Assembly: GCF_023476645.1 (NCBI RefSeq)
Contig: NZ_JAMCOJ010000001.1
Location: 806,001-870,000 of the forward strand
DNA: 64,000 bases
DNA from: Cellulophaga sp. 20_2_10
GTDB lineage: Bacteria > Bacteroidota > Bacteroidia > Flavobacteriales > Flavobacteriaceae
Direction: 5' to 3'
A program made the position numbers and the translations under genes. Shown in pieces: positions 1-64,000 of this stretch. The notes beneath the pieces were generated by a model. It was not told where the DNA came from, searched no databases, and saw only the letters and a program-made list of their open reading frames with translations. Position 1 is the first letter of the stretch, and the number at the start of each line of letters is the position of its first letter.

Positions 1-1027
1 TGTAGAAACTTTATTTGCTAACGCTGGAGTAACTGCTATTAAAATTGGTTCTGTGGTTGAAGAAGCTACACTAACCATCAAAAATAACGGTATGGAAATG
101 GGCCTAAACGTAACTTCTTTAAGAGATACGTGGTTTAAAACATCATACTTATTAGACAATAAGCAAACAGCAAATAATTTAGCTAAAGACAGATTTGATA
201 ATTATAAAAATCAGCCTTTACAATATACTTTCCCTGCTAACTTTACGGGTAAATTACCTTTAATTAATGGAGAAAGACCAAAAGCAGCAATTTTACGTGA
301 AAAAGGAAGTAATTCTGAACGTGAAATGGCAAATGCAATGTTCTTAGCTGGTTTTGATGTAAAAGATGTGCATATGACTGATTTAATATCGGGACGTGAA
401 AATCTAGAGGATATTCAGTTTTTAGGTGCCGTTGGTGGTTTCTCTAATTCTGATGTACTTGGTAGTGCAAAAGGTTGGGCTGGAGCAATTAAGTATAACG
501 AAAAAGCAAACAAAGTAATAAACAACTTCTTTAAAAGAGAAGACACCTTGTCTATTGGTATTTGTAACGGTTGTCAGTTATTTATGGAATTAGACCTTAT
601 TAACCCTGAGCACGAGAAACACGGAAAAATGACATATAACGATTCTCATAAACACGAGAGTAACTTTACATCTGTAACCGTAGAAGAAAACAACTCTGTA
701 ATGTTATCTACTTTAGCAGGTACTACTTTAGGTGTTTGGATTAGCCACGGTGAAGGTAAATTTAGCTTACCACAAGCCAAAGAAAACTACAATATTGTTT
801 CTACTTATGGGTATGAAGGCTATCCTGCAAATCCAAATGGTAGTGATTTTAACACTGCTATGTTGTGTGATAAAACAGGAAGACACTTAGTTACAATGCC
901 ACATATAGAGCGCTCTACGTTCCAATGGAACTGGGCAAATTACCCAACAGACCGTAAGGACGAAGCTACGCCTTGGCTAGAAGCATTTACAAATGCTAGA
1001 GAGTGGATTTTAGAGCAAAAAGGATAA
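1..1027 (+). CDS. purL: Phosphoribosylformylglycinamidine synthase, C-terminal part (5' truncated)
   Basis: This is the 3' part of the large, single-chain FGAM synthase of purine biosynthesis, which converts FGAR to FGAM using glutamine and ATP. The frame is open from base 2, so the start lies before the window; about 342 of the usual roughly 1200-1300 residues are present. The visible part ends with the class I glutaminase domain: AILREKGSNSE at its start, the nucleophile elbow GICNGCQ (first Cys is catalytic, bases about 555-575) and the late PHIERSTFQWNW segment holding the catalytic His and Glu. It is followed directly by a strong terminator, so it ends its transcription unit. Confidence 0.96.
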   Translation, partial: VETLFANAGVTAIKIGSVVEEATLTIKNNGMEMGLNVTSLRDTWFKTSYLLDNKQTANNLAKDRFDNYKNQPLQYTFPANFTGKLPLINGERPKAAILREKGSNSEREMANAMFLAGFDVKDVHMTDLISGRENLEDIQFLGAVGGFSNSDVLGSAKGWAGAIKYNEKANKVINNFFKREDTLSIGICNGCQLFMELDLINPEHEKHGKMTYNDSHKHESNFTSVTVEENNSVMLSTLAGTTLGVWISHGEGKFSLPQAKENYNIVSTYGYEGYPANPNGSDFNTAMLCDKTGRHLVTMPHIERSTFQWNWANYPTDRKDEATPWLEAFTNAREWILEQKG

Positions 1028-1052
1028 TATCTCTTTTTAAATTATAAAGTAA

Positions 1053-1084
1053 AATCCCGTTTCTTAGTTGAAACGGGATTTTTT
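1053..1084 (+). terminator. Rho-independent terminator after purL
   Basis: A perfect 11-bp stem (AATCCCGTTTC pairing with GAAACGGGATT, loop TTAGTT) is followed by a run of T. It lies 25 bases after the purL stop codon. Confidence 0.9.
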
Positions 1085-1132
1085 ATGCTTGATAAAACAA
1101 CTTATCTTCACATTGCAAAACTCATAACTTAT

Positions 1133-1615
1133 ATGAAAACTATTATCGATTTTACTTCCACAACAGACTCCATAGAATGGCAAACCATTACCGACGCGGT
1201 TATGGGTGGTGTATCTAAAAGTAATTTTGAAGTTACAACTGATCATTTAGCTGTTTTTAGTGGTCACGTTTCACTTGACAATAATGGCGGTTTTGCAATG
1301 GTTAAACATAGCATTACAGCACATTGTAAAGACTACACTACTATTTGTATTACACTAAAGGGTGATGGTAAAGCATATCAATTTAGAATAAAAGAAAACA
1401 CAGCTACCAAGCATTGGTTTATTGCTTCTTTTACAACAAATGGAGAGTGGCAGACTATAGAAATTAAGCTAAGCAGTATGTATGCAATGTTTAGAGGAAA
1501 TAAGGTTGACATTCCTAATTTTAATGGTGACAACATTAACGAAATAGCCTTTTTAATAGGAAATAAAACAGCAGAGAATTTTAGTTTAGAACTGAAGAGT
1601 ATTGCTTTAAAATAA
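1133..1615 (+). CDS. CIA30 family protein
   Basis: A protein of about 160 aa with the CIA30 (complex I intermediate-associated protein 30) beta-sandwich fold. The typical N-terminal pattern is present: a short IIDF strand, then WQTITDAVMGGVSKS, then FSGHVSLDNNGGFAMV. Bacterial members are free-standing, are not known to assemble complex I, and have an unknown, perhaps carbohydrate- or redox-related, role. An in-frame ATG at 1085 lies directly in the T-run of the purL terminator. I prefer 1133, which begins MKTIIDF and has a possible -7 element TATCTTCA at 1102-1109. No signal peptide is seen, so it is probably cytoplasmic. Confidence 0.85.
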   Translation: MKTIIDFTSTTDSIEWQTITDAVMGGVSKSNFEVTTDHLAVFSGHVSLDNNGGFAMVKHSITAHCKDYTTICITLKGDGKAYQFRIKENTATKHWFIASFTTNGEWQTIEIKLSSMYAMFRGNKVDIPNFNGDNINEIAFLIGNKTAENFSLELKSIALK

Positions 1616-1620
1616 CAATC

Positions 1621-2073
1621 TTACTTTTTTAGGCTTCCCTTCTTTATTAGTCTTTTTAGTTGTAAAAAACCGTTTGTAACATTTCCTTTATTTACCACAA
1701 TTGGTATCGCCAAGGTTACTAAAAGAGCAATACAGGCGGCAGAACCCAATCCGCCTCCAAAGCCTGTGAAAAATTTACTTGTATTTAAAAAAAGCAGTGT
1801 AAAAATTGCTCCAGATACACCTATTATCCAATAGCTTTTTACCAGATTAGAAGATACCATACCTATAAAAGAAGCTCCAAAACATACCAATGGTAAATTC
1901 TGCGATAAATAACTTGACAAGACATTAGGAAATAACAACACAAATAAACCCGAAAAAACACCAACCAATGAAGATGATCTTACAGCACTTTGCTTGTACT
2001 TAAACTGAAGTAAATATGTTACAATTGCTGATAAACTACCGGCAAAAACTAATATAAAATGTACTATTTTCAT
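1621..2073 (-). CDS. Hydrophobic membrane protein, paralogue of its upstream neighbour
   Basis: A 150-aa protein that is almost all hydrophobic segments, with about five predicted membrane helices and a basic C-terminus (LKRLIKKGSLKK). I do not recognise the family. It aligns end to end with the C-terminal three quarters of the protein at 2070-2627: AIVTYLLQ against AIVTYVLH, LVGVFSGLFVLLFPN against IVGLVISFVPN, CFGASFIGM against YCGAFVGM, and FFTGFGGGLGS against SFHGVGGKLGT. Its start overlaps the stop of that gene by 4 bp, so the two are surely co-transcribed and probably translationally coupled. A two-subunit membrane complex is plausible but is inference. Confidence 0.8.
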   Translation of the reverse strand: MKIVHFILVFAGSLSAIVTYLLQFKYKQSAVRSSSLVGVFSGLFVLLFPNVLSSYLSQNLPLVCFGASFIGMVSSNLVKSYWIIGVSGAIFTLLFLNTSKFFTGFGGGLGSAACIALLVTLAIPIVVNKGNVTNGFLQLKRLIKKGSLKK

Positions 2074-2627
2074 TGCGATAGTAAAAATGTTATTAAAAAT
2101 GCCAATACAACTCCGCCAAAAGCTAATGTACCAAGCTTACCTCCTACTCCGTGAAAACTATCTTTAGATCCCACTAAAAGTAACCCTGTAAAAACACTTG
2201 CCAAGGCTATAAACACATAATCTGGAGCAATACTAGCGTTCGTCATACCCACAAATGCGCCACAATAAACGGCTGTTGGTATCGTATTTACTACTGTATT
2301 ATCTTTAATAATGTTAGGAACAAAACTAATGACCAACCCCACTATTGAAGCTGCCAAAACAGTAGAAAATCCAAAAGATGTATGCAATACATAGGTCACA
2401 ATAGCGCCAAAAAAAACGAAGGCTACAGTTAAAAAATGTTCAAAAGTGTGATTTTTAGCACTAACTGGTGTCTTTTTATAAGTAACAAGTAACAAGGCCA
2501 ATGCAATAATTAAAAAGCCAAAAATTAAATAATTGTTTTGCTTTTCAAAAAGAATAGCCGCCAAGAAACCTAAATGACAAAGGATTATTAAAATAAAAGT
2601 AAGCTGTTTTGCACGCTTCTTAATCAT
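2070..2627 (-). CDS. Hydrophobic membrane protein, first gene of a paralogous pair
   Basis: A 185-aa integral membrane protein with roughly seven hydrophobic segments, two more at the N-terminus than its 150-aa paralogue downstream. Conserved features of the pair are a TYVLH helix, a VPN/FPN turn, a small-residue helix GAFVGM and a glycine-rich loop GVGGKLG before the last helix. The N-terminus MIKKRAK fits an inside-positive orientation. Nothing in the sequence names a substrate. The gene is followed with a 4-bp overlap by its paralogue and faces away from the Tat-exported protein at 2770. The family could be a permease or channel, but I have no specific match. Confidence 0.8.
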   Translation of the reverse strand: MIKKRAKQLTFILIILCHLGFLAAILFEKQNNYLIFGFLIIALALLLVTYKKTPVSAKNHTFEHFLTVAFVFFGAIVTYVLHTSFGFSTVLAASIVGLVISFVPNIIKDNTVVNTIPTAVYCGAFVGMTNASIAPDYVFIALASVFTGLLLVGSKDSFHGVGGKLGTLAFGGVVLAFLITFLLSQ

Positions 2628-2769
2628 ACTACTAATTTAATAATTGGTAAAAATAAGCAATATAACAAGTGTACAAGCATAGAATTTGTGTGAAAAATGA
2701 ATATAAATGAGATGAATTAGTGTTGTTGCAAATTTTGTAACTTACCTACTTATTCATCAATCTATAAAA

Positions 2770-3420
2770 ATGGAAAATCAAAAACAGAACAGTAGCAGAA
2801 GGTCTTTTATTAAAAATGCCTCTTTATTAACCATGGGTACAAGTAGTTTACTAGCATTTCCTTTAGGAAAACCATCAACAATTGTTACACAAGAAACTGA
2901 TATTAATATTATTGGCCCAAAAGAAGGCTATAGTCCGCAAATAGGAACTTTAGTTTCTATGATGACTTGGATGCGCATGGTAATATTAGCTCCTGTACAT
3001 AATATGAGTGCTACAGATTTAGATTATTTGGTAGACGATAATGCTAACTCTATTGGTGCAATGCTTATGCATTTAGCTGCAACAGAACGCTTTTACCAAA
3101 TACATACATTTAACGATAAAGCTTGGGGAGATTGGCCCAAAGAAGATACAAAAAGATGGAGTATTGCTTCTGGTTTAGGCGATAAAGCACGAAAAAAAAT
3201 TAAAGGAAACGAGCTAAGTTATTATTTAGATGCCTTAGATGAAGTACGACAAAATACTTTAAAAGAGTTTGCTAACCGGGATGATAAATGGCTTTTAAAA
3301 GTAGATGAAGCATTTCCTTGGGGACCAACAAACAATTATTGTAAATGGTTTCACGTTTGCGAACACGAGTCTAACCACAATGGACAGTTTAAGTTTATAA
3401 AAAGTAGAATACCATCTTAA
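2770..3420 (+). CDS. Tat-exported DinB-like protein
   Basis: A 216-aa protein opening with a twin-arginine signal (SRRSFIKNASLL followed by a hydrophobic stretch), so it should be exported folded, perhaps with a bound metal. The rest has the DinB four-helix-bundle pattern, with a His in MLMHLAATE (helix 2) and a closely spaced His pair in CEHESNHNGQ near the C-terminus, matching the usual three-His metal site. DinB proteins are a broad superfamily of thiol-dependent or hydrolytic enzymes, mostly of unknown substrate. It is monocistronic between a divergent pair and a terminator. Confidence 0.8.
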   Translation: MENQKQNSSRRSFIKNASLLTMGTSSLLAFPLGKPSTIVTQETDINIIGPKEGYSPQIGTLVSMMTWMRMVILAPVHNMSATDLDYLVDDNANSIGAMLMHLAATERFYQIHTFNDKAWGDWPKEDTKRWSIASGLGDKARKKIKGNELSYYLDALDEVRQNTLKEFANRDDKWLLKVDEAFPWGPTNNYCKWFHVCEHESNHNGQFKFIKSRIPS

Positions 3421-3433
3421 TAAAAGACAAAAA

Positions 3434-3464
3434 AGCAGGATTATAAAAATCCTGCTCTTTTTTT
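3434..3464 (+). terminator. Rho-independent terminator after the DinB-like gene
   Basis: A 9-bp stem (AGCAGGATT with AATCCTGCT) is followed by a run of T, 13 bases after the stop codon. Confidence 0.85.
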
Positions 3465-3467
3465 AAA

Positions 3468-3532
3468 AATGGTTGTGTTTGTGCAATGGTTATGTTTGGT
3501 AATGGTTAGTGTTTACGTAATGGTTGTGTTTA
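3468..3532 (+). repeat. Four imperfect tandem units of AATGGTTGTGTTT
   Basis: Units beginning AATGGTT start at 3468, 3485, 3501 and 3519 (spacings 17, 16 and 18 bases); each is close to AATGGTTGTGTTT and is separated by 3-4 variable bases. The last unit runs into the stop codon of the T9SS gene on the other strand. No function is evident. Confidence 0.8.
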
Positions 3533-6142
3533 TTTTTTTATCATTTTACCACTCCAAATAGCATTATTAGAGCTAATTAATTTGTATAAATAAATTCCTG
3601 TTGCTAAGCTAGATACATTAACATCTATACTATTTTGTCCTTGTTTTGCACTACCAACTATGGTGTACGCAGGCATTAATGTTCCTGATACAGTATAAAA
3701 CTCTAATGTATAGGTGCTTGGCAGCTCTTCAAAAAAGTACAATGTTGTATTTTCTTCTACAGGATTAGGTAGTAAAAAAGATTTAGTTCTGTTTTTTTCT
3801 AAATATGCATTACGCTTTTCAGTGTTATTAAAATCAATATCCGACAATTGCAATTCCTTATTTTGCAAACTACCATCACTCGACTTTAAATTAAACAACA
3901 ATACTTTTAATGAATTAAAATCTGTAATGCCACCAAATTGATTTCTAAAATCGCTATCTTCTATCACAAAACGTTTTGCTTCTCTTGTTAATTCTACTGT
4001 AGCAATATATGGTTCTCCAGAGCCTTTAAGCAATTTAACTTCTAAGGCTCCTGTGCCAGATGCAGTAAAAGATAATTTTTTATATTCTGATAAGTCTACT
4101 GCCAAGAATCTAGGGTTAAAAGCTCTATATGCTCCTAAATACTCTTGTGTTGTACCTTTTAAATGCAGATTACGCTCTACTCGGTAACCATCTCCAAAAT
4201 ACGAAGTACTGTTTTGTTCTATCTCATAAGTATCAATAGACGTAGAAGCAGAAGAATTATCTAACCCCCAAGGAGCATCTGCAACAAATAAATCGTCCGG
4301 AGTATCTCCTTTTTCATTTTTAAGTCTAAACCCTAAATCGAATAAAGCACCTGTTTCTATAGTAATTACATCTATATATTTATCTAAAGAAGATTCTAAA
4401 GTTACTTTATCTGTTTCACTAGTTTCAGTACGTTTTAATCCGCCTTCTAAAGTTATTTTTTTAGAAACGTTTGTATTTACAACCTTCATTTCTACAGTGC
4501 CATTTACATATTTTGCAGATCTAACAAATACTGGTGGTGGCGCAGAACCTTTGTACGCTGTTATTTTATTATTAGACTCTAACAGGGACAATATTTCTTC
4601 AGCAAGTAGTACTAAATCATCAACAGAATTAGACCATATCTGAAAATTATAAAACATATTATTGTTCTCGTATGCATCTATATTCCAATGAGATTCTACT
4701 GTAAAAGTCTTATCAGTATTAAGTCTTGCAGAAAAAGACAGTGCAAATTCCTTATTGCCATCTGCTTGTTTAATTATAGATTTTATAAAATTATTATCTT
4801 TTACTTTTAAACTTGATACTGATAGTAACTCTGCTCCTAAAAAACGATCACAAATAAACTTACTGTGCTCATACACTTTATCTTCAGTTTTAATAACCAT
4901 TAAAGCTCCAATAGTTTCATTTTCGTATAAATAATCTACAGAGAAAATATCACTAGCATTGGTAAGAGCAAGTAAATCTGCCGGAGAAGATTCTATGGTA
5001 CTAGTCTCACCAATAACACCTAAAGGCACAAGCTTATTTAGAGGTATGTTAGCACTATCGTATTTTCCACTAAGCTTATACTCTTTACTTTTTGTTACCT
5101 GTGCTGCGGTTAATTTGTCAAAAATGTAATTATTTTTTGCTCTATTATAATTTCTATTGGTAATTAAGTTTGCAAGCCTATCGTTACTTTCTAATCCGCC
5201 ATCGTTACCACCAGAAGTTGTTGTAATTACGGGACAAGCACTAACTCCAGAACAAGAAGGATCATCACAATCTACTAGTCCGTCACCATCATCATCTATT
5301 CCATTTGCACAATTCTCTTGTGGCACTGGAGCTGTTGGGCAACGCGCACCATCGTTAGAAGAACTAGAAGGGCCAAAAGCAAATATATTAGATGTTATAT
5401 TGTTTGGCGTAATATCTTGTACATTATTAATTTTATAGACAGAACCTGTCTGGTTTGCAGAAACATAAAGGTTACCATCTACATCAAAATAAACAGCACC
5501 ATATGTATAACTAAGTCCTGCTAAAATAGGAACTTCACCTAAATCTTCTACCGTACCTGTTTCTGCTGTAATTCTGTACAAACGGTTTGTACTTTTACTA
5601 ACGCTATATATTTTACCATCTACAGCATTAAAAGCCCAATCATGAATACTAATACTTGTGTCTAAAGTATAAGAACCTATATATTCTAGATAGTTATTAG
5701 ATTCGGGATTTAAGTCTATTGCATAATATGTAGTGCCACCAGCTCTTAAATAATAAATGCCGTCCAAATTAATATCTCCAACATACTTATTACCATTAGT
5801 AGGCAATTCTGGAATAGTGTGTATCGTTGGCTTAAAATCTTTTCCTATTTGTACTATTGACATCTGTGGAGAGGATAAGTAACCCCAAATATAACCATCA
5901 GCAGAATTATAAGCAGCTGCATTAATATTACCTGGCACTATGTCTTCTGCAACTATGTAGGAGCTTCCCGAGGCTAAGTCTAATGCGTAAATATCGTTTG
6001 TCTGAAATAAATACGCATTAAAATCGCACTCAAAAGGATCTGACTGAGCCGATACTTTTATACTTATAAATGTGGTAGCTAAAAACAAAAAAAGTGTAAT
6101 CCTTTTTTTTATGTAACTTAAGTTGCGTAGATATTTATTCAT
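3530..6142 (-). CDS. T9SS-secreted multidomain protein with N-terminal beta-propeller-like domain
   Basis: An 870-aa secreted protein. Residues 1-32 form a signal peptide ending VSAQ. Residues about 35-270 contain repeats such as YNSADGYIWG, NAVDGKIYSV and DVDGNLYVSA, typical of a DUF6923-type six-bladed propeller. A Cys/Asp-rich segment near residue 285 (CANGIDDDGDGLVDCDDPSC) looks like a calcium-binding module. The central 350-770 region is beta-rich without a recognised enzyme motif. The last about 80 residues, from SFLLPNPVEENTTL to GIYLYKL and GKMIKK, are a type A T9SS sorting domain, so the protein should pass the outer membrane through the gliding/secretion machinery. It stands alone and points toward the DinB-like gene. 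Confidence 0.85.
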   Translation of the reverse strand: MNKYLRNLSYIKKRITLFLFLATTFISIKVSAQSDPFECDFNAYLFQTNDIYALDLASGSSYIVAEDIVPGNINAAAYNSADGYIWGYLSSPQMSIVQIGKDFKPTIHTIPELPTNGNKYVGDINLDGIYYLRAGGTTYYAIDLNPESNNYLEYIGSYTLDTSISIHDWAFNAVDGKIYSVSKSTNRLYRITAETGTVEDLGEVPILAGLSYTYGAVYFDVDGNLYVSANQTGSVYKINNVQDITPNNITSNIFAFGPSSSSNDGARCPTAPVPQENCANGIDDDGDGLVDCDDPSCSGVSACPVITTTSGGNDGGLESNDRLANLITNRNYNRAKNNYIFDKLTAAQVTKSKEYKLSGKYDSANIPLNKLVPLGVIGETSTIESSPADLLALTNASDIFSVDYLYENETIGALMVIKTEDKVYEHSKFICDRFLGAELLSVSSLKVKDNNFIKSIIKQADGNKEFALSFSARLNTDKTFTVESHWNIDAYENNNMFYNFQIWSNSVDDLVLLAEEILSLLESNNKITAYKGSAPPPVFVRSAKYVNGTVEMKVVNTNVSKKITLEGGLKRTETSETDKVTLESSLDKYIDVITIETGALFDLGFRLKNEKGDTPDDLFVADAPWGLDNSSASTSIDTYEIEQNSTSYFGDGYRVERNLHLKGTTQEYLGAYRAFNPRFLAVDLSEYKKLSFTASGTGALEVKLLKGSGEPYIATVELTREAKRFVIEDSDFRNQFGGITDFNSLKVLLFNLKSSDGSLQNKELQLSDIDFNNTEKRNAYLEKNRTKSFLLPNPVEENTTLYFFEELPSTYTLEFYTVSGTLMPAYTIVGSAKQGQNSIDVNVSSLATGIYLYKLISSNNAIWSGKMIKK

Positions 6143-6581
6143 AATTAATAATTTGGGCGTTAATTAATTACGGCAAATATCCTAAACACTTAGTGATATT
6201 TTTATTGCTTAAAGATGGCCTGTTTTATTTGTGCTATAAAATGCGATTTACTGTAGACAAATGGTAAAAAAATACAAATCGCCCTAAAAAAGAGATACTT
6301 AAGAATAAAATTATAACATATAATTATATATTTCTGGTTTATAATTGTTGTATTTTAGATATGTCTTTGGCAATAAAAGTGTACTTAATTAAGTTAAAAA
6401 GAATAAAAACAAATCAATTGTTAATCTAAAAATTATTTTAACAAAATGTTAACTTGTTAAATTATAGCATTTTACTAAACTAGACTAAGAAAATAATAGA
6501 ATTTACAGTGTTTTTTTACGAATCTAATTTTAAAATAAGCATTCCTTTTCTTAATTTGCAACTCTGATACAATCAATTCTT
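6143..6581. other. AT-rich divergent intergenic region
   Basis: This stretch holds the promoters of the T9SS gene (minus) and the acyl-CoA synthetase gene (plus). The sequence TTAATTTG at about 6553-6560, 20-odd bases before the plus-strand start, is one mismatch from the TANNTTTG -7 consensus. I see no further ORF, structured RNA or strong repeat. Confidence 0.5.
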
Positions 6582-8351
6582 ATGCAAGAAGTTACTAGAC
6601 TATTTGATTTCCCTTACTATCAATTAAAAGAATACAACCTACAACAATCATTAGCTACAAAGTACGATGGCAAGTGGGTATATATGTCTACGCAAGAGTA
6701 CATAGACAAAGCAAATACAATGAGTAGGGCCTTGTTAAGGCTAGGTGTTTCTAAGGATGACAAAATTGCCGTAATATCTTCTGCCAATAGAATGGAATGG
6801 AATATTATGGATATTGGTATTCTGCAGTTGGGCGCACAAAATGTTCCTGTATATCCGACTATTTCTGAAGAAGATTATGCTTATGTTTTAAATCATTCTG
6901 GAGCTAAATACTGTTTTATTTCTTGTCGTGATGTTTATGAAAAAGTAAAATTAATCAAGGACCAAGTACCCTCTTTATTAGACGTATATTCTTTTGATGA
7001 TTTAGACGATTGTAAAAATTGGTCAGAAATGTTAGAACTTGGCAAAGATCAATCTAACCAAGTAGAAGTAGAAAAATTAAAAAACAGCGTTAAGCCAACA
7101 GACTTAGCTACTCTAATATATACTTCTGGCACAACCGGAAGACCTAAAGGTGTTATGTTATCTCACGAAAATCTTGTGAGCAATGCTTTGGGAAGTTTTA
7201 AAAGAATACCAATAGCATTAGGTACTTCTAAGGCGCTTAGTTTTTTACCACTATGTCATGTATACGAGCGTATGTTAATATACTTGTACCAATATTGTGG
7301 TGCAACTATACATTATGCGCCAATAGACCAAATTAGTGAGTATGCACAAGAAATACACCCGCATGTAATGACGGCTGTACCGAGACTACTAGAAAAAGTT
7401 TACGATAAAATTATAGCTAAAGGAGCGGCATTAACCGGCATAAAAAAGAAATTATTTTTCTGGTCTGTAGATGTTGGCTTACAATACGAGCCTTACGGAG
7501 CAAACGGATGGTGGTACGAACAAAAATTAGCAATAGCTCGTAAGCTAATCTTTAGCAAATGGAAAGCTGCTTTAGGTGGCGAAGTTGGTGTTATGGCCTC
7601 TGGTAGTGCGGCATTACAACCACGCTTAGCACGTGTATTTAACGCTGCAGGTTTTGGTGTTATGGAAGGTTATGGGCTTACGGAAACTTCTCCAGTTGTA
7701 TCGGTAAACGATATGCGTAATCGTGGTTTTAAAATTGGCACCGTCGGTAAACCTATTCAAAACACAGAAGTTAAAATTGCATCAGACGGAGAAATTTGTA
7801 TTAAAGGTCCACAAGTAATGATGGGCTACTATAAAGATGAGGTTAAAACAGCAGAAGTAATTATAGATGGTTATTTTCATACAGGAGATATAGGCGAAAT
7901 AGATGCTGAAGGCTTCTTAAAAATAACAGATCGTAAAAAAGAAATGTTTAAAACATCTGGTGGTAAATATGTTGCGCCACAGTTATTAGAAAACAGATGT
8001 AAACAATCTAGATTTATAGACCAAGTAATGGTTATTGGTGAGGGCGAAAAAATGCCAGCTGCTTTTATACAACCAGATTTTGAATTTATAAGAAACTGGG
8101 GAAAAATACATAATCTTGAATTGGGTAGCAATGAAGAAATTGTTGCTAATAAAGAAGTAATTGCACGTTTCCAAGAAGAAGTAGATGCTGCCAATGAAAA
8201 CTTTGCTAAATGGGAAAAAATTAAACAATTTAGATTAACTGCAGATACATGGAGTGTAGAGGGCGGACACTTAACCCCTACTCTAAAACTTAAAAGAAAA
8301 ATTATAAAAGAGAAGTATAAAGCTCTTTATAACGATATTTACGGATATTAA
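6582..8351 (+). CDS. fadD: Long-chain acyl-CoA synthetase (AMP-forming)
   Basis: A 589-aa ANL-superfamily adenylating enzyme that activates free fatty acids to acyl-CoA with ATP. Visible motifs are the P-loop-like TLIYTSGTTGRPKGVMLSH (A3), GYGLTETSP (A5), YFHTGDIGEIDAEGFLKITDRKKEMFK (A7-A8) and a C-terminal catalytic Lys region GGHLTPTLKLKRK. Size and motif spacing fit the FAA1/LC-FACS branch common in Bacteroidota. It precedes the MarR-fadNAE operon, which carries out the next steps of beta-oxidation. It ends 168 bp before marR with its own hairpin, so it is probably a separate unit in the same pathway. Confidence 0.93.
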   Translation: MQEVTRLFDFPYYQLKEYNLQQSLATKYDGKWVYMSTQEYIDKANTMSRALLRLGVSKDDKIAVISSANRMEWNIMDIGILQLGAQNVPVYPTISEEDYAYVLNHSGAKYCFISCRDVYEKVKLIKDQVPSLLDVYSFDDLDDCKNWSEMLELGKDQSNQVEVEKLKNSVKPTDLATLIYTSGTTGRPKGVMLSHENLVSNALGSFKRIPIALGTSKALSFLPLCHVYERMLIYLYQYCGATIHYAPIDQISEYAQEIHPHVMTAVPRLLEKVYDKIIAKGAALTGIKKKLFFWSVDVGLQYEPYGANGWWYEQKLAIARKLIFSKWKAALGGEVGVMASGSAALQPRLARVFNAAGFGVMEGYGLTETSPVVSVNDMRNRGFKIGTVGKPIQNTEVKIASDGEICIKGPQVMMGYYKDEVKTAEVIIDGYFHTGDIGEIDAEGFLKITDRKKEMFKTSGGKYVAPQLLENRCKQSRFIDQVMVIGEGEKMPAAFIQPDFEFIRNWGKIHNLELGSNEEIVANKEVIARFQEEVDAANENFAKWEKIKQFRLTADTWSVEGGHLTPTLKLKRKIIKEKYKALYNDIYGY

Positions 8352-8359
8352 ATTGTATT

Positions 8360-8391
8360 TAGCTGCTAATGCCCTAAATCATTAGCAGCTA
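8360..8391. other. 12-bp stem hairpin after the acyl-CoA synthetase gene
   Basis: TAGCTGCTAATG pairs with CATTAGCAGCTA around an 8-base loop, 8 bases after the stop. There is no T-run on either side, so it may be a weak or factor-dependent terminator or an mRNA 3'-end stabiliser. Confidence 0.6.
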
Positions 8392-8417
8392 AACTACTAC
8401 ACTACTTCACACACCAC

Positions 8418-8439
8418 GTATACTTCATGTTAAGTATAC
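8418..8439. promoter_or_regulatory. Inverted repeat upstream of the MarR promoter
   Basis: Arms GTATACTT and AAGTATAC (8 bp each, perfect) flank a 6-base spacer. It lies 21 bp upstream of the larger palindrome. A second operator is possible, but nothing beyond symmetry supports it. Confidence 0.4.
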
Positions 8440-8460
8440 ATTAAGTCCTCATTTTTTCTT

Positions 8461-8488
8461 AAATTTATTATGCATGCATAATAAATTT
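8461..8488. promoter_or_regulatory. Perfect 28-bp palindrome, likely MarR operator
   Basis: The left half AAATTTATTATGCA is followed immediately by its exact reverse complement, a 28-bp perfect palindrome with no spacer, centred at 8474/8475. It ends 3 bp before the -7 element of the marR promoter, where a bound repressor would block RNA polymerase. MarR-family dimers bind palindromes and commonly regulate their own promoter. Binding by the adjacent regulator is inferred. Confidence 0.75.
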
Positions 8489-8491
8489 TAC

Positions 8492-8499
8492 TATATTTG
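8492..8499 (+). promoter_or_regulatory. -7 promoter element of the marR-fadNAE operon
   Basis: TATATTTG is a perfect match to the Flavobacterium -7 consensus TANNTTTG and lies 20 bases before the marR start codon. No clear -33 TTG is seen, because the palindrome occupies that position. Confidence 0.7.
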
Positions 8500-8519
8500 G
8501 TAACCTATTCAAACAACAA

Positions 8520-8954
8520 ATGAAGGAGATTACCATAGATTATGCTTTACGAGAAACTTGGCTAGCTGTAGCCAAAATGTATAACGAAGAAGCTAAGAAC
8601 CATAATAACACAATGGCTATGGCTTTTACCTTATTAAGTATAGACCCGAAAACAGGTACTGCATCTACTGCATTAGGCCCAAAAATGGGAATGGAAGCCA
8701 CTAGTCTATCTAGAATATTAAAGAGTTTAGAAGCAAAAAAATTTATAGTTCGTAAACCCAACCCAAATGATGGTAGAGGCGTAATAATACACCTAACAGA
8801 TATAGGTTTAGAAAAAAGAACCCTATCCAAGGATACTGTATTTCAATTTAATAGCGTTATAAAGGCAAGTATTCCAGAAGAAAAGCTAAATAACTTTTTT
8901 GAGGTTACAGAAACAATCAACGCACTTATTGCTAAAAAAGAAATTTTTAAATAA
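8520..8954 (+). CDS. MarR-family transcriptional regulator
   Basis: A 144-aa winged-helix regulator. The recognition region is MGMEATSLSRILKSLEAKKFIVRKPNPNDGRGVIIHLTDIG, with the typical wing signature (P-N-D-GR) near residues 80-90. It is the first gene of an operon with the beta-oxidation enzymes fadN, fadA and fadE (31 bp to fadN), so by context it probably senses acyl-CoA or fatty acid and controls this operon. The perfect palindrome at 8461-8488 just upstream of its -7 element is the likely binding site. The ligand is inferred from genome context only. Confidence 0.9.
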   Translation: MKEITIDYALRETWLAVAKMYNEEAKNHNNTMAMAFTLLSIDPKTGTASTALGPKMGMEATSLSRILKSLEAKKFIVRKPNPNDGRGVIIHLTDIGLEKRTLSKDTVFQFNSVIKASIPEEKLNNFFEVTETINALIAKKEIFK

Positions 8955-8985
8955 AATTATAACTAATAAATAGGTCTAAATAAAA

Positions 8986-11391
8986 ATGAACAAACACATA
9001 AAAAAAATAGCTGTAATTGGCTCTGGTATTATGGGTAGTGGCATTGCTTGTCACTTTGCCAATATTGGTGTAGAAGTGCTATTGTTAGACATTGTTCCAA
9101 GAGAACTAAACGACAAAGAAAAAGCTAAAGGCTTAACACTAGAAGACAAAGTAGTTAGAAATAGATTGGTAAACGATGCTTTAACTGCATCTTTAAAATC
9201 TAAACCTTCTCCTATTTACAATCAAAAATTTGCTAATCGTATTACTACGGGTAACCTAGAGGATGATATTGCTAAAGTTGCCCATGTAGATTGGATAATG
9301 GAAGTTGTTGTTGAAAGGCTAGATATAAAGCAACAAGTTTTTGAAAAGCTTGAAAAGTACCGTACACCAGGAACGTTAATTACATCAAATACCTCTGGTA
9401 TTCCTATTCATTTTATGAGTGAAGGTCGTTCTGAAGATTTTCAGAAACATTTCTGTGGAACGCACTTTTTTAATCCTGCACGTTACTTAAACCTATTCGA
9501 AATTATTCCTGGACCAAAAACTGATGCGTCTGTATTAGAGTTTTTAAGCGGTTACGGAGAAAAATTTTTAGGTAAAACATCTGTAGTTGCAAAAGATACG
9601 CCGGCCTTTATTGGTAACCGTGTTGGTATTTTTAGCATTCAGAGTTTGTTTCATGCTGTAAAAGATTTAGACTTAACTATAGAAGAAGTAGATAAATTGT
9701 CTGGTCCAGTAATTGGTCGTCCAAAATCTGCAACTTTTAGAACTGTAGATGTTGTTGGTTTAGATACTTTAGTACACGTAGCAAACGGTATTAGAGAAAA
9801 CTGTCCAAAAGACGAACGCTTAGAGCTTTTTAAATTGCCAGATTTCATCAACACAATGATGGAGAATAAATGGTTAGGAAGCAAAACGGGACAAGGCTTT
9901 TATAAATTAGAAAGACACGCAGATGGTTCTAAAGACATTTTATCTTTAGACTTAAACACTTTAGAATACAGACCTAACAAACGTGCAAAATTTGCAACTT
10001 TAGAATTAACTAAAACTGTTGATAAGGTTGTAGATAGATTCAAAATTTTAGTAAAAGGTAAAGATAAAGCAGGTGAGTTCTATAGAAAAAGCTTCACTGC
10101 ATTATTTGCTTACGTATCTAACCGTATTCCTGAAATTACAGATGAATTGTACAAGATTGATGATGCAATGAAAGCTGGTTTTGGTTGGGAACACGGTCCT
10201 TTTCAAATTTGGGATGCTATTGGAGTAGAAAAAGGAATTGAATTAATGAAAGCTGAAGGCTTAGAGCCTGCTGCTTGGGTTAATGAAATGATTGCTTCTG
10301 GCAGTACGTCATTTTATACCGTTAAAGATGGTGCTTCATTCTTTTACGATATTCCTACTAAAAAACAAACAAAAATTCCAGGTCAAGATTCTTTTATCAT
10401 TCTAGATAACATCAGAAAAACAACAGAAGTATTTAAAAACTCTGGCGTTGTTGTTGAAGATTTAGGTGACGGTATCCTTAATGTAGAATTCCAGTCTAAA
10501 ATGAACACTATTGGTGGCGATGTTTTAGCAGGATTAAACAAGGCTATTGACCTTGCTGAAAAAGACTTTGCTGGTTTAGTTGTAGGTAACCAAGCTGCAA
10601 ACTTCTCTGTTGGTGCTAACATAGGTATGATATTTATGATGGCTGCAGAGCAAGAGTATGATGAGCTAAATATGGCTATTAAATACTTCCAAGATACAAT
10701 GATGCGCATGCGTTATTCATCTATACCAACTATTTCTGCTCCTCACGGAATGGCTTTAGGTGGTGGTTGTGAATTATCATTACACGCAGATAAAGTAGTT
10801 GCTGCAGCAGAAACTTATATGGGACTTGTAGAGTTTGGTGTAGGTGTTATCCCTGGTGGTGGTGGTTCTAAAGAAATGGCTTTAAGAGCTTCTGACCTTT
10901 TTAGCAAAGGAGATGTACAATTAAATGTATTACAAGAGCATTTCTTAACTATTGGTATGGCAAAAGTATCTACTTCTGCTTACGAGGCTTTTGACTCTAA
11001 CCTTTTGCAAAAAGGAAAAGATATAGTTGTAGTTAACAAAGCACGCCAAATAGCAGTTGCAAAACAACACGCTAAATTAATGGCAGATATGGGGTATACA
11101 CAACCTGTACGCAGAACAGATGTAAAAGTACTTGGTAAACAAGCTTTAGGTATGTTCCTTGTTGGTACGGATTCTATGGAAGATAGTAACTATATTAGTG
11201 AGCACGACCATAAAATTGCCAACAAATTAGCTTATGTAATGGCTGGTGGAGATTTATCTGAGCCAACACTTGTTAGCGAACAATATTTATTGGATTTAGA
11301 ACGCGAAGCTTTCTTAAGTTTATGTACAGAACGTAAAACGCTAGAAAGAATTCAGCATATGTTAACTAAAGGGAAACCACTTAGAAATTAG
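8986..11391 (+). CDS. fadN: 3-hydroxyacyl-CoA dehydrogenase / enoyl-CoA hydratase
   Basis: An 801-aa bifunctional beta-oxidation enzyme that hydrates enoyl-CoA and oxidises 3-hydroxyacyl-CoA with NAD. The dehydrogenase part comes first: Rossmann motif IAVIGSGIMGSGIA at residues 8-21, catalytic His in GTHFFNPARYLNLFEI near residue 160, and the C-terminal HAD helices to about residue 440. The crotonase part follows, with oxyanion-hole segments ANFSVGANIGM and PHGMALGGGCELSLHAD (about 540-600). This domain order is that of Bacillus FadN, not E. coli FadB. It is the second gene of the marR-fadN-fadA-fadE operon. Confidence 0.93.
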   Translation: MNKHIKKIAVIGSGIMGSGIACHFANIGVEVLLLDIVPRELNDKEKAKGLTLEDKVVRNRLVNDALTASLKSKPSPIYNQKFANRITTGNLEDDIAKVAHVDWIMEVVVERLDIKQQVFEKLEKYRTPGTLITSNTSGIPIHFMSEGRSEDFQKHFCGTHFFNPARYLNLFEIIPGPKTDASVLEFLSGYGEKFLGKTSVVAKDTPAFIGNRVGIFSIQSLFHAVKDLDLTIEEVDKLSGPVIGRPKSATFRTVDVVGLDTLVHVANGIRENCPKDERLELFKLPDFINTMMENKWLGSKTGQGFYKLERHADGSKDILSLDLNTLEYRPNKRAKFATLELTKTVDKVVDRFKILVKGKDKAGEFYRKSFTALFAYVSNRIPEITDELYKIDDAMKAGFGWEHGPFQIWDAIGVEKGIELMKAEGLEPAAWVNEMIASGSTSFYTVKDGASFFYDIPTKKQTKIPGQDSFIILDNIRKTTEVFKNSGVVVEDLGDGILNVEFQSKMNTIGGDVLAGLNKAIDLAEKDFAGLVVGNQAANFSVGANIGMIFMMAAEQEYDELNMAIKYFQDTMMRMRYSSIPTISAPHGMALGGGCELSLHADKVVAAAETYMGLVEFGVGVIPGGGGSKEMALRASDLFSKGDVQLNVLQEHFLTIGMAKVSTSAYEAFDSNLLQKGKDIVVVNKARQIAVAKQHAKLMADMGYTQPVRRTDVKVLGKQALGMFLVGTDSMEDSNYISEHDHKIANKLAYVMAGGDLSEPTLVSEQYLLDLEREAFLSLCTERKTLERIQHMLTKGKPLRN

Positions 11392-11458
11392 AAACAAGAC
11401 CTGGGGACTAAAGAAAATTTGTCTTGACTCTTGATTCTATTAATCTTAAAGAAAAAAA

Positions 11459-12649
11459 ATGAAAACAGCATATATAGTAAAAGCATACAGAACCGCAGTT
11501 GGTAAAGCTCCAAAAGGCGTGTTCCGTTTTAAAAGAACAGATGAATTAGCTGCAGAGACCATTAAACATATGATGAGTGAGCTGCCTGGTTTAGACCCAA
11601 AGCGTATTGATGATGTTATCGTTGGTAACGCAATGCCAGAAGGTGCTCAAGGATTAAATATGGCACGTTTAATCTCTTTAATGGGATTAGATATTGTTGA
11701 TGTTCCTGGAGTTACCGTAAATCGTTTTTGTTCTTCTGGAATAGAAACTATTGGTATGGCTACTGCAAAAATACAAGCCGGTATGGCAGATTGTATTATT
11801 GCTGGTGGAGCAGAGAGTATGAGTAGTGTTCCTATGACTGGTTTTAAACCAGAATTAAACTATGATATAGTTAAGGCAGGACACGAAGATTACTATTGGG
11901 GAATGGGTAACACCGCCGAAGCTGTTGCAAAGCAATTTAAAGTATCTCGTGAAGATCAAGATGAGTTTGCTTTTAACTCGCATATGAAAGCTTTAAAAGC
12001 CCAAGCAGAAGATCGTTTCCAAGACCAAATAGTTCCTATAGAAGTAGAACAAACTTATGTTGACGCTAACGGAAAAAAAGCAACAAAAACGTATACTGTT
12101 ACTAAAGATGAAGGTCCACGTAAAGGAACTAGTAAAGAGGCTTTAGCTAAATTACGTGCAGTATTTGCTGCAGGTGGTAGCGTTACAGCTGGGAACTCGT
12201 CACAAATGAGTGATGGTGCTGCTTTTGTAATGATAATGAGCGAGGATATGGTTAAGGAATTAAATCTAGAACCTATTGCTCGTTTAGTTAACTATGCAGC
12301 TGCTGGTGTAGAACCTCGTATTATGGGTATTGGTCCAGTTAAGGCTATTCCAAAAGCATTAAAACAAGCAGGTTTAAAGCAAGAAGATTTAGGTTTAATT
12401 GAATTAAACGAAGCTTTTGCTTCTCAATCTCTAGCCGTAATTAGAGAATTAGGTCTTAACCCTGATATTATTAACGTAAACGGTGGTGCAATAGCACTGG
12501 GTCATCCACTTGGTTGTACAGGAGCAAAACTATCTGTACAGTTATTTGACGAAATGCGTAAACGTGATATGAAAGGTAAATACGGAGCTGTTACAATGTG
12601 CGTAGGTACAGGACAAGGAGCTTGCGGAATATTTGAGTTTTTAAACTAA
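11459..12649 (+). CDS. fadA: Acetyl-CoA C-acyltransferase (3-ketoacyl-CoA thiolase)
   Basis: A 396-aa thiolase, the last step of beta-oxidation, which cleaves 3-ketoacyl-CoA with CoA. All three catalytic elements are present: nucleophile Cys91 in NRFCSSGIET, His349 in GGAIALGHPLGCTGA and the second Cys at 381 in CVGTGQGACG. Length is normal for degradative thiolases. It follows fadN after 67 bp that contain a CAAGAC/GTCTTG inverted repeat, and precedes the small four-helix-bundle gene. Confidence 0.95.
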   Translation: MKTAYIVKAYRTAVGKAPKGVFRFKRTDELAAETIKHMMSELPGLDPKRIDDVIVGNAMPEGAQGLNMARLISLMGLDIVDVPGVTVNRFCSSGIETIGMATAKIQAGMADCIIAGGAESMSSVPMTGFKPELNYDIVKAGHEDYYWGMGNTAEAVAKQFKVSREDQDEFAFNSHMKALKAQAEDRFQDQIVPIEVEQTYVDANGKKATKTYTVTKDEGPRKGTSKEALAKLRAVFAAGGSVTAGNSSQMSDGAAFVMIMSEDMVKELNLEPIARLVNYAAAGVEPRIMGIGPVKAIPKALKQAGLKQEDLGLIELNEAFASQSLAVIRELGLNPDIINVNGGAIALGHPLGCTGAKLSVQLFDEMRKRDMKGKYGAVTMCVGTGQGACGIFEFLN

Positions 12650-12690
12650 AAAGAGAAAAGAGAACAGAGAACAGAATATAGAGTTAAGAC
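12650..12690 (+). repeat. Left polypurine repeat flanking the four-helix-bundle ORF
   Basis: A purine-rich strand with a 7-bp periodicity (GAACAGA twice, then ATATAGA). Bases 12669-12684 form an imperfect inverted repeat (13 of 15 compared positions) with 13055-13070 on the other side of the ORF. A similar heptamer array occurs on the opposite strand at 49675-49704. Confidence 0.6.
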
Positions 12691-12692
12691 AA

Positions 12693-13055
12693 ATGTGTGC
12701 CAAACAAAGACATAATTATAGAAATTTAAAAATTTGGAAGCTTGGTTTAGAGATTACAAATGATATTTCTGATATATTATTAAACTTTCCAAAGCACGAG
12801 AGATTTGATTTAAGTTCACAATTAAGTAGATGCTCAGTGTCAATGCCAAGTAACATTGCTGAGGGTTCTTCTAGAACAGATAAATCTTTTAGTCATTTTC
12901 TAGATATTGCTTTAGGTTCTTCTTTTGAATTAGGAACTCAGTTATTAGTAGCAAAACATAGACAATATATAAACAACGAAATATTAAAAACAATTGAAGA
13001 TAAAATAGAAGAATTCCAAAGAATGACGATGGGATTCCAAAACGGGCTAAACTGA
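12693..13055 (+). CDS. Four-helix-bundle protein (23S rRNA intervening-sequence / Avd-like)
   Basis: A 120-aa all-helical protein of the TIGR02436 type: NYRNLKIWKLGLEIT at the N-terminus, then the family hallmark SSQLSRCSVSMPSNIAEGSSR, then SHFLDIALGSSFELGTQLLVAKH. Relatives are encoded in rRNA intervening sequences or act as the Avd partner of diversity-generating retroelements; free-standing ones have no settled function. It interrupts the fadA-fadE pair, with spacers of 43 and 47 bp made of repeat-like polypurine/polypyrimidine DNA. That suggests a later insertion into a fad operon. No reverse transcriptase or rRNA is nearby. Confidence 0.88.
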   Translation: MCAKQRHNYRNLKIWKLGLEITNDISDILLNFPKHERFDLSSQLSRCSVSMPSNIAEGSSRTDKSFSHFLDIALGSSFELGTQLLVAKHRQYINNEILKTIEDKIEEFQRMTMGFQNGLN

Positions 13056-13087
13056 GTCTATATTCTATTTTCTTTCTTCTATAATCT
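13055..13087 (+). repeat. Right polypyrimidine repeat flanking the four-helix-bundle ORF
   Basis: A pyrimidine-rich stretch whose first 16 bases, AGTCTATATTCTATTT, are an imperfect inverted copy of 12669-12684. Together with the left repeat it brackets the four-helix-bundle ORF precisely. Confidence 0.55.
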
Positions 13088-13102
13088 AATATAAAAAAAC
13101 AA

Positions 13103-14911
13103 ATGGCAGATACAGAAAAAGATATCCTACGTGGAGGTCAATTCTTAGTAAAAGAAACAAATTGCGAAGACGTTTTTACTCCTGAAGATTTTTCAGAAGA
13201 ACAAACAATGATGAAAGAAGCGGTAGCTGAATTCAACGAACGTGAAATTATAGCACACAAAGCAAGGTTCGAGGCTAAAGATTATGCATTAACAGAAGAA
13301 GTTATGCGTAAGGCTGGTGAATTAGGATTTTTAGGTGTTTCTGTACCAGAAGCATATGACGGTTTAGGTATGGGCTTTGTGTCTACGGTATTAACTTGTG
13401 ATTACATCTCTAGTGGTACCGGTTCTTTTAGTACTGCTTTTGGTGCACATACGGGTATTGGTACAATGCCAATTACATTATATGGTACCGAAGAACAAAA
13501 ACAAAAATACGTTCCTAAATTGGCTACTGGTGAGTGGTTTGGTGCGTATTGCTTAACAGAACCAGGTGCAGGATCTGATGCAAATTCAGGTAAAACAACT
13601 GCGACTCTTTCTGATGATGGTAAGACATACAAAATAAACGGACAAAAAATGTGGATCTCAAATGCAGGTTTCTGTAGTTTGATGATTGTTTTTGCTCGTA
13701 TTGAAGATGATAAAAACATTACTGGTTTTATTGTTGAGTACGATCCAAAAAATGCCAATGGTATTACATTAGGTGAAGAAGAGCACAAATTAGGTATTAG
13801 AGCATCTTCTACGAGACAAGTTTTCTTTAGCGATACAGTTGTATCTGCCGATAATATGCTTGCTGGTCGTGGAGAAGGATTTAAAATTGCAATGAACGCA
13901 TTAAACGTTGGTCGTATTAAATTAGCTGCTGCTTGTTTAGATTCTCAACGTAGAATTGTAACAACTGGCGTACAATATGCTAACGAGCGTAAGCAATTTA
14001 AAACTCGAATATCAGATTTTGGAGCTATTAAAATAAAATTAGCTGAAATGACAACTAACGCTTATGTTGGTGAGTCTGCAACATACAGAGCTTCTAAAAA
14101 CATAGAAGATCGTATTGCAATGCGTGAGGCTGCGGGTAATACACACCAAGAAGCGGAACTTAAAGGTGTAGAAGAGTACGCTATTGAATGTTCTATACTA
14201 AAAGTTGCAGTATCAGAAGATGTACAGAGTTGTGCAGATGAAGGTATCCAGATTTTTGGCGGAATGGGCTTCTCTGAAGAAACACCTATGGAAGCTGCTT
14301 GGAGAGATGCTCGTATTGCTCGTATTTACGAAGGTACAAACGAAATTAACCGTATGCTTTCTGTAGGTATGTTGGTTAAAAAGGCAATGAAAGGTCACGT
14401 AGATTTATTAGGCCCTGCAAGTGAAGTACAAAAAGAATTAATGGGAATACCATCTTTTGAAACTCCAGATTTCTCTGAGTTATTTTCAGAAGAAAAAGTA
14501 ATGATTAAGAAATTAAAGAAAACATTCTTAATGGTTGCTGGTGGTGCTGTTCAAAAATACGGTCCACAATTAGAAGATCACCAACAGTTATTAATTGCTG
14601 CTGCAGATATTTTAATTGAGATTTACATGGCAGAATCTGCAATTCTTAGAACTGAGAAAAACGCAAAACGTTTTGGTGAAGATTCTCAGAAAACGCAAAT
14701 AGCAATGTCTAAATTGTACTTATACAATGCTGTAGATATTATAGAGAAAAAAGGTAAAGAAAGTATTATTTCTTTTGCTGAAGGCGATGAGCAACGTATG
14801 ATGTTAATGGGACTTAAACGTTTTACGAAGTACCAAAACTACCCAGACATCGTAGATTTACGTAACGAAATTGCAGAAAAAGTAAAGGCAGAAAACAAAT
14901 ATTGTTTCTAA
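13103..14911 (+). CDS. fadE: Acyl-CoA dehydrogenase
   Basis: A 602-aa FAD enzyme for the first oxidation step of acyl-CoA degradation. The N-terminal alpha domain begins FTPEDFSEEQTMMKEAVAEF. The flavin-binding motifs GAYCLTEPGAGSDANSGKTTA and MWISNAGFCSLMIVFARI lie near residues 145-205, and the C-terminal helical domain holds IQIFGGMGFSEETPMEAAWRD and IYEGTNEINRML. A further C-terminal extension of about 170 residues is typical of the Bacillus FadE/VLCAD-like subgroup. With fadN and fadA it completes the cycle. The operon ends at the terminator at 15011. Confidence 0.94.
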   Translation: MADTEKDILRGGQFLVKETNCEDVFTPEDFSEEQTMMKEAVAEFNEREIIAHKARFEAKDYALTEEVMRKAGELGFLGVSVPEAYDGLGMGFVSTVLTCDYISSGTGSFSTAFGAHTGIGTMPITLYGTEEQKQKYVPKLATGEWFGAYCLTEPGAGSDANSGKTTATLSDDGKTYKINGQKMWISNAGFCSLMIVFARIEDDKNITGFIVEYDPKNANGITLGEEEHKLGIRASSTRQVFFSDTVVSADNMLAGRGEGFKIAMNALNVGRIKLAAACLDSQRRIVTTGVQYANERKQFKTRISDFGAIKIKLAEMTTNAYVGESATYRASKNIEDRIAMREAAGNTHQEAELKGVEEYAIECSILKVAVSEDVQSCADEGIQIFGGMGFSEETPMEAAWRDARIARIYEGTNEINRMLSVGMLVKKAMKGHVDLLGPASEVQKELMGIPSFETPDFSELFSEEKVMIKKLKKTFLMVAGGAVQKYGPQLEDHQQLLIAAADILIEIYMAESAILRTEKNAKRFGEDSQKTQIAMSKLYLYNAVDIIEKKGKESIISFAEGDEQRMMLMGLKRFTKYQNYPDIVDLRNEIAEKVKAENKYCF

Positions 14912-15010
14912 TATAAAAGAAACTATACGTACTGCCGTTCTTACTCATTTTAGCAGGTAAGAATGAAGATTGACTAATTCGAATTGAAGCTTACAAAGCA
15001 GAGATTTAAC

Positions 15011-15041
15011 AAACCATCAGTTTTTGCTGATGGTTTTTTTT
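15011..15041 (+). terminator. Strong terminator ending the marR-fadNAE operon
   Basis: A perfect 10-bp stem (AAACCATCAG with CTGATGGTTT, 6-base loop) runs into a T-tract. It lies inside the longest possible frame of the next gene, which shows that the longest start is wrong. Confidence 0.92.
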
Positions 15042-15085
15042 GTTTAAAAGGCTTAATTTTACAACAACTGTTTAATTCTTATAGA

Positions 15086-16501
15086 TTGAAAAAATTAACC
15101 GAAGCTTATAGTCCAGAAAATTTCAGAAAAAGAGGTCACGATTTAATAGACCAATTAGCCGATCATTTTGAAAATACAATTCAAGAAAAAAACACCAAGG
15201 TTATACATTGGAGTCAGCCTAACGACGAACATATTTTTTGGAAAGACTATTTAAAAAACGGAGATGAAGAAAATTTATTTAGTACTATTATTGGTCACTC
15301 AATACACGTACACAATCCTAAATATATTGGACATCAAGTAACACCAACTTTGCCTATAACAGCTCTTACTGCAATGCTAAGTGCATCTTTAAATAATGGA
15401 ATGGCTGTTTATGAAATGGGTGTAGCAGCATCTGCCATAGAACGCATTGTTACAGATTACATTTGTAAAAAATTAGGCTATACAACAGCTTCTAACGGCA
15501 TATTAACCTCTGGCGGCACATTAGCCAACTTAACAGCGTTACTTGCAGCACGTAAAGCAAAAGCAGCTACAAACGTATGGAGACAAGGAAGTTCTAACGC
15601 ATTAGGAATTATGGTTAGTGAAGAAGCACATTACTGTGTAGATAGAGCTGCTAGAATTATGGGATTAGGCGATGCTGGGATTATAAAAATACCATCTACT
15701 TCTAATTTTAATATGGATATTAACTTGCTAGATAAAGAATACGAGAAAGCAAAAAGTAATGGAATAGAAATATTTGCCATTATAGGCAGTGCTCCATCTA
15801 CCTCTACCGGTATTTATGACGATTTAGAAGCCCTTGCAGATTTTAGTACTCAAAAAGATATATGGTTTCACGTAGATGGTGCTCACGGCGGTGCCGCTAT
15901 CTTTTCTAAAACCTATAAGCATACGGTAAAAGGAATTGAGAAAGCAGATTCTATTGTAATAGATGGTCATAAAATGATGATGATGCCAGCGTTAACCACT
16001 GCTCTACTTTTTAAAGATGGCAGCACGTCTCACGCAACATTTAGTCAGAAAGCAGATTATTTACTAGAAGAATCTATAGAAGAAGATTGGTATAATATTG
16101 CCAAACGCACCTTTGAGTGCACAAAAACAATGGCGTGTATACATTGGTACACTATTTTAAAAACGTATGGCGAAGAAATTTTTGATGAATATGTTACTAC
16201 GCTTTACGACTTAGGGCATCAATTTGCAGAAATGGTTACTGCTAATCCTAATTTTGAAATTGCGGTACAACCGGCTTCAAATATAGTTTGCTTTAGATAC
16301 GTTGACGCGCATTTGTCAGAAAAAGAAACGAACTCTTTAAATGAAAAAATTCGTCAATCTATATTAGAAAAAGGCGAATTTTACATTGTACAAACAAAAC
16401 TAAGAGGTATGCATTATTTACGAGTAACAATAATGAATCCGTTTACAACTAAAGCACATTTACAACAATTGCTAGATCGTGTATTAGAAGAAGTAAACTA
16501 A
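15086..16501 (+). CDS. PLP-dependent group II amino acid decarboxylase
   Basis: A decarboxylase of about 471 aa in the glutamate/diaminobutyrate/aromatic-amino-acid family. PLP-site features: the phosphate loop LTSGGTLANLTALLAARK, the cofactor-ring residues HVDGAHGGAAIFS, and the Schiff-base lysine in IVIDGHKMMMMPA. The substrate cannot be told; diaminobutyrate or aromatic amino acids are both possible. The frame is open to an ATG at 14984, but that would translate through the terminator at 15011-15041. I place the start at TTG 15086 (product MKKLTEAYSPENF), behind a possible -7 element TAATTTTA at 15054-15061. It ends at a bidirectional terminator. Confidence 0.88.
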   Translation: MKKLTEAYSPENFRKRGHDLIDQLADHFENTIQEKNTKVIHWSQPNDEHIFWKDYLKNGDEENLFSTIIGHSIHVHNPKYIGHQVTPTLPITALTAMLSASLNNGMAVYEMGVAASAIERIVTDYICKKLGYTTASNGILTSGGTLANLTALLAARKAKAATNVWRQGSSNALGIMVSEEAHYCVDRAARIMGLGDAGIIKIPSTSNFNMDINLLDKEYEKAKSNGIEIFAIIGSAPSTSTGIYDDLEALADFSTQKDIWFHVDGAHGGAAIFSKTYKHTVKGIEKADSIVIDGHKMMMMPALTTALLFKDGSTSHATFSQKADYLLEESIEEDWYNIAKRTFECTKTMACIHWYTILKTYGEEIFDEYVTTLYDLGHQFAEMVTANPNFEIAVQPASNIVCFRYVDAHLSEKETNSLNEKIRQSILEKGEFYIVQTKLRGMHYLRVTIMNPFTTKAHLQQLLDRVLEEVN

Positions 16502-16512
16502 AATATGCAGAC

Positions 16513-16550
16513 AAAAAAGATCCCTTACAATGATGTAAGGGATCTTTTTT
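16513..16550. terminator. Bidirectional terminator between convergent genes
   Basis: A perfect 17-bp stem starting AAAAAAGATCCC and ending in six T, loop ATGA, gives a U-tract in both directions. It serves the decarboxylase gene (plus) and the GH15 gene (minus). Confidence 0.93.
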
Positions 16551-16578
16551 ATAATACAATAATGAAAAAACCACTACC

Positions 16579-18381
16579 CTACTCTCTCATAGATTCAAGT
16601 ATTTTTTCTTCATTTTTTTTTGCAGAAAAATTAAGAGCACATTCTATTAAAGCTAAATGAGAATACGCTTGAGGGAAATTACCCAAAAGTCTTTTTGTTT
16701 TAAAATCGACATCTTCACTAAACAGACCTAAGTGGTTGCTATACCCTAGTAACTTATCAAAATACATACGTGCTTTTTCTTCTTCACCTATTTTAAACAA
16801 ACTGTTTATAAACCAGAATGTACAAATAGTAAAAGATGAAGATGGGAGTCCAAAATCGTCTTCATTCTTATATCTATATAACAAACCGTCATTACATAGG
16901 TTTTCTTCTACAGCTTTAACTGTTGCAACAAACTTTGGATGCTTAGCGTGTATAAATCCGTAAGATTCCATTAACAAAACAGAAGCATCTAAATCTGTAG
17001 ACCCGTAGGACTGTGTAAATGCATTTACGTCGTCATTCCAAGCATTATCGTGAATATCCCGTTTAATTTCTTGTTCTAACTTGGTCCACTTTTCAATTTT
17101 GTGGCTTTTATCAAAGATTCTAGCAACTTTAATAGCTCTATCTATTGCGACCCAGCATAGCACTTTTGAAAATGTAAAGTGACGATCTTCTGCCCTAAAT
17201 TCCCAAATACCTTTATCTGCTTCTTTCCAGTGCTTTTCTACAATCCAAACAATACCTTTTGTTATACCCCACAAATCTTCTCCATTTTCTAAATCGGTAG
17301 AAAACTTAACAAGCTGTTCGTAAATAACATCCATAAGAATGCCATAAATATCGTTCTGCTTTTGCTTGTAGGCTGCGTTACCAACACGTACAGGTTTAGA
17401 CCCTTTGTAACCCTCTAGATGTTCTAAGGTTTCTTCCGTTAGTTGTTTTTCACCATTAATACCATACATTATTTGCAACTTCTCATCCTTATCTGGTATA
17501 AGGTTTATAATAAATTGCAAGTATCTTTTGGCTACATTTTTATGTCCTAGTTCGGACATAACTTTTATAACCATTGATGCATCTCTAATCCAACAAAAAC
17601 GGTAATCCCAGTTTCTTACTTCACCTATTGTCTCTGGCAAAGAGGTTGTTGCTGCTGCTAAAACGGCTCCAGTTTTATCGTAAGTTAATAGCTTTAAAGT
17701 TATAGAACTTCTATTTATTTCGTCATTATATAATTCGTAATTCGGTATTTTTCCACTCCAGTTTAACCAATAAACCTTAGTACGCTGCTGCTCTAAATAA
17801 ACATTTTTTACTGTTGGTAAAAAAATCTTCTCGTTGTAACCAAACAAAAAATAACCATCTTCAGTTAGTTCTATTTCATTACCACCTACTACATGTTCTT
17901 TATTAAATGAAGTATATAAAAAAACGGTATCAAATTTTTCTCCGTGAGTTAAACTCGTAATAAAGTCCTTTTTAATATATGTTTTTGTTTCACCAGCCGC
18001 ATATTCTAACTTAGGGTTATACAACACTTTAAAAGTTGGTTTACCAGAAACATACCGTAAATAACGTGCAATTTCTGGAGGCGAGTAATAAGAACCATCC
18101 TCGGTCTTATAACGAGGCATAAAATCACGTACTTCAAAAATATGCTCACCATTACTATATGTGGTAACTAATATTGCCGTCTGTTTTATATAATTCTGTG
18201 TAATTTTATAATCACTACTTGTTAGGATTTCAAAACTACCTCCTTTATTCTCGTCTAAAATTTTAGCAAAAACCGAAGAAGAATCAAATGCAGGTAAACA
18301 ACTCCATTCTATTGCACCATTCTTAGAGATAAGGGCTGCGCTTCTACAATTTCCTATAATTCCATAGTCTAAATTATCCAT
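16579..18381 (-). CDS. Glycoside hydrolase family 15 protein (glucoamylase/trehalase type)
   Basis: A 600-aa GH15 enzyme. The N-terminal beta domain starts with the family hallmark DYGIIGNCRSAALISKNGAIEWSCLPAFDSSSVFA, and the catalytic (alpha/alpha)6 barrel shows RNWDYRFCWIRDASM, WGITKGIVWIVEKHW (in the region of the general acid) and LGNFPQAYSHLALIECAL near the C-terminus. No signal peptide, so it is cytoplasmic. It is divergent from a trehalose-6-phosphate synthase/phosphatase gene (102 bp apart), which makes a trehalase activity more likely than starch breakdown, although GH15 members act on various alpha-glucosides. Confidence 0.9.
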   Translation of the reverse strand: MDNLDYGIIGNCRSAALISKNGAIEWSCLPAFDSSSVFAKILDENKGGSFEILTSSDYKITQNYIKQTAILVTTYSNGEHIFEVRDFMPRYKTEDGSYYSPPEIARYLRYVSGKPTFKVLYNPKLEYAAGETKTYIKKDFITSLTHGEKFDTVFLYTSFNKEHVVGGNEIELTEDGYFLFGYNEKIFLPTVKNVYLEQQRTKVYWLNWSGKIPNYELYNDEINRSSITLKLLTYDKTGAVLAAATTSLPETIGEVRNWDYRFCWIRDASMVIKVMSELGHKNVAKRYLQFIINLIPDKDEKLQIMYGINGEKQLTEETLEHLEGYKGSKPVRVGNAAYKQKQNDIYGILMDVIYEQLVKFSTDLENGEDLWGITKGIVWIVEKHWKEADKGIWEFRAEDRHFTFSKVLCWVAIDRAIKVARIFDKSHKIEKWTKLEQEIKRDIHDNAWNDDVNAFTQSYGSTDLDASVLLMESYGFIHAKHPKFVATVKAVEENLCNDGLLYRYKNEDDFGLPSSSFTICTFWFINSLFKIGEEEKARMYFDKLLGYSNHLGLFSEDVDFKTKRLLGNFPQAYSHLALIECALNFSAKKNEEKILESMRE

Positions 18382-18483
18382 ATAATAAATTAGGGTTAAA
18401 CATTTCTAATTAGTAGGTTTTATTACCAATTTTATCGAAATTTATACAAAAATCAATTAAATACTACCAAAAAATACCGATTT

Positions 18484-20691
18484 ATGAGTAAAACTATCAT
18501 TATCTCAAATAGACTACCAGTACAATTGGAAATTCATAATAATGAAATAAAAACAACACCCAGCGTTGGCGGATTGGCAACAGGGATGAAATCTGTACAC
18601 TCTGGAAGTAACGATTTATGGATAGGATGGAGCGGTTTAACGGATGAAAATATACCCGAAAATTTAGAAAGTAAGATAGATGCTACTTTAAAAGATCACG
18701 GTTGCGCAAAAGTTAAATTAAATGCAGAAGAGGTAGATGGTTTTTATTTTGGTTTTAGTAACAGAACAATTTGGCCATTATTTCATTATTTTTTAGAATA
18801 TTCAGAGTTTGAACTTGATAATTGGGAAATATACAAAGCGGTAAATCAAAAATTTGCAGATGAAATTATAGCCAAAGCAGATGATGATGATATTATTTGG
18901 GTCCACGATTACCAACTAATGTTAGTCCCTCAGATGGTTAAAGAAAAGAAACCAGACATTTCTATTGGTTTCTTTTTACATATTCCTTTTCCTTCTTATG
19001 AAATATTTAGAACACTACCATGGCGTGAAGAAATCTTAAGAGGTCTGCTAGGGTCAGATTTAATTGGTTTTCATACGTACGATTATGAAAGACATTTTTT
19101 AAGCTCGGTTAGACGTTTACTAGGTTTAGATGTTAGTTTTAATGAAGTACATATAGAAAATAGAATTGTAAAAGTAGATTCTTTTCCTATGGGAATAGAT
19201 TACAAAAAATTTAGTGAAGCGGGCAAAGCAAATTCACTAAACGTTAGAGAAAAGCAATCAGACTTTCAACAACGATTAAATTCACACAAAGAATCTACAA
19301 AAGATGCCAAACTAATTTTATCTATAGATAGATTAGATTATACAAAAGGAATTGCAAAAAGATTAAACGCTTTTGAATACTTTTTAAATAAGCACCCTGA
19401 ATACAAAGAAAAAGTTAGGCTAATCATTTTAGCTGTACCATCTAGATCTAACGTACCACAATACCAATTATTAAAAAAAGAAGTTGATGAATTAGTAGGT
19501 AGAATTAACGGAGAATTCTCTACTGTAAACTGGACACCAATCTGGTATTTCTACAGATCTATGCCGTTTGAAAACTTAATAGATTTATATACCTCTTGTG
19601 ATATTGCTTGGCTTACTCCTATTCGTGATGGTATGAATCTTGTAGCCAAAGAATACATTGCGACAAGAACAGATAAAACCGGCGTTTTAATTTTAAGTGA
19701 AATGGCTGGCTCTGCTAATGAGATGAATGAGTCACTACTAATTAACCCAAATAATTTTGAACAGACTGTAGACGCCTTGCAACAAGCAATTAATATGCCT
19801 ATTGAAGAACAACAAGAACGCAATGATATTCTACAAAAGAGATTAGAACGTTACAATGTTGAAAAATGGGCTAACGATTTTGTTAATTCCTTAAAAGAAC
19901 AAAAAGAAAACAGCATTTCTTACGTATCTAAAAAACTAGGAAAAGAACTTTTAAATACTGTAGAAAAAAATTATAAATCTGCTAAAAAGAGACTGCTATT
20001 TATAGATTACGACGGTACTTTAGCTGCTTTTAAGAATGATCCACAAAAGGCTAGTCCAGATGAAGAGTTATACGATTTACTAGATAATATAGCTGCACAA
20101 CCAAATACAGATATGTATTTAATTAGCGGTAGAGATAAAGAAACTTTTACCAAGTGGTTTTTGCATAAAAAGTATAATATGATTGTAGAACACGGTGTTT
20201 GGATTTCTCAAAACGGAGAAGAGTTTAGAATGCTAGAGAATGTAAAAAAGGAATGGATGCAAAAAATTCATCCTGTTTTAGAATCTTTTGTAGACCGTAC
20301 GCCTGGTAGTTTTATTGAAGTGAAAAATTACTCCTTAGCTTGGCACTACAGAAAAACCGATCCAGATTTTGGAAACAAAAGAGCTACAGAATTAAATACT
20401 GTACTAACTAGTTTAATTGCTAATGACGATTTAAGCGTGTTAAACGGTAATAAAGTAATGGAAATAAAAAGTAGCAACGTAAACAAAGGACGTGCTGCCA
20501 TGCGTGTTTATAATGATGATGCCTATGATTTTGTTTTTGCTATAGGTGATGATTGGACAGATGAGTTTATGTTTCAAGAACTACCAGAAAGTGCTATTAC
20601 GGTAAAAGTAGGGCACCAAAAAACACAAGCAAAATATTTTGTAGATGGCACTGCAGATGTACGTAAATTACTGAAACGCTTTTTAGAATAA
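18484..20691 (+). CDS. otsAB: Bifunctional trehalose-6-phosphate synthase / phosphatase
   Basis: A 735-aa fusion. Residues 1 to about 480 are a GT20 synthase that makes trehalose-6-phosphate from UDP-glucose and glucose-6-phosphate: SNRLPVQLE, GGLATGMKS, WVHDYQLMLVP, IGFFLHIPFPSYEIFRTLPWR, SIDRLDYTKGI and TPIRDGMNLVAKEY. From about residue 500 follows a HAD phosphatase: LLFIDYDGTLAAF with nucleophile Asp (about 507), LISGRDKETF, and AIGDDWTDEFMF, which releases free trehalose. The fused form is common in Bacteroidota. Trehalose would serve as osmolyte or stress protectant, with the divergent GH15 enzyme as the likely degradative partner. Confidence 0.96.
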   Translation: MSKTIIISNRLPVQLEIHNNEIKTTPSVGGLATGMKSVHSGSNDLWIGWSGLTDENIPENLESKIDATLKDHGCAKVKLNAEEVDGFYFGFSNRTIWPLFHYFLEYSEFELDNWEIYKAVNQKFADEIIAKADDDDIIWVHDYQLMLVPQMVKEKKPDISIGFFLHIPFPSYEIFRTLPWREEILRGLLGSDLIGFHTYDYERHFLSSVRRLLGLDVSFNEVHIENRIVKVDSFPMGIDYKKFSEAGKANSLNVREKQSDFQQRLNSHKESTKDAKLILSIDRLDYTKGIAKRLNAFEYFLNKHPEYKEKVRLIILAVPSRSNVPQYQLLKKEVDELVGRINGEFSTVNWTPIWYFYRSMPFENLIDLYTSCDIAWLTPIRDGMNLVAKEYIATRTDKTGVLILSEMAGSANEMNESLLINPNNFEQTVDALQQAINMPIEEQQERNDILQKRLERYNVEKWANDFVNSLKEQKENSISYVSKKLGKELLNTVEKNYKSAKKRLLFIDYDGTLAAFKNDPQKASPDEELYDLLDNIAAQPNTDMYLISGRDKETFTKWFLHKKYNMIVEHGVWISQNGEEFRMLENVKKEWMQKIHPVLESFVDRTPGSFIEVKNYSLAWHYRKTDPDFGNKRATELNTVLTSLIANDDLSVLNGNKVMEIKSSNVNKGRAAMRVYNDDAYDFVFAIGDDWTDEFMFQELPESAITVKVGHQKTQAKYFVDGTADVRKLLKRFLE

Positions 20692-20710
20692 TTTTAGGCT
20701 TTAGGTTTAG

Positions 20711-20718
20711 TACTTTTG
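20711..20718 (+). promoter_or_regulatory. -7 promoter element of the MFS-M28 unit
   Basis: TACTTTTG matches TANNTTTG perfectly and lies 31 bases before the TTG start codon. Confidence 0.6.
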
Positions 20719-20749
20719 TACGACCAACCAAAAACCTAAAATTAGTAAC

Positions 20750-21916
20750 TTGACAAGGAAAGTTTATATTTTACCATTATTAATAGTCTCGCAATTTGCG
20801 TGTACATCTTTATGGTTTGCTGGCAATGCCATTGTAGACGATTTAGCCTTAAAAACAGGCTTAGGAGATAGTATTATTGGCTATGTTCTATCTTCTGTAC
20901 AATTGGGTTTTATTTTAGGTACTTTGGTCTTTGCTTTATTAATGATTGCAGACCGGTTTTCTCCTTCTAAAGTTTTTGCTATTTGCGCTTTATGTGCTGC
21001 GCTTTGTAATTTTAGTTTGCTGGCAGATACTATTACAAAATGGCATATTTTAGGAGCACGTTTTGGCACTGGTTTTTTCTTAGCAGGAATTTACCCTGTA
21101 GGTATGAAAATAGCCTCTGATTATTATAAAGACGGACTTGGGAAAGCATTAGGCTATTTGGTTGGTGCACTTGTTTTAGGCACAGCTTTTCCTTTTTTAA
21201 TAAGTGGCTTAGGCTGGGGTAGCAATTATCAAACTATAGTACAAGCAACTTCTATACTCGCTATTTTAGGAGGCTTACTTGTTCTACTACTTGTTCCTAA
21301 TGGTCCGTTTAGAAAACAAAGCTCTAAATTAGAACTAAAAGCAGGAATACAACTATTTAAGAATCCCATATTCTCTAAAGCTGCACTAGGCTATTTTGGG
21401 CATATGTGGGAACTGTACGCTTTTTGGGCCTTCACACCATTAGCCATAAAAACAATAAACAGCATACAAAACATAAACTATTCTGTACCATTACTAACTT
21501 TTATAGTTATTGCACTAGGGGCATTTTCTTGTGCTCTTGGAGGTTACTTTTCTAAAAAATATGGCAGTTACAAAGTTGCCGTTATTTCTTTATTTATCTC
21601 TGGGGTATTTTGTTTTATATCTCCCTTATTATTTCAGCTACCTGCAGTATTCTTTTTCATTGGTTGGTGTGTTTGGGGAATGGCAGTAACCGCAGATTCG
21701 CCCCAATTTTCTAGTCTTGTTGCGCAAGCAGCACCAGCAGAGTTAAAAGGTACCGCTTTAACTATTGTAAATTCTATAGGGTTTGCTATTAGTATTATTA
21801 GTATTCAACTTTTAGCTGCTTTAACTACTAAAATAAATACTCCTTTAATTTTCTTATTTTTAGGAGTTGGACCATTAATTGGCTTATTCGCATTGCTAAA
21901 AAAGAAATACAACTAA
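20750..21916 (+). CDS. MFS transporter
   Basis: A 388-aa major-facilitator carrier with 12 predicted membrane helices, beginning ILPLLIVSQFACTSLWFAGNAI. The loop 2/3 signature appears as LMIADRFSPSKVF, and GTGFFLAGIYPVGMKIASDYY covers helices 4-5. The substrate cannot be read from the sequence. The start is TTG at 20750 (MTRKVYILP); no ATG gives a full first helix. The M28 peptidase gene follows after 20 bp and is probably co-transcribed. Confidence 0.88.
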   Translation: MTRKVYILPLLIVSQFACTSLWFAGNAIVDDLALKTGLGDSIIGYVLSSVQLGFILGTLVFALLMIADRFSPSKVFAICALCAALCNFSLLADTITKWHILGARFGTGFFLAGIYPVGMKIASDYYKDGLGKALGYLVGALVLGTAFPFLISGLGWGSNYQTIVQATSILAILGGLLVLLLVPNGPFRKQSSKLELKAGIQLFKNPIFSKAALGYFGHMWELYAFWAFTPLAIKTINSIQNINYSVPLLTFIVIALGAFSCALGGYFSKKYGSYKVAVISLFISGVFCFISPLLFQLPAVFFFIGWCVWGMAVTADSPQFSSLVAQAAPAELKGTALTIVNSIGFAISIISIQLLAALTTKINTPLIFLFLGVGPLIGLFALLKKKYN

Positions 21917-21936
21917 CTCACATAAAAACTAAAAAA

Positions 21937-23274
21937 ATGACTCTTAAAAAATTATTCTCGCTCTTATTTCTGTTTGGAACAATAGTACTTAGCGCCCAAA
22001 CAAGCTCTAAAATTTATGATATCATTAATTCCGTATCGGAAGAGCGTATAAAAAGTGATGTAACTACTCTTGCTAATTTTGGAACTAGAAATACGTTTAG
22101 TGACACTGTTTCTAACACCAGAGGAATTGGTGCAGCTAGAAGATGGATAAAATCTAAATTTGATAACATGTCTTCCCAATGTAGTAATTGTTTAAATGTA
22201 TTTTATCAGAAAGATTTTGTTACAAAAAAAGGAAACAATAGAGTACCACACGACGCCTGGGTTGTTAATGTTGTTGCGATACAAAAAGGCACAAAATACC
22301 CTAACAGATATATAATAATGAGTGGCGATATAGACTCGCGCGCTAGTGACACTATGGATTTTACTACAGATGCTCCTGGAGCAAATGACAATGCTAGCGG
22401 TATGGCTGGTACTATGGAGGCTGCCCGTGTTTTATCAAAATACAAATTTGAAAATAGCATTATATACGTTGGGTTATCTGGTGAAGAACAGGGTTTATTT
22501 GGCGGCGCCGGTTTAGCTGCATATGCACAAGAAAAAGAATGGGAAATTATTGGCATTCTTAACAATGACATGATTGGGAATATTAAAGGGGTAGACGGCG
22601 TTATTAGCAATAGAGATTTTAGAATTTTTTCTGAACCTGTACCTGCTAACGAAACAGAAAGACAACGTAAAGCAAGACGTTTTTATGGAGGTGAAGTAGA
22701 TGGTATTTCTCGTCAATTAGCTCGCTACATTCACAAAAATGTAAAAACATATATGCCAGAAATGAATCCTATGATGATTTACAGACTAGATAGGTTTGGT
22801 AGAGGTGGTCATCACAGACCTTTTAACGACCTTGGCTTTCCAGGAATACGTATTATGGAAGCGCATGAAAATTACACACAACAACACCAAGATATTAGAA
22901 CCGAGAATGGTATTGCTTATGGGGATGTTGTAGAACACGTTAATTTTGGATATGCTAAAAAACTAACTGCTGTAAATGCACTAACAATGGCAAATTTAGC
23001 TTGGGCGCCACCTGCCCCTAAAACCGTGAAAATTGGTGGTATTGTAGAAGCTTCTGCAAAATTTGAGTGGTCTGCTGTAGAGGGTGCGGTAGGTTATAAA
23101 ATATACTGGAGAGACACCACCTCACCTACTTGGGACCATAGTAAATATGTTGGCAATGTAACAGAACAAATATTAAAAGGTATTGTTATAGATAATTCAT
23201 TTTTTGGCGTTGCTGCTGTTGGCAAAGATGGTTTTGAGAGTGTTGTTGTTTTTCCAAACCAGATTATGAGATAA
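21937..23274 (+). CDS. Exported M28 family zinc peptidase
   Basis: A 445-aa secreted peptidase with a signal peptide ending VLSAQ (residue 21). The M28 co-catalytic zinc site is recognisable: SGDIDS (130-134), PGANDNASG with Asp151, SGEEQGLFGG with Glu183/184, NNDMIGN with Asp211, and a His in RIMEAHENYTQQHQD near residue 310. The first metal ligand is Asp131 where most M28 enzymes have His. Residues about 355-445 form a fibronectin-III-like tail (AKFEWSAVEGAVGYKIYWRD). It probably acts in the periplasm as an aminopeptidase on peptides imported or released there. Confidence 0.88.
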   Translation: MTLKKLFSLLFLFGTIVLSAQTSSKIYDIINSVSEERIKSDVTTLANFGTRNTFSDTVSNTRGIGAARRWIKSKFDNMSSQCSNCLNVFYQKDFVTKKGNNRVPHDAWVVNVVAIQKGTKYPNRYIIMSGDIDSRASDTMDFTTDAPGANDNASGMAGTMEAARVLSKYKFENSIIYVGLSGEEQGLFGGAGLAAYAQEKEWEIIGILNNDMIGNIKGVDGVISNRDFRIFSEPVPANETERQRKARRFYGGEVDGISRQLARYIHKNVKTYMPEMNPMMIYRLDRFGRGGHHRPFNDLGFPGIRIMEAHENYTQQHQDIRTENGIAYGDVVEHVNFGYAKKLTAVNALTMANLAWAPPAPKTVKIGGIVEASAKFEWSAVEGAVGYKIYWRDTTSPTWDHSKYVGNVTEQILKGIVIDNSFFGVAAVGKDGFESVVVFPNQIMR

Positions 23275-23344
23275 CATTAACTTAATTTTAAAATTAAATT
23301 CTAAGCTAAAGAGCTATATTTGCTCAGCTAAAAAAACACCACAA

Positions 23345-23800
23345 ATGAAATACGGAATACTAATACTAGTTTTTACATTATTTATTTCTTGTAAAAACGA
23401 TGACAATGTAGATTACACAGAAAAAAACGAAAAAGAAATTAAAGCTTACATAGAGGACAATAGCTTAACGGCTTTAAAAAGTCCAACAGGTTTATATTAT
23501 GTAATTAATGACGAAGGAACAGGCTTAAGACCTACTACAACATCTGATGTTACTGTAGCTTACAAAGGATATTTTACAGATGGTAATACTTTTGATGAAA
23601 GTGATGCTAACGGTATTTCTTTTAACTTACAACAAGTAATTGCTGGTTGGACGGAAGGTATTACTTATTTTAAAGAAGGTGGTAACGGTATTTTACTTGT
23701 ACCATCTAGATTAGGATACGGAGATAGCGGTCGTGGTTCTATACCAGGAGGGGCTGTTTTAGTTTTTGATATAAACTTACTTAGCGTTAACCAGAACTAA
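23345..23800 (+). CDS. FKBP-type peptidyl-prolyl isomerase lipoprotein
   Basis: A 151-aa lipoprotein (lipobox LFISC, mature Cys at residue 16) with one FKBP domain at about residues 45-150: VTVAYKGYFTDGNTFDES, VIAGWTEGITYFKEGGNGILLVPSRLGYGDSG and SIPGGAVLVFDINLL. The active-site aromatic residues are mostly kept. It would assist folding of periplasmic or outer-membrane proteins. It follows the M28 gene by 70 bp and is closed by a terminator. Confidence 0.92.
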   Translation: MKYGILILVFTLFISCKNDDNVDYTEKNEKEIKAYIEDNSLTALKSPTGLYYVINDEGTGLRPTTTSDVTVAYKGYFTDGNTFDESDANGISFNLQQVIAGWTEGITYFKEGGNGILLVPSRLGYGDSGRGSIPGGAVLVFDINLLSVNQN

Positions 23801-23819
23801 GCACACTTTACAATATTAT

Positions 23820-23855
23820 AAAGCCATTAAAGAGGAAACTTTTTAATGGCTTTTT
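23820..23855 (+). terminator. Terminator after the FKBP gene
   Basis: A 12-bp stem (AAAGCCATTAAA with TTTAATGGCTTT, 10-base loop) followed by T residues. Confidence 0.88.
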
Positions 23856-23881
23856 CCTTTTATAAGAACTTTAGATAAGTA

Positions 23882-23889
23882 TATATTTG
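23882..23889 (+). promoter_or_regulatory. -7 promoter element of the M1 peptidase gene
   Basis: TATATTTG, a perfect TANNTTTG match, lies 23 bases before the start codon and just after the preceding terminator. Confidence 0.65.
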
Positions 23890-23912
23890 TAAGACTAACA
23901 ACTACTACTCTT

Positions 23913-25535
23913 ATGAAAAAAACTTTTTTACTAAGCGCTGCCATTCTTTTTAGCTTTGGTGTTATAGCTCAAAAAACATTTACAAAAACCGACACGCTAC
24001 GTGGCACTATTACACCAGAACGTATTTGGTGGGATCTAAATTATTACGATTTAGATGTAACTGTAGATCCTGCTAAGAAATATATTTCTGGTAAAAATAC
24101 TATTAGATATACTGTTTTAGAAAATAACCAAGTGCTTCAGGTAGATTTGCAACCGCCCTTAAAGATTACAAAAGTGATGCAAAAAGGTAAAAAACTAAAA
24201 TTTACCTCAGCTATAAATGCTCATTTTATCAAACTAAAACAAAAGCAACAAGTTGGTGCTGTGAACGAAATTGTTGTGTATTATGAAGGCAGTCCAAAAG
24301 AAGCTGTAAACGCTCCCTGGGATGGTGGTTTTTCTTGGTCTAAAGATGAAAATGGAAAGCCATTTGTTGCTACATCTTGTCAAGGTTTAGGCGCTAGTGT
24401 TTGGTGGCCAAACAAAGACCATATGTACGACGAGGTAGATAGTATGCGCATTAGCGTTACAAACCCTAAAGATTTATCTAATATCTCTAACGGAAGGCTA
24501 GAAAAAATTGAAGAACATGCAAACACAGTAACATCTCATTGGGTCGTTAAAAACCCAATTAATAATTATGGTGTTAATGTTAATATTGGTGATTATGTAC
24601 ATTTTTCTGAAGTGTATCAAGGTGAAAAAGGTCCTTTAGACATGAATTATTATGTGCTACGTGATAATTTAGAAAAGGCGAAAGTACATTTTAAAGATGC
24701 TCCTAAAATGATGAAAGCTTTTGAGCATTGGTTTGGGCCTTATCCTTTTTATGAAGACGGCTACAAACTAGTTGAAGCACCATATTTAGGAATGGAACAC
24801 CAAAGCTCTGTTACGTATGGCAATAAATATATGCAAGGGTATATGGGTAACGATTTTTCTGGTTCTGGCTGGGGGCTAAAGTTCGATTATCTAATTATTC
24901 ATGAATCTGGTCACGAATGGTTTGCAAACAATATTACCAATAAAGATATTGCAGATATGTGGATTCACGAGAGCTTTACAACGTACTCTGAAAGTTTATT
25001 TTTAGACTATTACTACGGCACACAAGCTGCTAATGAATATATTATTGGCTTACGAAGAAATATTGCTAATGACATACCTATTATTGGTCATTACAATGTA
25101 AACGACGAGGGCTCTGGTGATATGTACTTTAAAGGTGCTAATATGATACATACTATTAGACAATTGGTAGATAATGATGAAAAATGGAGACGTATTCTAA
25201 GAGGTCTAAATAAAGAATTTTACCATTCTGTTGTAACTACAGAACAAATTGAAGACTACTTAAGTCATCAATCTGGAATAGACTTAACTACCGTTTTTAA
25301 TCAGTATTTAAGAGACACACGCATTCCTAACTTAGAATATAAATTAGAAAACAACAACCTAAAGTATAGGTATACCAATACTGTAGCTGATTTTGAGATG
25401 CCTTTAAAAGTAGTAATTAACCAAAAAGAACAATGGATATTCCCTTCTGTTGATTGGAAAACAACTAAAGTTTCTTCTGCAAACGCTACTGTTGTTTTTA
25501 ATCCTAATTTTTACATCAATCTAAAAAAGATTTAA
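23913..25535 (+). CDS. Exported M1 family aminopeptidase
   Basis: A 540-aa zinc aminopeptidase with a signal peptide ending VIAQ (residue 20). The substrate-recognition motif is YLGMEHQSS (GAMEN-like, 291-298). The zinc site HESGH is at 330-334 and the third ligand Glu353 in WIHESFTTYSE keeps exact HEXXH-X18-E spacing. The chain is shorter than E. coli PepN because the C-terminal helical domain is reduced. It is monocistronic, with its own promoter and a bidirectional terminator shared with the M16 gene. Role: periplasmic peptide trimming. Confidence 0.93.
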   Translation: MKKTFLLSAAILFSFGVIAQKTFTKTDTLRGTITPERIWWDLNYYDLDVTVDPAKKYISGKNTIRYTVLENNQVLQVDLQPPLKITKVMQKGKKLKFTSAINAHFIKLKQKQQVGAVNEIVVYYEGSPKEAVNAPWDGGFSWSKDENGKPFVATSCQGLGASVWWPNKDHMYDEVDSMRISVTNPKDLSNISNGRLEKIEEHANTVTSHWVVKNPINNYGVNVNIGDYVHFSEVYQGEKGPLDMNYYVLRDNLEKAKVHFKDAPKMMKAFEHWFGPYPFYEDGYKLVEAPYLGMEHQSSVTYGNKYMQGYMGNDFSGSGWGLKFDYLIIHESGHEWFANNITNKDIADMWIHESFTTYSESLFLDYYYGTQAANEYIIGLRRNIANDIPIIGHYNVNDEGSGDMYFKGANMIHTIRQLVDNDEKWRRILRGLNKEFYHSVVTTEQIEDYLSHQSGIDLTTVFNQYLRDTRIPNLEYKLENNNLKYRYTNTVADFEMPLKVVINQKEQWIFPSVDWKTTKVSSANATVVFNPNFYINLKKI

Positions 25536-25564
25536 ATAAATAATATGTTACTTTTCAGAATAAA

Positions 25565-25599
25565 AAAAATCCGCTTTACAAGGTGTAAAGCGGATTTTT
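25565..25599. terminator. Bidirectional terminator between M1 and M16 peptidase genes
   Basis: A perfect 16-bp stem (AAAAATCCGCTTTACA and its complement) around a 3-base loop, U-rich on both strands. Confidence 0.92.
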
Positions 25600-25618
25600 T
25601 TAGGTTTAAAACTGTGGT

Positions 25619-28471
25619 TTAGTCTTTTAATATTTCATCAGGATTTAATAATTCTGGCTCACCATAACCTAACTTATCTAGATTTTTAAGCTGTGTTTTA
25701 GCATCACCTACAATTAAGTAAATCATTTTATCAGGATTAACATACTCGTCTACTAACGCTTTTACATCTTCTACAGACATGTTTTTTACCCCTTGCTCCC
25801 TTTGCTTAGCATAATCTACAGGATAATTATAAGTACTAATATTAAGTAGCATATTTAATTTAGAGTCCATAGTTTCAAAAGCTCTTGCATTACTCTTTAT
25901 CATGTATCCTTTAGACACATCTAAATCGTTTTGGTTGTAACCTTTGCTGTAATTATTAAAAATATCCTTAATTAATTGTGAAGCCTCATAAGTTACATTT
26001 GTACGTACACCACTAGAAACTGTAAACAAACCTGCAGTTTTATCTCCACTAAAGCTAGAGCGTACTCCGTATGTATATCCTTTACCCTCTCTAAGCTCTT
26101 GTGTTAATTGAGAAGCAAAACTACCACCTCCCAATCTATAGTTCATTACCTGTGCTGGGTAATAATCTTTATCTGTAGCTGCTATTGCAGGTGCTCCAAA
26201 CAAAAGAACAGATTGCTTAGCATCTGGTACATTGTAAAAATATACTTTAGATTTCTCTGGAGTTTTAGCTGCTATAACCGTTGGCACATTCACATCTTTC
26301 TTTTCCCATTTTGTATTTAACGTTTCTAAAGATGCCGTTACATTTGCAGTTGTAATATCTCCTACAATATGAAAGCTAGCGACTGTTGGCGATACATTAG
26401 CTTTGTAATAGTTTTGTAAATCTTCTAATGTTATTGCCTTTACAGATGCCGTTGTACCAGCATTGTTATTCGCTAAAATATTGTCTTTGCCATAAAGTAC
26501 TTTAGAAAACTCATCCCTAGCAATACTATTAGGGTTTGCTTGTGCTCTTTGCAACTGGCTAATAGTACTTTGTTTTAAAAGTGCAAACTCTTTAGCATCC
26601 CAACGTGTTTCTAAAATAATTTCATTTACAAGCTCCATTACTTTAGTGTAGTTTTTAGCTAAACTATTACCAGATATTGTAATATACTGGTCGTTGGCAG
26701 ATGCATTAATACTTGCTCCTAAACTCTCTATTGCATTCTCTAACTCTTCTGGTGTTTTATTTTTTGTTCCTTTAGTTAACATAGAAGCTACTAAATTAGA
26801 AACACCAATTTTATTTTTATCTTCTAACAACATACCACCATTAATTTTAATACTAAACTGTACTAATGGCACTTCGTTATTTTCTATACCAAAAACCTTA
26901 ATACCAGAAGAAAGTTCTTCTTTGTATACATCTGGGACTTTTACATCTGGACTAGATCCGTATGGCGGCTCTATACTACGATCAAAACTAGAAGGAGTTT
27001 TCTCATAAGTAGCAGCAATGCTAGGATCAAAACTACTTTCCTTACCTTCTACTATTTGCTCTTCTACAACCTCAGCTTTTGTAGAGCCTTCTAAAACCAA
27101 AGATGCTTGCCCTTTTGGCACTGCACTTACTGCAATAAAGTTTTTACCTTTTACATACGTATTATACACGCGCATAACATCTTCTTTTGTTACTGCTAGA
27201 ATGTTTTTTACATCTTCACTAACGTAACCAGGATCACCTGCAAATATTTCGTATTGCGCCAACTGAAACCCTTTACCCAATACACTAGAAAGTGAATTGT
27301 AAAAATCTGTTTCTTGTCCTGCTTTAATTCTACTTATATCTGCATCAGAAATACCCTCTTTTTCAAACGTAGCAAATGCTTCTTGTATAGCACTATTCAC
27401 TTTTGATAACTCTGTAGTATCAAAAGCAGTAACAGATAATGTTAACTCGCCCGCAAGTTCTGATGAGTAATTATACATACGTACAAAATCTGTAAGTTGC
27501 TTTTCCTCTACTAATGTCTTGTATAAAGGGGCTTTTTTTCCTGAAGATAAATAAGACGTTAATACATCTAATGCATAGGCATCTTTATCAAACTCTGGTA
27601 CAGAAGGCCACGTTAAAGATAATTGTGGTAAACGAGCAAAGTTATCTTCATAATACAACTTTTTAGTTTCTGCCAATGTAACAGGTTGTTTCTCTAGAGC
27701 AGGAATTGCGTCTCCTTTTTTAATTTCGTTAAAATATTTTTTTACCCACGCTTTTGCTTGGTCCTTATCAAAATCACCCGCAATAGTTAGTGTTACGTTA
27801 TTAGGAACATACCATTTATTATAAAAGTCTTTTACATCTTGTAATGTAGCATTTTGCAAATCTTCTAAAGACCCAATAACCGTCCAGCTATACGGGTGAC
27901 CTTCTGGATATAATGCTTTTGTTTGCACATAATTTACGTGCCCGTAAGGATTGTTATCTACACGTTGCCTTTTTTCATTCTTTACAACTTCTTTTTCCTT
28001 AGCTAAAACAGGGTCTGTAACTGTATTAATAAAGTAACCAAGTTTATCTGCCTCTGCCCAAATCATTTTTTCTAAGGCATCTTTAGGAACAGTTTGGTAG
28101 TAATTTGTACGGTCTCTACTCGTAGATCCGTTTGCTCCAGAACCGCCGATACGTGCACTCATTTTATCTAAACCACCTTTACCAAGGTTTTCAGATTCTA
28201 AAAACAATAAATGTTCAAATAAGTGAGCAAAACCTGTTCTACCTACTTTTTCACGAGCAGAACCAACGTGACTAGTTAAAGCCACTGCCACAACAGGATC
28301 TGACCTATCAATATGAAAAATAACTTGTAAACCATTATCTAAAGTAAATTTTTCATATTCTACTTTAAATTCTGTTTTTGCTATTTCTTCTGTTTTCTGT
28401 TCCGGTTTCTCTTTACAAGAGACTACAAACAACACGGCTAATGCTGCTAAAAAAGGTTTCATTTTTCTCAT
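25619..28471 (-). CDS. M16 family metallopeptidase lipoprotein, two fused M16 units
   Basis: A 950-aa lipoprotein (lipobox FVVSC, Cys19) made of two pitrilysin-like halves. The N-terminal half is catalytic: inverted zinc motif HLFEH at 83-87, with the third ligand in the VVKNEKRQR segment near residue 166 and the NPYGHVNY segment after it. The C-terminal half, from about residue 515 (VPDVYKEELSSGIKVFG), lacks HXXEH but keeps the RLGGGSFASQLTQELREGKGYTYG motif that closes the substrate chamber. It probably degrades peptides in the periplasm. It lies 37 bp after a DinB-like gene on the same strand and is likely co-transcribed. Confidence 0.92.
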   Translation of the reverse strand: MRKMKPFLAALAVLFVVSCKEKPEQKTEEIAKTEFKVEYEKFTLDNGLQVIFHIDRSDPVVAVALTSHVGSAREKVGRTGFAHLFEHLLFLESENLGKGGLDKMSARIGGSGANGSTSRDRTNYYQTVPKDALEKMIWAEADKLGYFINTVTDPVLAKEKEVVKNEKRQRVDNNPYGHVNYVQTKALYPEGHPYSWTVIGSLEDLQNATLQDVKDFYNKWYVPNNVTLTIAGDFDKDQAKAWVKKYFNEIKKGDAIPALEKQPVTLAETKKLYYEDNFARLPQLSLTWPSVPEFDKDAYALDVLTSYLSSGKKAPLYKTLVEEKQLTDFVRMYNYSSELAGELTLSVTAFDTTELSKVNSAIQEAFATFEKEGISDADISRIKAGQETDFYNSLSSVLGKGFQLAQYEIFAGDPGYVSEDVKNILAVTKEDVMRVYNTYVKGKNFIAVSAVPKGQASLVLEGSTKAEVVEEQIVEGKESSFDPSIAATYEKTPSSFDRSIEPPYGSSPDVKVPDVYKEELSSGIKVFGIENNEVPLVQFSIKINGGMLLEDKNKIGVSNLVASMLTKGTKNKTPEELENAIESLGASINASANDQYITISGNSLAKNYTKVMELVNEIILETRWDAKEFALLKQSTISQLQRAQANPNSIARDEFSKVLYGKDNILANNNAGTTASVKAITLEDLQNYYKANVSPTVASFHIVGDITTANVTASLETLNTKWEKKDVNVPTVIAAKTPEKSKVYFYNVPDAKQSVLLFGAPAIAATDKDYYPAQVMNYRLGGGSFASQLTQELREGKGYTYGVRSSFSGDKTAGLFTVSSGVRTNVTYEASQLIKDIFNNYSKGYNQNDLDVSKGYMIKSNARAFETMDSKLNMLLNISTYNYPVDYAKQREQGVKNMSVEDVKALVDEYVNPDKMIYLIVGDAKTQLKNLDKLGYGEPELLNPDEILKD

Positions 28472-28508
28472 TTTTTTTATTGATGAATTAGTTTTTAGTT
28501 AAGTGTAA

Positions 28509-29087
28509 TTATTTTTTAGTTCCCATTAATACATTTACACCTTTTGGCATTGGATTACCAGATGTTCTGCGCATTACTACTATTTGTCCGCTATGCCAAA
28601 TGGCATCTGTAATGGGTCCGTTTATAGCATTCCAAAACGGAAGTTTAAATTTTTCATTAAAAACCAACTCGTGCTCTTTTAGGTCAGTTGCATTTTTTAA
28701 AATATCACTAGCTTTTTTAAAATTTTCTAGTGTTTGCTTTCTTTTTTGTTCAAACGTTAGCTCTTGATTCTTATCTTCGTCAACCTTTAAACTTGTAGTT
28801 TTTAAAATCATTTTAGACAAACCATAAATATGATCTACAGTTTCTCCTGTACTTCTACCCTCTTCATTTGGCTTATATGTTAAATCTTCTGATCGTAAGC
28901 CTTCTGTTGCCCAATAATACCTAAAACCCAAAGCATCTATAGTTCTGGCTGCTACTGTACCTGCTGTAAAATTTTCTGGGGCGTCTGGTATTTGGTAATA
29001 AGGTAAGTCTTGCGCAGACTGCTCTTGCGCATTTGCAGACATCATAATCATTAGGGTTAAAACAATGAAGGTATATGTACGTTGCAT
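28509..29087 (-). CDS. Exported DinB-superfamily protein
   Basis: A 192-aa protein with a signal peptide (MMSANAQ, cleavage near residue 20). The mature part looks like a DinB-type four-helix bundle: a His in STGETVDHIYGLSKM and a His in AIWHSGQIVVMRR, with only two of the usual three metal-binding His clearly seen. Function unknown. It is the first gene of a two-gene unit with the M16 peptidase. It is only distantly similar to the Tat-exported DinB-like protein at 2770. Confidence 0.72.
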   Translation of the reverse strand: MQRTYTFIVLTLMIMMSANAQEQSAQDLPYYQIPDAPENFTAGTVAARTIDALGFRYYWATEGLRSEDLTYKPNEEGRSTGETVDHIYGLSKMILKTTSLKVDEDKNQELTFEQKRKQTLENFKKASDILKNATDLKEHELVFNEKFKLPFWNAINGPITDAIWHSGQIVVMRRTSGNPMPKGVNVLMGTKK

Positions 29088-29155
29088 GTATTTTTATTTA
29101 ATTTTGGATATAAATATACATTAAACTTTATAGTAAAATATCACCCTATTAAAAA

Positions 29156-29508
29156 ATGAAAACAAAACCAGAGTTCTATTTTAAAAATACTATAGAATGA
29201 TTAGAGTGGTTACGCGACTACCAAAAAATTAGTTTTGGAATTTATATCATGTGAGATAAGATAAATCACGAAAAAGAAAGTATGCTTTGGATAGATGCTA
29301 TAGAAAGTGGAGTTATACCCGCAAACCCGCAATTAGATTTTACTAAAAACCTTACTGCTTTTAGTACTTACAACAACCTTGTGCCATTATACAAAAAAAA
29401 CAATATGTACAGTAACTAAATCAAGCTAAAAGAGAAGAAGCTAAACAAAAAAGAATCGCAGAGATTCTAAAACTCTACGATTCTAATATAAAATCTAAAT
29501 ATGTATAA
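29156..29508 (+). pseudogene. Decayed YdeI/OmpD-associated (DUF1801-type) gene
   Basis: Reading from ATG 29156 gives KPEFYFKNTIE, then stop, LEWLRDYQKISFGIYIM, then stop, DKINHEKESMLWIDAIESG, a stop after NNMYSN, and finally, in the next frame, NQAKREEAKQKRIAEILKLYD to a stop at 29508. The start (xKPEFFKN...LRDWL), the central WIDxI and the AKREExxxRI tail are hallmarks of YdeI-family proteins. At least three in-frame stops, an internal deletion and a frameshift show that it is no longer functional. It fills the whole gap between the DinB-like gene and the AAA+ gene. Confidence 0.8.
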
Positions 29509-29512
29509 TTAC

Positions 29513-30979
29513 TTATAACCCGCTTATATAATTACTGTACGGATCTTTAAATTGTATGCCTTCTGTAAATCTGTATTTACTTAATTGCTTAAATTGTACC
29601 AAGCCCCAAAGTATAAACTCTTTTACAAAATAGCTTTCTTCTTTTTTTAATTTTGGTTGATGTGCTCCTAGCAAATCATCTAACGGAGATACAGCATCTA
29701 ACATATTTGTATATTCTTTATCACTTAGATCGTCTAAAAGCTCAAAACCAGCTTCGTTATTAAAGAACCAAGAAACTACATCGTCATACGGACTAGCATC
29801 TTCTTGCTTTTTAAGTTTTTCAATCTTAGGAAAATACTCTACAAATAATGTTTGTACCGCTTCACCTATTAAATTATAGGCAACACTTGCTGCTCCTTCT
29901 TGTTCGCCTTCGTAAACCAATTCTACTTTACCTGTTATCGCTGGTATAATACCAATAAAGTCACTTAGTCTAACTGTTGTTTTATTTTCTCCGTTTTTTA
30001 AAGCTCTAAGTTCTGCTGTACTTAATAAGTTTTCAAAAGCAGTAATACTAAGTCTAGCACTTACTCCACTTTTTGCATCTATATATTCACTTTTACGTGC
30101 TTCAAAAACAATTTGTTCTAAAAGATCTTTAGCTAAATCTGGCACTAAAATAGCGTCTGACTGTCTGCTATCTAATTTAGCTTCCTGTGCCGTAATAATT
30201 TTAGCCGTTTCTATATCTTCTGGGTAATGCGTAAGAATCTGCGATCCTATTCTATCTTTTAAAGGAGTAACAATACTACCCCGATTTGTATAATCCTCAG
30301 GGTTTGCTGTAAATACAAACTGCATATCTAGGGGCAATCGTAATTTAAAACCTCTTATTTGTATATCGCCCTCTTGTAAAATATTAAACAAAGCAACTTG
30401 TATTCTTGCTTGTAGATCTGGCAACTCATTAATAACAAAAATACAACGATTGGCACGCGGTATCATCCCGTAATGTATTACTCTATCATCTGCATAACTT
30501 AATTTTAAGTTTGCTGCTTTTATAGGATCTACATCTCCAATAATATCTGCTACAGTAACATCTGGCGTTGCTAATTTCTCTGCAAAACGTTCACTTCTAT
30601 GCATCCAAGTAATAGGTGTATTATCACCTTCTTCTTTTATTAACTCTACTGCATATCTAGAAATTGGTTGTAATGGGTCATCATTTATTTCAGATCCTTT
30701 TACAACCGGTATATACTCATCTAATAAATTAAGCATTAGTCTAGCCAAACGTGTTTTTGCTTGTCCACGTAAACCTAATAAGTTAATGTTGTGTCTAGAA
30801 AGTATAGCTCGTTCTAATTCTGGTATTACTGTATTTTGGTACCCGTGGATACCAGTAAACGTTGCTTCTTTATTTTTAATTTTCTCTATTAAATTATCTC
30901 TTAACTCGTCTTTTATAGACTTGCTTTGGTATCCGGCTTTTTTTAATTCGCCTAGTGTTTTAATTGTATCTATTTTCAT
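29513..30979 (-). CDS. MoxR/Mg-chelatase-like AAA+ ATPase
   Basis: A 488-aa AAA+ protein. The Walker A region reads GLRGQAKTRLARL (near residues 89-101), a variant in which the usual GK[ST] is AKT, and the Walker B-like strand is CIFVINELPDL rather than xxDE. Other AAA+ elements are present: IPRANRCIF, ILQEGDIQIRG, FVFTANPEDYTNRGSIVTPLKDRIGS and ITAFENLLSTAELRAL. The family resembles ChlI/BchI and works with VWA-domain partners. The partner gene lies 89 bp upstream on the same strand, so the two probably form a chaperone-like remodelling complex with an unknown target. Confidence 0.85.
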   Translation of the reverse strand: MKIDTIKTLGELKKAGYQSKSIKDELRDNLIEKIKNKEATFTGIHGYQNTVIPELERAILSRHNINLLGLRGQAKTRLARLMLNLLDEYIPVVKGSEINDDPLQPISRYAVELIKEEGDNTPITWMHRSERFAEKLATPDVTVADIIGDVDPIKAANLKLSYADDRVIHYGMIPRANRCIFVINELPDLQARIQVALFNILQEGDIQIRGFKLRLPLDMQFVFTANPEDYTNRGSIVTPLKDRIGSQILTHYPEDIETAKIITAQEAKLDSRQSDAILVPDLAKDLLEQIVFEARKSEYIDAKSGVSARLSITAFENLLSTAELRALKNGENKTTVRLSDFIGIIPAITGKVELVYEGEQEGAASVAYNLIGEAVQTLFVEYFPKIEKLKKQEDASPYDDVVSWFFNNEAGFELLDDLSDKEYTNMLDAVSPLDDLLGAHQPKLKKEESYFVKEFILWGLVQFKQLSKYRFTEGIQFKDPYSNYISGL

Positions 30980-31068
30980 ATTTTATTTTTAGAAATGAGG
31001 TTAATAGATTTAAGAAAACCGACTTGATTATAATTATCTTTTTTCTTAACGCTACGCTCTTAATTCTT

Positions 31069-32196
31069 TTATCCTTTAATTCGTTTTTTTCTATTGGTTT
31101 CGTAATCTTCAAAAATCATTTCTCCCAATCCTTTTAAACCAGTATAAAATGCTTTTCCTTGGTTTGCTTGGGTAAATGCCTTTACAAATTGCATTAAATA
31201 CGGGTCTTGCGCAATCATAAACGTAGTTATAGGTATGTGCAACTTTCTTGCTTGTTGTGCCATTCCGTAACACTTATTAATAATATCCTCGTCTAGACCA
31301 ACACTATTTTTATAGTATGTACCATCTGGCATTTGCAAACAACTAGGTTTACCATCTGTAATCATAAAAATTTGTTTGTTGGTATTACGTTTTCTTCGCA
31401 GTAAATCCATTGCCAACTGCAAACCAGCAACAGTATTGGTATGGTATGGTCCTACTTGTAAGTATGGTAAGTCGGCTATTTTAATAGGCCAAGCATCATT
31501 ACCAAAAACAAGAATATCTAAGGTATCTTTTGGGTAACGCGTAGTTATTAACTCTGCCAAGGCCATAGCAACTTTTTTGGCTGGTGTAATACGGTCTTCC
31601 CCATAGAGAATCATGCTATGACTAATATCTATCATAAGCACCGTACTCATTTGTGATTTATGCATTGTTTCTTCAACCACCAAATCATCTTCAGTTAAAT
31701 TAAAATCATCAATACCATTATTAATTTGCGCGTTTCGTAAACTCTCCGTCATAGATACTTTATCTAAAGCATCTCCAAATTGGTAATTTCTAAAATCTCC
31801 AGTATGCTCATCTCCTGCACCTACACCTTTGCTTTTATGGTTCCCTGAACCGCTACGCTTAATTTTACCAAAAATCTGATCTAGTGCTGCCTGGCGTATA
31901 GCTCTTTCTGTTTTAGCCGTAATAGCAGTACCATTAGTACCATCTGGTTTTATTTCTTCTTTTATATACCCTTTAGCTTTAAGGTCTTCTATAAAATCGT
32001 CTATGGTATAGTCTTCTGTAGTAAGTTTATATTCTTTATCTAACTCCCGCAACCAATCTATAGCTTCATCAAAATCTCCAGATGTATGTGTAATAAGCTC
32101 TTTAAATATATCAAAAAGCTTTTCAAACGGAGTTTGTGAAGGGGCTTTGTATTCTTTAAAAACAAAACCTTTTCTGTTTATTTTATCATTCTTCAT
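31069..32196 (-). CDS. VWA-domain protein, partner of the AAA+ ATPase
   Basis: A 375-aa cytoplasmic protein with a C-terminal von Willebrand A domain (about residues 175-365). The MIDAS metal site is intact: DISHSM, a conserved Thr in the HTNTVAGLQLAMDLL segment, and the Asp of ITDGKPS. The N-terminal part is helical and charged, with a basic, glycine-containing linker KRSGSGNHKSKGVGAGDEHTG. As with ChlD and CbbO/NorD proteins, it should present a substrate to the AAA+ ring encoded next. First gene of the pair. Confidence 0.87.
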   Translation of the reverse strand: MKNDKINRKGFVFKEYKAPSQTPFEKLFDIFKELITHTSGDFDEAIDWLRELDKEYKLTTEDYTIDDFIEDLKAKGYIKEEIKPDGTNGTAITAKTERAIRQAALDQIFGKIKRSGSGNHKSKGVGAGDEHTGDFRNYQFGDALDKVSMTESLRNAQINNGIDDFNLTEDDLVVEETMHKSQMSTVLMIDISHSMILYGEDRITPAKKVAMALAELITTRYPKDTLDILVFGNDAWPIKIADLPYLQVGPYHTNTVAGLQLAMDLLRRKRNTNKQIFMITDGKPSCLQMPDGTYYKNSVGLDEDIINKCYGMAQQARKLHIPITTFMIAQDPYLMQFVKAFTQANQGKAFYTGLKGLGEMIFEDYETNRKKRIKG

Positions 32197-32351
32197 ACAA
32201 GTATAAAAATACGGATTTTTGAGTTAAACATTGGTTTTCAGAAATGAAATTATATTAAATGTTTGCTAAATAACAGAACGCTTTGTTAACATATTATTAT
32301 GAAATTTTGATAGAGTTTTCATTATTTTCGGAAACTTTAAATAAGTTCCTA

Positions 32352-32912
32352 TTGAAAATAAAAATTAATAAGCTTGCGAAAAGCACTCGTTTATACAGAA
32401 AATTACATAAAACAATAGCAATTGTCTTGGTGTTTTTTATTCTACTTATAAGTGTTACAGGTGCCTTACTTGCCTGGAAAAAAGAACTTTATTTACAGCC
32501 ACCAACATCTAAAATAGCGCACAATAATAAAGCGCTTGTTCCTTTAGAAATAATAGAACAAAATGCTATTGCCTATATAGACTCTTTGCAACTCTCTACT
32601 ACAATTAACAGAATAGACTACAGGCCTACAAAAGGCATTGCTAAAGTTAGTTTCGAAGATCACTTTACGGAACTACAAATAAACTGTTACACTGGTAAAA
32701 TTGTATCCGCAAAGCAGCGTACAGATACTATTATAGAAATGATACACGATGGGTCTATTCTAGATTTTTTAATAAAGAATAATACCTCTGCATTTAAACT
32801 CTTTTACTCATCCATAATAGCTCTAGGCCTTATATTTATAAGTGTAAGTGGAATTATACTTTGGATAAACCCTAAGAAAATAAAAAAAATTAAATCTACT
32901 GACAATCAATAA
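32352..32912 (+). CDS. PepSY-associated membrane protein
   Basis: About 186 aa, with an N-terminal membrane helix (TIAIVLVFFILLISVTGALLAWK), a PepSY-like extracytoplasmic domain (NRIDYRPTKGIAKVSFEDHFTELQINCYTGKIV) and a C-terminal helix (SSIIALGLIFISVSGIILWI). PepSY-TM proteins are often linked to iron or redox processes, but no partner is seen here. The frame is open from a TTG at 32283, but TTG 32352 (MKIKINKLAKSTRLYRKLHK) directly before the basic region is the better start. The element TATTTTCG at 32323-32330 is a candidate -7 box. Confidence 0.78.
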   Translation: MKIKINKLAKSTRLYRKLHKTIAIVLVFFILLISVTGALLAWKKELYLQPPTSKIAHNNKALVPLEIIEQNAIAYIDSLQLSTTINRIDYRPTKGIAKVSFEDHFTELQINCYTGKIVSAKQRTDTIIEMIHDGSILDFLIKNNTSAFKLFYSSIIALGLIFISVSGIILWINPKKIKKIKSTDNQ

Positions 32913-32960
32913 AATAACTCACAAATACCTATTTTTAAACCAAACTAAGATCAACTAAAA

Positions 32961-35900
32961 ATGAAAAAACTACACTCACTTTTATTCTTTTTTACCGTCT
33001 TGTGCCTTTCTGCACAAGATTTTAAAATGGACTATGTACAAGATTTAAAACCTAGAAATATTGGCCCCGGAGGTATGAGCGGCCGTGTAACTGCCATTGA
33101 TGCAGTACATACCAATCCTGATATTATTTATGCCGGTACAGCTTCTGGTGGATTATGGAAGTCTACTTCTGGTGGTATAAAATGGGATCCTATATTTGAT
33201 AAGGAAGTTACGGCTTCTGTTGGTGCTGTTGCTATACAACAAAGTAACCCATCTGTTATTTGGGTTGGTACAGGCGAAGGTAACCCAAGAAACAGTTTAA
33301 ATGGTGGTTACGGTATTTACAAATCTTTAGACGGTGGTAAAAACTGGTTGCCAATGGGCTTAGAAAAAACCAGACACATACACAGAATTGTAATAGACCC
33401 TACAAATCCAAATATAGTTTATGCTGGTGCAATTGGTTCTCCTTGGGGAGAACATCCAGAACGTGGTGTTTTTAAAACTATTGATGGCGGTGTTACTTGG
33501 AAAAAAATATTATTCACCAACAACAAATCTGGTGTTGCAGACTTGGTCATGGACCCTACAAACCCAAACAAGCTAATTGCTGCCATGTGGGAGCATAAAA
33601 GAGATCCTTGGTTTTTTAAATCTGGAGGTTCCGGCAGTGGTTTGTATATGACCCATGATGGCGGAGAAAACTGGAAAAAAATAACAGAAGAAGATGGTTT
33701 ACCTAAAGGTGAGCTAGGCCGTATTGGTATTGCTATTGCACGTAACAAACCAAATGTTGTTTATGCTTTAGTAGAAGCTAAAAAAAATGCACTATACAAA
33801 TCTGAAGATGGCGGATTTAAGTGGAAAAAAATTAATGATAAAGCCGATATAGGAAATAGACCTTTTTACTACTCAGAAATTTACGTAGATCCTAAAAACG
33901 AGAATAGAGTATATTCTGTTTTTACTTATATAAATGTATCTGAGGATGGAGGAAAAAACTTTAACCAATTAATGCCTGCTTATGGTGCAGATAATGGTGT
34001 GCACCCAGATCATCACGCGTGGTGGATACACCCTGAAAACGGAGAATTTATGATGGACGGTAATGATGGTGGATTAAACATTACCAAAGATGGCGGTAAA
34101 ACTTGGCGTTTTATTGGCAACTTACCTGTAGCTCAATTTTATCATATTAATGTAGATAATGAATTCCCTTATAATGTTTATGGTGGTATGCAAGACAATG
34201 GTTCTTGGCGTGGACCTGCTTTTGTTTGGAAATCTCAAGGGATACGTAACAGCTACTGGCAAGAAATTTCTTTTGGAGACGGCTTTGATGTTGTTCCAGA
34301 TTTAGATGATTCTCAGTACGGTTATACTATGAGTCAGCAAGGTTCTTTATCTAGATACGATTGGAAAACCGGTAACAACTACTCTGTAAAACCAACTTCA
34401 CCAGATGCAGAAACTAAATTACGTTTTAACTGGAACTCTGCAATTGGGCAAGATCCTTTTAACAACGCTACAGCCTATTTTGGTAGTCAGTTTGTTCATA
34501 AAACTACAGATAAAGGGTTAACGTGGACTGTAATCTCTCCAGATTTAACCACTAATGATCCTGAAAAACAAAAACAAAGTGAAAGTGGTGGTTTAACTAT
34601 GGATGCCACTGGTGCAGAGAATCATTGTACAATTTTAGTCATAGAGCCTTCTTCTGTAGAAAAAGATATGCTATGGATTGGTACAGATGATGGCCGTGTA
34701 CACATAACACAAAACGGCGGCACTACTTGGACAGACGTTACTAAAAACGTTAAAGGTTTACCAGAAGGCAGTTGGATACCACAAATTAAAGCATCAAACA
34801 AAAACAAAGGAGAAGCGTTACTTATTGCCAACGATTATAGAAGATTTAATTACACACCTTATGTATACAGAACAAGAAATTACGGTAAAACGTGGACAAG
34901 AATTGTAGATGAAAACGATGTTAAGAGTTATGCTTTAGCTATTATTGAAGATCCAGAAACACCAAACTTATTGTTTTTAGGTACAGATGATGGATTATAT
35001 GTTTCCTTTGATGCTGGTAGTAAATGGCAAAAATGGACAGAAGGTTTCCCTACTGTATCTACAAAAGATTTAGTTATACACCCTAGAGAGCACGATCTTG
35101 TTATTGGTACTTTTGGTAGAGCTGCTTGGGTTTTAGATGATATTAGACCACTAAGAGCTATAGCTAAAGACAAAACTTTACTTTCTAAAGATGTTGTTTT
35201 ATTTACACCTCCTACAGCATACCAAGCTGCATACCAACAACCAACCGGAAGCAGATTTGGTGCAGACGCCTTGTTTAATGGCGAAAACAAAAAAGGTGGT
35301 GCCATGCTAACGTATTTCTACAAGAAAAAAGAAAAAGTAGAAAAGCCAGAAGCTACTAAAGATAAAAAAGATGACAAAGATGATTCTCTTGCTAAAAAAG
35401 ATGGCGTTGTTTCTAAAGATTCTTTACATTTTCAGTTTTATAATGGTGATGATTTAATACGTACTATTAAAATTAAAGCTCCTAAAAAGACAGGATTACA
35501 ACGTTACTACTGGAATATGACGGAAAAAGGTCCAGAAAGACCATCGCGTAGCATAAAAAAATCGAAAAGAGAGCCTAGCGGACAAGGTGTAAAACCTGGC
35601 ACATACAAAGTGCAGTTAACATACGGTACAACTACAGCAGAGACAATGCTAATTGTAAAATCGGATCCAAGGTTAAATGTATCTTCTGCTGCTATTAATG
35701 ATGTTTATGCTGCCAACAATGTTTTAGCTAATTATACACAAACTGCTGCAGACGCTGTTAAACAATTGGTAGAAAGTAAAAATACAGCAACTAAATACAA
35801 AGCAGATTTATCTTTATTGGACAAAGAAAAATACAAAGAAGAGATAAAATTATCTACAGAAATTGTTAAAGAAATAGATAGTGTTATGGCTCTTTATTTA

Positions 35901-36170
35901 GGTACAATAGACAAAAGGCAAGGGATAACAAGAAATCCAGAAATAACAGTTATGCAAAGAATTAGCAGTGCCAGCGGGTATGTCCGCAGCAGAAAAACTG
36001 GCATAACTGAAACAGAAAAAAGATTAATACAATTTGCCAAAGAAGAGTTAGAAAATACTTTAGAAAAAACAAATACATTTTTTACAGAAAAATGGAATCC
36101 CTATAAATCTAGAATAGGCGACTTAAAAACTATTTCTTTTAAAGAAATTAAAACCTTTAGAGTTAATTAA
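32961..36170 (+). CDS. Exported VPS10/BNR-repeat protein
   Basis: A 1069-aa secreted protein (signal peptide ending LSAQ) built from repeated Asp-box/BNR motifs: SLDGGKNW, TIDGGVTW, THDGGENW, SEDGGFKW, SEDGGKNF, TKDGGKTW, TTDKGLTW and TQNGGTTW over about residues 50-680. Such sortilin-like ten-bladed propellers are often labelled glycosyl hydrolase, but no catalytic pair is visible here. After residue 700 comes a charged linker (KKKEKVEKPEATKDKKDDKDD), a beta domain (KPGTYKVQLTYGTTTAETM) and a helical C-terminus. A role in binding a polymer or peptide ligand in the periplasm is possible. There is no T9SS domain. Confidence 0.87.
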   Translation: MKKLHSLLFFFTVLCLSAQDFKMDYVQDLKPRNIGPGGMSGRVTAIDAVHTNPDIIYAGTASGGLWKSTSGGIKWDPIFDKEVTASVGAVAIQQSNPSVIWVGTGEGNPRNSLNGGYGIYKSLDGGKNWLPMGLEKTRHIHRIVIDPTNPNIVYAGAIGSPWGEHPERGVFKTIDGGVTWKKILFTNNKSGVADLVMDPTNPNKLIAAMWEHKRDPWFFKSGGSGSGLYMTHDGGENWKKITEEDGLPKGELGRIGIAIARNKPNVVYALVEAKKNALYKSEDGGFKWKKINDKADIGNRPFYYSEIYVDPKNENRVYSVFTYINVSEDGGKNFNQLMPAYGADNGVHPDHHAWWIHPENGEFMMDGNDGGLNITKDGGKTWRFIGNLPVAQFYHINVDNEFPYNVYGGMQDNGSWRGPAFVWKSQGIRNSYWQEISFGDGFDVVPDLDDSQYGYTMSQQGSLSRYDWKTGNNYSVKPTSPDAETKLRFNWNSAIGQDPFNNATAYFGSQFVHKTTDKGLTWTVISPDLTTNDPEKQKQSESGGLTMDATGAENHCTILVIEPSSVEKDMLWIGTDDGRVHITQNGGTTWTDVTKNVKGLPEGSWIPQIKASNKNKGEALLIANDYRRFNYTPYVYRTRNYGKTWTRIVDENDVKSYALAIIEDPETPNLLFLGTDDGLYVSFDAGSKWQKWTEGFPTVSTKDLVIHPREHDLVIGTFGRAAWVLDDIRPLRAIAKDKTLLSKDVVLFTPPTAYQAAYQQPTGSRFGADALFNGENKKGGAMLTYFYKKKEKVEKPEATKDKKDDKDDSLAKKDGVVSKDSLHFQFYNGDDLIRTIKIKAPKKTGLQRYYWNMTEKGPERPSRSIKKSKREPSGQGVKPGTYKVQLTYGTTTAETMLIVKSDPRLNVSSAAINDVYAANNVLANYTQTAADAVKQLVESKNTATKYKADLSLLDKEKYKEEIKLSTEIVKEIDSVMALYLGTIDKRQGITRNPEITVMQRISSASGYVRSRKTGITETEKRLIQFAKEELENTLEKTNTFFTEKWNPYKSRIGDLKTISFKEIKTFRVN

Positions 36171-36223
36171 AAGGATAAGAGTAATAGATTTTTTACCTTT
36201 ATGCTTTATTAAATAATAGTATT

Positions 36224-36880
36224 ATGAAAAAGATAAAATTAGTATGTGTAAGCTTATTAGCCGTAGCAGCTTTTAGTTGTAAAAATGCAAACAAAGAAGA
36301 TTCTCATAGCTCAGAAGACCATAATGATGCAGATCATAGTCACGCAGAGACAGAAGTACAATATTCTTTAGTAGCAGATTCTACAAAAGCTAGTTTTACG
36401 GCGTACAAAACTACAGACAAAGTACCTGTTGGTGGAACATTTAAAACTATTAACATTACTAAATCTAATACTGGTGCTACAGCTTTAGAAGCTTTAAATG
36501 GCACAGAGTTTAGTATTCCTGTTAGTAGCTTATTTACAAACGATGGTACTGGAACTAGAGATCCTAAAATTTTAGAATTCTTTTTTGGTGTAATGAAAAA
36601 CACCGAGTTAATTTCTGGGGTTTTAAAGGTTGATGGAGATAAAACTTCTTTAGAGGTTACTTTAAACGGAGAAACGGCTAGCATACCATTAGAAACTGAA
36701 AAATTAGCTGATAACAAATACACCTTTACTGGAGTAATGAATTTAGGTGAGTGGAGTGCTTTAGATGCAGTTGCATCTATTAACAAAGCTTGTGAAGCAT
36801 TACATACTGGTGCAGATGGTATAAGTAAAACTTGGGAAGATGTTGCTATAAAAGGAGAGGTTCTTTTAATGAAAAAGTAA
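36224..36880 (+). CDS. YceI-family lipoprotein
   Basis: A 218-aa lipoprotein (lipobox AAFSC, Cys19). A His/Asp-rich linker (residues about 26-43, HSSEDHNDADHSHAE) precedes a YceI lipocalin-like beta-barrel (ADSTKASFTAYKTTDKVPVGGTF to EWSALDAVASINKAC). YceI proteins bind polyprenoid or other hydrophobic ligands in the periplasm. The His-rich linker could bind metal, which is inference. It stands alone behind a terminator. Confidence 0.88.
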   Translation: MKKIKLVCVSLLAVAAFSCKNANKEDSHSSEDHNDADHSHAETEVQYSLVADSTKASFTAYKTTDKVPVGGTFKTINITKSNTGATALEALNGTEFSIPVSSLFTNDGTGTRDPKILEFFFGVMKNTELISGVLKVDGDKTSLEVTLNGETASIPLETEKLADNKYTFTGVMNLGEWSALDAVASINKACEALHTGADGISKTWEDVAIKGEVLLMKK

Positions 36881-36910
36881 TATACAGAAACTCCCAAAAG
36901 CAATCTATAT

Positions 36911-36938
36911 AAAAGCTACGTTATTACGTAGCTTTTTG
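36911..36938 (+). terminator. Terminator after the YceI gene
   Basis: AAAAGCTACGT pairs with ACGTAGCTTTT around a 4-base loop, followed by T residues, 30 bases after the stop. Confidence 0.88.
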
Positions 36939-36968
36939 TATTTTTAGAATCTAGATATATAAATTTAT

Positions 36969-37499
36969 ATGCAATTAGAAACCCTAGTAGTACAGTTTCA
37001 GCAAAAAGATCCCAAAGCTTTTGAAAAACTCTACAATATGTATGCAGAAAATATCTGTGGTGTAATTAACACTATTGTTAAGAACTCAGATATATCGCAA
37101 GAAATTTGTCAAGATGTATTTATTAAAATATGGAATAATGCTGATAAATATAATTCTTCTAAAGGTCGTTTTTTTACTTGGATTTTAAACATTGCGCGTA
37201 ATGCCGCTATCGATGAAGTGCGCTCTAAGTCACACAAAAACAGCAAACAAAACCTATCTGCAGATTACTTCGTAGGTATACTAGAAGACAGTACAAATCT
37301 TGATCATAAAACTGATGCTATAGGTATTAAAAAGTTTTTACAAGATTTAAAAAGCACCTGTGTACAGATAATAGAAATGCTGTATTTTAAAGGGTATACA
37401 CAGAAGGAAGCTTCTGAGGAGTTAAATATTCCTATTGGCACTGTTAAAACAAGAAATAGAAGTTGCATTTCGCAATTAAGAAAAAATGTATTGAACTAG
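36969..37499 (+). CDS. ECF-type RNA polymerase sigma factor
   Basis: A 176-aa group IV sigma factor. Region 2 covers AFEKLYNMYAENICGVINTI to DISQEICQDVFIKIWNNADKY and RFFTWILNIARNAAIDEVR; region 4 is LKSTCVQIIEMLYFKGYTQKEASEELNIPIGTVKTRNRSCISQLRK. It is followed 4 bp later by a membrane anti-sigma factor of the RskA type, the usual genetic arrangement of SigK-like systems. The regulon cannot be read here; the DUF4331 operon nearby is a candidate only by proximity. Confidence 0.93.
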   Translation: MQLETLVVQFQQKDPKAFEKLYNMYAENICGVINTIVKNSDISQEICQDVFIKIWNNADKYNSSKGRFFTWILNIARNAAIDEVRSKSHKNSKQNLSADYFVGILEDSTNLDHKTDAIGIKKFLQDLKSTCVQIIEMLYFKGYTQKEASEELNIPIGTVKTRNRSCISQLRKNVLN

Positions 37500-37503
37500 G
37501 CAT

Positions 37504-38301
37504 ATGAATATTGAAGAATACATATCATCCGGAAAATTAGAACTTTATGTTGCTGGTTTGCTTTCTAAAGAAGAAAACGAACAAGTACATAAAGATGCTG
37601 AACAATATCCTGAATTAAAAAAGGAAATAGAAGCTATAGAGGCGTCAATTTTAGCTTTAAGTAAAAAAGCTGCCCCAACTATGGACAAAGCTAACTTTAA
37701 CGCACTAAGACCTAGACTAGGCCTGTCTGAACCTAAAGTTATAGCATTACCAAAAGAAAAAAGCAACTGGTCTAGTTATACTGGTTGGGCTGCTGCTGTT
37801 GTTTTATCTGCTGGTTTATTTTGGATGTACAACCAGAATAAAGAATTAGAATCTAAAATAGAGGTAGTATCTCAAGAAAAAGAAACTTTAGAAACTACCA
37901 TAGAGAATGCCAACAACTCTTTACTAAAATCTCAAGATTTATTAAATACAATTAGAGATAAAAATATTGCTGTAGTTGCCTTAGGGGGACAAGCCGTATC
38001 TCCTGAGTCTTTTGCTAAAGCGTATTGGAACAAAGCAGAAAAGAAAGTATTTATAGATGCAAAGGGATTACCACAGCCTCCAGATGGTTTTGTATACCAA
38101 GTATGGTCTTTAAAACTTAATCCTTTAACGCCAACCAGTCTTGGTTTATTAGAAGACTTTAAAGGTGATAAAAACAAAATATTTGCGTTAGCAAATAACA
38201 ATGAATCTGAAGCATTTGGTATTACATTAGAACCAGCCGGAGGTAGTGAGTCTCCAAATCTAGAGCAACTATATACATTAGGTGTAGCTTCTAACTCTTA
38301 A
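37504..38301 (+). CDS. RskA-type anti-sigma factor
   Basis: A 265-aa single-pass membrane protein. The cytoplasmic N-terminus (EYISSGKLELYVAGLLSKEENEQV) is the zinc-less anti-sigma domain, one helix spans the membrane (WAAAVVLSAGLFWMYN, about 93-108), a coiled coil follows (residues about 110-155), and the C-terminal RskA domain shows GLPQPPDGFVYQVWSLKLNPLTPTSLGLLEDF and ITLEPAGGSESPNLEQLYTLG. It should hold the adjacent sigma factor until released by an envelope signal. It is translationally close to the sigma gene. Confidence 0.92.
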   Translation: MNIEEYISSGKLELYVAGLLSKEENEQVHKDAEQYPELKKEIEAIEASILALSKKAAPTMDKANFNALRPRLGLSEPKVIALPKEKSNWSSYTGWAAAVVLSAGLFWMYNQNKELESKIEVVSQEKETLETTIENANNSLLKSQDLLNTIRDKNIAVVALGGQAVSPESFAKAYWNKAEKKVFIDAKGLPQPPDGFVYQVWSLKLNPLTPTSLGLLEDFKGDKNKIFALANNNESEAFGITLEPAGGSESPNLEQLYTLGVASNS

Positions 38302-38322
38302 TAGTTTAAGAGTACAAACAAT

Positions 38323-38358
38323 AAAAAATCCTCTAGTCTATACTAGAGGATTTTTTAT
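38323..38358 (+). terminator. Terminator of the sigma/anti-sigma operon
   Basis: A perfect 15-bp stem beginning AAAAAATCCTCTAGT with loop CTAT, followed by T residues. Confidence 0.92.
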
Positions 38359-38375
38359 TTTATATGATAGTAGCG

Positions 38376-38405
38376 CATAAAAAAAGCTCTACACGCGTAG
38401 AGCTT
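38376..38405 (-). terminator. Terminator of the 47-aa membrane-protein gene
   Basis: On the minus strand AAGCTCTAC pairs with GTAGAGCTT around a 4-base loop and runs into a U-tract; on the plus strand no T-run follows. It therefore serves the small gene at 38467-38610. Confidence 0.8.
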
Positions 38406-38466
38406 CCTTATTTAACAAAACCAATAAATGTTAAACAAACATATTTTAAGAACCTACTAAAAAACA

Positions 38467-38610
38467 CTACTTGTGTATCTTAATCTGTTTATCTTTTCTT
38501 TTGTGTGTGTTATTATACTCCATCTTTTTTAAAGATTTATGAGCAGCTAATAACTTATAACCATAAAAGGCCATAATTGCGATCCAAAGTATAAAAAAGT
38601 AATATTCCAT
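38467..38610 (-). CDS. 47-aa single-pass membrane protein
   Basis: A short ORF: MEYYFFILWIAIMAFYGYKL, then LAAHKSLKKMEYNNTHKRKD, then KQIKIHK. One N-terminal membrane helix is followed by a very basic cytoplasmic tail. Support for it being a gene: a promoter-like ACTATTTG at 38630-38637 (minus), a clean helix-plus-tail design, and its own minus-strand terminator about 60 bp downstream. I do not recognise a family. Confidence 0.65.
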   Translation of the reverse strand: MEYYFFILWIAIMAFYGYKLLAAHKSLKKMEYNNTHKRKDKQIKIHK

Positions 38611-38761
38611 ATACAAATATGTTTTAATACAAATAGTACAACTTTAGGAATTGCACTACCGCGATTTTCACTACATACGGAGTTTTAGGTTAAGTGGTTT
38701 TATTAAAACTGTATTTTTATCAATTTAGTATTGAAGATACAAAAAAATCTTAAATTTTGTT

Positions 38762-38801
38762 AAAAAAAAAGTGCCTAAAACATAACTGTTTTGGCACTTT
38801 T
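38762..38801 (-). terminator. Terminator of the DUF4331-TPR operon
   Basis: AAAAGTGCC-T-AAAACA pairs with TGTTTTGGCACTTTT, with one bulged base and a TAAC loop. A long A-run on the plus strand gives the U-tract on the minus strand, 60 bases after the TPR gene. Confidence 0.82.
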
Positions 38802-38861
38802 AGCAACAACCTACAACTAAGCTCTACAAAAGTTGTACTTATAAACAATCCCTAACCTTAC

Positions 38862-40139
38862 TTATAATAGCTTAATCTTCTTCTCCATATTTGGACCTAA
38901 TTCGTAAATAGCTCCAGATAATTCTACTTTTAATTCTTTGACCTTTTGTGTATTACCTGCTGCTTTGTATATTTCTGCAGCATTATATAAAATATGTGGT
39001 TCAAAAGTTTTACCATCTATATGCTTTACTATAATTTGTAGAGCATTAGTTAAATCTCCCTTTTTATAAAGACTGTTGGCTAATAACATATACGACTCTG
39101 GTGTTTCTCTATTTTTAATTTCTTGTTCTGCTATTTCTAGAGCTTTTGTGTATAAATCTGTGTAATCTAAATAAAAATTAACGTTATAACTGTTGTACAT
39201 AGCTCCATACGCAGGGTTGTCTACTGCCTTTATGTATTGATCCATATTTTTAAGCTTCTCTTTATGGTTCCCTTGATATTCTGCAATCTCTGTCTTTAAC
39301 AAATAGTAATCTGGAGAATTATAGTTTTTGGTAATCGCATTTAGAATGCGCAATGCTTCTTCTGGGTTTCTTTCATGAGAAAATACAATCCAAGCAATTC
39401 CCTTTTTAGCATACGCATTGTGAGGTTCTAACTCTAATGATTTTAAATAGTAGTTATAAGAATCTTTAATTCTTCCGGCGTGACCGTAATAATCTGCAAT
39501 ATTAGTGTAAGACCATATTTTAAGAGTTTTATCATTCGCCATTTCTGCTAATTGCTTTGCTTTTTCCATATACGCAATGGTTGCTTCTAAATCACCTTTA
39601 TAATCTTTCCATTTAGCAATACGTATTAAATAACCAAAACTATTTTTATCTTTTAAAAGGTTCAAGTTATTTTCGGCTTCCGTATAATTTCCTAATTCCA
39701 TATACACATCAAACAAAAGACCTTGAGTTTCCTCTACTCCACTTCCCATTTTTTGCGCTTTCATTGCCATTTCTAAAGCTTCTTTAAATCTGTGTTCAGA
39801 AATATAAGTACGTGCTAAAGACCTATAATACCCAGCTTTACCAACTGCTGCAATTTCTACTGCCTTAACTAAGCTTTGTTCTGCCTTTTTTAAGTATTCT
39901 ATTTTGCCAGTATTTTTAAAATACCTGTTATACTCTTGCGCAACTATACCAAAACTGGTTAATTGCATACTGTCTGGTTCTATTTTTGAGTTCCACAACT
40001 CATATTTTCTTGAGGTTGTTTTTTCTGCATCAACCTTTAAATAAGCATTGTAATCTTCTGCACTTGTAACTGCTGTACTGCCTCCTAAATTACAAGAGAC
40101 CAAAGTAATTGTTAGTATAAGTAGGGCTATCTTTTTCAT
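38862..40139 (-). CDS. TPR-repeat lipoprotein
   Basis: A 425-aa lipoprotein (lipobox TLVSC, Cys16) made almost wholly of tetratricopeptide-like helix pairs, for example FKEALEMAMKAQKMGSGVEETQGLLFDVYMELGNYTEAENNLN and YNYYLKSLELEPHNAYAKKGIAW. It is the third gene of a unit with two DUF4331 proteins (75 bp after the second), so it probably acts with them as a periplasmic scaffold. The substrate or partner is unknown. Confidence 0.85.
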   Translation of the reverse strand: MKKIALLILTITLVSCNLGGSTAVTSAEDYNAYLKVDAEKTTSRKYELWNSKIEPDSMQLTSFGIVAQEYNRYFKNTGKIEYLKKAEQSLVKAVEIAAVGKAGYYRSLARTYISEHRFKEALEMAMKAQKMGSGVEETQGLLFDVYMELGNYTEAENNLNLLKDKNSFGYLIRIAKWKDYKGDLEATIAYMEKAKQLAEMANDKTLKIWSYTNIADYYGHAGRIKDSYNYYLKSLELEPHNAYAKKGIAWIVFSHERNPEEALRILNAITKNYNSPDYYLLKTEIAEYQGNHKEKLKNMDQYIKAVDNPAYGAMYNSYNVNFYLDYTDLYTKALEIAEQEIKNRETPESYMLLANSLYKKGDLTNALQIIVKHIDGKTFEPHILYNAAEIYKAAGNTQKVKELKVELSGAIYELGPNMEKKIKLL

Positions 40140-40214
40140 TATATTTAATTTTTGTAGAGTTATAAAAAGTAGTAATAAAGGGAGGCAAAAACCTCCCCTT
40201 ATAGTTATTGTATT

Positions 40215-40910
40215 CTAGTTTTCTGGAGTTCCTAAAAAAGGAAAATCAGTAGAAACTGTAGCTGTTAAGCTAACACCATCTGATGTTAAACGAGGTAAAT
40301 CTGCCATACCATCGCCATCTGTATCTTGACCACTAAAACGATCGCCTTCAGCTCCACCAAAAAGTAGAATTAAAGAAACATCAATAACATCGTCTGTAAT
40401 TAATCTTCCAGTTAAAGCAACTTCATCACCATCTGGAACTAAAATTCTACCATCGCCATCGTTGTCTGTACCAGGATTAAAGTAAGTAGTTGGTAAATTA
40501 GGAGCAACTTCTAAAACATCAGCAGCTAAATAACCAGTTAATGTAGCAGCATCTAAACCTAAAATATTGTTCTCGTAGTTTACAGCTGCAGGATCTGCTC
40601 CTAATAAATTTGCATAAACATCATGGTATTGTTCTAACCTTGCTTCAAAACCTGCCTGAAACATAGCTCCCATTTCCGATGGTATTGTAACATTCTGTGC
40701 GTCTTTTACACTTGCTTGTCCGTTCATGTCAAAAGACAAAACTGTATTTATACCTGGTCTCCCCATATGGTCTACCTGTGCATACGTTCCAGAAAAATCA
40801 GTCGTTTCTGGTTCCATTTGCATATCTCCGTTATCATCATCAGAACAAGATGCAATAGTTAATGCCGCTCCAAAAGCTAAGGCAAGGTGTTTTATATTGT
40901 TTAGTTTCAT
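40215..40910 (-). CDS. DUF4331-type lipoprotein with calcium-binding-like repeats
   Basis: A 231-aa lipoprotein (lipobox IASC, Cys22, followed by an acidic SDDDNGDMQMEPE spacer). Its body looks like a DUF4331 C-terminal half (GRPGINTVLSFD, GLDAATLTGYLAADVLEVAPNLPTTYFNPG). Two Asp/Gly loops, DNDGDGRI and DTDGDGMADLPRL, resemble thrombospondin type-3 calcium motifs. It lies 24 bp after the other DUF4331 gene and has its own signal sequence, so it is a separate protein and not a frameshifted half. Function unknown. Confidence 0.78.
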   Translation of the reverse strand: MKLNNIKHLALAFGAALTIASCSDDDNGDMQMEPETTDFSGTYAQVDHMGRPGINTVLSFDMNGQASVKDAQNVTIPSEMGAMFQAGFEARLEQYHDVYANLLGADPAAVNYENNILGLDAATLTGYLAADVLEVAPNLPTTYFNPGTDNDGDGRILVPDGDEVALTGRLITDDVIDVSLILLFGGAEGDRFSGQDTDGDGMADLPRLTSDGVSLTATVSTDFPFLGTPEN

Positions 40911-40934
40911 AATTGTAAATTTTTAGTGTTGTTA

Positions 40935-41612
40935 TTATTTTTTGTTTGTAGTAACCCAAGTTTTGTATACTTCTAAACCTAAAGCATTAGTAGCAGTAGT
41001 AGTACCTAACATTGCATTAGGAATCTCTATTGCTATAGACATCGTATTTGCACCATCAAAAGTATCTACAGCCTCTGTAGAAACTTTAAAACCTTCTGGA
41101 GCCATACCACCTATTACAGCATTAAATTGGAAAAAATCAAAAAAGAAAGCATCTTGTCTTGGGCCAGCAAATAACTTAACTCCGTTAGATAACTCTTCTA
41201 CTGTAGCCGTAGCATTAGAAATAGCAACAGATCCTAAAGGAGAATCTACCATTACTTCTCCGTTTAACCCTGTAGAAGATGGAGCAACTGGACCAAAGAA
41301 ATACATTTTACCATCTCTTGGTATAGCTTGTATCACTATATCCTCTACTAAATCACCATCTCTATCAATATTTATTTCTGTTAATACGCCTTCGTCAAAA
41401 GTACCATAAGCTAAATCTGGAAGAACACTTGTTTGTAAGTCAACAATAAATACTGTATTGTCTGACCCAACTGTTGGCTCAAAAGCATAAAAATCTGCAA
41501 TATCCGCAGTCTTACCTGTAGTAGACGGAGCATCAATATGATCTGCCGCTACTAATACCACACCTACTATTGCTAGTAAGCATACAACTAATAAATTTCT
41601 GTTTTTTCTCAT
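40935..41612 (-). CDS. DUF4331 family protein
   Basis: A 225-aa protein with an N-terminal hydrophobic signal (LLVVCLLAIVGVVLVAA) followed at once by ADHIDAPSTTGKTADIADFYAFEP, the signature start of DUF4331. Later FFFDFFQFNAVIGG and FDGANTMSIAIEIPNAMLG also fit. The family is exported and widespread in Bacteroidota, often beside sigma/anti-sigma genes, but has no established activity. It is the first gene of the DUF4331-DUF4331-TPR operon and is divergent from the LETM1-related gene. Confidence 0.85.
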   Translation of the reverse strand: MRKNRNLLVVCLLAIVGVVLVAADHIDAPSTTGKTADIADFYAFEPTVGSDNTVFIVDLQTSVLPDLAYGTFDEGVLTEINIDRDGDLVEDIVIQAIPRDGKMYFFGPVAPSSTGLNGEVMVDSPLGSVAISNATATVEELSNGVKLFAGPRQDAFFFDFFQFNAVIGGMAPEGFKVSTEAVDTFDGANTMSIAIEIPNAMLGTTTATNALGLEVYKTWVTTNKK

Positions 41613-41755
41613 TGTAGTATGTTTAAAATTAAATTCGCCTTACCTACGCAGCATTGATTAGGAGGGTTTGGTTTTTAATTGTTAAAATTATGTTAAAACG
41701 AAATAATCCATTTATTACATCTATACAATATATAGCTTAGCATAAAAATTAAGTT

Positions 41756-42937
41756 ATGAACCCTTCTTCTTCTGGTTGGATAGATAAGTTTGGACAAACG
41801 GTAACAAATAGTGGCGTTACTTATTCTAATTTTAATGACTTATACCGTAGTCTTTCGACTACAGGTTTTATTTATGGAATACACGTAAAATGGTTAGATT
41901 TTATACCAATTACACACACACCCACAGAGGATGAAAATGCAAAAGCAAACCTTATTACTGCTTTATATTTTACGTATGTTATAGCGTACAATGACAAAAA
42001 TTATAGCAATTTTGTAGAAAAAACGAACCACTTTTACGAAGCTCTAGGAGTAGATTCTAGCTTTTTTGACAAGGTTTTTACCAGTTCTAAAGCGAGTAAC
42101 AAACTAGAAATACTTATAAAATCTAGAGTCTCTTTAGAAGATAATTTAATAAATAAAACCTTTGGAAGCTCTGTTACAAACACCTTGCTATTTGTTGATG
42201 TTTTACTTTTTAAACGTTTTTTGCAGGATGAAAAAGACATAAAAAAGTATGCTGAAGAGTTAGAATATATCTTAATAAATCTTGTACACCACACGTTAAA
42301 TTCTAAACATCAGCAAAAATATGACGAGCGATTAAGTTATTTATTTATTGCTTCTTTATCGTTTTTACCTGACGATTATCATCATTTTGATGCACAATAT
42401 AGAGTTCGTTTAATTGATAAATTTACACCCGAAGTGTATCACTATTTAATGGATATTATTTGTGTTACAGCCTGGGAAGATTTAACCTTAGACTACAAAG
42501 AATCTGAGTTTGTTTTTGGTATCGCAAACGATCTAAATTTGACAAAAAAAGAAGTAGAAAACTCTATAGAAAAAGTAGCTGTATTTTTTAAAGAAAATGC
42601 TAAAAAAATACCGCATTTAAAAGATCATAATTTAGCTGAGAAATTCTACGATAACACGTCTAAATTTGCCAATAAACTAATACTAAGAAATAGTAAAAGA
42701 TTGCAAAAAGAGTTATCTGAAAGTAAAGAATTAGTCGCCCTAATTTCTAAATCTACGGTTACAAATTTAAGTGTAGAAGAAAAGAGAAAAGTACAAAACC
42801 AACTCTTAGACATTTTTAAAAGCATACCGTCTTTGGCTATTTTTATGTTGCCAGGAGGAGCTATTTTACTACCTATTTTTATTAAACTGATTCCAAAATT
42901 ACTTCCCTCTTCTTTTGATGAGAACAGAATAGAATAA
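41756..42937 (+). CDS. LETM1-related biofilm-associated-type protein
   Basis: A 393-aa protein, mostly helical, ending in a short LETM1-like segment (EEKRKVQNQLLDIFKSIPSLAIFMLPGGAILLPIFIKLIPKLLPSSF, residues about 340-388) that contains the one convincing membrane helix with Pro/Gly breaks. The N-terminal 330 residues have no recognised domain and no signal peptide. Relatives in Flavobacteriia carry the name above by annotation; the biochemical role is not known. LETM1 itself is a mitochondrial cation-exchange protein, so an ion or membrane-homeostasis role is only a hint. Confidence 0.75.
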   Translation: MNPSSSGWIDKFGQTVTNSGVTYSNFNDLYRSLSTTGFIYGIHVKWLDFIPITHTPTEDENAKANLITALYFTYVIAYNDKNYSNFVEKTNHFYEALGVDSSFFDKVFTSSKASNKLEILIKSRVSLEDNLINKTFGSSVTNTLLFVDVLLFKRFLQDEKDIKKYAEELEYILINLVHHTLNSKHQQKYDERLSYLFIASLSFLPDDYHHFDAQYRVRLIDKFTPEVYHYLMDIICVTAWEDLTLDYKESEFVFGIANDLNLTKKEVENSIEKVAVFFKENAKKIPHLKDHNLAEKFYDNTSKFANKLILRNSKRLQKELSESKELVALISKSTVTNLSVEEKRKVQNQLLDIFKSIPSLAIFMLPGGAILLPIFIKLIPKLLPSSFDENRIE

Positions 42938-42953
42938 CAATACACAAAAACAT

Positions 42954-42994
42954 AAAAAAACCTAGTATAGAGAAAACTTATACTAGGTTTTTTT
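42954..42994. terminator. Bidirectional terminator between LETM1-related gene and LytTR operon
   Basis: A perfect 16-bp stem (AAAAAAACCTAGTATA and its complement, 9-base loop) with U-tracts in both directions; it ends both convergent units. Confidence 0.93.
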
Positions 42995-43033
42995 ATTATA
43001 TTACCATACTGCAAACCATTTATTTAAAAAGCA

Positions 43034-43789
43034 CTACTCTAACCACAACTTAAAGTCTTTTACCTTTTCCCTACTCACTATAATTTCTGACTCACTGTAC
43101 TTATTTAGCACTATTTTTAATCTAGAATTTGTGTAAGATACAATATCTTTTATAAAATTTACATTTACATAAAACTTACGACTAACTCTAAAAAAGTTTT
43201 TAGGTTCTAGCTCAGATTCTAAATTCTCAAGGCTAATATCTAACAGGTAATTTCTACCATCTGAAGTAGCTGCATATGTGCCTTTATTCTCGCTATAAAA
43301 ACATTCTATCTCATCTGCATTTATAATCTTTATATGCTGCCCAACCTTAACCGTAAATCGCTTTTTATACTCGCGCTCAATTGGGTTTACAAGCAGTCTT
43401 TTTATGTCTTCAAAATCTACAGATAATTGAGTTTTAGAAGAGGCCATATCCCTGTACTTTTTAACAGCAACTTCTAGCTCCTCATCATCTAAAGGTTTTA
43501 GCAGATAATCTATGCTATTTAATTTAAAAGCTTGCAGCGCATATTCATCATAAGCAGTGGTAAAAATAATAGCGCTTTTCACCTCTACTTGATCAAAAAT
43601 TTCAAAAGACAAACCATCTGATAATTGTATGTCTAAAAAAATTAAATCGGGGTGCTTGTTCTCGTTAAACCAAATTATAGATTCTTCAACCGAGTGTAAC
43701 ATTGTAGAAACTGTAACATCTAATTCTGCAAGCAATCTACTTAGTCTTCTTGCTGCTGGTTTTTCATCTTCAATAATTATTACATTCAT
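43034..43789 (-). CDS. LytTR-family response regulator
   Basis: A 251-aa response regulator. The receiver domain (1 to about 120) has acidic residues in IIEDEKPAARRL, phospho-acceptor Asp53 in LIFLDIQLSDG, Thr in IIFTTAYDEYAL and Lys in DYLLKPL. The LytTR DNA-binding domain (about 145-250) begins KKRFTVKVGQHIKII and contains ECFYSENKGTYAATSDGRNYLLDISLENLE and FRVSRKFYVNVNFIKDI. It is the last gene of the operon that starts with its cognate kinase, 92 bp after the last 2TM gene. LytTR proteins bind pairs of direct repeats; candidate targets are at 46312-46364, 49741-49772 and 57296-57327. Confidence 0.93.
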   Translation of the reverse strand: MNVIIIEDEKPAARRLSRLLAELDVTVSTMLHSVEESIIWFNENKHPDLIFLDIQLSDGLSFEIFDQVEVKSAIIFTTAYDEYALQAFKLNSIDYLLKPLDDEELEVAVKKYRDMASSKTQLSVDFEDIKRLLVNPIEREYKKRFTVKVGQHIKIINADEIECFYSENKGTYAATSDGRNYLLDISLENLESELEPKNFFRVSRKFYVNVNFIKDIVSYTNSRLKIVLNKYSESEIIVSREKVKDFKLWLE

Positions 43790-43881
43790 TGGTTTGGTTA
43801 TTTAGTTATTGTTGGCAACATAGAAAAATTAATTTAAAACTGCCTGTTCTATTTCTAAATTTTAAGATCGTATTTTTTAAA

Positions 43882-44223
43882 TTACATGTATTTGGTATCG
43901 TTATCTTCCTCCATATATTTTTCAATTTGGCGTTGCTCCCAGTTTTTATAAAACCGAAACTTGTCTTTAAAAACATAAAGCCCATGACAGGTTAGTCCAA
44001 AGAGCCAAAGTAATGGCAATATCGTCATATTAACATCAATCCAATTCGTAACGTTTTTTCCTACAACATCAAATTCAACAGAGAAGCTATCTATCATTTT
44101 AAATCTAACTATTAAGACTATACTATTAACAACCAAAAACCAAGCTAAATGATTGTAAAAATCCATAATTTCTTTTACTTTTTTTTCCGCTCTTTCTAAT
44201 TTACCCAATGGTTCTTTTTTCAT
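43882..44223 (-). CDS. 2TM-domain protein
   Basis: A 113-aa protein of the 2TM family: a charged N-terminal helix (LERAEKKVKEIMDFYNHL), two membrane helices (WFLVVNSIVLIV and MTILPLLWLFGLTCHGLYVF) and the closing motif FYKNWEQRQIEKYMEED. It has an insertion between the helices compared with its siblings. It begins 1 base after the stop of the preceding 2TM gene, so translation is coupled. Function unknown; context suggests it is part of the membrane sensing unit of the LytTR system. Confidence 0.85.
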   Translation of the reverse strand: MKKEPLGKLERAEKKVKEIMDFYNHLAWFLVVNSIVLIVRFKMIDSFSVEFDVVGKNVTNWIDVNMTILPLLWLFGLTCHGLYVFKDKFRFYKNWEQRQIEKYMEEDNDTKYM

Positions 44224-44224
44224 T

Positions 44225-44566
44225 TTATTTCTTTTTTAAAAAATCATCTGACTCTCTTTTTTCCTTTTCCATGTACTTTTCTATCTGACGTTTCTCCCAG
44301 TTTTTACTAAAAAAAGGTAACGAACCATATACTTTAGAATAATGGCCAACGAGTCCTATTCCCCAAAAAAATGGTGTAAAGTAAGTTCCTATATTTAAAA
44401 AGCCATCCCATCCAGAGTTGTAAACAACATTGCCAACAATAAAGGTGTTTACTATTACATATACTGTTAGGTGTACGTAAAACCCTTTTAGCTGCTTTAT
44501 TTTTTCTTGAGCTCTCTCTAGCTTTTCGTTTCTATATTCTTGACTATAATCTTCCATTACCTCCAT
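44225..44566 (-). CDS. 2TM-domain protein
   Basis: A 113-aa 2TM protein: KLERAQEKIKQLKGFYVHLTVYVIVNTFI for the charged helix and first membrane helix, YFTPFFWGIGLVGHYSKVY for the second, and FFSKNWEKRQIEKYMEKEKR at the end. It overlaps the preceding 2TM gene by 10 bp. It keeps the GxGLVGH pattern seen in the kinase-fused copy (GLGLAAHGM). Confidence 0.87.
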   Translation of the reverse strand: MEVMEDYSQEYRNEKLERAQEKIKQLKGFYVHLTVYVIVNTFIVGNVVYNSGWDGFLNIGTYFTPFFWGIGLVGHYSKVYGSLPFFSKNWEKRQIEKYMEKEKRESDDFLKKK

Positions 44567-44862
44567 TTTTTATTAGTTTCCTCATCCTCTTTCATCAACT
44601 GGTTAATTTTCTTCTGCTCCCAGTCCTTACCCATAAACGGAAAAACATTAAATACTTTTACCGCTTTAAAAACAAGACTAATACCCACTCCTAATACAAC
44701 CCATAAAAACCAAGGGTTACTAAATTCGTTTACATAGTAGTTTATTGCAGCTACTACGGCTATTGTAAAAGATGAAGATATTACTTTGTTGTAAAACTCT
44801 TTTTCATCCTTTACACGCTCTTTAGCCCTTATATATTTGTCTTCGTTAGTGTTAATTTCCAT
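44557..44862 (-). CDS. 2TM-domain protein
   Basis: A 101-aa 2TM protein: KYIRAKERVKDEKEFYNKV, membrane helices around SSSFTIAVVAAINYYV and WFLWVVLGVGISLVFKAVKVF, and the final motif FMGKDWEQKKINQLMKEDEE. The conserved His of the second helix found in the other copies is missing here. It starts 32 bp after the kinase gene. Confidence 0.86.
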   Translation of the reverse strand: MEINTNEDKYIRAKERVKDEKEFYNKVISSSFTIAVVAAINYYVNEFSNPWFLWVVLGVGISLVFKAVKVFNVFPFMGKDWEQKKINQLMKEDEETNKKWR

Positions 44863-44894
44863 CTTTCTATTTTAAGGTTAGTTGGTGTATTATT

Positions 44895-46217
44895 TTAAAA
44901 CTTGTCGTCTTCCATGTATTCTTTAATCTTACGATTCTCCCAGTTTTTGCCAAACAATGGATTGTAACCAAAAGCCTCCATACCGTGAGCAGCTAACCCT
45001 AAGCCCCAACCAAAGGCAGGAAATACTGACCAAGGAAAATCTGTAGTTCTATAGTTTAACCATATTAAAAATGGAATAACAAAGCAATAGGAAACTAGGT
45101 TGTATGTAAACCCTTTTATTTTCTCTACTCGTTCTTTTGCGCGTTGATATCGTTTTTCGTCTAAATGTACTTTTTGCGTTTCCATGGTTGATACTTTTTT
45201 GGTTAAGATTGGCAAGTGAACACTAAATTCTGCTGCGTCTTTGTTGATGATTACTGTTCTGTCTGTTAACATTTTGTAGCGTTGATGTATGTTTTTAAGT
45301 CCCACTCCACTACTCTTTTTAACAACTTTTTTCTCTTGTAAATTATTACTCACAATTAGCATATTATCTATTTCTTCAACCCTTAAATGCAATGGTTTAT
45401 TGGATGACACTATATTGTGTTTTACTGCATTCTCTAACAACAATTGTAAAGACAATGGTATTATTTTAGCATCTGGATTACTACTTTTTTCTGGCACTTC
45501 AAAAACAATACTGTCTTCAAACCTCATTTTTAGTAATCGTATATATGTTTTAGCAAACTGCAATTCTTCGTCTACTGTCACCAAATCTTTATTTTTCTGT
45601 TCTAAAACATATCTGTATACTTTAGATAATGATGTAGTAAACTTTTGCGCCTGGAACGGATCTTCTTCTATTAAACTTGTTAGCACATTTAAGCTGTTAA
45701 ATAAAAAATGTGGATCTAACTGGTTCTTTAAAGCATCGAACTTTGCAGAAGCCGTACCTGCTATAATTTTTTGCTCTTTTATTTTAGAATCTTGTATGTA
45801 TTTATAAAAATAATACGCGTGTAATGCTAATGAAACTACTATAGAAATTAATAGCGCTAACATATACGGCGCCAGCGTTTGGTTGTTTACAAAATGCTCT
45901 ATACTGTTACCAAAAAGAACAATTGCTATTATAAATTTTACTATTGCAAAAGCAATAACCGTAAGTAATATGGAGCCAAATGCACCAAACCACAATCTCT
46001 TTTTTGGTTGATGTTCCCAAGTATACACTTTAGTTATGTATTGAAAATAATAAGCATTTACCACACTTAAAACAAAAGAATATAAAAAGCTAATAGCCGC
46101 ATTACGTAACGCATTGGTTAAAGAAAAGCCGTTACTAATAGTACCCAATACATTTATAATGGTTAGTACAATTGTAATGTAAATACTTATTTTTAATATT
46201 TTTCTTATGTTGAACAT
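44895..46217 (-). CDS. LytS-type sensor histidine kinase fused to a 2TM domain
   Basis: A 440-aa membrane kinase. Four N-terminal membrane helices fill residues 10-140. The His_kinase domain follows, with the phospho-acceptor His170 in LKNQLDPHFLFNSLNVL, then the ATP-binding part with LQLLLENAVKHNIV (N box) and SSGVGLKNIHQRYK (G box). From Met345 (METQKVHLDEKRYQRAKERV) to the end lies a complete 2TM domain with its own membrane pair and terminal FGKNWENRKIKEYMEDD. The join has no linker, and Met345 (ATG at 45185) looks like the start of a former separate gene. First gene of the kinase-2TM-2TM-2TM-LytTR operon. Confidence 0.92.
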   Translation of the reverse strand: MFNIRKILKISIYITIVLTIINVLGTISNGFSLTNALRNAAISFLYSFVLSVVNAYYFQYITKVYTWEHQPKKRLWFGAFGSILLTVIAFAIVKFIIAIVLFGNSIEHFVNNQTLAPYMLALLISIVVSLALHAYYFYKYIQDSKIKEQKIIAGTASAKFDALKNQLDPHFLFNSLNVLTSLIEEDPFQAQKFTTSLSKVYRYVLEQKNKDLVTVDEELQFAKTYIRLLKMRFEDSIVFEVPEKSSNPDAKIIPLSLQLLLENAVKHNIVSSNKPLHLRVEEIDNMLIVSNNLQEKKVVKKSSGVGLKNIHQRYKMLTDRTVIINKDAAEFSVHLPILTKKVSTMETQKVHLDEKRYQRAKERVEKIKGFTYNLVSYCFVIPFLIWLNYRTTDFPWSVFPAFGWGLGLAAHGMEAFGYNPLFGKNWENRKIKEYMEDDKF

Positions 46218-46272
46218 TCTAAAAATCTGATTTGCCTCTAAATTACTAAATATTTGTTGTTCTTATCTGCTA

Positions 46273-46364
46273 CAAAGTTGAAGTATTACCTACACTACAA
46301 CAATAAAATAAAACCGAATTGTATGTTTTTGCAGATGAGCTGTAAAAAATTAGTACAATTCTGT
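46273..46364 (-). promoter_or_regulatory. Promoter of the kinase/2TM/LytTR operon with three 21-bp-spaced repeats
   Basis: Read on the minus strand: ACAGAATTGTA (46364-46354), 10-base spacer, ACAGCTCATCT (46343-46333), 10-base spacer, ACAATTCGGTT (46322-46312), then exactly 31 bases, then the -7-like CAACTTTG (46280-46273). The 21-bp period puts all three on the same DNA face. They resemble LytTR half-sites, which suggests autoregulation. Confidence 0.65.
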
Positions 46365-46418
46365 AATCTACACGACTAAAACTCAGAAAAATTAAAGGAA
46401 CAAAGTAAAACAAACCCT

Positions 46419-46426
46419 TATCTTTG
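46419..46426 (+). promoter_or_regulatory. -7 promoter element of rluF
   Basis: TATCTTTG, a perfect TANNTTTG match, lies 20 bases before the rluF start, divergent from the kinase promoter. Confidence 0.65.
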
Positions 46427-46446
46427 TCGTTAGAATAGCAATTATA

Positions 46447-47184
46447 ATGAAAGAAGTACAAGCAACTAGAATTAATAAATATTTAAGTGAAGTTGGTTAT
46501 TGCTCTCGCCGAGCGGCAGACAAACTAATAGACCAAGGACGTGTAACCATCAATGGCAAAGTGCCAGAAATGGGAACTAAAATAGTTCCTGATGATGAAG
46601 TACGCGTAGATGGAGAGCTAATTTCTGAACCTAAAGAAGATTTTGTATATCTAGCTTTTAACAAGCCTGTTGGCATTGTTTGCACCACAGATACACGTGT
46701 AGAAAAAGATAATATCATAGAATATATAAATTACCCTAAACGTATTTTTCCTATTGGTAGATTAGATAAGCCTAGTGAAGGTTTAATATTCTTAACTAAC
46801 GACGGCGATATTGTAAACAAGATTTTACGCGCTAGAAATCATCACGAAAAAGAGTACATAGTTAAGGTAGATAATATTATTACAGACGAATTTCTACACC
46901 AAATGAGTAATGGTATACCTATTTTAGACACTATTACCAGAAAATGTAAAGTAGAAAAATTAAGTAAATACGAGTTTAAAATTATACTTACACAAGGTCT
47001 TAATAGACAAATTAGAAGGATGACAGAGTATTTAGGATACAATGTTGTTACACTAAAACGTGTACGTATTATGAATATTTCTTTGGATATGCCAGTTGGC
47101 ACGTACCGTGAGTTTACTAAAGAGGAGCTTACAGAAATAAATAGACTTGTAGAAACATCTACAAAAACAATTAGAAATGATTAA
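46447..47184 (+). CDS. rluF: 23S rRNA pseudouridine(2604) synthase
   Basis: A 245-aa RsuA/RluF-type pseudouridine synthase. It starts with an S4 RNA-binding domain ([31 protein letters not shown]), followed by the catalytic domain with Asp107 in [21 protein letters not shown] and the late motif [28 protein letters not shown]. The [12 protein letters not shown] sequence and [15 protein letters not shown] favour RluF over RsuA or RluB. The EEP gene overlaps its end by 8 bp. Confidence 0.92.
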
Positions 47185-48019
47185 AAAGTATGCCTTTGTT
47201 ATAGTTGTTGCGTTTACATTATTTTCGACTTCTCTTACTAGTCAGAATATAAAGGCAATGACCTTTAATATTAAGTATGATAATACTGGTGACACTATAA
47301 ACAATTGGAACTTTCGCAAAGCTAAAATGGTAGCTTTAGTACAACATTACAATCCAACTTTTTTAGGTATACAAGAAGGCTTACACAACCAAGTTAGGTA
47401 TTTAGATACTAATTTACCAAACTACAGTTACGTTGGTGTTGGTAGAGATAATGGCAAGGAAAAAGGAGAATACAGTGCTATTTATTACAACCATAAAGAC
47501 TATAATGTAATAGCTACCAATACATTTTGGTTATCTACAACACCTAATAAAATCTCTATTGGGTGGGATGCATCTATGGAACGTATTTGTTCTTATGCCC
47601 TTTTTGAACATAAAATAACAAAACAGAACTACTGGGTATTTAATACTCATTTTGATCATATTGGTGTGGAGGCTCGTAAAAACTCTGCCAAACTAATTAC
47701 AGAAAAGATTAAGAGTTTAAATACAGAAAACAATCCTGTTATTTTAATGGGAGATTTTAATGTTACCCCAATTACAACAACTATTACAACCATAAAAAAT
47801 TACCTAGAAGATAGCTACTCTGCAACAGCAGAAAAACCATACGGACCAAAAGGCACTTTTAATGGCTTTACAGATATGGTTTTAAAAGACAGAATAGATT
47901 ACATATTTGTAAAAAATCTTGATGTTTTATCTGTGCTAATTATAGATGACAGACTAGACAACAACAAACACGTATCTGATCATTTACCTGTACTTACAAC
48001 ACTAACTATAAAAAAGTAA
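47177..48019 (+). CDS. Exported endonuclease/exonuclease/phosphatase family protein
   Basis: A 280-aa EEP-fold hydrolase with an N-terminal signal ([16 protein letters not shown]). Metal and catalytic motifs are complete: [17 protein letters not shown] (Glu), [10 protein letters not shown] (His), [11 protein letters not shown] (Asp/Asn), RIDYIFV and SDHLPVL (final His). Exported members of this subgroup usually act on phosphodiesters or phosphoinositide/sphingomyelin-like substrates; the actual one cannot be told. Its start lies inside the end of rluF, so the two are coupled. Confidence 0.88.
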
Positions 48020-48021
48020 TA

Positions 48022-48624
48022 ATGTATATTCCGCCAGCTTATCAAAATAAAAATGTAGAAGAAGTAAAAAATTTTATAACCAAAAACAGTTTTGGTATTT
48101 TGGTAAATCAAACTAACGGCAAACCTTGGGCTACGCACATACCTTTGGAACTAGCTCGTAAAGACGGAAAAGACATACTTGTAGGCCATATTGCAAAAGC
48201 AAACCCGCAGTGGCACAATTTTAAGGAAACTCCAGAAGTGCTTTGTATTTTTAACGGACCACACGGCTACGTCTCTTCTTCTTGGTACAAAGATGAAGAA
48301 GTACCAACCTGGAACTATATTGCTGTACACGTATACGGCAAAGTGTCTATTGTAAATAATGCTACTGCTATGGAAGGTTTACATACGTTAGTTAATAAAT
48401 ATGAGAAAGCTTCTGAGTGCCCTATACATTTAGATAATTTATCTAAAGGCACCTTAGCGCAAGTAAATGGTATTGTTGCTTTTGAGATTGAGATAACAGA
48501 CATACAAGCCACCTACAAACTGTCTCAAACAAGACAAGAAGACAAACCCAAAATAATTGAAGAGTTAGAAAAAAGAGATGTAGGCAGTAAGGAAATTGCT
48601 GAGCAAATGAAAAAGCAAAAATAG
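48022..48624 (+). CDS. PaiB-like FMN-binding protein
   Basis: A 200-aa member of the FMN-binding negative transcriptional regulator family (PaiB type): MYIPPAYQNKNVEEVKNFITKNSFGILV at the N-terminus, ATHIPLEL, LVGHIAKANPQWHNF, VLCIFNGPHGYVSSSWYKDEEVPTWNYIAVHVYGKV. Despite its name in Bacillus, the fold is that of a split-barrel flavin protein. It begins 2 bases after the EEP stop, so it belongs to the rluF operon. Confidence 0.9.
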   Translation: MYIPPAYQNKNVEEVKNFITKNSFGILVNQTNGKPWATHIPLELARKDGKDILVGHIAKANPQWHNFKETPEVLCIFNGPHGYVSSSWYKDEEVPTWNYIAVHVYGKVSIVNNATAMEGLHTLVNKYEKASECPIHLDNLSKGTLAQVNGIVAFEIEITDIQATYKLSQTRQEDKPKIIEELEKRDVGSKEIAEQMKKQK

Positions 48625-48672
48625 GGATCTACTAAAACAAAGTAGATACCTAATAATTTTGTATTTTTAAAT

Positions 48673-49569
48673 ATGCCAACAATCAACCTAAAATCTTTAC
48701 GCTCTAAAACGATACTTATTTTTGTAGGCATCACTTCCCTTTTTCAAATTACATCTTGTTCTAGCGATAGTAAAGAAGAAGAATTACCAACACCTACAAT
48801 ACCAAATGTTGTTTTTACAGCTATTGGCGATGTCCCTTATAATACTGAACAAAGAGATTCTATTATTAAGGTTATTGCTGCTCATAACACAAAAGCCAAG
48901 TCGGACTTTGCAATTCATTTAGGTGATATAAAACCTGGAGCCGGCGCTTGTGAAGAGGCCGTTTACAAAGATGTAAGCAACATTTTAAAACAGTTTAACA
49001 CACCAACCTTTGTAGTTCTTGGAGATAACGAGTTTAACGATTGCATAGATCCGGAACAAGGTTTAGCGTATTGGAACACTCATTTTTTAAAATTTAATAC
49101 AAACTGGACCTTTGCACCTAAAGTTAGCTACCAAGCAGAACGACCAGAAAATTTTAGTTGGGTACAGAACAAGGTTTTATTTATAGGCATAAACATAGTT
49201 GGCAGCACAGTACACAATACAACAGAATGGGAAACAAGATTAACAGATAATGCAAATTGGGTACAACAACACCTGCAGGCAGAAAAAAACAATGTAAATG
49301 CCGCAGTTGTATTTGGACACGCAAATATTACGGAAGGAGACGCTACCAAGTTTAATACATTTACTACCGTTTTTAGATCCAGTGCAGCTGCTTTTAAGAA
49401 ACCCGTACTTTATGTACAAGGAGACGGACATATTTGGTTTACAAATAAACCTTGGCCAGAAAAAAATATAACTCGCGTACAAATAGAAGGCGGACATAGA
49501 GCTGTAGAAGTTACAGTAGACCCAAACAAAAGTAATCCGTTTAGCTATAACCGTACTTTTTTAGATTAG
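48673..49569 (+). CDS. Metallophosphoesterase-like lipoprotein
   Basis: A 298-aa lipoprotein (ITSC lipobox, Cys29, after a hydrophobic stretch). Calcineurin-like phosphoesterase motifs are recognisable though divergent: FTAIGDVPY, AIHLGDIKPG (Asp), FVVLGDNEFNDC (GDNE/H), AVVFGHAN and YVQGDGHIW. A candidate -7 box TAATTTTG sits only 11 bases before the ATG. Substrate unknown. Monocistronic. Confidence 0.82.
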   Translation: MPTINLKSLRSKTILIFVGITSLFQITSCSSDSKEEELPTPTIPNVVFTAIGDVPYNTEQRDSIIKVIAAHNTKAKSDFAIHLGDIKPGAGACEEAVYKDVSNILKQFNTPTFVVLGDNEFNDCIDPEQGLAYWNTHFLKFNTNWTFAPKVSYQAERPENFSWVQNKVLFIGINIVGSTVHNTTEWETRLTDNANWVQQHLQAEKNNVNAAVVFGHANITEGDATKFNTFTTVFRSSAAAFKKPVLYVQGDGHIWFTNKPWPEKNITRVQIEGGHRAVEVTVDPNKSNPFSYNRTFLD

Positions 49570-49674
49570 AAATAGGTTTTATTTTCTACCCCACAACACC
49601 TGTTTTTTATTTCATTGCATTACACAATACTCTTTATACTTTCTACTTAAGACATTATACGTTAAAGTTTATTT

Positions 49675-49704
49675 TCTATTCTCTATTCTCTATTCTCTCT
49701 TCTC
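49675..49704 (+). repeat. Heptamer TCTATTC array
   Basis: Three exact copies of TCTATTC (49675-49695) are followed by a degenerate TCTC-rich unit. Its complement is (GAATAGA)n, close to the GAACAGA heptamers beside the four-helix-bundle gene at 12650. No ORF is associated with it here. Confidence 0.75.
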
Positions 49705-49740
49705 AATTTTCTATATTTCATCAACACAAATCCATATTCT

Positions 49741-49811
49741 ACAACTCAGTCTTAAAAATCTACAGTTGAGTCTATTGTATTTTAAAATACAGACCTAGCG
49801 CTTCATCTTTG
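49741..49811 (+). promoter_or_regulatory. LytTR-type double site and promoter of the DUF2141 gene
   Basis: ACAACTCAGTC (49741-49751) and ACAGTTGAGTC (49762-49772) are direct repeats (8 of 11 identical) with a 10-base spacer, giving a 21-bp period. Exactly 31 bases later comes the -7-like CATCTTTG (49804-49811), 27 bases before the ATG. ACAGTTGAG is close to the AgrA-type LytTR half-site. Confidence 0.68.
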
Positions 49812-49838
49812 TATCATAATCAACTTAAAAAAAATATT

Positions 49839-50261
49839 ATGAGAACTTTAGGATTACTTTTAGGATTATTTTTAATGAGTATTGTAGCAACAGCTCAAAA
49901 CGAAGAAACTACGTATAACATTACTATAACTATAGACAATGTAGTTAACGATAATGGTACTGTTTTAGCTGGCTTACACAGCGTAGAAACTTTTATGAAA
50001 GGTCAAGGTTTACAAAATCTACAAAGTACTATTAAAGACGGAAAAATAACGCTAGTGTTTAAAGATGTACAACCTGGAGAATATGCAATTTTAGCAATGC
50101 ATGACAAAAATAATAACAAACAAATGGACAGGGAAGCAAACGGAATGCCAACAGAGGATTATGGTATATCTGGATCTTCAACTCCTTATGGACCACCGAG
50201 CTTTAACGATGCTAAATTTATAGTTACAGACAAAGATTTAGAGTTTGCTATCCGCTTTTAA
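49839..50261 (+). CDS. Exported DUF2141 protein
   Basis: A 140-aa secreted protein with a signal peptide (LGLLLGLFLMSIVATAQ) and a single DUF2141 domain: YNITITIDNVVNDNGTVLAGLHS, DGKITLVFKDVQPGEYAILAMHDKNNNKQMDREANGMPTEDYGIS and a PPSFNDAKF turn. A longer frame begins at TTG 49809 but that overlaps the -7 element, so the ATG at 49839 is the start. The family is of unknown function in the envelope. Its promoter carries the LytTR-type double site. Confidence 0.9.
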   Translation: MRTLGLLLGLFLMSIVATAQNEETTYNITITIDNVVNDNGTVLAGLHSVETFMKGQGLQNLQSTIKDGKITLVFKDVQPGEYAILAMHDKNNNKQMDREANGMPTEDYGISGSSTPYGPPSFNDAKFIVTDKDLEFAIRF

Positions 50262-50280
50262 AAAACAACTAGTCAACATA

Positions 50281-50320
50281 AAAAAAGGGAGGTAAAGCAT
50301 TTGCTTTATCTCCCTTTTTT
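50281..50320. terminator. Terminator between the DUF2141 gene and dps
   Basis: A 19-bp stem with one G-U pair (AAAAAAGGGAGGTAAAGCA and its complement) around a 2-base loop; U-tracts in both directions fit the convergent genes. Confidence 0.9.
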
Positions 50321-50340
50321 GTCAACTTAATTACAGAAAT

Positions 50341-50814
50341 CTATTCCTCTAACCAAGCATTCATCATCCAAATAGTTTTTTCTTGTTCAGCTATAAAGTC
50401 ACTCATTAAAGAGTTTGTACCTTCATCATTAGCATCTCCAGAAACTTCTAGTAAATCGCGTTCTATAACTAATAATTCTTTTAAAGAATTTACAATTAAT
50501 TTTATAGCTTCTACATCTACAGATATGTTTTTACCTACTGGTAATTTAGATATTGCCATATAATCTTCAAAAGTATGCAAAGGTTTACCTCCTAATGTAA
50601 GTATACGTTCTGCAATCATATCTACTTTTAAATTTGCATCTGTGTATAACTCTTCAAACTTAATATGTAAATCAAAAAAACGTTTTCCTCTAATGTTCCA
50701 ATGAACACCTCTTAAATTTTGGTAATACACCTGAAAACTAGATAATAATATATTTAATTTACTGTTTAGTTCTGTAGCTTTTTCTACCTCTAATCCTATA
50801 CTGTTTAATTTCAT
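50341..50814 (-). CDS. dps: Dps family ferritin-like DNA-protection protein
   Basis: A 157-aa Dps protein that forms dodecamers storing iron and consuming peroxide. The intersubunit ferroxidase ligands are all present: His38 (VHWNI), His50 (DLHIKFEEL), Asp65 and Glu69 (KVDMIAERIL), with the same spacing as the classic H31/H43/D58/E62. It is divergent from oxyR with 104 bp between them, so peroxide control through OxyR is expected. Confidence 0.94.
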   Translation of the reverse strand: MKLNSIGLEVEKATELNSKLNILLSSFQVYYQNLRGVHWNIRGKRFFDLHIKFEELYTDANLKVDMIAERILTLGGKPLHTFEDYMAISKLPVGKNISVDVEAIKLIVNSLKELLVIERDLLEVSGDANDEGTNSLMSDFIAEQEKTIWMMNAWLEE

Positions 50815-50838
50815 AATATATATCTTTTTTTGTTACTA

Positions 50839-50846
50839 CAAAGTTA
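50839..50846 (-). promoter_or_regulatory. -7 promoter element of dps
   Basis: On the minus strand TAACTTTG matches TANNTTTG and lies 24 bases before the dps start codon. Confidence 0.6.
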
Positions 50847-50898
50847 GCTTCTATTTAGTATTTTTGAGGTGATTTAAATCATTTATTTTTATAATTTT

Positions 50899-50913
50899 AT
50901 AGTTTTAACCTAT
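50899..50913 (+). promoter_or_regulatory. OxyR-type operator at the oxyR start
   Basis: ATAG-TTTTAAC-CTAT fits the OxyR consensus ATAG-N7-CTAT, including the preferred inner T and A. It ends 5 bases before the oxyR ATG, a position suited to autorepression. Confidence 0.6.
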
Positions 50914-50918
50914 CAAGA

Positions 50919-51860
50919 ATGACAATAACTCAATTACAATATGTATTAGCGGTTGCCAAATACCAAAACTTTACACTAGCAGCGGAAAAAAGCTTTGTTA
51001 CGCAGCCAACTTTAAGTATGCAAGTACAAAAGTTAGAGGACGAGTTAGATATTCAGATTTTTGACAGAAGTAAAAAACCAATTTCTATTACGGAAGTCGG
51101 ACAAAAAATAGTAGAACAAGCTAAAAACATTGTAAACGAAGCTGATCGTATTAAAGATATTGTAGATCAAGAAAAAGGATTTATTGGTGGTGAGTATGTT
51201 TTAGGAATTATACCTACCATAATGCCTACGCTCTTACCTATGTTTTTAAAGGCTTTTATTTCTAAATTTCCAAAAGTGAATTTGGTCATTAAAGAACAAA
51301 GCACAGATACGCTTATTAGAAATTTACAAGACGGACAAATAGATGCTGCTATTGCCGCAACTCCTTTAGAGATTGAATTTATAAAAGAAAGACCTTTGTA
51401 TTACGAGCCATTTGTTGGTTATATACCACAACAACATAGGTTGGCCAATATTGAAAAATTAACTCCAGAAGATTTAGAGATTGATGATGTTTTGCTATTA
51501 CAAGACGGACATTGCTTTAGAGATGGTGTTATTAACTTATGTAAATCGCCTAAAAACTCTGTTGTAGATCATTTTAGATTGCAAAGTGGTAGTTTTGAAA
51601 CTTTGATAAATCTATCTAATGAAGGGTTAGGAATGACATTGTTGCCCTATTTAAACACATTGGATTTAGATGATAAGAAAAGACAAAATTTAAAACATTT
51701 TGAAACTCCATCTCCTGCAAGAGAAGTAAGTCTTATTTACCATAAAAAAGAGCTAAAAATACAAATAACAAATGCGCTACACGAAGTAATTACAAGTGTT
51801 GTACGTGGTGCAATTGCTTTTCAAGATGTAAAAATTATTAGTCCTATTACTAAAAAATAA
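50919..51860 (+). CDS. oxyR: Peroxide-sensing LysR regulator OxyR
   Basis: A 313-aa LysR-type regulator. The N-terminal HTH (MTITQLQYVLAVAKYQNFTLAAEKSFVTQPTLSMQVQKLEDEL) is followed by the sensory domain with the redox motif GHCFRDGVINLC. Its cysteines fall at 199 and 208, the same numbers as in E. coli OxyR, so the peroxide-sensing disulfide is intact. It is divergent from dps and has an OxyR-like operator just before its own ATG. Confidence 0.95.
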   Translation: MTITQLQYVLAVAKYQNFTLAAEKSFVTQPTLSMQVQKLEDELDIQIFDRSKKPISITEVGQKIVEQAKNIVNEADRIKDIVDQEKGFIGGEYVLGIIPTIMPTLLPMFLKAFISKFPKVNLVIKEQSTDTLIRNLQDGQIDAAIAATPLEIEFIKERPLYYEPFVGYIPQQHRLANIEKLTPEDLEIDDVLLLQDGHCFRDGVINLCKSPKNSVVDHFRLQSGSFETLINLSNEGLGMTLLPYLNTLDLDDKKRQNLKHFETPSPAREVSLIYHKKELKIQITNALHEVITSVVRGAIAFQDVKIISPITKK

Positions 51861-51861
51861 G

Positions 51862-52269
51862 TTATTTGCGAGCGTATCTATAAGAACACTCTTCTATACA
51901 ACCAATAAAACCTAAGATAATTTTATCGTCTTTAAAAGTAACATAGTAAGACGGGGAGTAATCCTCGTCATTACATTTGCCTTTAAAAGAAATTATATCC
52001 TCTTTAAAAGTATAAGACCCCGTAATTGGTGTATTATTACAGTTGTAACTATTGGTATGCGTAAAAGTATAATCTGCATTAAACTTAATTATATCTCCGT
52101 CTTTAACAGCTGTCCATTCTTTTACTACTGTTCCTGGACTAATTTTAGTAGCGTCTAGTTGCCAAGCACCTACAAGTTTTCCTTGTGTTAAAGGAATATC
52201 GTTATCATCATCCTTATTTAAACCACAAGCAACTACCCCTAAAAACAACAAACACACTACATATCTCAT
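51862..52269 (-). CDS. Lipocalin-like lipoprotein
   Basis: A 135-aa lipoprotein (lipobox VVAC, Cys15, acidic NKDDDND spacer). The domain opens with GKLVGAWQLDATKI and continues with FNADYTFTHTNSYNCNNTPITGSYTFKEDIISFKG, the usual small lipocalin-like fold of Bacteroidota, with four further Cys that could form disulfides. Ligand unknown. It is convergent with oxyR with a 1-base gap. Confidence 0.8.
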   Translation of the reverse strand: MRYVVCLLFLGVVACGLNKDDDNDIPLTQGKLVGAWQLDATKISPGTVVKEWTAVKDGDIIKFNADYTFTHTNSYNCNNTPITGSYTFKEDIISFKGKCNDEDYSPSYYVTFKDDKIILGFIGCIEECSYRYARK

Positions 52270-52314
52270 ACATTATTTTTAGATAAGATGTTAACAACAA
52301 CAAAAGGTTGCTTA

Positions 52315-52341
52315 TAAAAAAAGCCACCTTATCGGTGGCTT
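52315..52341 (-). terminator. Terminator after the 65-aa gene
   Basis: AAGCCACC pairs with GGTGGCTT around a 5-base loop; on the minus strand a run of U follows. It begins a few bases after the stop of the gene at 52346. Confidence 0.82.
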
Positions 52342-52345
52342 GTTT

Positions 52346-52543
52346 TTAGTTCTTTATATATATCATACACTGCCTTAATTCCGGCTTATCTGTAGTAAAA
52401 GAATTTAACCAGAGTTTTAATTCTTCAATCTCGTAAGGTAATAGCCTTGAAATTGATTTTTCTAGTTCTTTGCAAAACAACTTAGAATCAAAACTTACTT
52501 TTTGTAAAATAGTCTTAGTATAGTCAAACATTGCTCTTGCCAT
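52346..52543 (-). CDS. Small conserved cytoplasmic protein, 65 aa
   Basis: A 65-aa soluble protein starting MARAMFDYTKTILQKVSFDS and continuing with LFCKELEKSISRLLPYEIEELKLWL. The pattern (hydrophobic helix, Cys, then LLPYEIEELKxW) appears to be that of a small protein seen widely in Flavobacteriia, from memory and without a database check. It has its own terminator. No function known. Confidence 0.75.
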   Translation of the reverse strand: MARAMFDYTKTILQKVSFDSKLFCKELEKSISRLLPYEIEELKLWLNSFTTDKPELRQCMIYIKN

Positions 52544-52624
52544 TTTTCTAATTATTAATTTATTATTCCATAAATTTAACGATAAAAGGTATTACAATAG
52601 TCTATACAAAATGTTAAATATTCA

Positions 52625-53944
52625 ATGATTTTCAAAAAAACTTACGTAAAGTCCTACAAAGCCATATTTTACAATACTTACCGACTTACTCTAAAAATTT
52701 TTATTTTTTCTTTTTTGGCAAGTTGCGCAACTAGTAAATCTAAAATAACTAAAGTTGCGACTAATAAACTAGAAACTTCTTTGTTTAAGAATCATTTTGT
52801 GGGCTTAAAAGTATATGACCCAGCTAGCAAAAAAACTCTTTTTGAAAAAAACAGCACCAAATATTTTACACCTGCCAGCAACACTAAAATATTTACACTT
52901 TATACCACTTTAAAACTATTACCGGAATATAGTCCGTTATTAAAATATGCTGTAAAAGGCAATACAACCTATATCCAAGGAACGGGAAACCCAACAATAG
53001 TACATCCGTATTTTAAAGACGATACTGCTATTGAGTTTTTAAAAAAGCAAAAAAATATAATGTTATATCTAAACAACTTTACGTCTGACAAGTTTGGTGG
53101 TGGCTGGGCTTGGGAAGATTTTGACACCTATTTTTCTCCCGAACGCGGTGGTTTACCTCTTTATGGTAATGTAGTAACTGCGTATAAAAAAGGAGAAATT
53201 GAAACATACCCTAGTTATTTTAAAGACAGTGTTTCTAGAAGGCCACATAGTTTTAAAAGAGACTTAGTTAAAAACATCTTTTATATAAGTCCTAATTTAA
53301 GAGACACACTAGAAGTTCCTTTTAAAACAAGTTCTAAACTAACCAAGGAGCTATTAGAAGCAGAAACAAGTAATAAAGTTACCGTAACAAAGAGCTTTCC
53401 TTCTATAAAAAAAACAATCCTTTATGGTATAGCAACAGATTCAATTGCAAAAAGAATGATGTATACAAGTGATAACTTTTTAGCAGAACAGTTGCTTATT
53501 ATGGCTTCTAGCACTTTGTCTGATACGCTTAACACGAACAAAACAATTAATTATATTTTAAAAACTGATTTAGCCGATTTAGAAGAACAACCACGTTGGG
53601 TAGATGGTTCTGGACTCTCTAGGTACAACTTATTTACACCAGCCTCTTTTGTAGACGTACTAGACAAAATGTATACAGAAGTCCCAAGAGATAGGTTGTT
53701 ATCATTATTTCCGGTAGGCGGCATTTCTGGAACCTTAAAAAACTGGTATAAAGGCAACCCAACACCATACATATATGCAAAATCTGGTAGTTTGGGTAAC
53801 AACTATAGTTTAAGCGGCTACTTAATTACGAAGTCTGGAAAAACATTAATTTTTAGTTTTATGAACAATCATTTTAAGACAAAAACTTCTGATGTAAAAA
53901 AAGAAATGGAAGCCGTTTTAGAACTAATTAGAGATAACTATTAA
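52625..53944 (+). CDS. dacB: D-alanyl-D-alanine carboxypeptidase/endopeptidase, PBP4 type (S13)
   Basis: A 439-aa peptidoglycan hydrolase, probably a lipoprotein (FLASC, Cys34, after a long basic N-terminus). The three active-site motifs are present: SxxK as SNTK (Ser85, Lys88), SxN as SDN in MMYTSDNFLAEQLL, and KTG as KSG in YAKSGSLGNNYSLSGYL. It trims or cleaves stem-peptide cross-links in the periplasm. It is followed by a small membrane-protein gene. Confidence 0.9.
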   Translation: MIFKKTYVKSYKAIFYNTYRLTLKIFIFSFLASCATSKSKITKVATNKLETSLFKNHFVGLKVYDPASKKTLFEKNSTKYFTPASNTKIFTLYTTLKLLPEYSPLLKYAVKGNTTYIQGTGNPTIVHPYFKDDTAIEFLKKQKNIMLYLNNFTSDKFGGGWAWEDFDTYFSPERGGLPLYGNVVTAYKKGEIETYPSYFKDSVSRRPHSFKRDLVKNIFYISPNLRDTLEVPFKTSSKLTKELLEAETSNKVTVTKSFPSIKKTILYGIATDSIAKRMMYTSDNFLAEQLLIMASSTLSDTLNTNKTINYILKTDLADLEEQPRWVDGSGLSRYNLFTPASFVDVLDKMYTEVPRDRLLSLFPVGGISGTLKNWYKGNPTPYIYAKSGSLGNNYSLSGYLITKSGKTLIFSFMNNHFKTKTSDVKKEMEAVLELIRDNY

Positions 53945-53977
53945 TTATATATTGATAAAACTAAAGACTTATTAACG

Positions 53978-54364
53978 ATGATGAAACTAGTGGTAATCGC
54001 AATTGTATTTATACTTACTGTACTATACTTGATAAAAACTAACGACCCCAATAAATTAAAAATAGATAAGAGTCTCTTCCTATTTACAAGTAAATCAATA
54101 CTAAAAGGTTTTATCCTTTATACTATTGCGGGCTGCTTATTAGCTTCTATAATACTATGTACTATGTTTTACCAAAACGGAGAACCTCATTCTCACAATA
54201 TGCCCGAATTGTTGTACATATGGCTTGGTGCAGCAGGTGCAATTACAGGTTGTATTTTAGGTTTCTTTTTATCTTTAGTAAGCAAAACTAATATAAACAA
54301 AAAACTAACAATTGGATCTTTCCTTTTTGCAATTGGATGCTTTATTTGGTTAAACCTTTTATGA
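53978..54364 (+). CDS. Small membrane protein
   Basis: A 128-aa protein with four hydrophobic segments: LVVIAIVFILTVLYLI, ILKGFILYTIAGCLLASIILC, YIWLGAAGAITGCILGFFLSL and a final FLFAIGCFIWLNLL. A polar loop with HSHN lies between segments two and three. I do not recognise a family. It starts 34 bp after dacB and may be co-transcribed. Confidence 0.7.
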   Translation: MMKLVVIAIVFILTVLYLIKTNDPNKLKIDKSLFLFTSKSILKGFILYTIAGCLLASIILCTMFYQNGEPHSHNMPELLYIWLGAAGAITGCILGFFLSLVSKTNINKKLTIGSFLFAIGCFIWLNLL

Positions 54365-54523
54365 TTTTTAGCCCTAACTATTCCTATTCAATTTTACACT
54401 ACCAAATATTTAAAAACCTATTAAACTTACCTGCAAGTCAACTGCTACCCTACTATTAATTACTTTTTGCACAGAAAAAAACACGTAAATACGCTCTACG
54501 TAATTCCTTTTACCTAGTACTTC

Positions 54524-54979
54524 TTACTTTCTTAAACGTATTGTCCAATCAAAATTAAAAGTAGAAACCACTACTCCGTCTTTATTAACACCAATAGATT
54601 TCATTGTAAAAATTTGTCCTTCTCCAGTTGCAACTGTTTTAGCAATTGCATCCTCAATTAAATGTCCGTCTTCACACGTAAACGTAATTCTCCCCGTAGC
54701 TTTTTTAGTAAATGTAGCGTTGTTACTCGCTACCAACATAGAAATTTTTTTTCCACTTTTCTCAATTTGGTCAATAACCATAATTCCTGTTGCGTATTCC
54801 GCAGCCATACCTTGCACTGCCCAAAACATAGAGTTAAATGGGTTTTGATTAAACCATCTGTGCTTAACTGTAACTACTGCTTTTTTCTCATCTATGTGCT
54901 GTAAACGTACGCCACACCACCAAGCAGATGGTAGTTTAAAAAAATTAAATACGTTGTACTTTAATGTGCTCTTTGCCAT
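54524..54979 (-). CDS. DUF4442 hotdog-fold protein
   Basis: A protein of about 151 aa, MAKSTLKYNVFNFFKLPSAWWCGVRLQHIDEKKAVVTVKHRW followed by NPFNSMFWAVQGMAAEYATGIMVI and ending in FTMKSIGVNKDGVVVSTFNFDWTIR. This is the DUF4442 pattern, a PaaI-like thioesterase fold in which the active-site residue is uncertain. The open frame extends 30 residues upstream, but that part is unlike the family, so ATG at 54979 is used. It is divergent from padR. Confidence 0.85.
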   Translation of the reverse strand: MAKSTLKYNVFNFFKLPSAWWCGVRLQHIDEKKAVVTVKHRWFNQNPFNSMFWAVQGMAAEYATGIMVIDQIEKSGKKISMLVASNNATFTKKATGRITFTCEDGHLIEDAIAKTVATGEGQIFTMKSIGVNKDGVVVSTFNFDWTIRLRK

Positions 54980-55064
54980 TCTATAATTTATAATTTTTAT
55001 AAAAGTATTGAAAATAGTTGAATTTATAAATGTTAAATTAAAGTTAATTTTTAGTACTATGTTT

Positions 55065-55095
55065 TGCATAATACCTTTTTAAAGACATATATTTG
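55065..55095 (+). promoter_or_regulatory. Promoter of the padR-pspC operon
   Basis: TTG at 55065-55067 and a perfect -7 element TATATTTG at 55088-55095 are separated by 20 bases, the Flavobacterium two-box promoter. It leaves a 5' leader of more than 100 bases before padR. Confidence 0.6.
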
Positions 55096-55219
55096 TATAA
55101 GAAACTAACAAGTTAGAATTATAGAACTTAATCAATTCTATAAAAAAATAATTCAGCGGAGTTTGTTCATCAAATCAATTAACCCTTTTCTGGTGGGTTA
55201 TTAAAAGAATATCTAAACT

Positions 55220-55564
55220 ATGAAGATAGAAAACACAAAGGCACAAATGCGCAAAGGTGTTTTAGAGTATTGCATCCTCTCTATACTTAAGGGAGAAGAC
55301 AAATATACTTCTGAAATTCTTGCTACATTAAAAGATGCCAAAATGCTAGTTGTAGAAGGCACTATTTATCCATTACTAACAAGATTAAAAAATGCCGGGC
55401 TACTAACCTACCGTTGGGAAGAGTCCACATCTGGCCCACCAAGAAAATACTACGCACTTACAAAAACAGGAGAAGATTTTTTAACCGAATTAAATTCTAC
55501 CTGGGACGATCTAAGAAATGCAGTAAACCTAGTTACCAACTCAAAAAAAACGAACAATGAATAA
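55220..55564 (+). CDS. PadR-family transcriptional regulator
   Basis: A 114-aa winged-helix repressor: RKGVLEYCILSILKGEDKYTSEILATLKDAKMLVVEGTIYPLLTRLKNAGLLTYRWEESTSGPPRKYYALTKTG is the complete PadR domain. Short PadR proteins of this type sit in front of PspC/GIN genes in many Bacteroidota and probably repress them until membrane stress. Its end overlaps pspC by 8 bp. Confidence 0.92.
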   Translation: MKIENTKAQMRKGVLEYCILSILKGEDKYTSEILATLKDAKMLVVEGTIYPLLTRLKNAGLLTYRWEESTSGPPRKYYALTKTGEDFLTELNSTWDDLRNAVNLVTNSKKTNNE

Positions 55565-57290
55565 GACGATAAACATAAACCTGGCTAACTTATTCTTTCA
55601 TATAGACGAAGATGCATTTCGCAAATTAGACAACTATTTAAAAGCAATAAAGCAATCTTTAAACAATGGTACGGGTGCGGACGAAATTATTTCTGATATT
55701 GAGGCTAGAATTGCAGAACTTTTTCAGGAAAAAATTAAAAACAACCAACAAGTAATTACCAAAACAGATGTAGAAGATGTTATTGCTGTTATGGGGCAAC
55801 CTGAAGATTACCGTGTAGACGAAGAGATTTTTGAGGACGAAGAAGCACCTGCATCAAAATCTAAAACAAAAAAGCTTTACAGAGATACAGACAACAAATA
55901 TATTGGTGGTATTTCTGCAGGTATGGCGCATTATTTAGGCATTAACCCTTGGTGGGTTCGTTTATTATGGATTGTACTTACACTAGCTACTTTTAGCGGA
56001 TTTATAGTAATTTATATTCTATTACTTTTTTTAATACCAGAAGCTAAAACAACCTCGCAAAAACTAGATATGCGAGGAGAGTCTATAAACATTAGCAACA
56101 TAGAGCGTACTGTAAAAGAGAGTTTTAATACTGTTACAGATAAGGTTAAAAACGCAGATTACAATAAGGCTAGCGGAAAACTAAAAACAGGTATTCAAAC
56201 TTTTTTTGATGCAATAGGAACCATCTTCAATTTCATTTTTAAAAGTATTGGTAAAATTATAGGTGTATTTTTTATTTTAATTGGTGGCGCTGTAGTAATA
56301 GGTACCTTTATAGGCTTATTTACTGCTGGTTTCACAGATGCATTTGTTATAAACAACACACCACTTTACAGCATCGTTAATAGTACAAGCGCACCAATTT
56401 GGTTAATATCATTACTAACATTTTTTGCCATTGCAATACCATTTTTCTTTCTACTTTATTTAGGATTAAAAATTGTTGTATCTAACTTAAAATCTATTGG
56501 TACAATTGCTAAATTAACTCTACTTGGTGTTTGGTTGGCTGCTATTATAGGCTTAACAATTGTTGGTATTAAAGAAGCGACTGCTAATATGTACAAAGGA
56601 AGTGTAAACAAAACAGAGGAACTTAATTTTACACAGCCCTTAGATACTTTATACATAGCTACTAAAACAAGTAAAAATTATGACAGACCAGAAAATTTTA
56701 GAATTAATGGAATGACATTTACTATAGATGAAAACGGAAAAAAACTGTTACTAGATAACGATTTTATCTTTGATATTGTTAGGTCTAATGACAACGTAGC
56801 ACGAATTAAAATACAAAAAGTATCTCAAGGTAGTTCTTTTGATGAGGCTAGAGAAAGAGCTAAAACTATAGAATACAACTACCAAGTATTAGACAATAAA
56901 GTAGTTTTAGATAACTTTTTAATGCTAGACCCTAAAAGTAAAATTAGAGACCAAGAGGTTAATATTACCCTTTACATTCCTAAAGGTGTAATTATTAAGT
57001 TTGATTATGATGCTGATACTCACAACATTGGTTGGCATACATCATACAAAGAAGAAATTTACAGATCTGAGGTAAAAGATTACACTTGGGTTATGAATAA
57101 GCAAGGAGTTTTAGATTGTTTAGATTGTCCAAGTGAAGACATTATTGAAGAAGAAGCAGATGAATTTGATAAAGAGACAAAACTATCTGTGGACGAGGAA
57201 GGCGTTAATATTAAAATTAATGGAAATGAGAGCTCTTTAAATATTAAAATTGACGAAAATGGAGCACGTATTGAAGCTTCAAAAAATTAA
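55557..57290 (+). CDS. PspC-domain membrane stress protein
   Basis: A 577-aa protein. The N-terminal 100 residues are cytoplasmic and acidic (NINLANLFFHIDEDAFRKLDNYL, then IAVMGQPEDYRVDEE). The PspC domain follows (KKLYRDTDNKYIGGISAGMAHYLGINPWWVRLLWIVLTLATFSG, about 105-165). Four to five membrane helices run to about residue 345, and a beta-rich tail (360-577) ends in EGVNIKINGNESSLNIKIDENG. It belongs to the phage-shock/LiaF-like envelope stress group. Co-transcribed with padR; the GIN gene follows after about 100 bp with its own control site. Confidence 0.88.
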   Translation: MNKTININLANLFFHIDEDAFRKLDNYLKAIKQSLNNGTGADEIISDIEARIAELFQEKIKNNQQVITKTDVEDVIAVMGQPEDYRVDEEIFEDEEAPASKSKTKKLYRDTDNKYIGGISAGMAHYLGINPWWVRLLWIVLTLATFSGFIVIYILLLFLIPEAKTTSQKLDMRGESINISNIERTVKESFNTVTDKVKNADYNKASGKLKTGIQTFFDAIGTIFNFIFKSIGKIIGVFFILIGGAVVIGTFIGLFTAGFTDAFVINNTPLYSIVNSTSAPIWLISLLTFFAIAIPFFFLLYLGLKIVVSNLKSIGTIAKLTLLGVWLAAIIGLTIVGIKEATANMYKGSVNKTEELNFTQPLDTLYIATKTSKNYDRPENFRINGMTFTIDENGKKLLLDNDFIFDIVRSNDNVARIKIQKVSQGSSFDEARERAKTIEYNYQVLDNKVVLDNFLMLDPKSKIRDQEVNITLYIPKGVIIKFDYDADTHNIGWHTSYKEEIYRSEVKDYTWVMNKQGVLDCLDCPSEDIIEEEADEFDKETKLSVDEEGVNIKINGNESSLNIKIDENGARIEASKN

Positions 57291-57295
57291 AACAT

Positions 57296-57366
57296 ACAAT
57301 TCAGTATCAAAAAATAACAATTGAGTCTATCTTTTTAGAAATAAGACTATCATTTATAGACTTTTA
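57296..57366 (+). promoter_or_regulatory. LytTR-type double site and promoter of the GIN-domain gene
   Basis: ACAATTCAGTA (57296-57306) and ACAATTGAGTC (57317-57327), 21-bp period, then exactly 31 bases to a -7-like GACTTTTA (57359-57366), 25 bases before the ATG. Same layout as at 49741 and 46312. Confidence 0.66.
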
Positions 57367-57391
57367 CATCATCAACCAAAAAACAACAATT

Positions 57392-58108
57392 ATGACAACA
57401 CTATCTAAAATCACAATCGCATTAGTAGTAAGTTTACTGTTCAGCTCTTGCTCTTTTAACTTTGGAGACGGAAAAAAAGGAAATGGCGAGTTAACAGAGC
57501 AGAATCGTGAAATTACAAACAGTTTTGATCGCATTTCAGCATCAGAAGGCATTACTGTTTATGTAACTCAAGCAAAAGAATTTAGTATACGAGTAGAAGC
57601 AGATGAAAATGTTATAGACCTAATTGGTACAGACGTTAAGGATGGTAAACTTAAAATACACGCTATTGAAAACATTGGTAGAGCCACTAAAAATGTACAT
57701 GTTACATTACCAGTTGTTACTGCTTTGTATAGCTCTAGTGGAGCCGACTTAAATTCTGAATCACAGATAGAAGCAGATGAAATTGACTTAAACGCAAGTA
57801 GTGGTGCAGATATAGATGTTGCCCTTGTAGCAAATTCTATAAACGCAGACTCTAGCAGTGGGGCAGACATTAAACTAAGTGGTAAAACAAATAACTTAAC
57901 TGCAAATGCTAGTAGTGGGGCTGATATTGATGCTCGCGATTTAAAAACTAAAACTTGTGATGCAGATGCAAGTAGCGGAGCAGATATTAGCGTAGATGTG
58001 TCAGATTCTTTAATTGCAGATGCCAGCAGTGGAGCAGATATATTGTACAGCGGTAATGCATCGGTTAAAAAGAATAAATCTTCTTCTGGAAGCGTAAAAA
58101 AGAGATAA
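57392..58108 (+). CDS. Head GIN-domain (DUF2807) lipoprotein
   Basis: A 238-aa lipoprotein (lipobox FSSC, Cys20). After a FDRISASEGITVYVTQ start typical of the GIN adhesin-like head domain, the chain has six copies of SSGAD[IL], spaced 18-21 residues, and a final SSGSV. This regular turn pattern fits a right-handed beta-solenoid. The C-terminus is basic (VKKNKSSSGSVKKR). It lies behind pspC but has a separate promoter with a LytTR-type double site. Confidence 0.88.
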   Translation: MTTLSKITIALVVSLLFSSCSFNFGDGKKGNGELTEQNREITNSFDRISASEGITVYVTQAKEFSIRVEADENVIDLIGTDVKDGKLKIHAIENIGRATKNVHVTLPVVTALYSSSGADLNSESQIEADEIDLNASSGADIDVALVANSINADSSSGADIKLSGKTNNLTANASSGADIDARDLKTKTCDADASSGADISVDVSDSLIADASSGADILYSGNASVKKNKSSSGSVKKR

Positions 58109-58136
58109 AAAAACTAAATGTTAAAAGCGTTTTATT

Positions 58137-58171
58137 AAGGTCAATCTTGTTTTGTTTACAAGGTTGACCTT
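58137..58171 (+). terminator. Hairpin terminator after the GIN gene
   Basis: A 14-bp stem with one G-U pair (AAGGTCAATCTTGT with ACAAGGTTGACCTT, 7-base loop). The following sequence is U-rich but broken by A, so termination may be partial. Confidence 0.7.
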
Positions 58172-58200
58172 ATTATATTAGTATAAATTTAAATATTGAT

Positions 58201-59211
58201 ATGAATTTAACCTTAACAAAGTATGTACTTCCCCTAAAACATACATTTAGCATCTCTAGAGAGTCGCATAATTTCCAAGATAGTATGGTGGTAAGTCTTG
58301 GTTTAAACGACAAAACAGGTTATGGTGAAGCTACTGCCAATCCTTATTATAAGATCACTTTTGAGAGTATGCAAAAGGAGATTGAAAACATACGTACAGC
58401 AATAGAGAATTATAATTTTACTACGCCAGAAGATTTTAATCAGTTTTTAATACAACAACAATTAAGCAACTTTGCTATTTGCGCTCTAGATTTAGCTGCG
58501 CACGATTTATATGGTAAAATTTTAAACAAACCTTTGTATAAAATCTGGAATACAGATAACAGCACCTACCCTATTACAAATTTTACGATAGGCATAGATT
58601 CTATAGAGAATATGGTTGCTAAAATGAAAGAACAACCTTGGCCTATTTATAAAATAAAACTAGGAACAAACCAAGATGTTGCTATTGTTAAAGAACTTAG
58701 AAAACATTCTGATGCTATTTTTAGGATTGATGCAAATTGCGCCTGGACTGCAGAAGAAACTATAAGTTACGCTCCTGAACTTAAAAAATTGGGCGTAGAG
58801 TTTTTAGAACAACCATTAAAAGCAGATGACTGGACTGGAATGGAAAAAGTAATGCACGCTAGTGTTTTACCTGTTATTGCAGACGAAAGCTGTATTGTTG
58901 AGTCTGATGTAGAAAAATGTGGTTACCATTTTAACGGTATAAACATTAAACTAACCAAATGTGGTGGTTTAACTCCTGCTCTTAGAATGATAAAAAAAGG
59001 AAAAGAACTTGGGTTAAAAGTTATGGTTGGTTGTATGACCGAATCTTCTGTTGGCATATCTGCTATAGCACAATTAACACCTCTGTTAGATTATGTAGAT
59101 ATGGATGGAGCAATGCTTTTAAGTAAAGACATTGCAAAGGGAATAGAAATAGAACCAAACGGAAATCTTATTTTTCCAAGTCAAGGAGGTTCTGGCGTTA
59201 CATTACTATAA
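58201..59211 (+). CDS. L-Ala-D/L-Glu-type dipeptide epimerase
   Basis: A 336-aa enolase-superfamily enzyme. Catalytic lysines Lys153 (YKIKLG) and Lys250 (NIKLTKCGG) and metal ligands Asp178 (RIDANCAW), Glu203 (FLEQPL) and Asp228 (ADES) are all present, with DMDGAM near residue 306. This set is diagnostic for dipeptide epimerases of murein-peptide recycling. The 1-base stop/start overlap with the next gene suggests joint function. Confidence 0.92.
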   Translation: MNLTLTKYVLPLKHTFSISRESHNFQDSMVVSLGLNDKTGYGEATANPYYKITFESMQKEIENIRTAIENYNFTTPEDFNQFLIQQQLSNFAICALDLAAHDLYGKILNKPLYKIWNTDNSTYPITNFTIGIDSIENMVAKMKEQPWPIYKIKLGTNQDVAIVKELRKHSDAIFRIDANCAWTAEETISYAPELKKLGVEFLEQPLKADDWTGMEKVMHASVLPVIADESCIVESDVEKCGYHFNGINIKLTKCGGLTPALRMIKKGKELGLKVMVGCMTESSVGISAIAQLTPLLDYVDMDGAMLLSKDIAKGIEIEPNGNLIFPSQGGSGVTLL

Positions 59212-60257
59212 TGACGTTCGTTTCTTCTTTTCCTGCTAGAAAAATTACGGTAGATGGCTCCAAAAAATTATATTTTGGAGGCACTGCCTATTTAGGCCTT
59301 CAAAAACATAAAAAATTTTTAAAAGTATATATAAATACTATTAAAAAGTACGGCACCAATTATGGAGCCTCAAGAAAATCTAACATTAAAATATCTATTT
59401 ATGATAAAGCCGAAAAACACCTAGCTAAAATTGTAACTAGTGAAGCTTGTGTTACTGTTTCCTCTGGCTATTTAGCAGGACAATTGGTCTGTGATTATCT
59501 TAAATCTGAAGGGCATAGTCTATTTTATGCTCCCAACTCGCACATTGCACTACATCAACAAAAAACAAAAAATTACGATACCTATAAAGAGCTAACAAAT
59601 GCTATAGAAAATCATTTAAAAGAAACTGATATACCGCCTGTAGTATTGTTAGACAGTATAGATTTTAACGGCTTAAATTATCCTAGCTTCAATGGTTTAA
59701 AAAAACTGCCTTTAGATAAAATTATATTAGTTGCAGATGACTCTCACGCACTAGGTTTGCCTTTAAACAATGGTACTGGCTGTTATGCCCAATTACATAA
59801 GTTAAACCCTAAAGAATTGTTAGTATGCTCCTCTTTGGGTAAAGGATTTGCAATACAAGCAGGAGCTGTTTTTGGAAAAACAAAAAGAATAGAACAATTA
59901 AAAAACACTGCCTTTTTTGGCGGCGCTAGTCCGGCTACACCTGCAAACTTAGCTACTTTAGTAGATGCTAATGCTATTTATATAAAAAGACAAAAGAAAT
60001 TACGACAACATATTTTACAATTTTCAGAAGGTTTACAAGCTAAAGATGAATTTAGCTATATGCCAGAACACGCTGCTTTTACTTATAGTAACCAAAACAT
60101 TACAACATACTTAGAAAAGCACAACATTATTGTTACAAGCTTTAATTATCCAGATAAAGACTCACCTACAATGAGTCGTATTGTAGTAAGCGCACATCAT
60201 AAAAAAAAGGATATTACTAAGATTGTACATCTTATTAATACCCTTTTTAACTCTTAA
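59211..60257 (+). CDS. Alpha-oxoamine-synthase-like PLP enzyme
   Basis: A 348-aa fold-type I PLP enzyme resembling BioF/Kbl. The Schiff-base lysine is Lys211 (CSSLGKGFAIQAG), cofactor contacts are DDSHALG (Asp176/177, His179), and the N-terminal substrate region is YLGLQKHKKF...YGASR. It lacks the full N-terminal arm of typical BioF (about 385 aa). Coupled by a 1-base overlap (ATG inside TAATG) to the dipeptide epimerase, so its substrate may be linked to cell-wall peptides; this is inference, and 8-amino-7-oxononanoate synthesis cannot be excluded. Confidence 0.8.
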   Translation: MTFVSSFPARKITVDGSKKLYFGGTAYLGLQKHKKFLKVYINTIKKYGTNYGASRKSNIKISIYDKAEKHLAKIVTSEACVTVSSGYLAGQLVCDYLKSEGHSLFYAPNSHIALHQQKTKNYDTYKELTNAIENHLKETDIPPVVLLDSIDFNGLNYPSFNGLKKLPLDKIILVADDSHALGLPLNNGTGCYAQLHKLNPKELLVCSSLGKGFAIQAGAVFGKTKRIEQLKNTAFFGGASPATPANLATLVDANAIYIKRQKKLRQHILQFSEGLQAKDEFSYMPEHAAFTYSNQNITTYLEKHNIIVTSFNYPDKDSPTMSRIVVSAHHKKKDITKIVHLINTLFNS

Positions 60258-60269
60258 AATATAATTTAC

Positions 60270-61226
60270 TTAAGCTATCTCTTCTACAGCTGCTAAGTAA
60301 CGTTCTGCGTCTAATGCAGCCATACAACCTGTACCAGCAGCAGTAACCGCTTGTCTGTATTCTTTATCTTGTACATCCCCACTAGCAAATACGCCTGGTA
60401 AGTTTGTTTTAGTAGATTTACCTTCTGTAATTAAGTAACCCGTTTCATCCATATCTAACTGACCCTTAAATATGTCTGTGTTAGGTTTATGGCCTATTGC
60501 TATAAAAAGACCTGTAATAGCAATATCTTCCTTTTCTTGTGTTTGGTTGTTTACCATACGTAAACCCTCTACAACTTGTTGTCCTAATACTTCGTCTACT
60601 TCTGTATTGTATTTTACAGTAATATTAGAAATATTATTTACCCTATGTTGCATAGCTTTAGAAGCACGCATTTCATCTTTACGAACTAACATTGTAACAT
60701 TTTTACAAATATTAGCTAAGTAAGATGCTTCTTCTGCTGCTGTATCTCCTGCACCAACTATGGCTACATCTTGACCTTTATAAAAGAAACCATCACAAAC
60801 CGCACAAGCAGATACTCCACCTCCTCGTAAACGTTGTTCACTTTCTATCCCTAAATATTTAGCTGTTGCCCCTGTAGAAATAATTACAGTTTCTGCTTCT
60901 ATTGTTTTAGAATTGTCTACAGTTACCTTGTGTATACCACCAACTGTTTTATTAAAATCTACAGCAGTTACCATACCTATTCTAACCTCCGTTCCAAAAC
61001 GTTCTGCTTGCGTTTGCAATTGCGTCATCATTGTTGGTCCGTCTATACCTTCTGGATACCCTGGAAAATTATCTACCTCTGTAGTAGTTGTTAATTGTCC
61101 TCCTGGCTCCATACCTGTATACATAACAGGTTTTAAATCTGCTCTAGCTGCGTAAATTGCCGCTGTGTATCCTGCTGGTCCAGAACCTATAATAAGACAT
61201 TTAATTCTTTCTATTGTATCTGACAT
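60270..61226 (-). CDS. trxB: Thioredoxin-disulfide reductase
   Basis: A 318-aa NADPH-dependent flavoprotein that reduces thioredoxin. The FAD motif is IIGSGPAGYTAAIYAARADL, the redox pair is Cys141/Cys144 (SACAVCDGFF), the NADPH motif is VAIVGAGDTAAEEASYL and the C-terminal FAD motif is GVFASGDVQD. Complete and of normal length. It is convergent with the oxoamine-synthase-like gene and is transcribed from its own promoter. Confidence 0.97.
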   Translation of the reverse strand: MSDTIERIKCLIIGSGPAGYTAAIYAARADLKPVMYTGMEPGGQLTTTTEVDNFPGYPEGIDGPTMMTQLQTQAERFGTEVRIGMVTAVDFNKTVGGIHKVTVDNSKTIEAETVIISTGATAKYLGIESEQRLRGGGVSACAVCDGFFYKGQDVAIVGAGDTAAEEASYLANICKNVTMLVRKDEMRASKAMQHRVNNISNITVKYNTEVDEVLGQQVVEGLRMVNNQTQEKEDIAITGLFIAIGHKPNTDIFKGQLDMDETGYLITEGKSTKTNLPGVFASGDVQDKEYRQAVTAAGTGCMAALDAERYLAAVEEIA

Positions 61227-61256
61227 AATATTTTATTCTAAGTTTAGTTTAGAACA

Positions 61257-61264
61257 CAAATGTA
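61257..61264 (-). promoter_or_regulatory. -7 promoter element of trxB
   Basis: On the minus strand TACATTTG, a perfect TANNTTTG match, 30 bases before the trxB start codon. Confidence 0.65.
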
Positions 61265-61338
61265 ATTTTTTTATGCAAACCGAAAAGCGAATTACCATAA
61301 ATTGTTACAATAGAACCATAGTCATATATAATTTGAGA

Positions 61339-62484
61339 TTATTTTAACATTTTTACCGATACTACTGTTCTAAAACCGGTGTGTTCTGCAGAAGAATCTG
61401 TACTAGATCCCATGCGTGCAGAAATTCTATAACTAGCACAATAACTATCACTACATAAAAAAGAACCTCCTTTAATAACCTTTTCTTCTATATATACATT
61501 TTGTGGGTTATACGCTTCGGTAGCTCCTTTAGGATTTTTTTGTAAAAGTGCTGCAGATTGCTCTTTATAATAATTTATATTATACCAATCGCTAGTCCAC
61601 TCCCAAACATTACCAGCCATATCATATAATCCATAACCATTAGGTTGGTAACTTTTTACAGGAGCACGTTTCTCATATCCATCTTTTTTACTATTCTCTA
61701 CAGGAAATTCGCCTTCCCAACTATTTGCGTTTTTAGATAAAACAGACATATCATCTCCCCAAAAAAATATGGTGCCAGATTTACCGCCGTTAGCTGCATA
61801 CTCCCACTCTGCTTCTGTTGGCAATCTCCTTCCTGCCCAATTGCAATAAGCCATTGCATCTTCATAACAAATTTGTACTACCGGATGATTTTCTAATCCT
61901 TTTATAGAACTATTAGGGCCATCTGGATGTTTCCAATTTGCACCAATTGTCCAATCCCACCACTGAGAAAAATCAAATAAGTTAGGTACAGATGTTTTTG
62001 CTTTTTTAAAGGTTAAAGAACCCGGCTGCAAAATGGAATCGTGTGGTTTTGGTGTGCCTGCAGGTACTTGTTTCTTCATTTCTTCCCAGTCTATTGCTCT
62101 TTCGGCTACCGTAATGTATTCTGTTTCTTTAACAAACTTAGAAAACTGAGCATTTGTAACCTCTGTGATATCCATAAAAAACCCATCTACAGCAACCTTA
62201 TGCGCAGGTTTCTCATGCTGCATTGCCATTTTATCTTGTGGAACAGCTCCTTGCATAAACTCGCCTCCAGGAATCCAAACCATACCTTTTGGCACTTCAA
62301 TTTCTTCTGGTTTATTTATGACTACACTATATACAGTATCCTTTTTTTCTTCTTTTTTCTGATCAGAAACGACATTTACGGATGGGACTTTTTCTGATTT
62401 TGATACGTCTTTACATTGACTAAAAAAAATTAGTACAAAAAATAGAATTGTAATATGCTTTAGACTAGATACTTTTATTTTCAT
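61339..62484 (-). CDS. Formylglycine-generating-enzyme-like lipoprotein
   Basis: A 381-aa lipoprotein (FFSQC, Cys24) with one FGE-sulfatase (SUMF1) domain from about residue 67: GMVWIPGGEFMQGA, ITEVTNAQFSKFV, NHPVVQICYEDAMAYCNWAGRRLPTEAEWEYAANGG, YGLYDMAGNVWEWTSDW and IKGGSFLCSDSYCASYRISAR. The two copper-binding/catalytic cysteines of true FGE are present (Cys344 and Cys349, spacing 5 as in human 336/341). An exported FGE that modifies sulfatases is possible; no sulfatase gene is in the window. Related Bacteroidota proteins without these Cys (GldJ/GldK) are structural. Confidence 0.9.
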   Translation of the reverse strand: MKIKVSSLKHITILFFVLIFFSQCKDVSKSEKVPSVNVVSDQKKEEKKDTVYSVVINKPEEIEVPKGMVWIPGGEFMQGAVPQDKMAMQHEKPAHKVAVDGFFMDITEVTNAQFSKFVKETEYITVAERAIDWEEMKKQVPAGTPKPHDSILQPGSLTFKKAKTSVPNLFDFSQWWDWTIGANWKHPDGPNSSIKGLENHPVVQICYEDAMAYCNWAGRRLPTEAEWEYAANGGKSGTIFFWGDDMSVLSKNANSWEGEFPVENSKKDGYEKRAPVKSYQPNGYGLYDMAGNVWEWTSDWYNINYYKEQSAALLQKNPKGATEAYNPQNVYIEEKVIKGGSFLCSDSYCASYRISARMGSSTDSSAEHTGFRTVVSVKMLK

Positions 62485-62516
62485 AATTTGAGTTGATGTA
62501 TTCTAAATTAGGTAAA

Positions 62517-62524
62517 CAAATATA
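62517..62524 (-). promoter_or_regulatory. -7 promoter element of the FGE-like gene
   Basis: On the minus strand TATATTTG, a perfect TANNTTTG match, 32 bases before the start codon. Confidence 0.65.
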
Positions 62525-62846
62525 TTAATCTATAAAAACTAAATGTATTTCTCAGTAATAATTATATATCCTTAGGTATTAATTTTTCATTTTAAGGCAA
62601 AATTAGATGAATGAAAAAATTGCCCAAAGCTCTTAAAATTATCAAATTAATAAAAAATAACGGCTTTAAAACAAGATAATAGAAATTTACCCCAGTCATT
62701 ACTATTAAATTTGTATTTGGAGGTAAAACTTTATTACTTTTAAATTTAACAACTAAAATAAATTAGAAATTTGCCTTTAGGTTTTTATTCTAAAAAATTA
62801 ACTTAAATTCAACTTTTTTTACCAAACAAAACAAACTTACTAACTT
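62525..62846. other. AT-rich divergent intergenic region
   Basis: About 320 bases without a gene on either strand. The sequence TAAATTTG at 62706-62713 matches the -7 consensus and may drive the MFS gene, which would leave a leader of about 130 bases. No hairpin of note was seen. Confidence 0.45.
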
Positions 62847-64000
62847 ATGGAAAACACGAATATGGGAACAGGAACTAATGCCAAACGGTTATTTTATGGC
62901 AGTTGCTTTGCTTTAATTTCTACCGCTTTATCTTTTAGTATTAGAGCCGGAATATTAAAACAACTAGGAGAAGAGCTTAGTTTTAGCGCAGAACAATTAG
63001 GTTTTATTAATTCTATGTGGTTTTTAGGTTTCCCAATTTCTATGGTTATAGGAGGTTTAATTTATCATAAGGTTGGTGGAAAAGTGATTATGCAATTTGC
63101 TTTTTTTGCGCACGCCATTGGTATTATAATGACCATTTACGCTACTAGTTATACTGGTTTATTAGTATCTACTTTATTAATTGGTTTAGGAAATGGTTGT
63201 ACAGAAGCAGCTTGTAACCCTATGATAGCAGATGCTTTTAAAGGCAGCAAAATGAGTACAATGCTAAACAGATTTCATATGTGGTTCCCTGGCGGTATAG
63301 TTATAGGTAGCCTATTATCTAATTTTATGACAGCAGAAGAAATTAGCTGGCAATCGCAAATTTGGATGATTATGATACCAACTGTTATTTATGCTGTATT
63401 ATTTTGGGGACAAAGTTGGCCAAAAGCCAAAATTAAAGAGGCTGCCACTATTGGCAGTAACTTACAAGCTATGCTTTCTCCATTATTTATTTTTATGTTA
63501 CTATGTATGGCCTTAACAGCTATATCTGAATTTGGGCCACAGCAATGGTCTGGACTTATATTAGAAAAAAGCGGGGCTAACCCAATGTTAATTTTAGCTC
63601 TAGTTACTGGTTTAATGGCTGTAGCACGTTTCTTTGGAGGCGCTGTAGTAAAAAAATTCGATCAAACAGGTGTTTTACTTGGTTCTGCTGTATTAGCTAC
63701 CATTGGTATTTACCTTTTTAGTACGCAGACAGGAGAAATGGCTTATGTCGCTGCTGTTTTCTTTGCATTAGGTGTGGCGTATTTTTGGCCTAATATGATT
63801 GGTTTTGTTGCCGATAAAATCCCAAAAAGTGGTGCTTTAGGTATGTCTATAATAGGCGCTGTAGGTATGTTTGCTAATTCTATTTTTTCACCAATTATAG
63901 GAAGTTGGATAGATACAGACAAAGCTGCTGCCGAAGCAAATGGTTTAACAGGCGATCAACTAGATTTAGTTGCCGGCCAAGCCACATTAGGCTCTATGGT
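62847..64000 (+). CDS. MFS transporter (3' truncated by the window)
   Basis: An open frame from ATG 62847 to the window end, at least 384 aa. It begins MENTNMGTGTNAKRLFYGSC and shows the MFS pattern of paired helices: FALISTALSFSIRAGILKQLG, FINSMWFLGFPISMVIGGLIYHKVGGKV (loop 2/3 motif GGLIYHKVGGK), LIGLGNGCTEAACNPMIADAF, then FIFMLLCMALTAISEFGPQQW and AARFFGGAVVKKFDQTG-like second-half helices. The substrate is not readable; sugar or carboxylate uptake is common for this type in Flavobacteriia. Confidence 0.88.
   Translation, partial: MENTNMGTGTNAKRLFYGSCFALISTALSFSIRAGILKQLGEELSFSAEQLGFINSMWFLGFPISMVIGGLIYHKVGGKVIMQFAFFAHAIGIIMTIYATSYTGLLVSTLLIGLGNGCTEAACNPMIADAFKGSKMSTMLNRFHMWFPGGIVIGSLLSNFMTAEEISWQSQIWMIMIPTVIYAVLFWGQSWPKAKIKEAATIGSNLQAMLSPLFIFMLLCMALTAISEFGPQQWSGLILEKSGANPMLILALVTGLMAVARFFGGAVVKKFDQTGVLLGSAVLATIGIYLFSTQTGEMAYVAAVFFALGVAYFWPNMIGFVADKIPKSGALGMSIIGAVGMFANSIFSPIIGSWIDTDKAAAEANGLTGDQLDLVAGQATLGSM

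Follow-up and report, generated by a model that had tools for sequence, protein, structure and literature searches.

Three promoters in a 64,000-nucleotide stretch of Cellulophaga sp. 20_2_10 DNA (hereafter the window) are preceded by paired direct repeats, which raises the question whether they form a single regulon and which regulator reads them. The original prediction placed a LytTR kinase operon and two envelope genes under the LytTR regulator encoded in the same window. Our analysis provides strong evidence for a related but larger scheme: the repeats and their -7 boxes are very probably the operator-promoters of one LytTR two-component regulon, which would activate its own operon and an exported module.

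The kinase operon lies on the minus strand. Its first gene encodes a LytS-type sensor histidine kinase with a C-terminal 2TM domain (44895..46217; Pfam His_kinase and 2TM), whose phospho-acceptor stretch DPHFLFNSLN is intact, and invariant among 18 aligned orthologues. Three 2TM-domain membrane proteins are encoded at 43882-44223, 44225-44566 and 44557-44862 (minus strand; Pfam 2TM), and a 2TM gene comes after the kinase in all 62 kinase genes examined. Genes for a TonB-dependent receptor (TBDR) and a TPR-like protein frequently adjoin the kinase in other genomes. The LytTR response regulator (43034..43789, minus strand), the putative binder of the repeats, carries a receiver and a LytTR domain (Response_reg 50.2 bits, LytTR 74.5 bits, both above the Pfam cut-off); its best NCBIfam matches, BtsR and LytR, are both under cut-off. 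The plus strand bears a gene for a DUF2141 protein with a signal-peptide-like leader (49839..50261; Pfam DUF2141, ATG start taken from the sequence) and one for a GIN/DUF2807 (Toastrack) protein with a lipoprotein-like leader (57392..58108; Pfam DUF2807). The latter belongs to a gene run PadR - PspC (HAAS, LiaI-LiaF-TM, Toastrack) - GIN, in which the HAAS match is under its cut-off.

Direct reading of the three promoters bore out all the spacings originally described, with a repeat period of 21 bp and 31 bp between the second repeat and the -7 box. Upstream of the kinase operon (minus strand; profile E=2.7e-9) the distal half-site ACAGCTCATCT at 46343-46333 and the proximal half-site ACAATTCGGTT at 46322-46312 are followed after 31 bp by the -7 element CAACTTTG at 46280-46273. 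The DUF2141 promoter (plus strand; E=7.6e-15) has half-sites ACAACTCAGTC at 49741-49751 and ACAGTTGAGTC at 49762-49772, with the -7 element CATCTTTG at 49804-49811, again 31 bp after the second half-site. In the GIN promoter (plus strand; E=2.8e-10) the half-sites ACAATTCAGTA at 57296-57306 and ACAATTGAGTC at 57317-57327 precede the -7 element GACTTTTA at 57359-57366 by the same distance. A third, outermost copy at the kinase promoter (ACAGAATTGTA, 46364-46354, minus strand) can also be read directly; it had been counted as part of the site, but a copy at the equivalent place occurs in only 3 of 121 sites and it was dropped as a site component.

The promoter profile picked out five sites in the window's own genome, all with E≤2.5e-8, and the sixth match stood at 0.016. 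These are the three window promoters and two sites 290 kb away, which precede a TBDR gene and a TPR-like gene; before PadR-PspC there was no significant profile match in this genome. A search of all 4.17 Mb for the double repeat with 0 mismatches gave two matches, each inside the window, and none for the reversed control pattern. When the repeat pair alone was searched with ≤2 mismatches, no enrichment was found in the own genome (58 matches vs 77 for the reversed control), and ≤3 mismatches in the window only gave 14 matches vs 11.0 expected. The signal thus needs the full geometry of repeats, gap and -7 box, which was used in place of the repeat pair. Five 1-mismatch matches (C1:868972, C3:41448, C12:78495, C12:490346 and C34:320671) were rejected as intragenic or without an in-register box, and all are absent from the significant profile matches.

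Conservation was examined in 100 Flavobacteriaceae genomes, one per genus. The pattern of the original prediction plus a -7 box at gap 31 (≤1 mismatch) gave 47 matches in 30 of the 100 genomes, as against one for the reversed pattern; 46 of the 47 formed a first profile, the intragenic G029:C1:837475 being excluded. On 35 kinase loci from genomes without a pattern match this profile found 49 sites (period 21, gap 31, score 18) and its reversed control none. A second set of 80 kinase loci (1.03 Mb), at least three of which come from assemblies also in the family sample, yielded 132 matches, again with none in the reversed control, so that the full motif stands well above controls in relatives, as had been anticipated. 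A site lies upstream of the kinase in 73 of 77 second-set loci, the remaining three of the 80 having too little upstream DNA. The four loci with no site there at score 17 are L256 and L260, which have weaker sites (score 13), and L301 and L313, both Robiginitalea records of 55-56% G+C, the half-sites of L301 having drifted (ACGGTTCG). Orthologous promoters keep the repeats in 40 of 40 kinase loci chosen without a prior motif match, a figure of which the own-genome results and the family results at E≤1e-5 are not independent, since the training sites of the later profile R1 came partly from the same kinase loci. The 47-match scan, the 35-locus and 80-locus scans, and the gap and OxyR/PspC-GIN locus tests described below used the original pattern or the first profile. 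Outside the Flavobacteriaceae, the six genomes examined, drawn from two further families of the same order, showed the same gene kinds with the same geometry.

Which genes the sites serve can be seen from the nearest same-strand downstream gene of 127 sites: TPR in 30 cases, TBDR in 29, DUF2141 in 27, kinase in 17, 2TM in 17 and GIN in 2. These six gene kinds account for 122 sites, of which nine either lie over 160 bp away from a predicted gene or overlap or fall within one, and the other five sites precede other genes. At OxyR-anchored loci, chosen independently of the motif, a site is present in 14 of 15 with DUF2141 and in none of 35 without; among the kinase-bearing OxyR loci, 15 of 34 have DUF2141 next to OxyR. 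The idea of one regulon made of the kinase operon and two envelope genes is supported, with amendments: it stands for DUF2141, GIN is a facultative member, and the regulon is larger, taking in TBDR and TPR genes. The GIN site is present in the window, and of the 36 kinase-bearing PspC-GIN loci 19 have a correctly placed one and 17 do not; set against loci lacking the kinase, the difference falls short of significance (19/36 vs 1/6, P=0.19). L445 was rejected as a GIN site, its match being at PspC's far end and on the opposite strand; the count is 19 rather than 20.

The kinase/LytTR pair was counted as present in a genome (76 of 100) when an orthologue of the regulator or of its kinase partner was found; many of the 24 genomes without it are small or incomplete. 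Strains of Maribacter and Flagellimonas are among the relatives with the system. The motif travels with the pair, as predicted: the profile reached E≤1e-5 in 73 of the 76 genomes with it and in 2 of the 24 without (Fisher 8e-17, kinship ignored). G011, G080 and G094 have the pair and fall below this threshold; the two genomes with strong sites and no pair are G006 (three sites) and G051 (one). Could another LytTR regulator of the same cell read the sites, the kinase-2TM-LytTR operon being merely one of its targets? The window's genome holds 18 LytTR matches, and G006 has nine alongside its three sites, none of them an orthologous regulator, and no orthologous kinase. Two of the G006 sites, however, show decay, one in its -7 box and with no TBDR gene behind it, another in a degenerate proximal half-site; and the tracking of this particular pair, together with the upstream site at the pair's own operon in every one of the 40 loci, makes control by a different LytTR protein improbable.

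The geometry of the sites is remarkably rigid. Among 84 repeat pairs from relatives, chosen on the repeats alone, NANNTTTG stands at gap 31 in 76 and at none of the other gaps from 10 to 64, and in the scan of the 35 kinase loci repeat spacing peaks at period 21. Secondary gap peaks at 20, 33 and 42 in that scan (up to 13, score 18) were no longer seen in the 84 pairs, where NANNTTTG gave 0 at these gaps and NANNTTTR 2, 0 and 1; helical-turn variants are accordingly not claimed. The half-site consensus here is ACARTTSRGT. Columns that the search pattern left open are constrained too: C or G fills position 7 of 44 of 46 distal and of all 46 proximal half-sites, position 8 holds A or G in all 46 of either kind, and 45 of 46 sites share a T in one -33 column. 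The commonest end of the distal half-site is ATC or GTC (58 of 121 scored sites). The -7 boxes avoid the consensus first T: 41 of 46 begin with C or G, compared with 15 of 102 control boxes.

These features bear on whether the regulator might instead repress its promoters, its own included, with no activation. The direction of control is not readable from sequence, and a LytTR-type repressor is reported to exist beside an activator of the same type (PlnD, PlnC). In the present case, the repeats stop shortly before the -33 element, leaving the -7 box uncovered, the gap is fixed at 31, and the -7 boxes are off consensus at their first base, which suits dependence on an activator; we regard repression as very unlikely. 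An origin of the matches by chance, or as a dispersed repeat element with no regulatory role, would agree with the lack of enrichment of the repeat pair alone (≤2 mismatches) in the own genome. Against it stand the fixed gap, the empty reversed control (132 matches vs 0 over 1.03 Mb), the restriction to five sites in the window's genome and the position of 122 of 127 sites before six gene kinds, and this account can practically be dismissed.

Activation by the kinase/LytTR pair would work as follows. The kinase with its 2TM tail would phosphorylate the LytTR response regulator, two subunits of which would occupy the two 10-bp half-sites; 21 bp apart, these lie on the same face of the helix, and they end about 8 bp upstream of the T-rich -33 element. 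The bound regulator would recruit or stabilise RNA polymerase at the off-consensus -7 box, turning on its own operon in positive feedback and, with it, the exported module of TBDR, TPR-like protein, one or two DUF2141 proteins and 2TM proteins, joined in about half of the loci examined by the GIN protein beside PspC. Sequence shows the sites, their geometry, their neighbouring genes, their conservation and their co-occurrence with the pair; binding by this regulator, which is singled out from the 18 LytTR matches by co-occurrence, dependence on phosphorylation and activation are what we infer. We consider an envelope or outer-membrane-transport condition the most likely signal. A bolder and rather doubtful extension would make the TBDR, TPR-like and DUF2141 proteins part of the sensor as well as outputs. 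In such a core trans-envelope circuit of Flavobacteriales, the 2TM kinase would relay an envelope event or an outer-membrane uptake event to a LytTR regulator, and that regulator would amplify the whole set. If true, LytTR signalling would stand beside the receptor/anti-sigma/ECF and hybrid two-component routes as an alternative, with an activator-dependent promoter class recognisable in Flavobacteriaceae by its off-consensus -7 box.

Flavobacteriaceae can carry many LytTR regulators, as the window's genome illustrates; the pair behind this regulon is present in 76 of 100 sampled genera and its promoter architecture is unusually exact. Among the matches listed in our literature search, none described this regulon, its motif or any LytTR regulon from Flavobacteriaceae. 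A control circuit undescribed in the literature searched probably switches on itself and cell-envelope genes. The regulon groups a few envelope genes of unassigned function that are predicted to be co-regulated (DUF2141, 2TM, GIN and the TBDR-TPR pair), and its promoters are ready reporters for a signal search.

The promoter architecture itself is already known for LytTR regulators. LytSR, BtsSR, YpdAB and AgrCA systems combine a His_kinase (PF06580) sensor with a LytTR response regulator and tandem direct repeats. The window likewise holds a regulator with receiver and LytTR domains, a LytS-type kinase and direct repeats about 21 bp apart. In contrast to those systems, the kinase here has a C-terminal 2TM domain and 2TM genes share its operon, and the regulon spans several envelope loci with Bacteroidetes -33/-7 promoters. 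The PadR-PspC-GIN run resembles the PSP/Toastrack and HAAS-PadR envelope-stress modules. The cited part of PMC11237479 does not connect these modules with a LytTR kinase operon of Flavobacteria, and within this run of the window a site stands before GIN but not before PadR-PspC. Closest in layout are the LytTR Regulatory Systems (LRS), namely HdrRM and BrsRM of Streptococcus mutans and the LRS-like operons of Bacteroides. According to the cited portion of PMC6193735, LRS have paired direct repeats, mostly 9 bp long and separated by 12 bp (period 21), frequently 10 bp upstream of the -35 element, and are positively autoregulated; the Bacteroides repeats are 11 bp long, 11 bp apart and 11 bp upstream of the promoter, before TATCTTTG. 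The likeness lies in paired direct repeats of period 21 just upstream of a promoter. The LRS partner, in the same portion of PMC6193735, is an inhibitory membrane protein in place of a kinase; in the window Pfam identifies a histidine kinase and a regulator with a receiver domain. Compared with the LRS described there, the repeat sequence here is a different one, ACARTTSRGT, and the targets are the TBDR/TPR/DUF2141/2TM set.

Direct reading of the window bore out all positions and spacings that the original prediction had assigned to three repeat sets, upstream of the kinase operon (46273-46364, minus strand), the DUF2141 gene (49741-49811) and the gene for GIN, a DUF2807/Toastrack protein (57296-57366). 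A site comprises two half-sites (distal and proximal) with a period of 21 bp, followed by a gap of 31 bp to the -7 box. The exact repeat pair has two copies in the 4.17 Mb own genome, both inside the window; with up to two mismatches the pair alone gives a weak signal there (58 matches vs 77 for the reversed pattern). One hundred family genomes, each from a different genus, were scanned for the repeats plus a -7 box at gap 31 with one mismatch allowed; 30 of them gave 47 matches in total and the reversed pattern gave a single one, so that the motif occurs far above its control, as had been predicted. The third repeat claimed at the kinase promoter did not hold up, being conserved in just 3 of 121 scored sites.

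The first position profile was built from 46 of the 47 family matches (the omitted one sits inside a gene). In columns left free in the search pattern, the seventh half-site base is C or G (distal 44/46, proximal 46/46), the eighth is A or G in all 46 distal and all 46 proximal copies, and 45 of the 46 sites share a T in one -33 column. Judged by sequence, ACARTTSRGT is the best spelling of the half-site. Distal half-sites end in ATC or GTC in 58 of 121 later-scored sites, and the ACAGCTCATC of the window therefore has an ordinary distal ending and is not simply a poor copy; proximal half-sites end in GGT or AGT in 105 of the 121.

The geometry was examined on held-out material. The first profile, run on 379 kb of sequence from 35 kinase loci whose genomes lack a match to the double-repeat pattern plus gap, found 49 sites at score 18 with period 21 and gap 31 (reversed control 0); shifted periods or gaps yield at most 13. 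The expectation that orthologous kinase promoters keep the repeats was confirmed in 40 of 40 loci (L131-L170; at least one upstream site, score 17) not previously fetched for a motif match, five of them from genomes with a pattern match elsewhere. Eighty kinase loci of named organisms (1.03 Mb; Maribacter, Flagellimonas, Arenibacter, Aquimarina, Winogradskyella, Salegentibacter and others) contain 132 sites and no reversed-control hit. Of the 77 among them with 1.2 kb or more of sequence upstream of the kinase, 73 have a site in the 2.5 kb preceding it. When 84 repeat pairs were picked on repeats alone, NANNTTTG stood at gap 31 in 76 and at none of the other gaps from 10 to 64; the looser NANNTTTR was found at gap 31 in 82, and nine times in total at all other gaps.

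The motif also travels with the LytS-type kinase/LytTR regulator pair (44895-46217 and 43034-43789). Of the first 80 genomes, 60 have a kinase orthologue (>280 bits); of the 20 genomes outside that set, 16 have a regulator orthologue (>330 bits), which is absent from all 20 kinase-less ones among the first 80 (best match 246 bits). A sequence-only covariance profile (E<=1e-5) matches 73 of 76 genomes with the pair and 2 of 24 without (Fisher 8e-17, kinship ignored); the double-repeat pattern plus gap, used by itself, matched 25 of 60 kinase-bearing and 0 of 20 kinase-less genomes among the first 80 (P=2e-4, kinship ignored). One pair-less genome with a match, G006, retains three sites, one with a decayed -7 box and another with a degenerate proximal half-site; behind the former no TBDR (TonB-dependent receptor) gene was found, and a TonB transducer-like gene follows instead (locus L230, 7499-8227). 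The other, G051, has its site at a contig end in an assembly of 88% completeness. Three genomes (G011, G080, G094) have the regulator and no match at E<=1e-5; in G011 the kinase, DUF2141 and GIN genes are preceded by weaker sites, and G080 has two matches near the regulator gene at E ~0.001. In high-G+C Robiginitalea, locus L301 has drifted half-sites (ACGGTTCG), and in L301 and L313 the LytTR segment YTNSRL reads YSNSRL; regulator and site possibly co-vary there.

A scan of the order covered 196 genomes and gave 35 with a match at E<=1e-6, eight of them from two other families (matching genomes counted, not a rate). Loci were inspected in six of the eight (G102, G179, G195, G208, G265, G284), where sites precede kinase, TPR, TBDR or DUF2141-like genes, and nearby regulators, where seen, reach just 221-245 bits against that of the window. 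The -7 box begins with C or G in G265 and G102. In the four inspected genomes of genus g149 it is TATCTTTG or TAATTTTG. An off-consensus box is thus typical of the window's family without extending to the whole order.

In the own genome the covariance profile gives five sites at E<=2.5e-8 (next match 0.016), before DUF2141, GIN, the kinase operon, a TBDR gene and a TPR-like gene. The last two, the TPR-like gene directly 3' of the TBDR gene, lie ~290 kb from the other three (locus L061). All 62 kinase genes examined are followed by a 2TM gene and 58 of them by a LytTR regulator; within 4.5 kb upstream stand TPR (41), TBDR (21) and DUF2141 (17) genes, contig ends cutting some loci. TPR and TBDR genes are thus common beside the kinase in relatives, and the two distant own-genome sites therefore belong to frequent kinase neighbours. 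For 127 sites scored in 78 loci and the window, the nearest downstream same-strand gene is TPR in 30, TBDR in 29, DUF2141 in 27, kinase in 17, 2TM in 17 and GIN in 2; nine of these 122 sites are >160 bp off or overlap a predicted gene. The TBDR has carboxypeptidase-like and plug domains, with a barrel match in the own-genome copy. No Pfam family matches the own TPR-like protein, and its relatives give weak TPR hits. Signal- or lipoprotein-like leaders, read by eye, open the TPR-like, DUF2141 and GIN proteins. A TonB energy transducer-like protein (by eye; proline-rich stretch) lies downstream of the site-bearing TBDR in L243, L244 and L248. In L246 (4461-4619) and L249 (4146-4304), the region between divergent TBDR and DUF2141 genes holds a back-to-back pair of sites, one per gene. 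Beyond the usual targets, sites in L240 of G045 (4297-4367 and 6078-6148) precede small exported-looking proteins of no known family.

Motif-independent anchors separate the two envelope genes of the original prediction. Fifty OxyR loci (30 best hits plus 20 chosen) were drawn from 75 matching genomes of 80. A site is present in 14 of the 15 loci with a DUF2141 gene beside OxyR, the fifteenth (L517) scoring 13.9 against a threshold of 17, and in 0 of the 35 without, which include all 16 kinase-less OxyR loci. Fifty PspC loci, the 30 top hits and a further 20 chosen ones, came from 71 matching genomes of 80. A rightly placed and stranded site accompanies the GIN-like gene in 19 of 36 kinase-bearing loci and is missing from the remaining 17; the search behind the GIN label was permissive and could pick up PspC's own Toastrack part as well. 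Six of 12 kinase-less PspC loci have a GIN-like gene, one with a site (G006; vs 19/36, P=0.19). These counts make DUF2141 a firm member of the regulon and leave GIN facultative.

An orphan DUF2141 gene adjoins an OxyR-type LysR regulator in the window (49839-51860) and in L232-L235, L237, L241, L242, L244 and L245, spanning several genera, some loci with a Dps gene too; these neighbours hint at an oxidative-stress link. Directly upstream of GIN (55220-57290, plus strand) run a PadR regulator and a PspC-LiaI/LiaF-TM-Toastrack membrane protein whose HAAS match stays below threshold; this arrangement leaves two possible control layers for GIN. Near the PadR-PspC gene start, several loci (L445 1390, L439 3179, L444 3185, L435 3274, L430 1388, L070 10944) have an opposite-strand look-alike, GYARTTCRCT / TTAATTCRTT, mostly below threshold and perhaps an operator of PadR.

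Our interpretation of the system is a LytTR two-component regulon under autoactivation, in which the regulator would bind the half-sites and activate its own operon and the other member genes. Half-sites end ~8 bp before the -33 element. The flavobacterial -7 consensus is TAnnTTTG according to PMC9723704. Among 46 regulon sites the first -7 base, left free in the pattern, is C or G 41 times and T twice, whereas the 102 NANNTTTG boxes preceding other genes in the same loci have C or G 15 times and T 61 times (P=2e-18). No description of the regulon was found among the matches listed from open-licence PMC papers; geometry and protein families are already known in kind. The PadR-PspC run resembles the HAAS-PadR/Toastrack modules of PMC11237479, and the half-site placement with its off-consensus -7 box resembles the layout that PMC6193735 describes for activated LytTR promoters of LRS operons.
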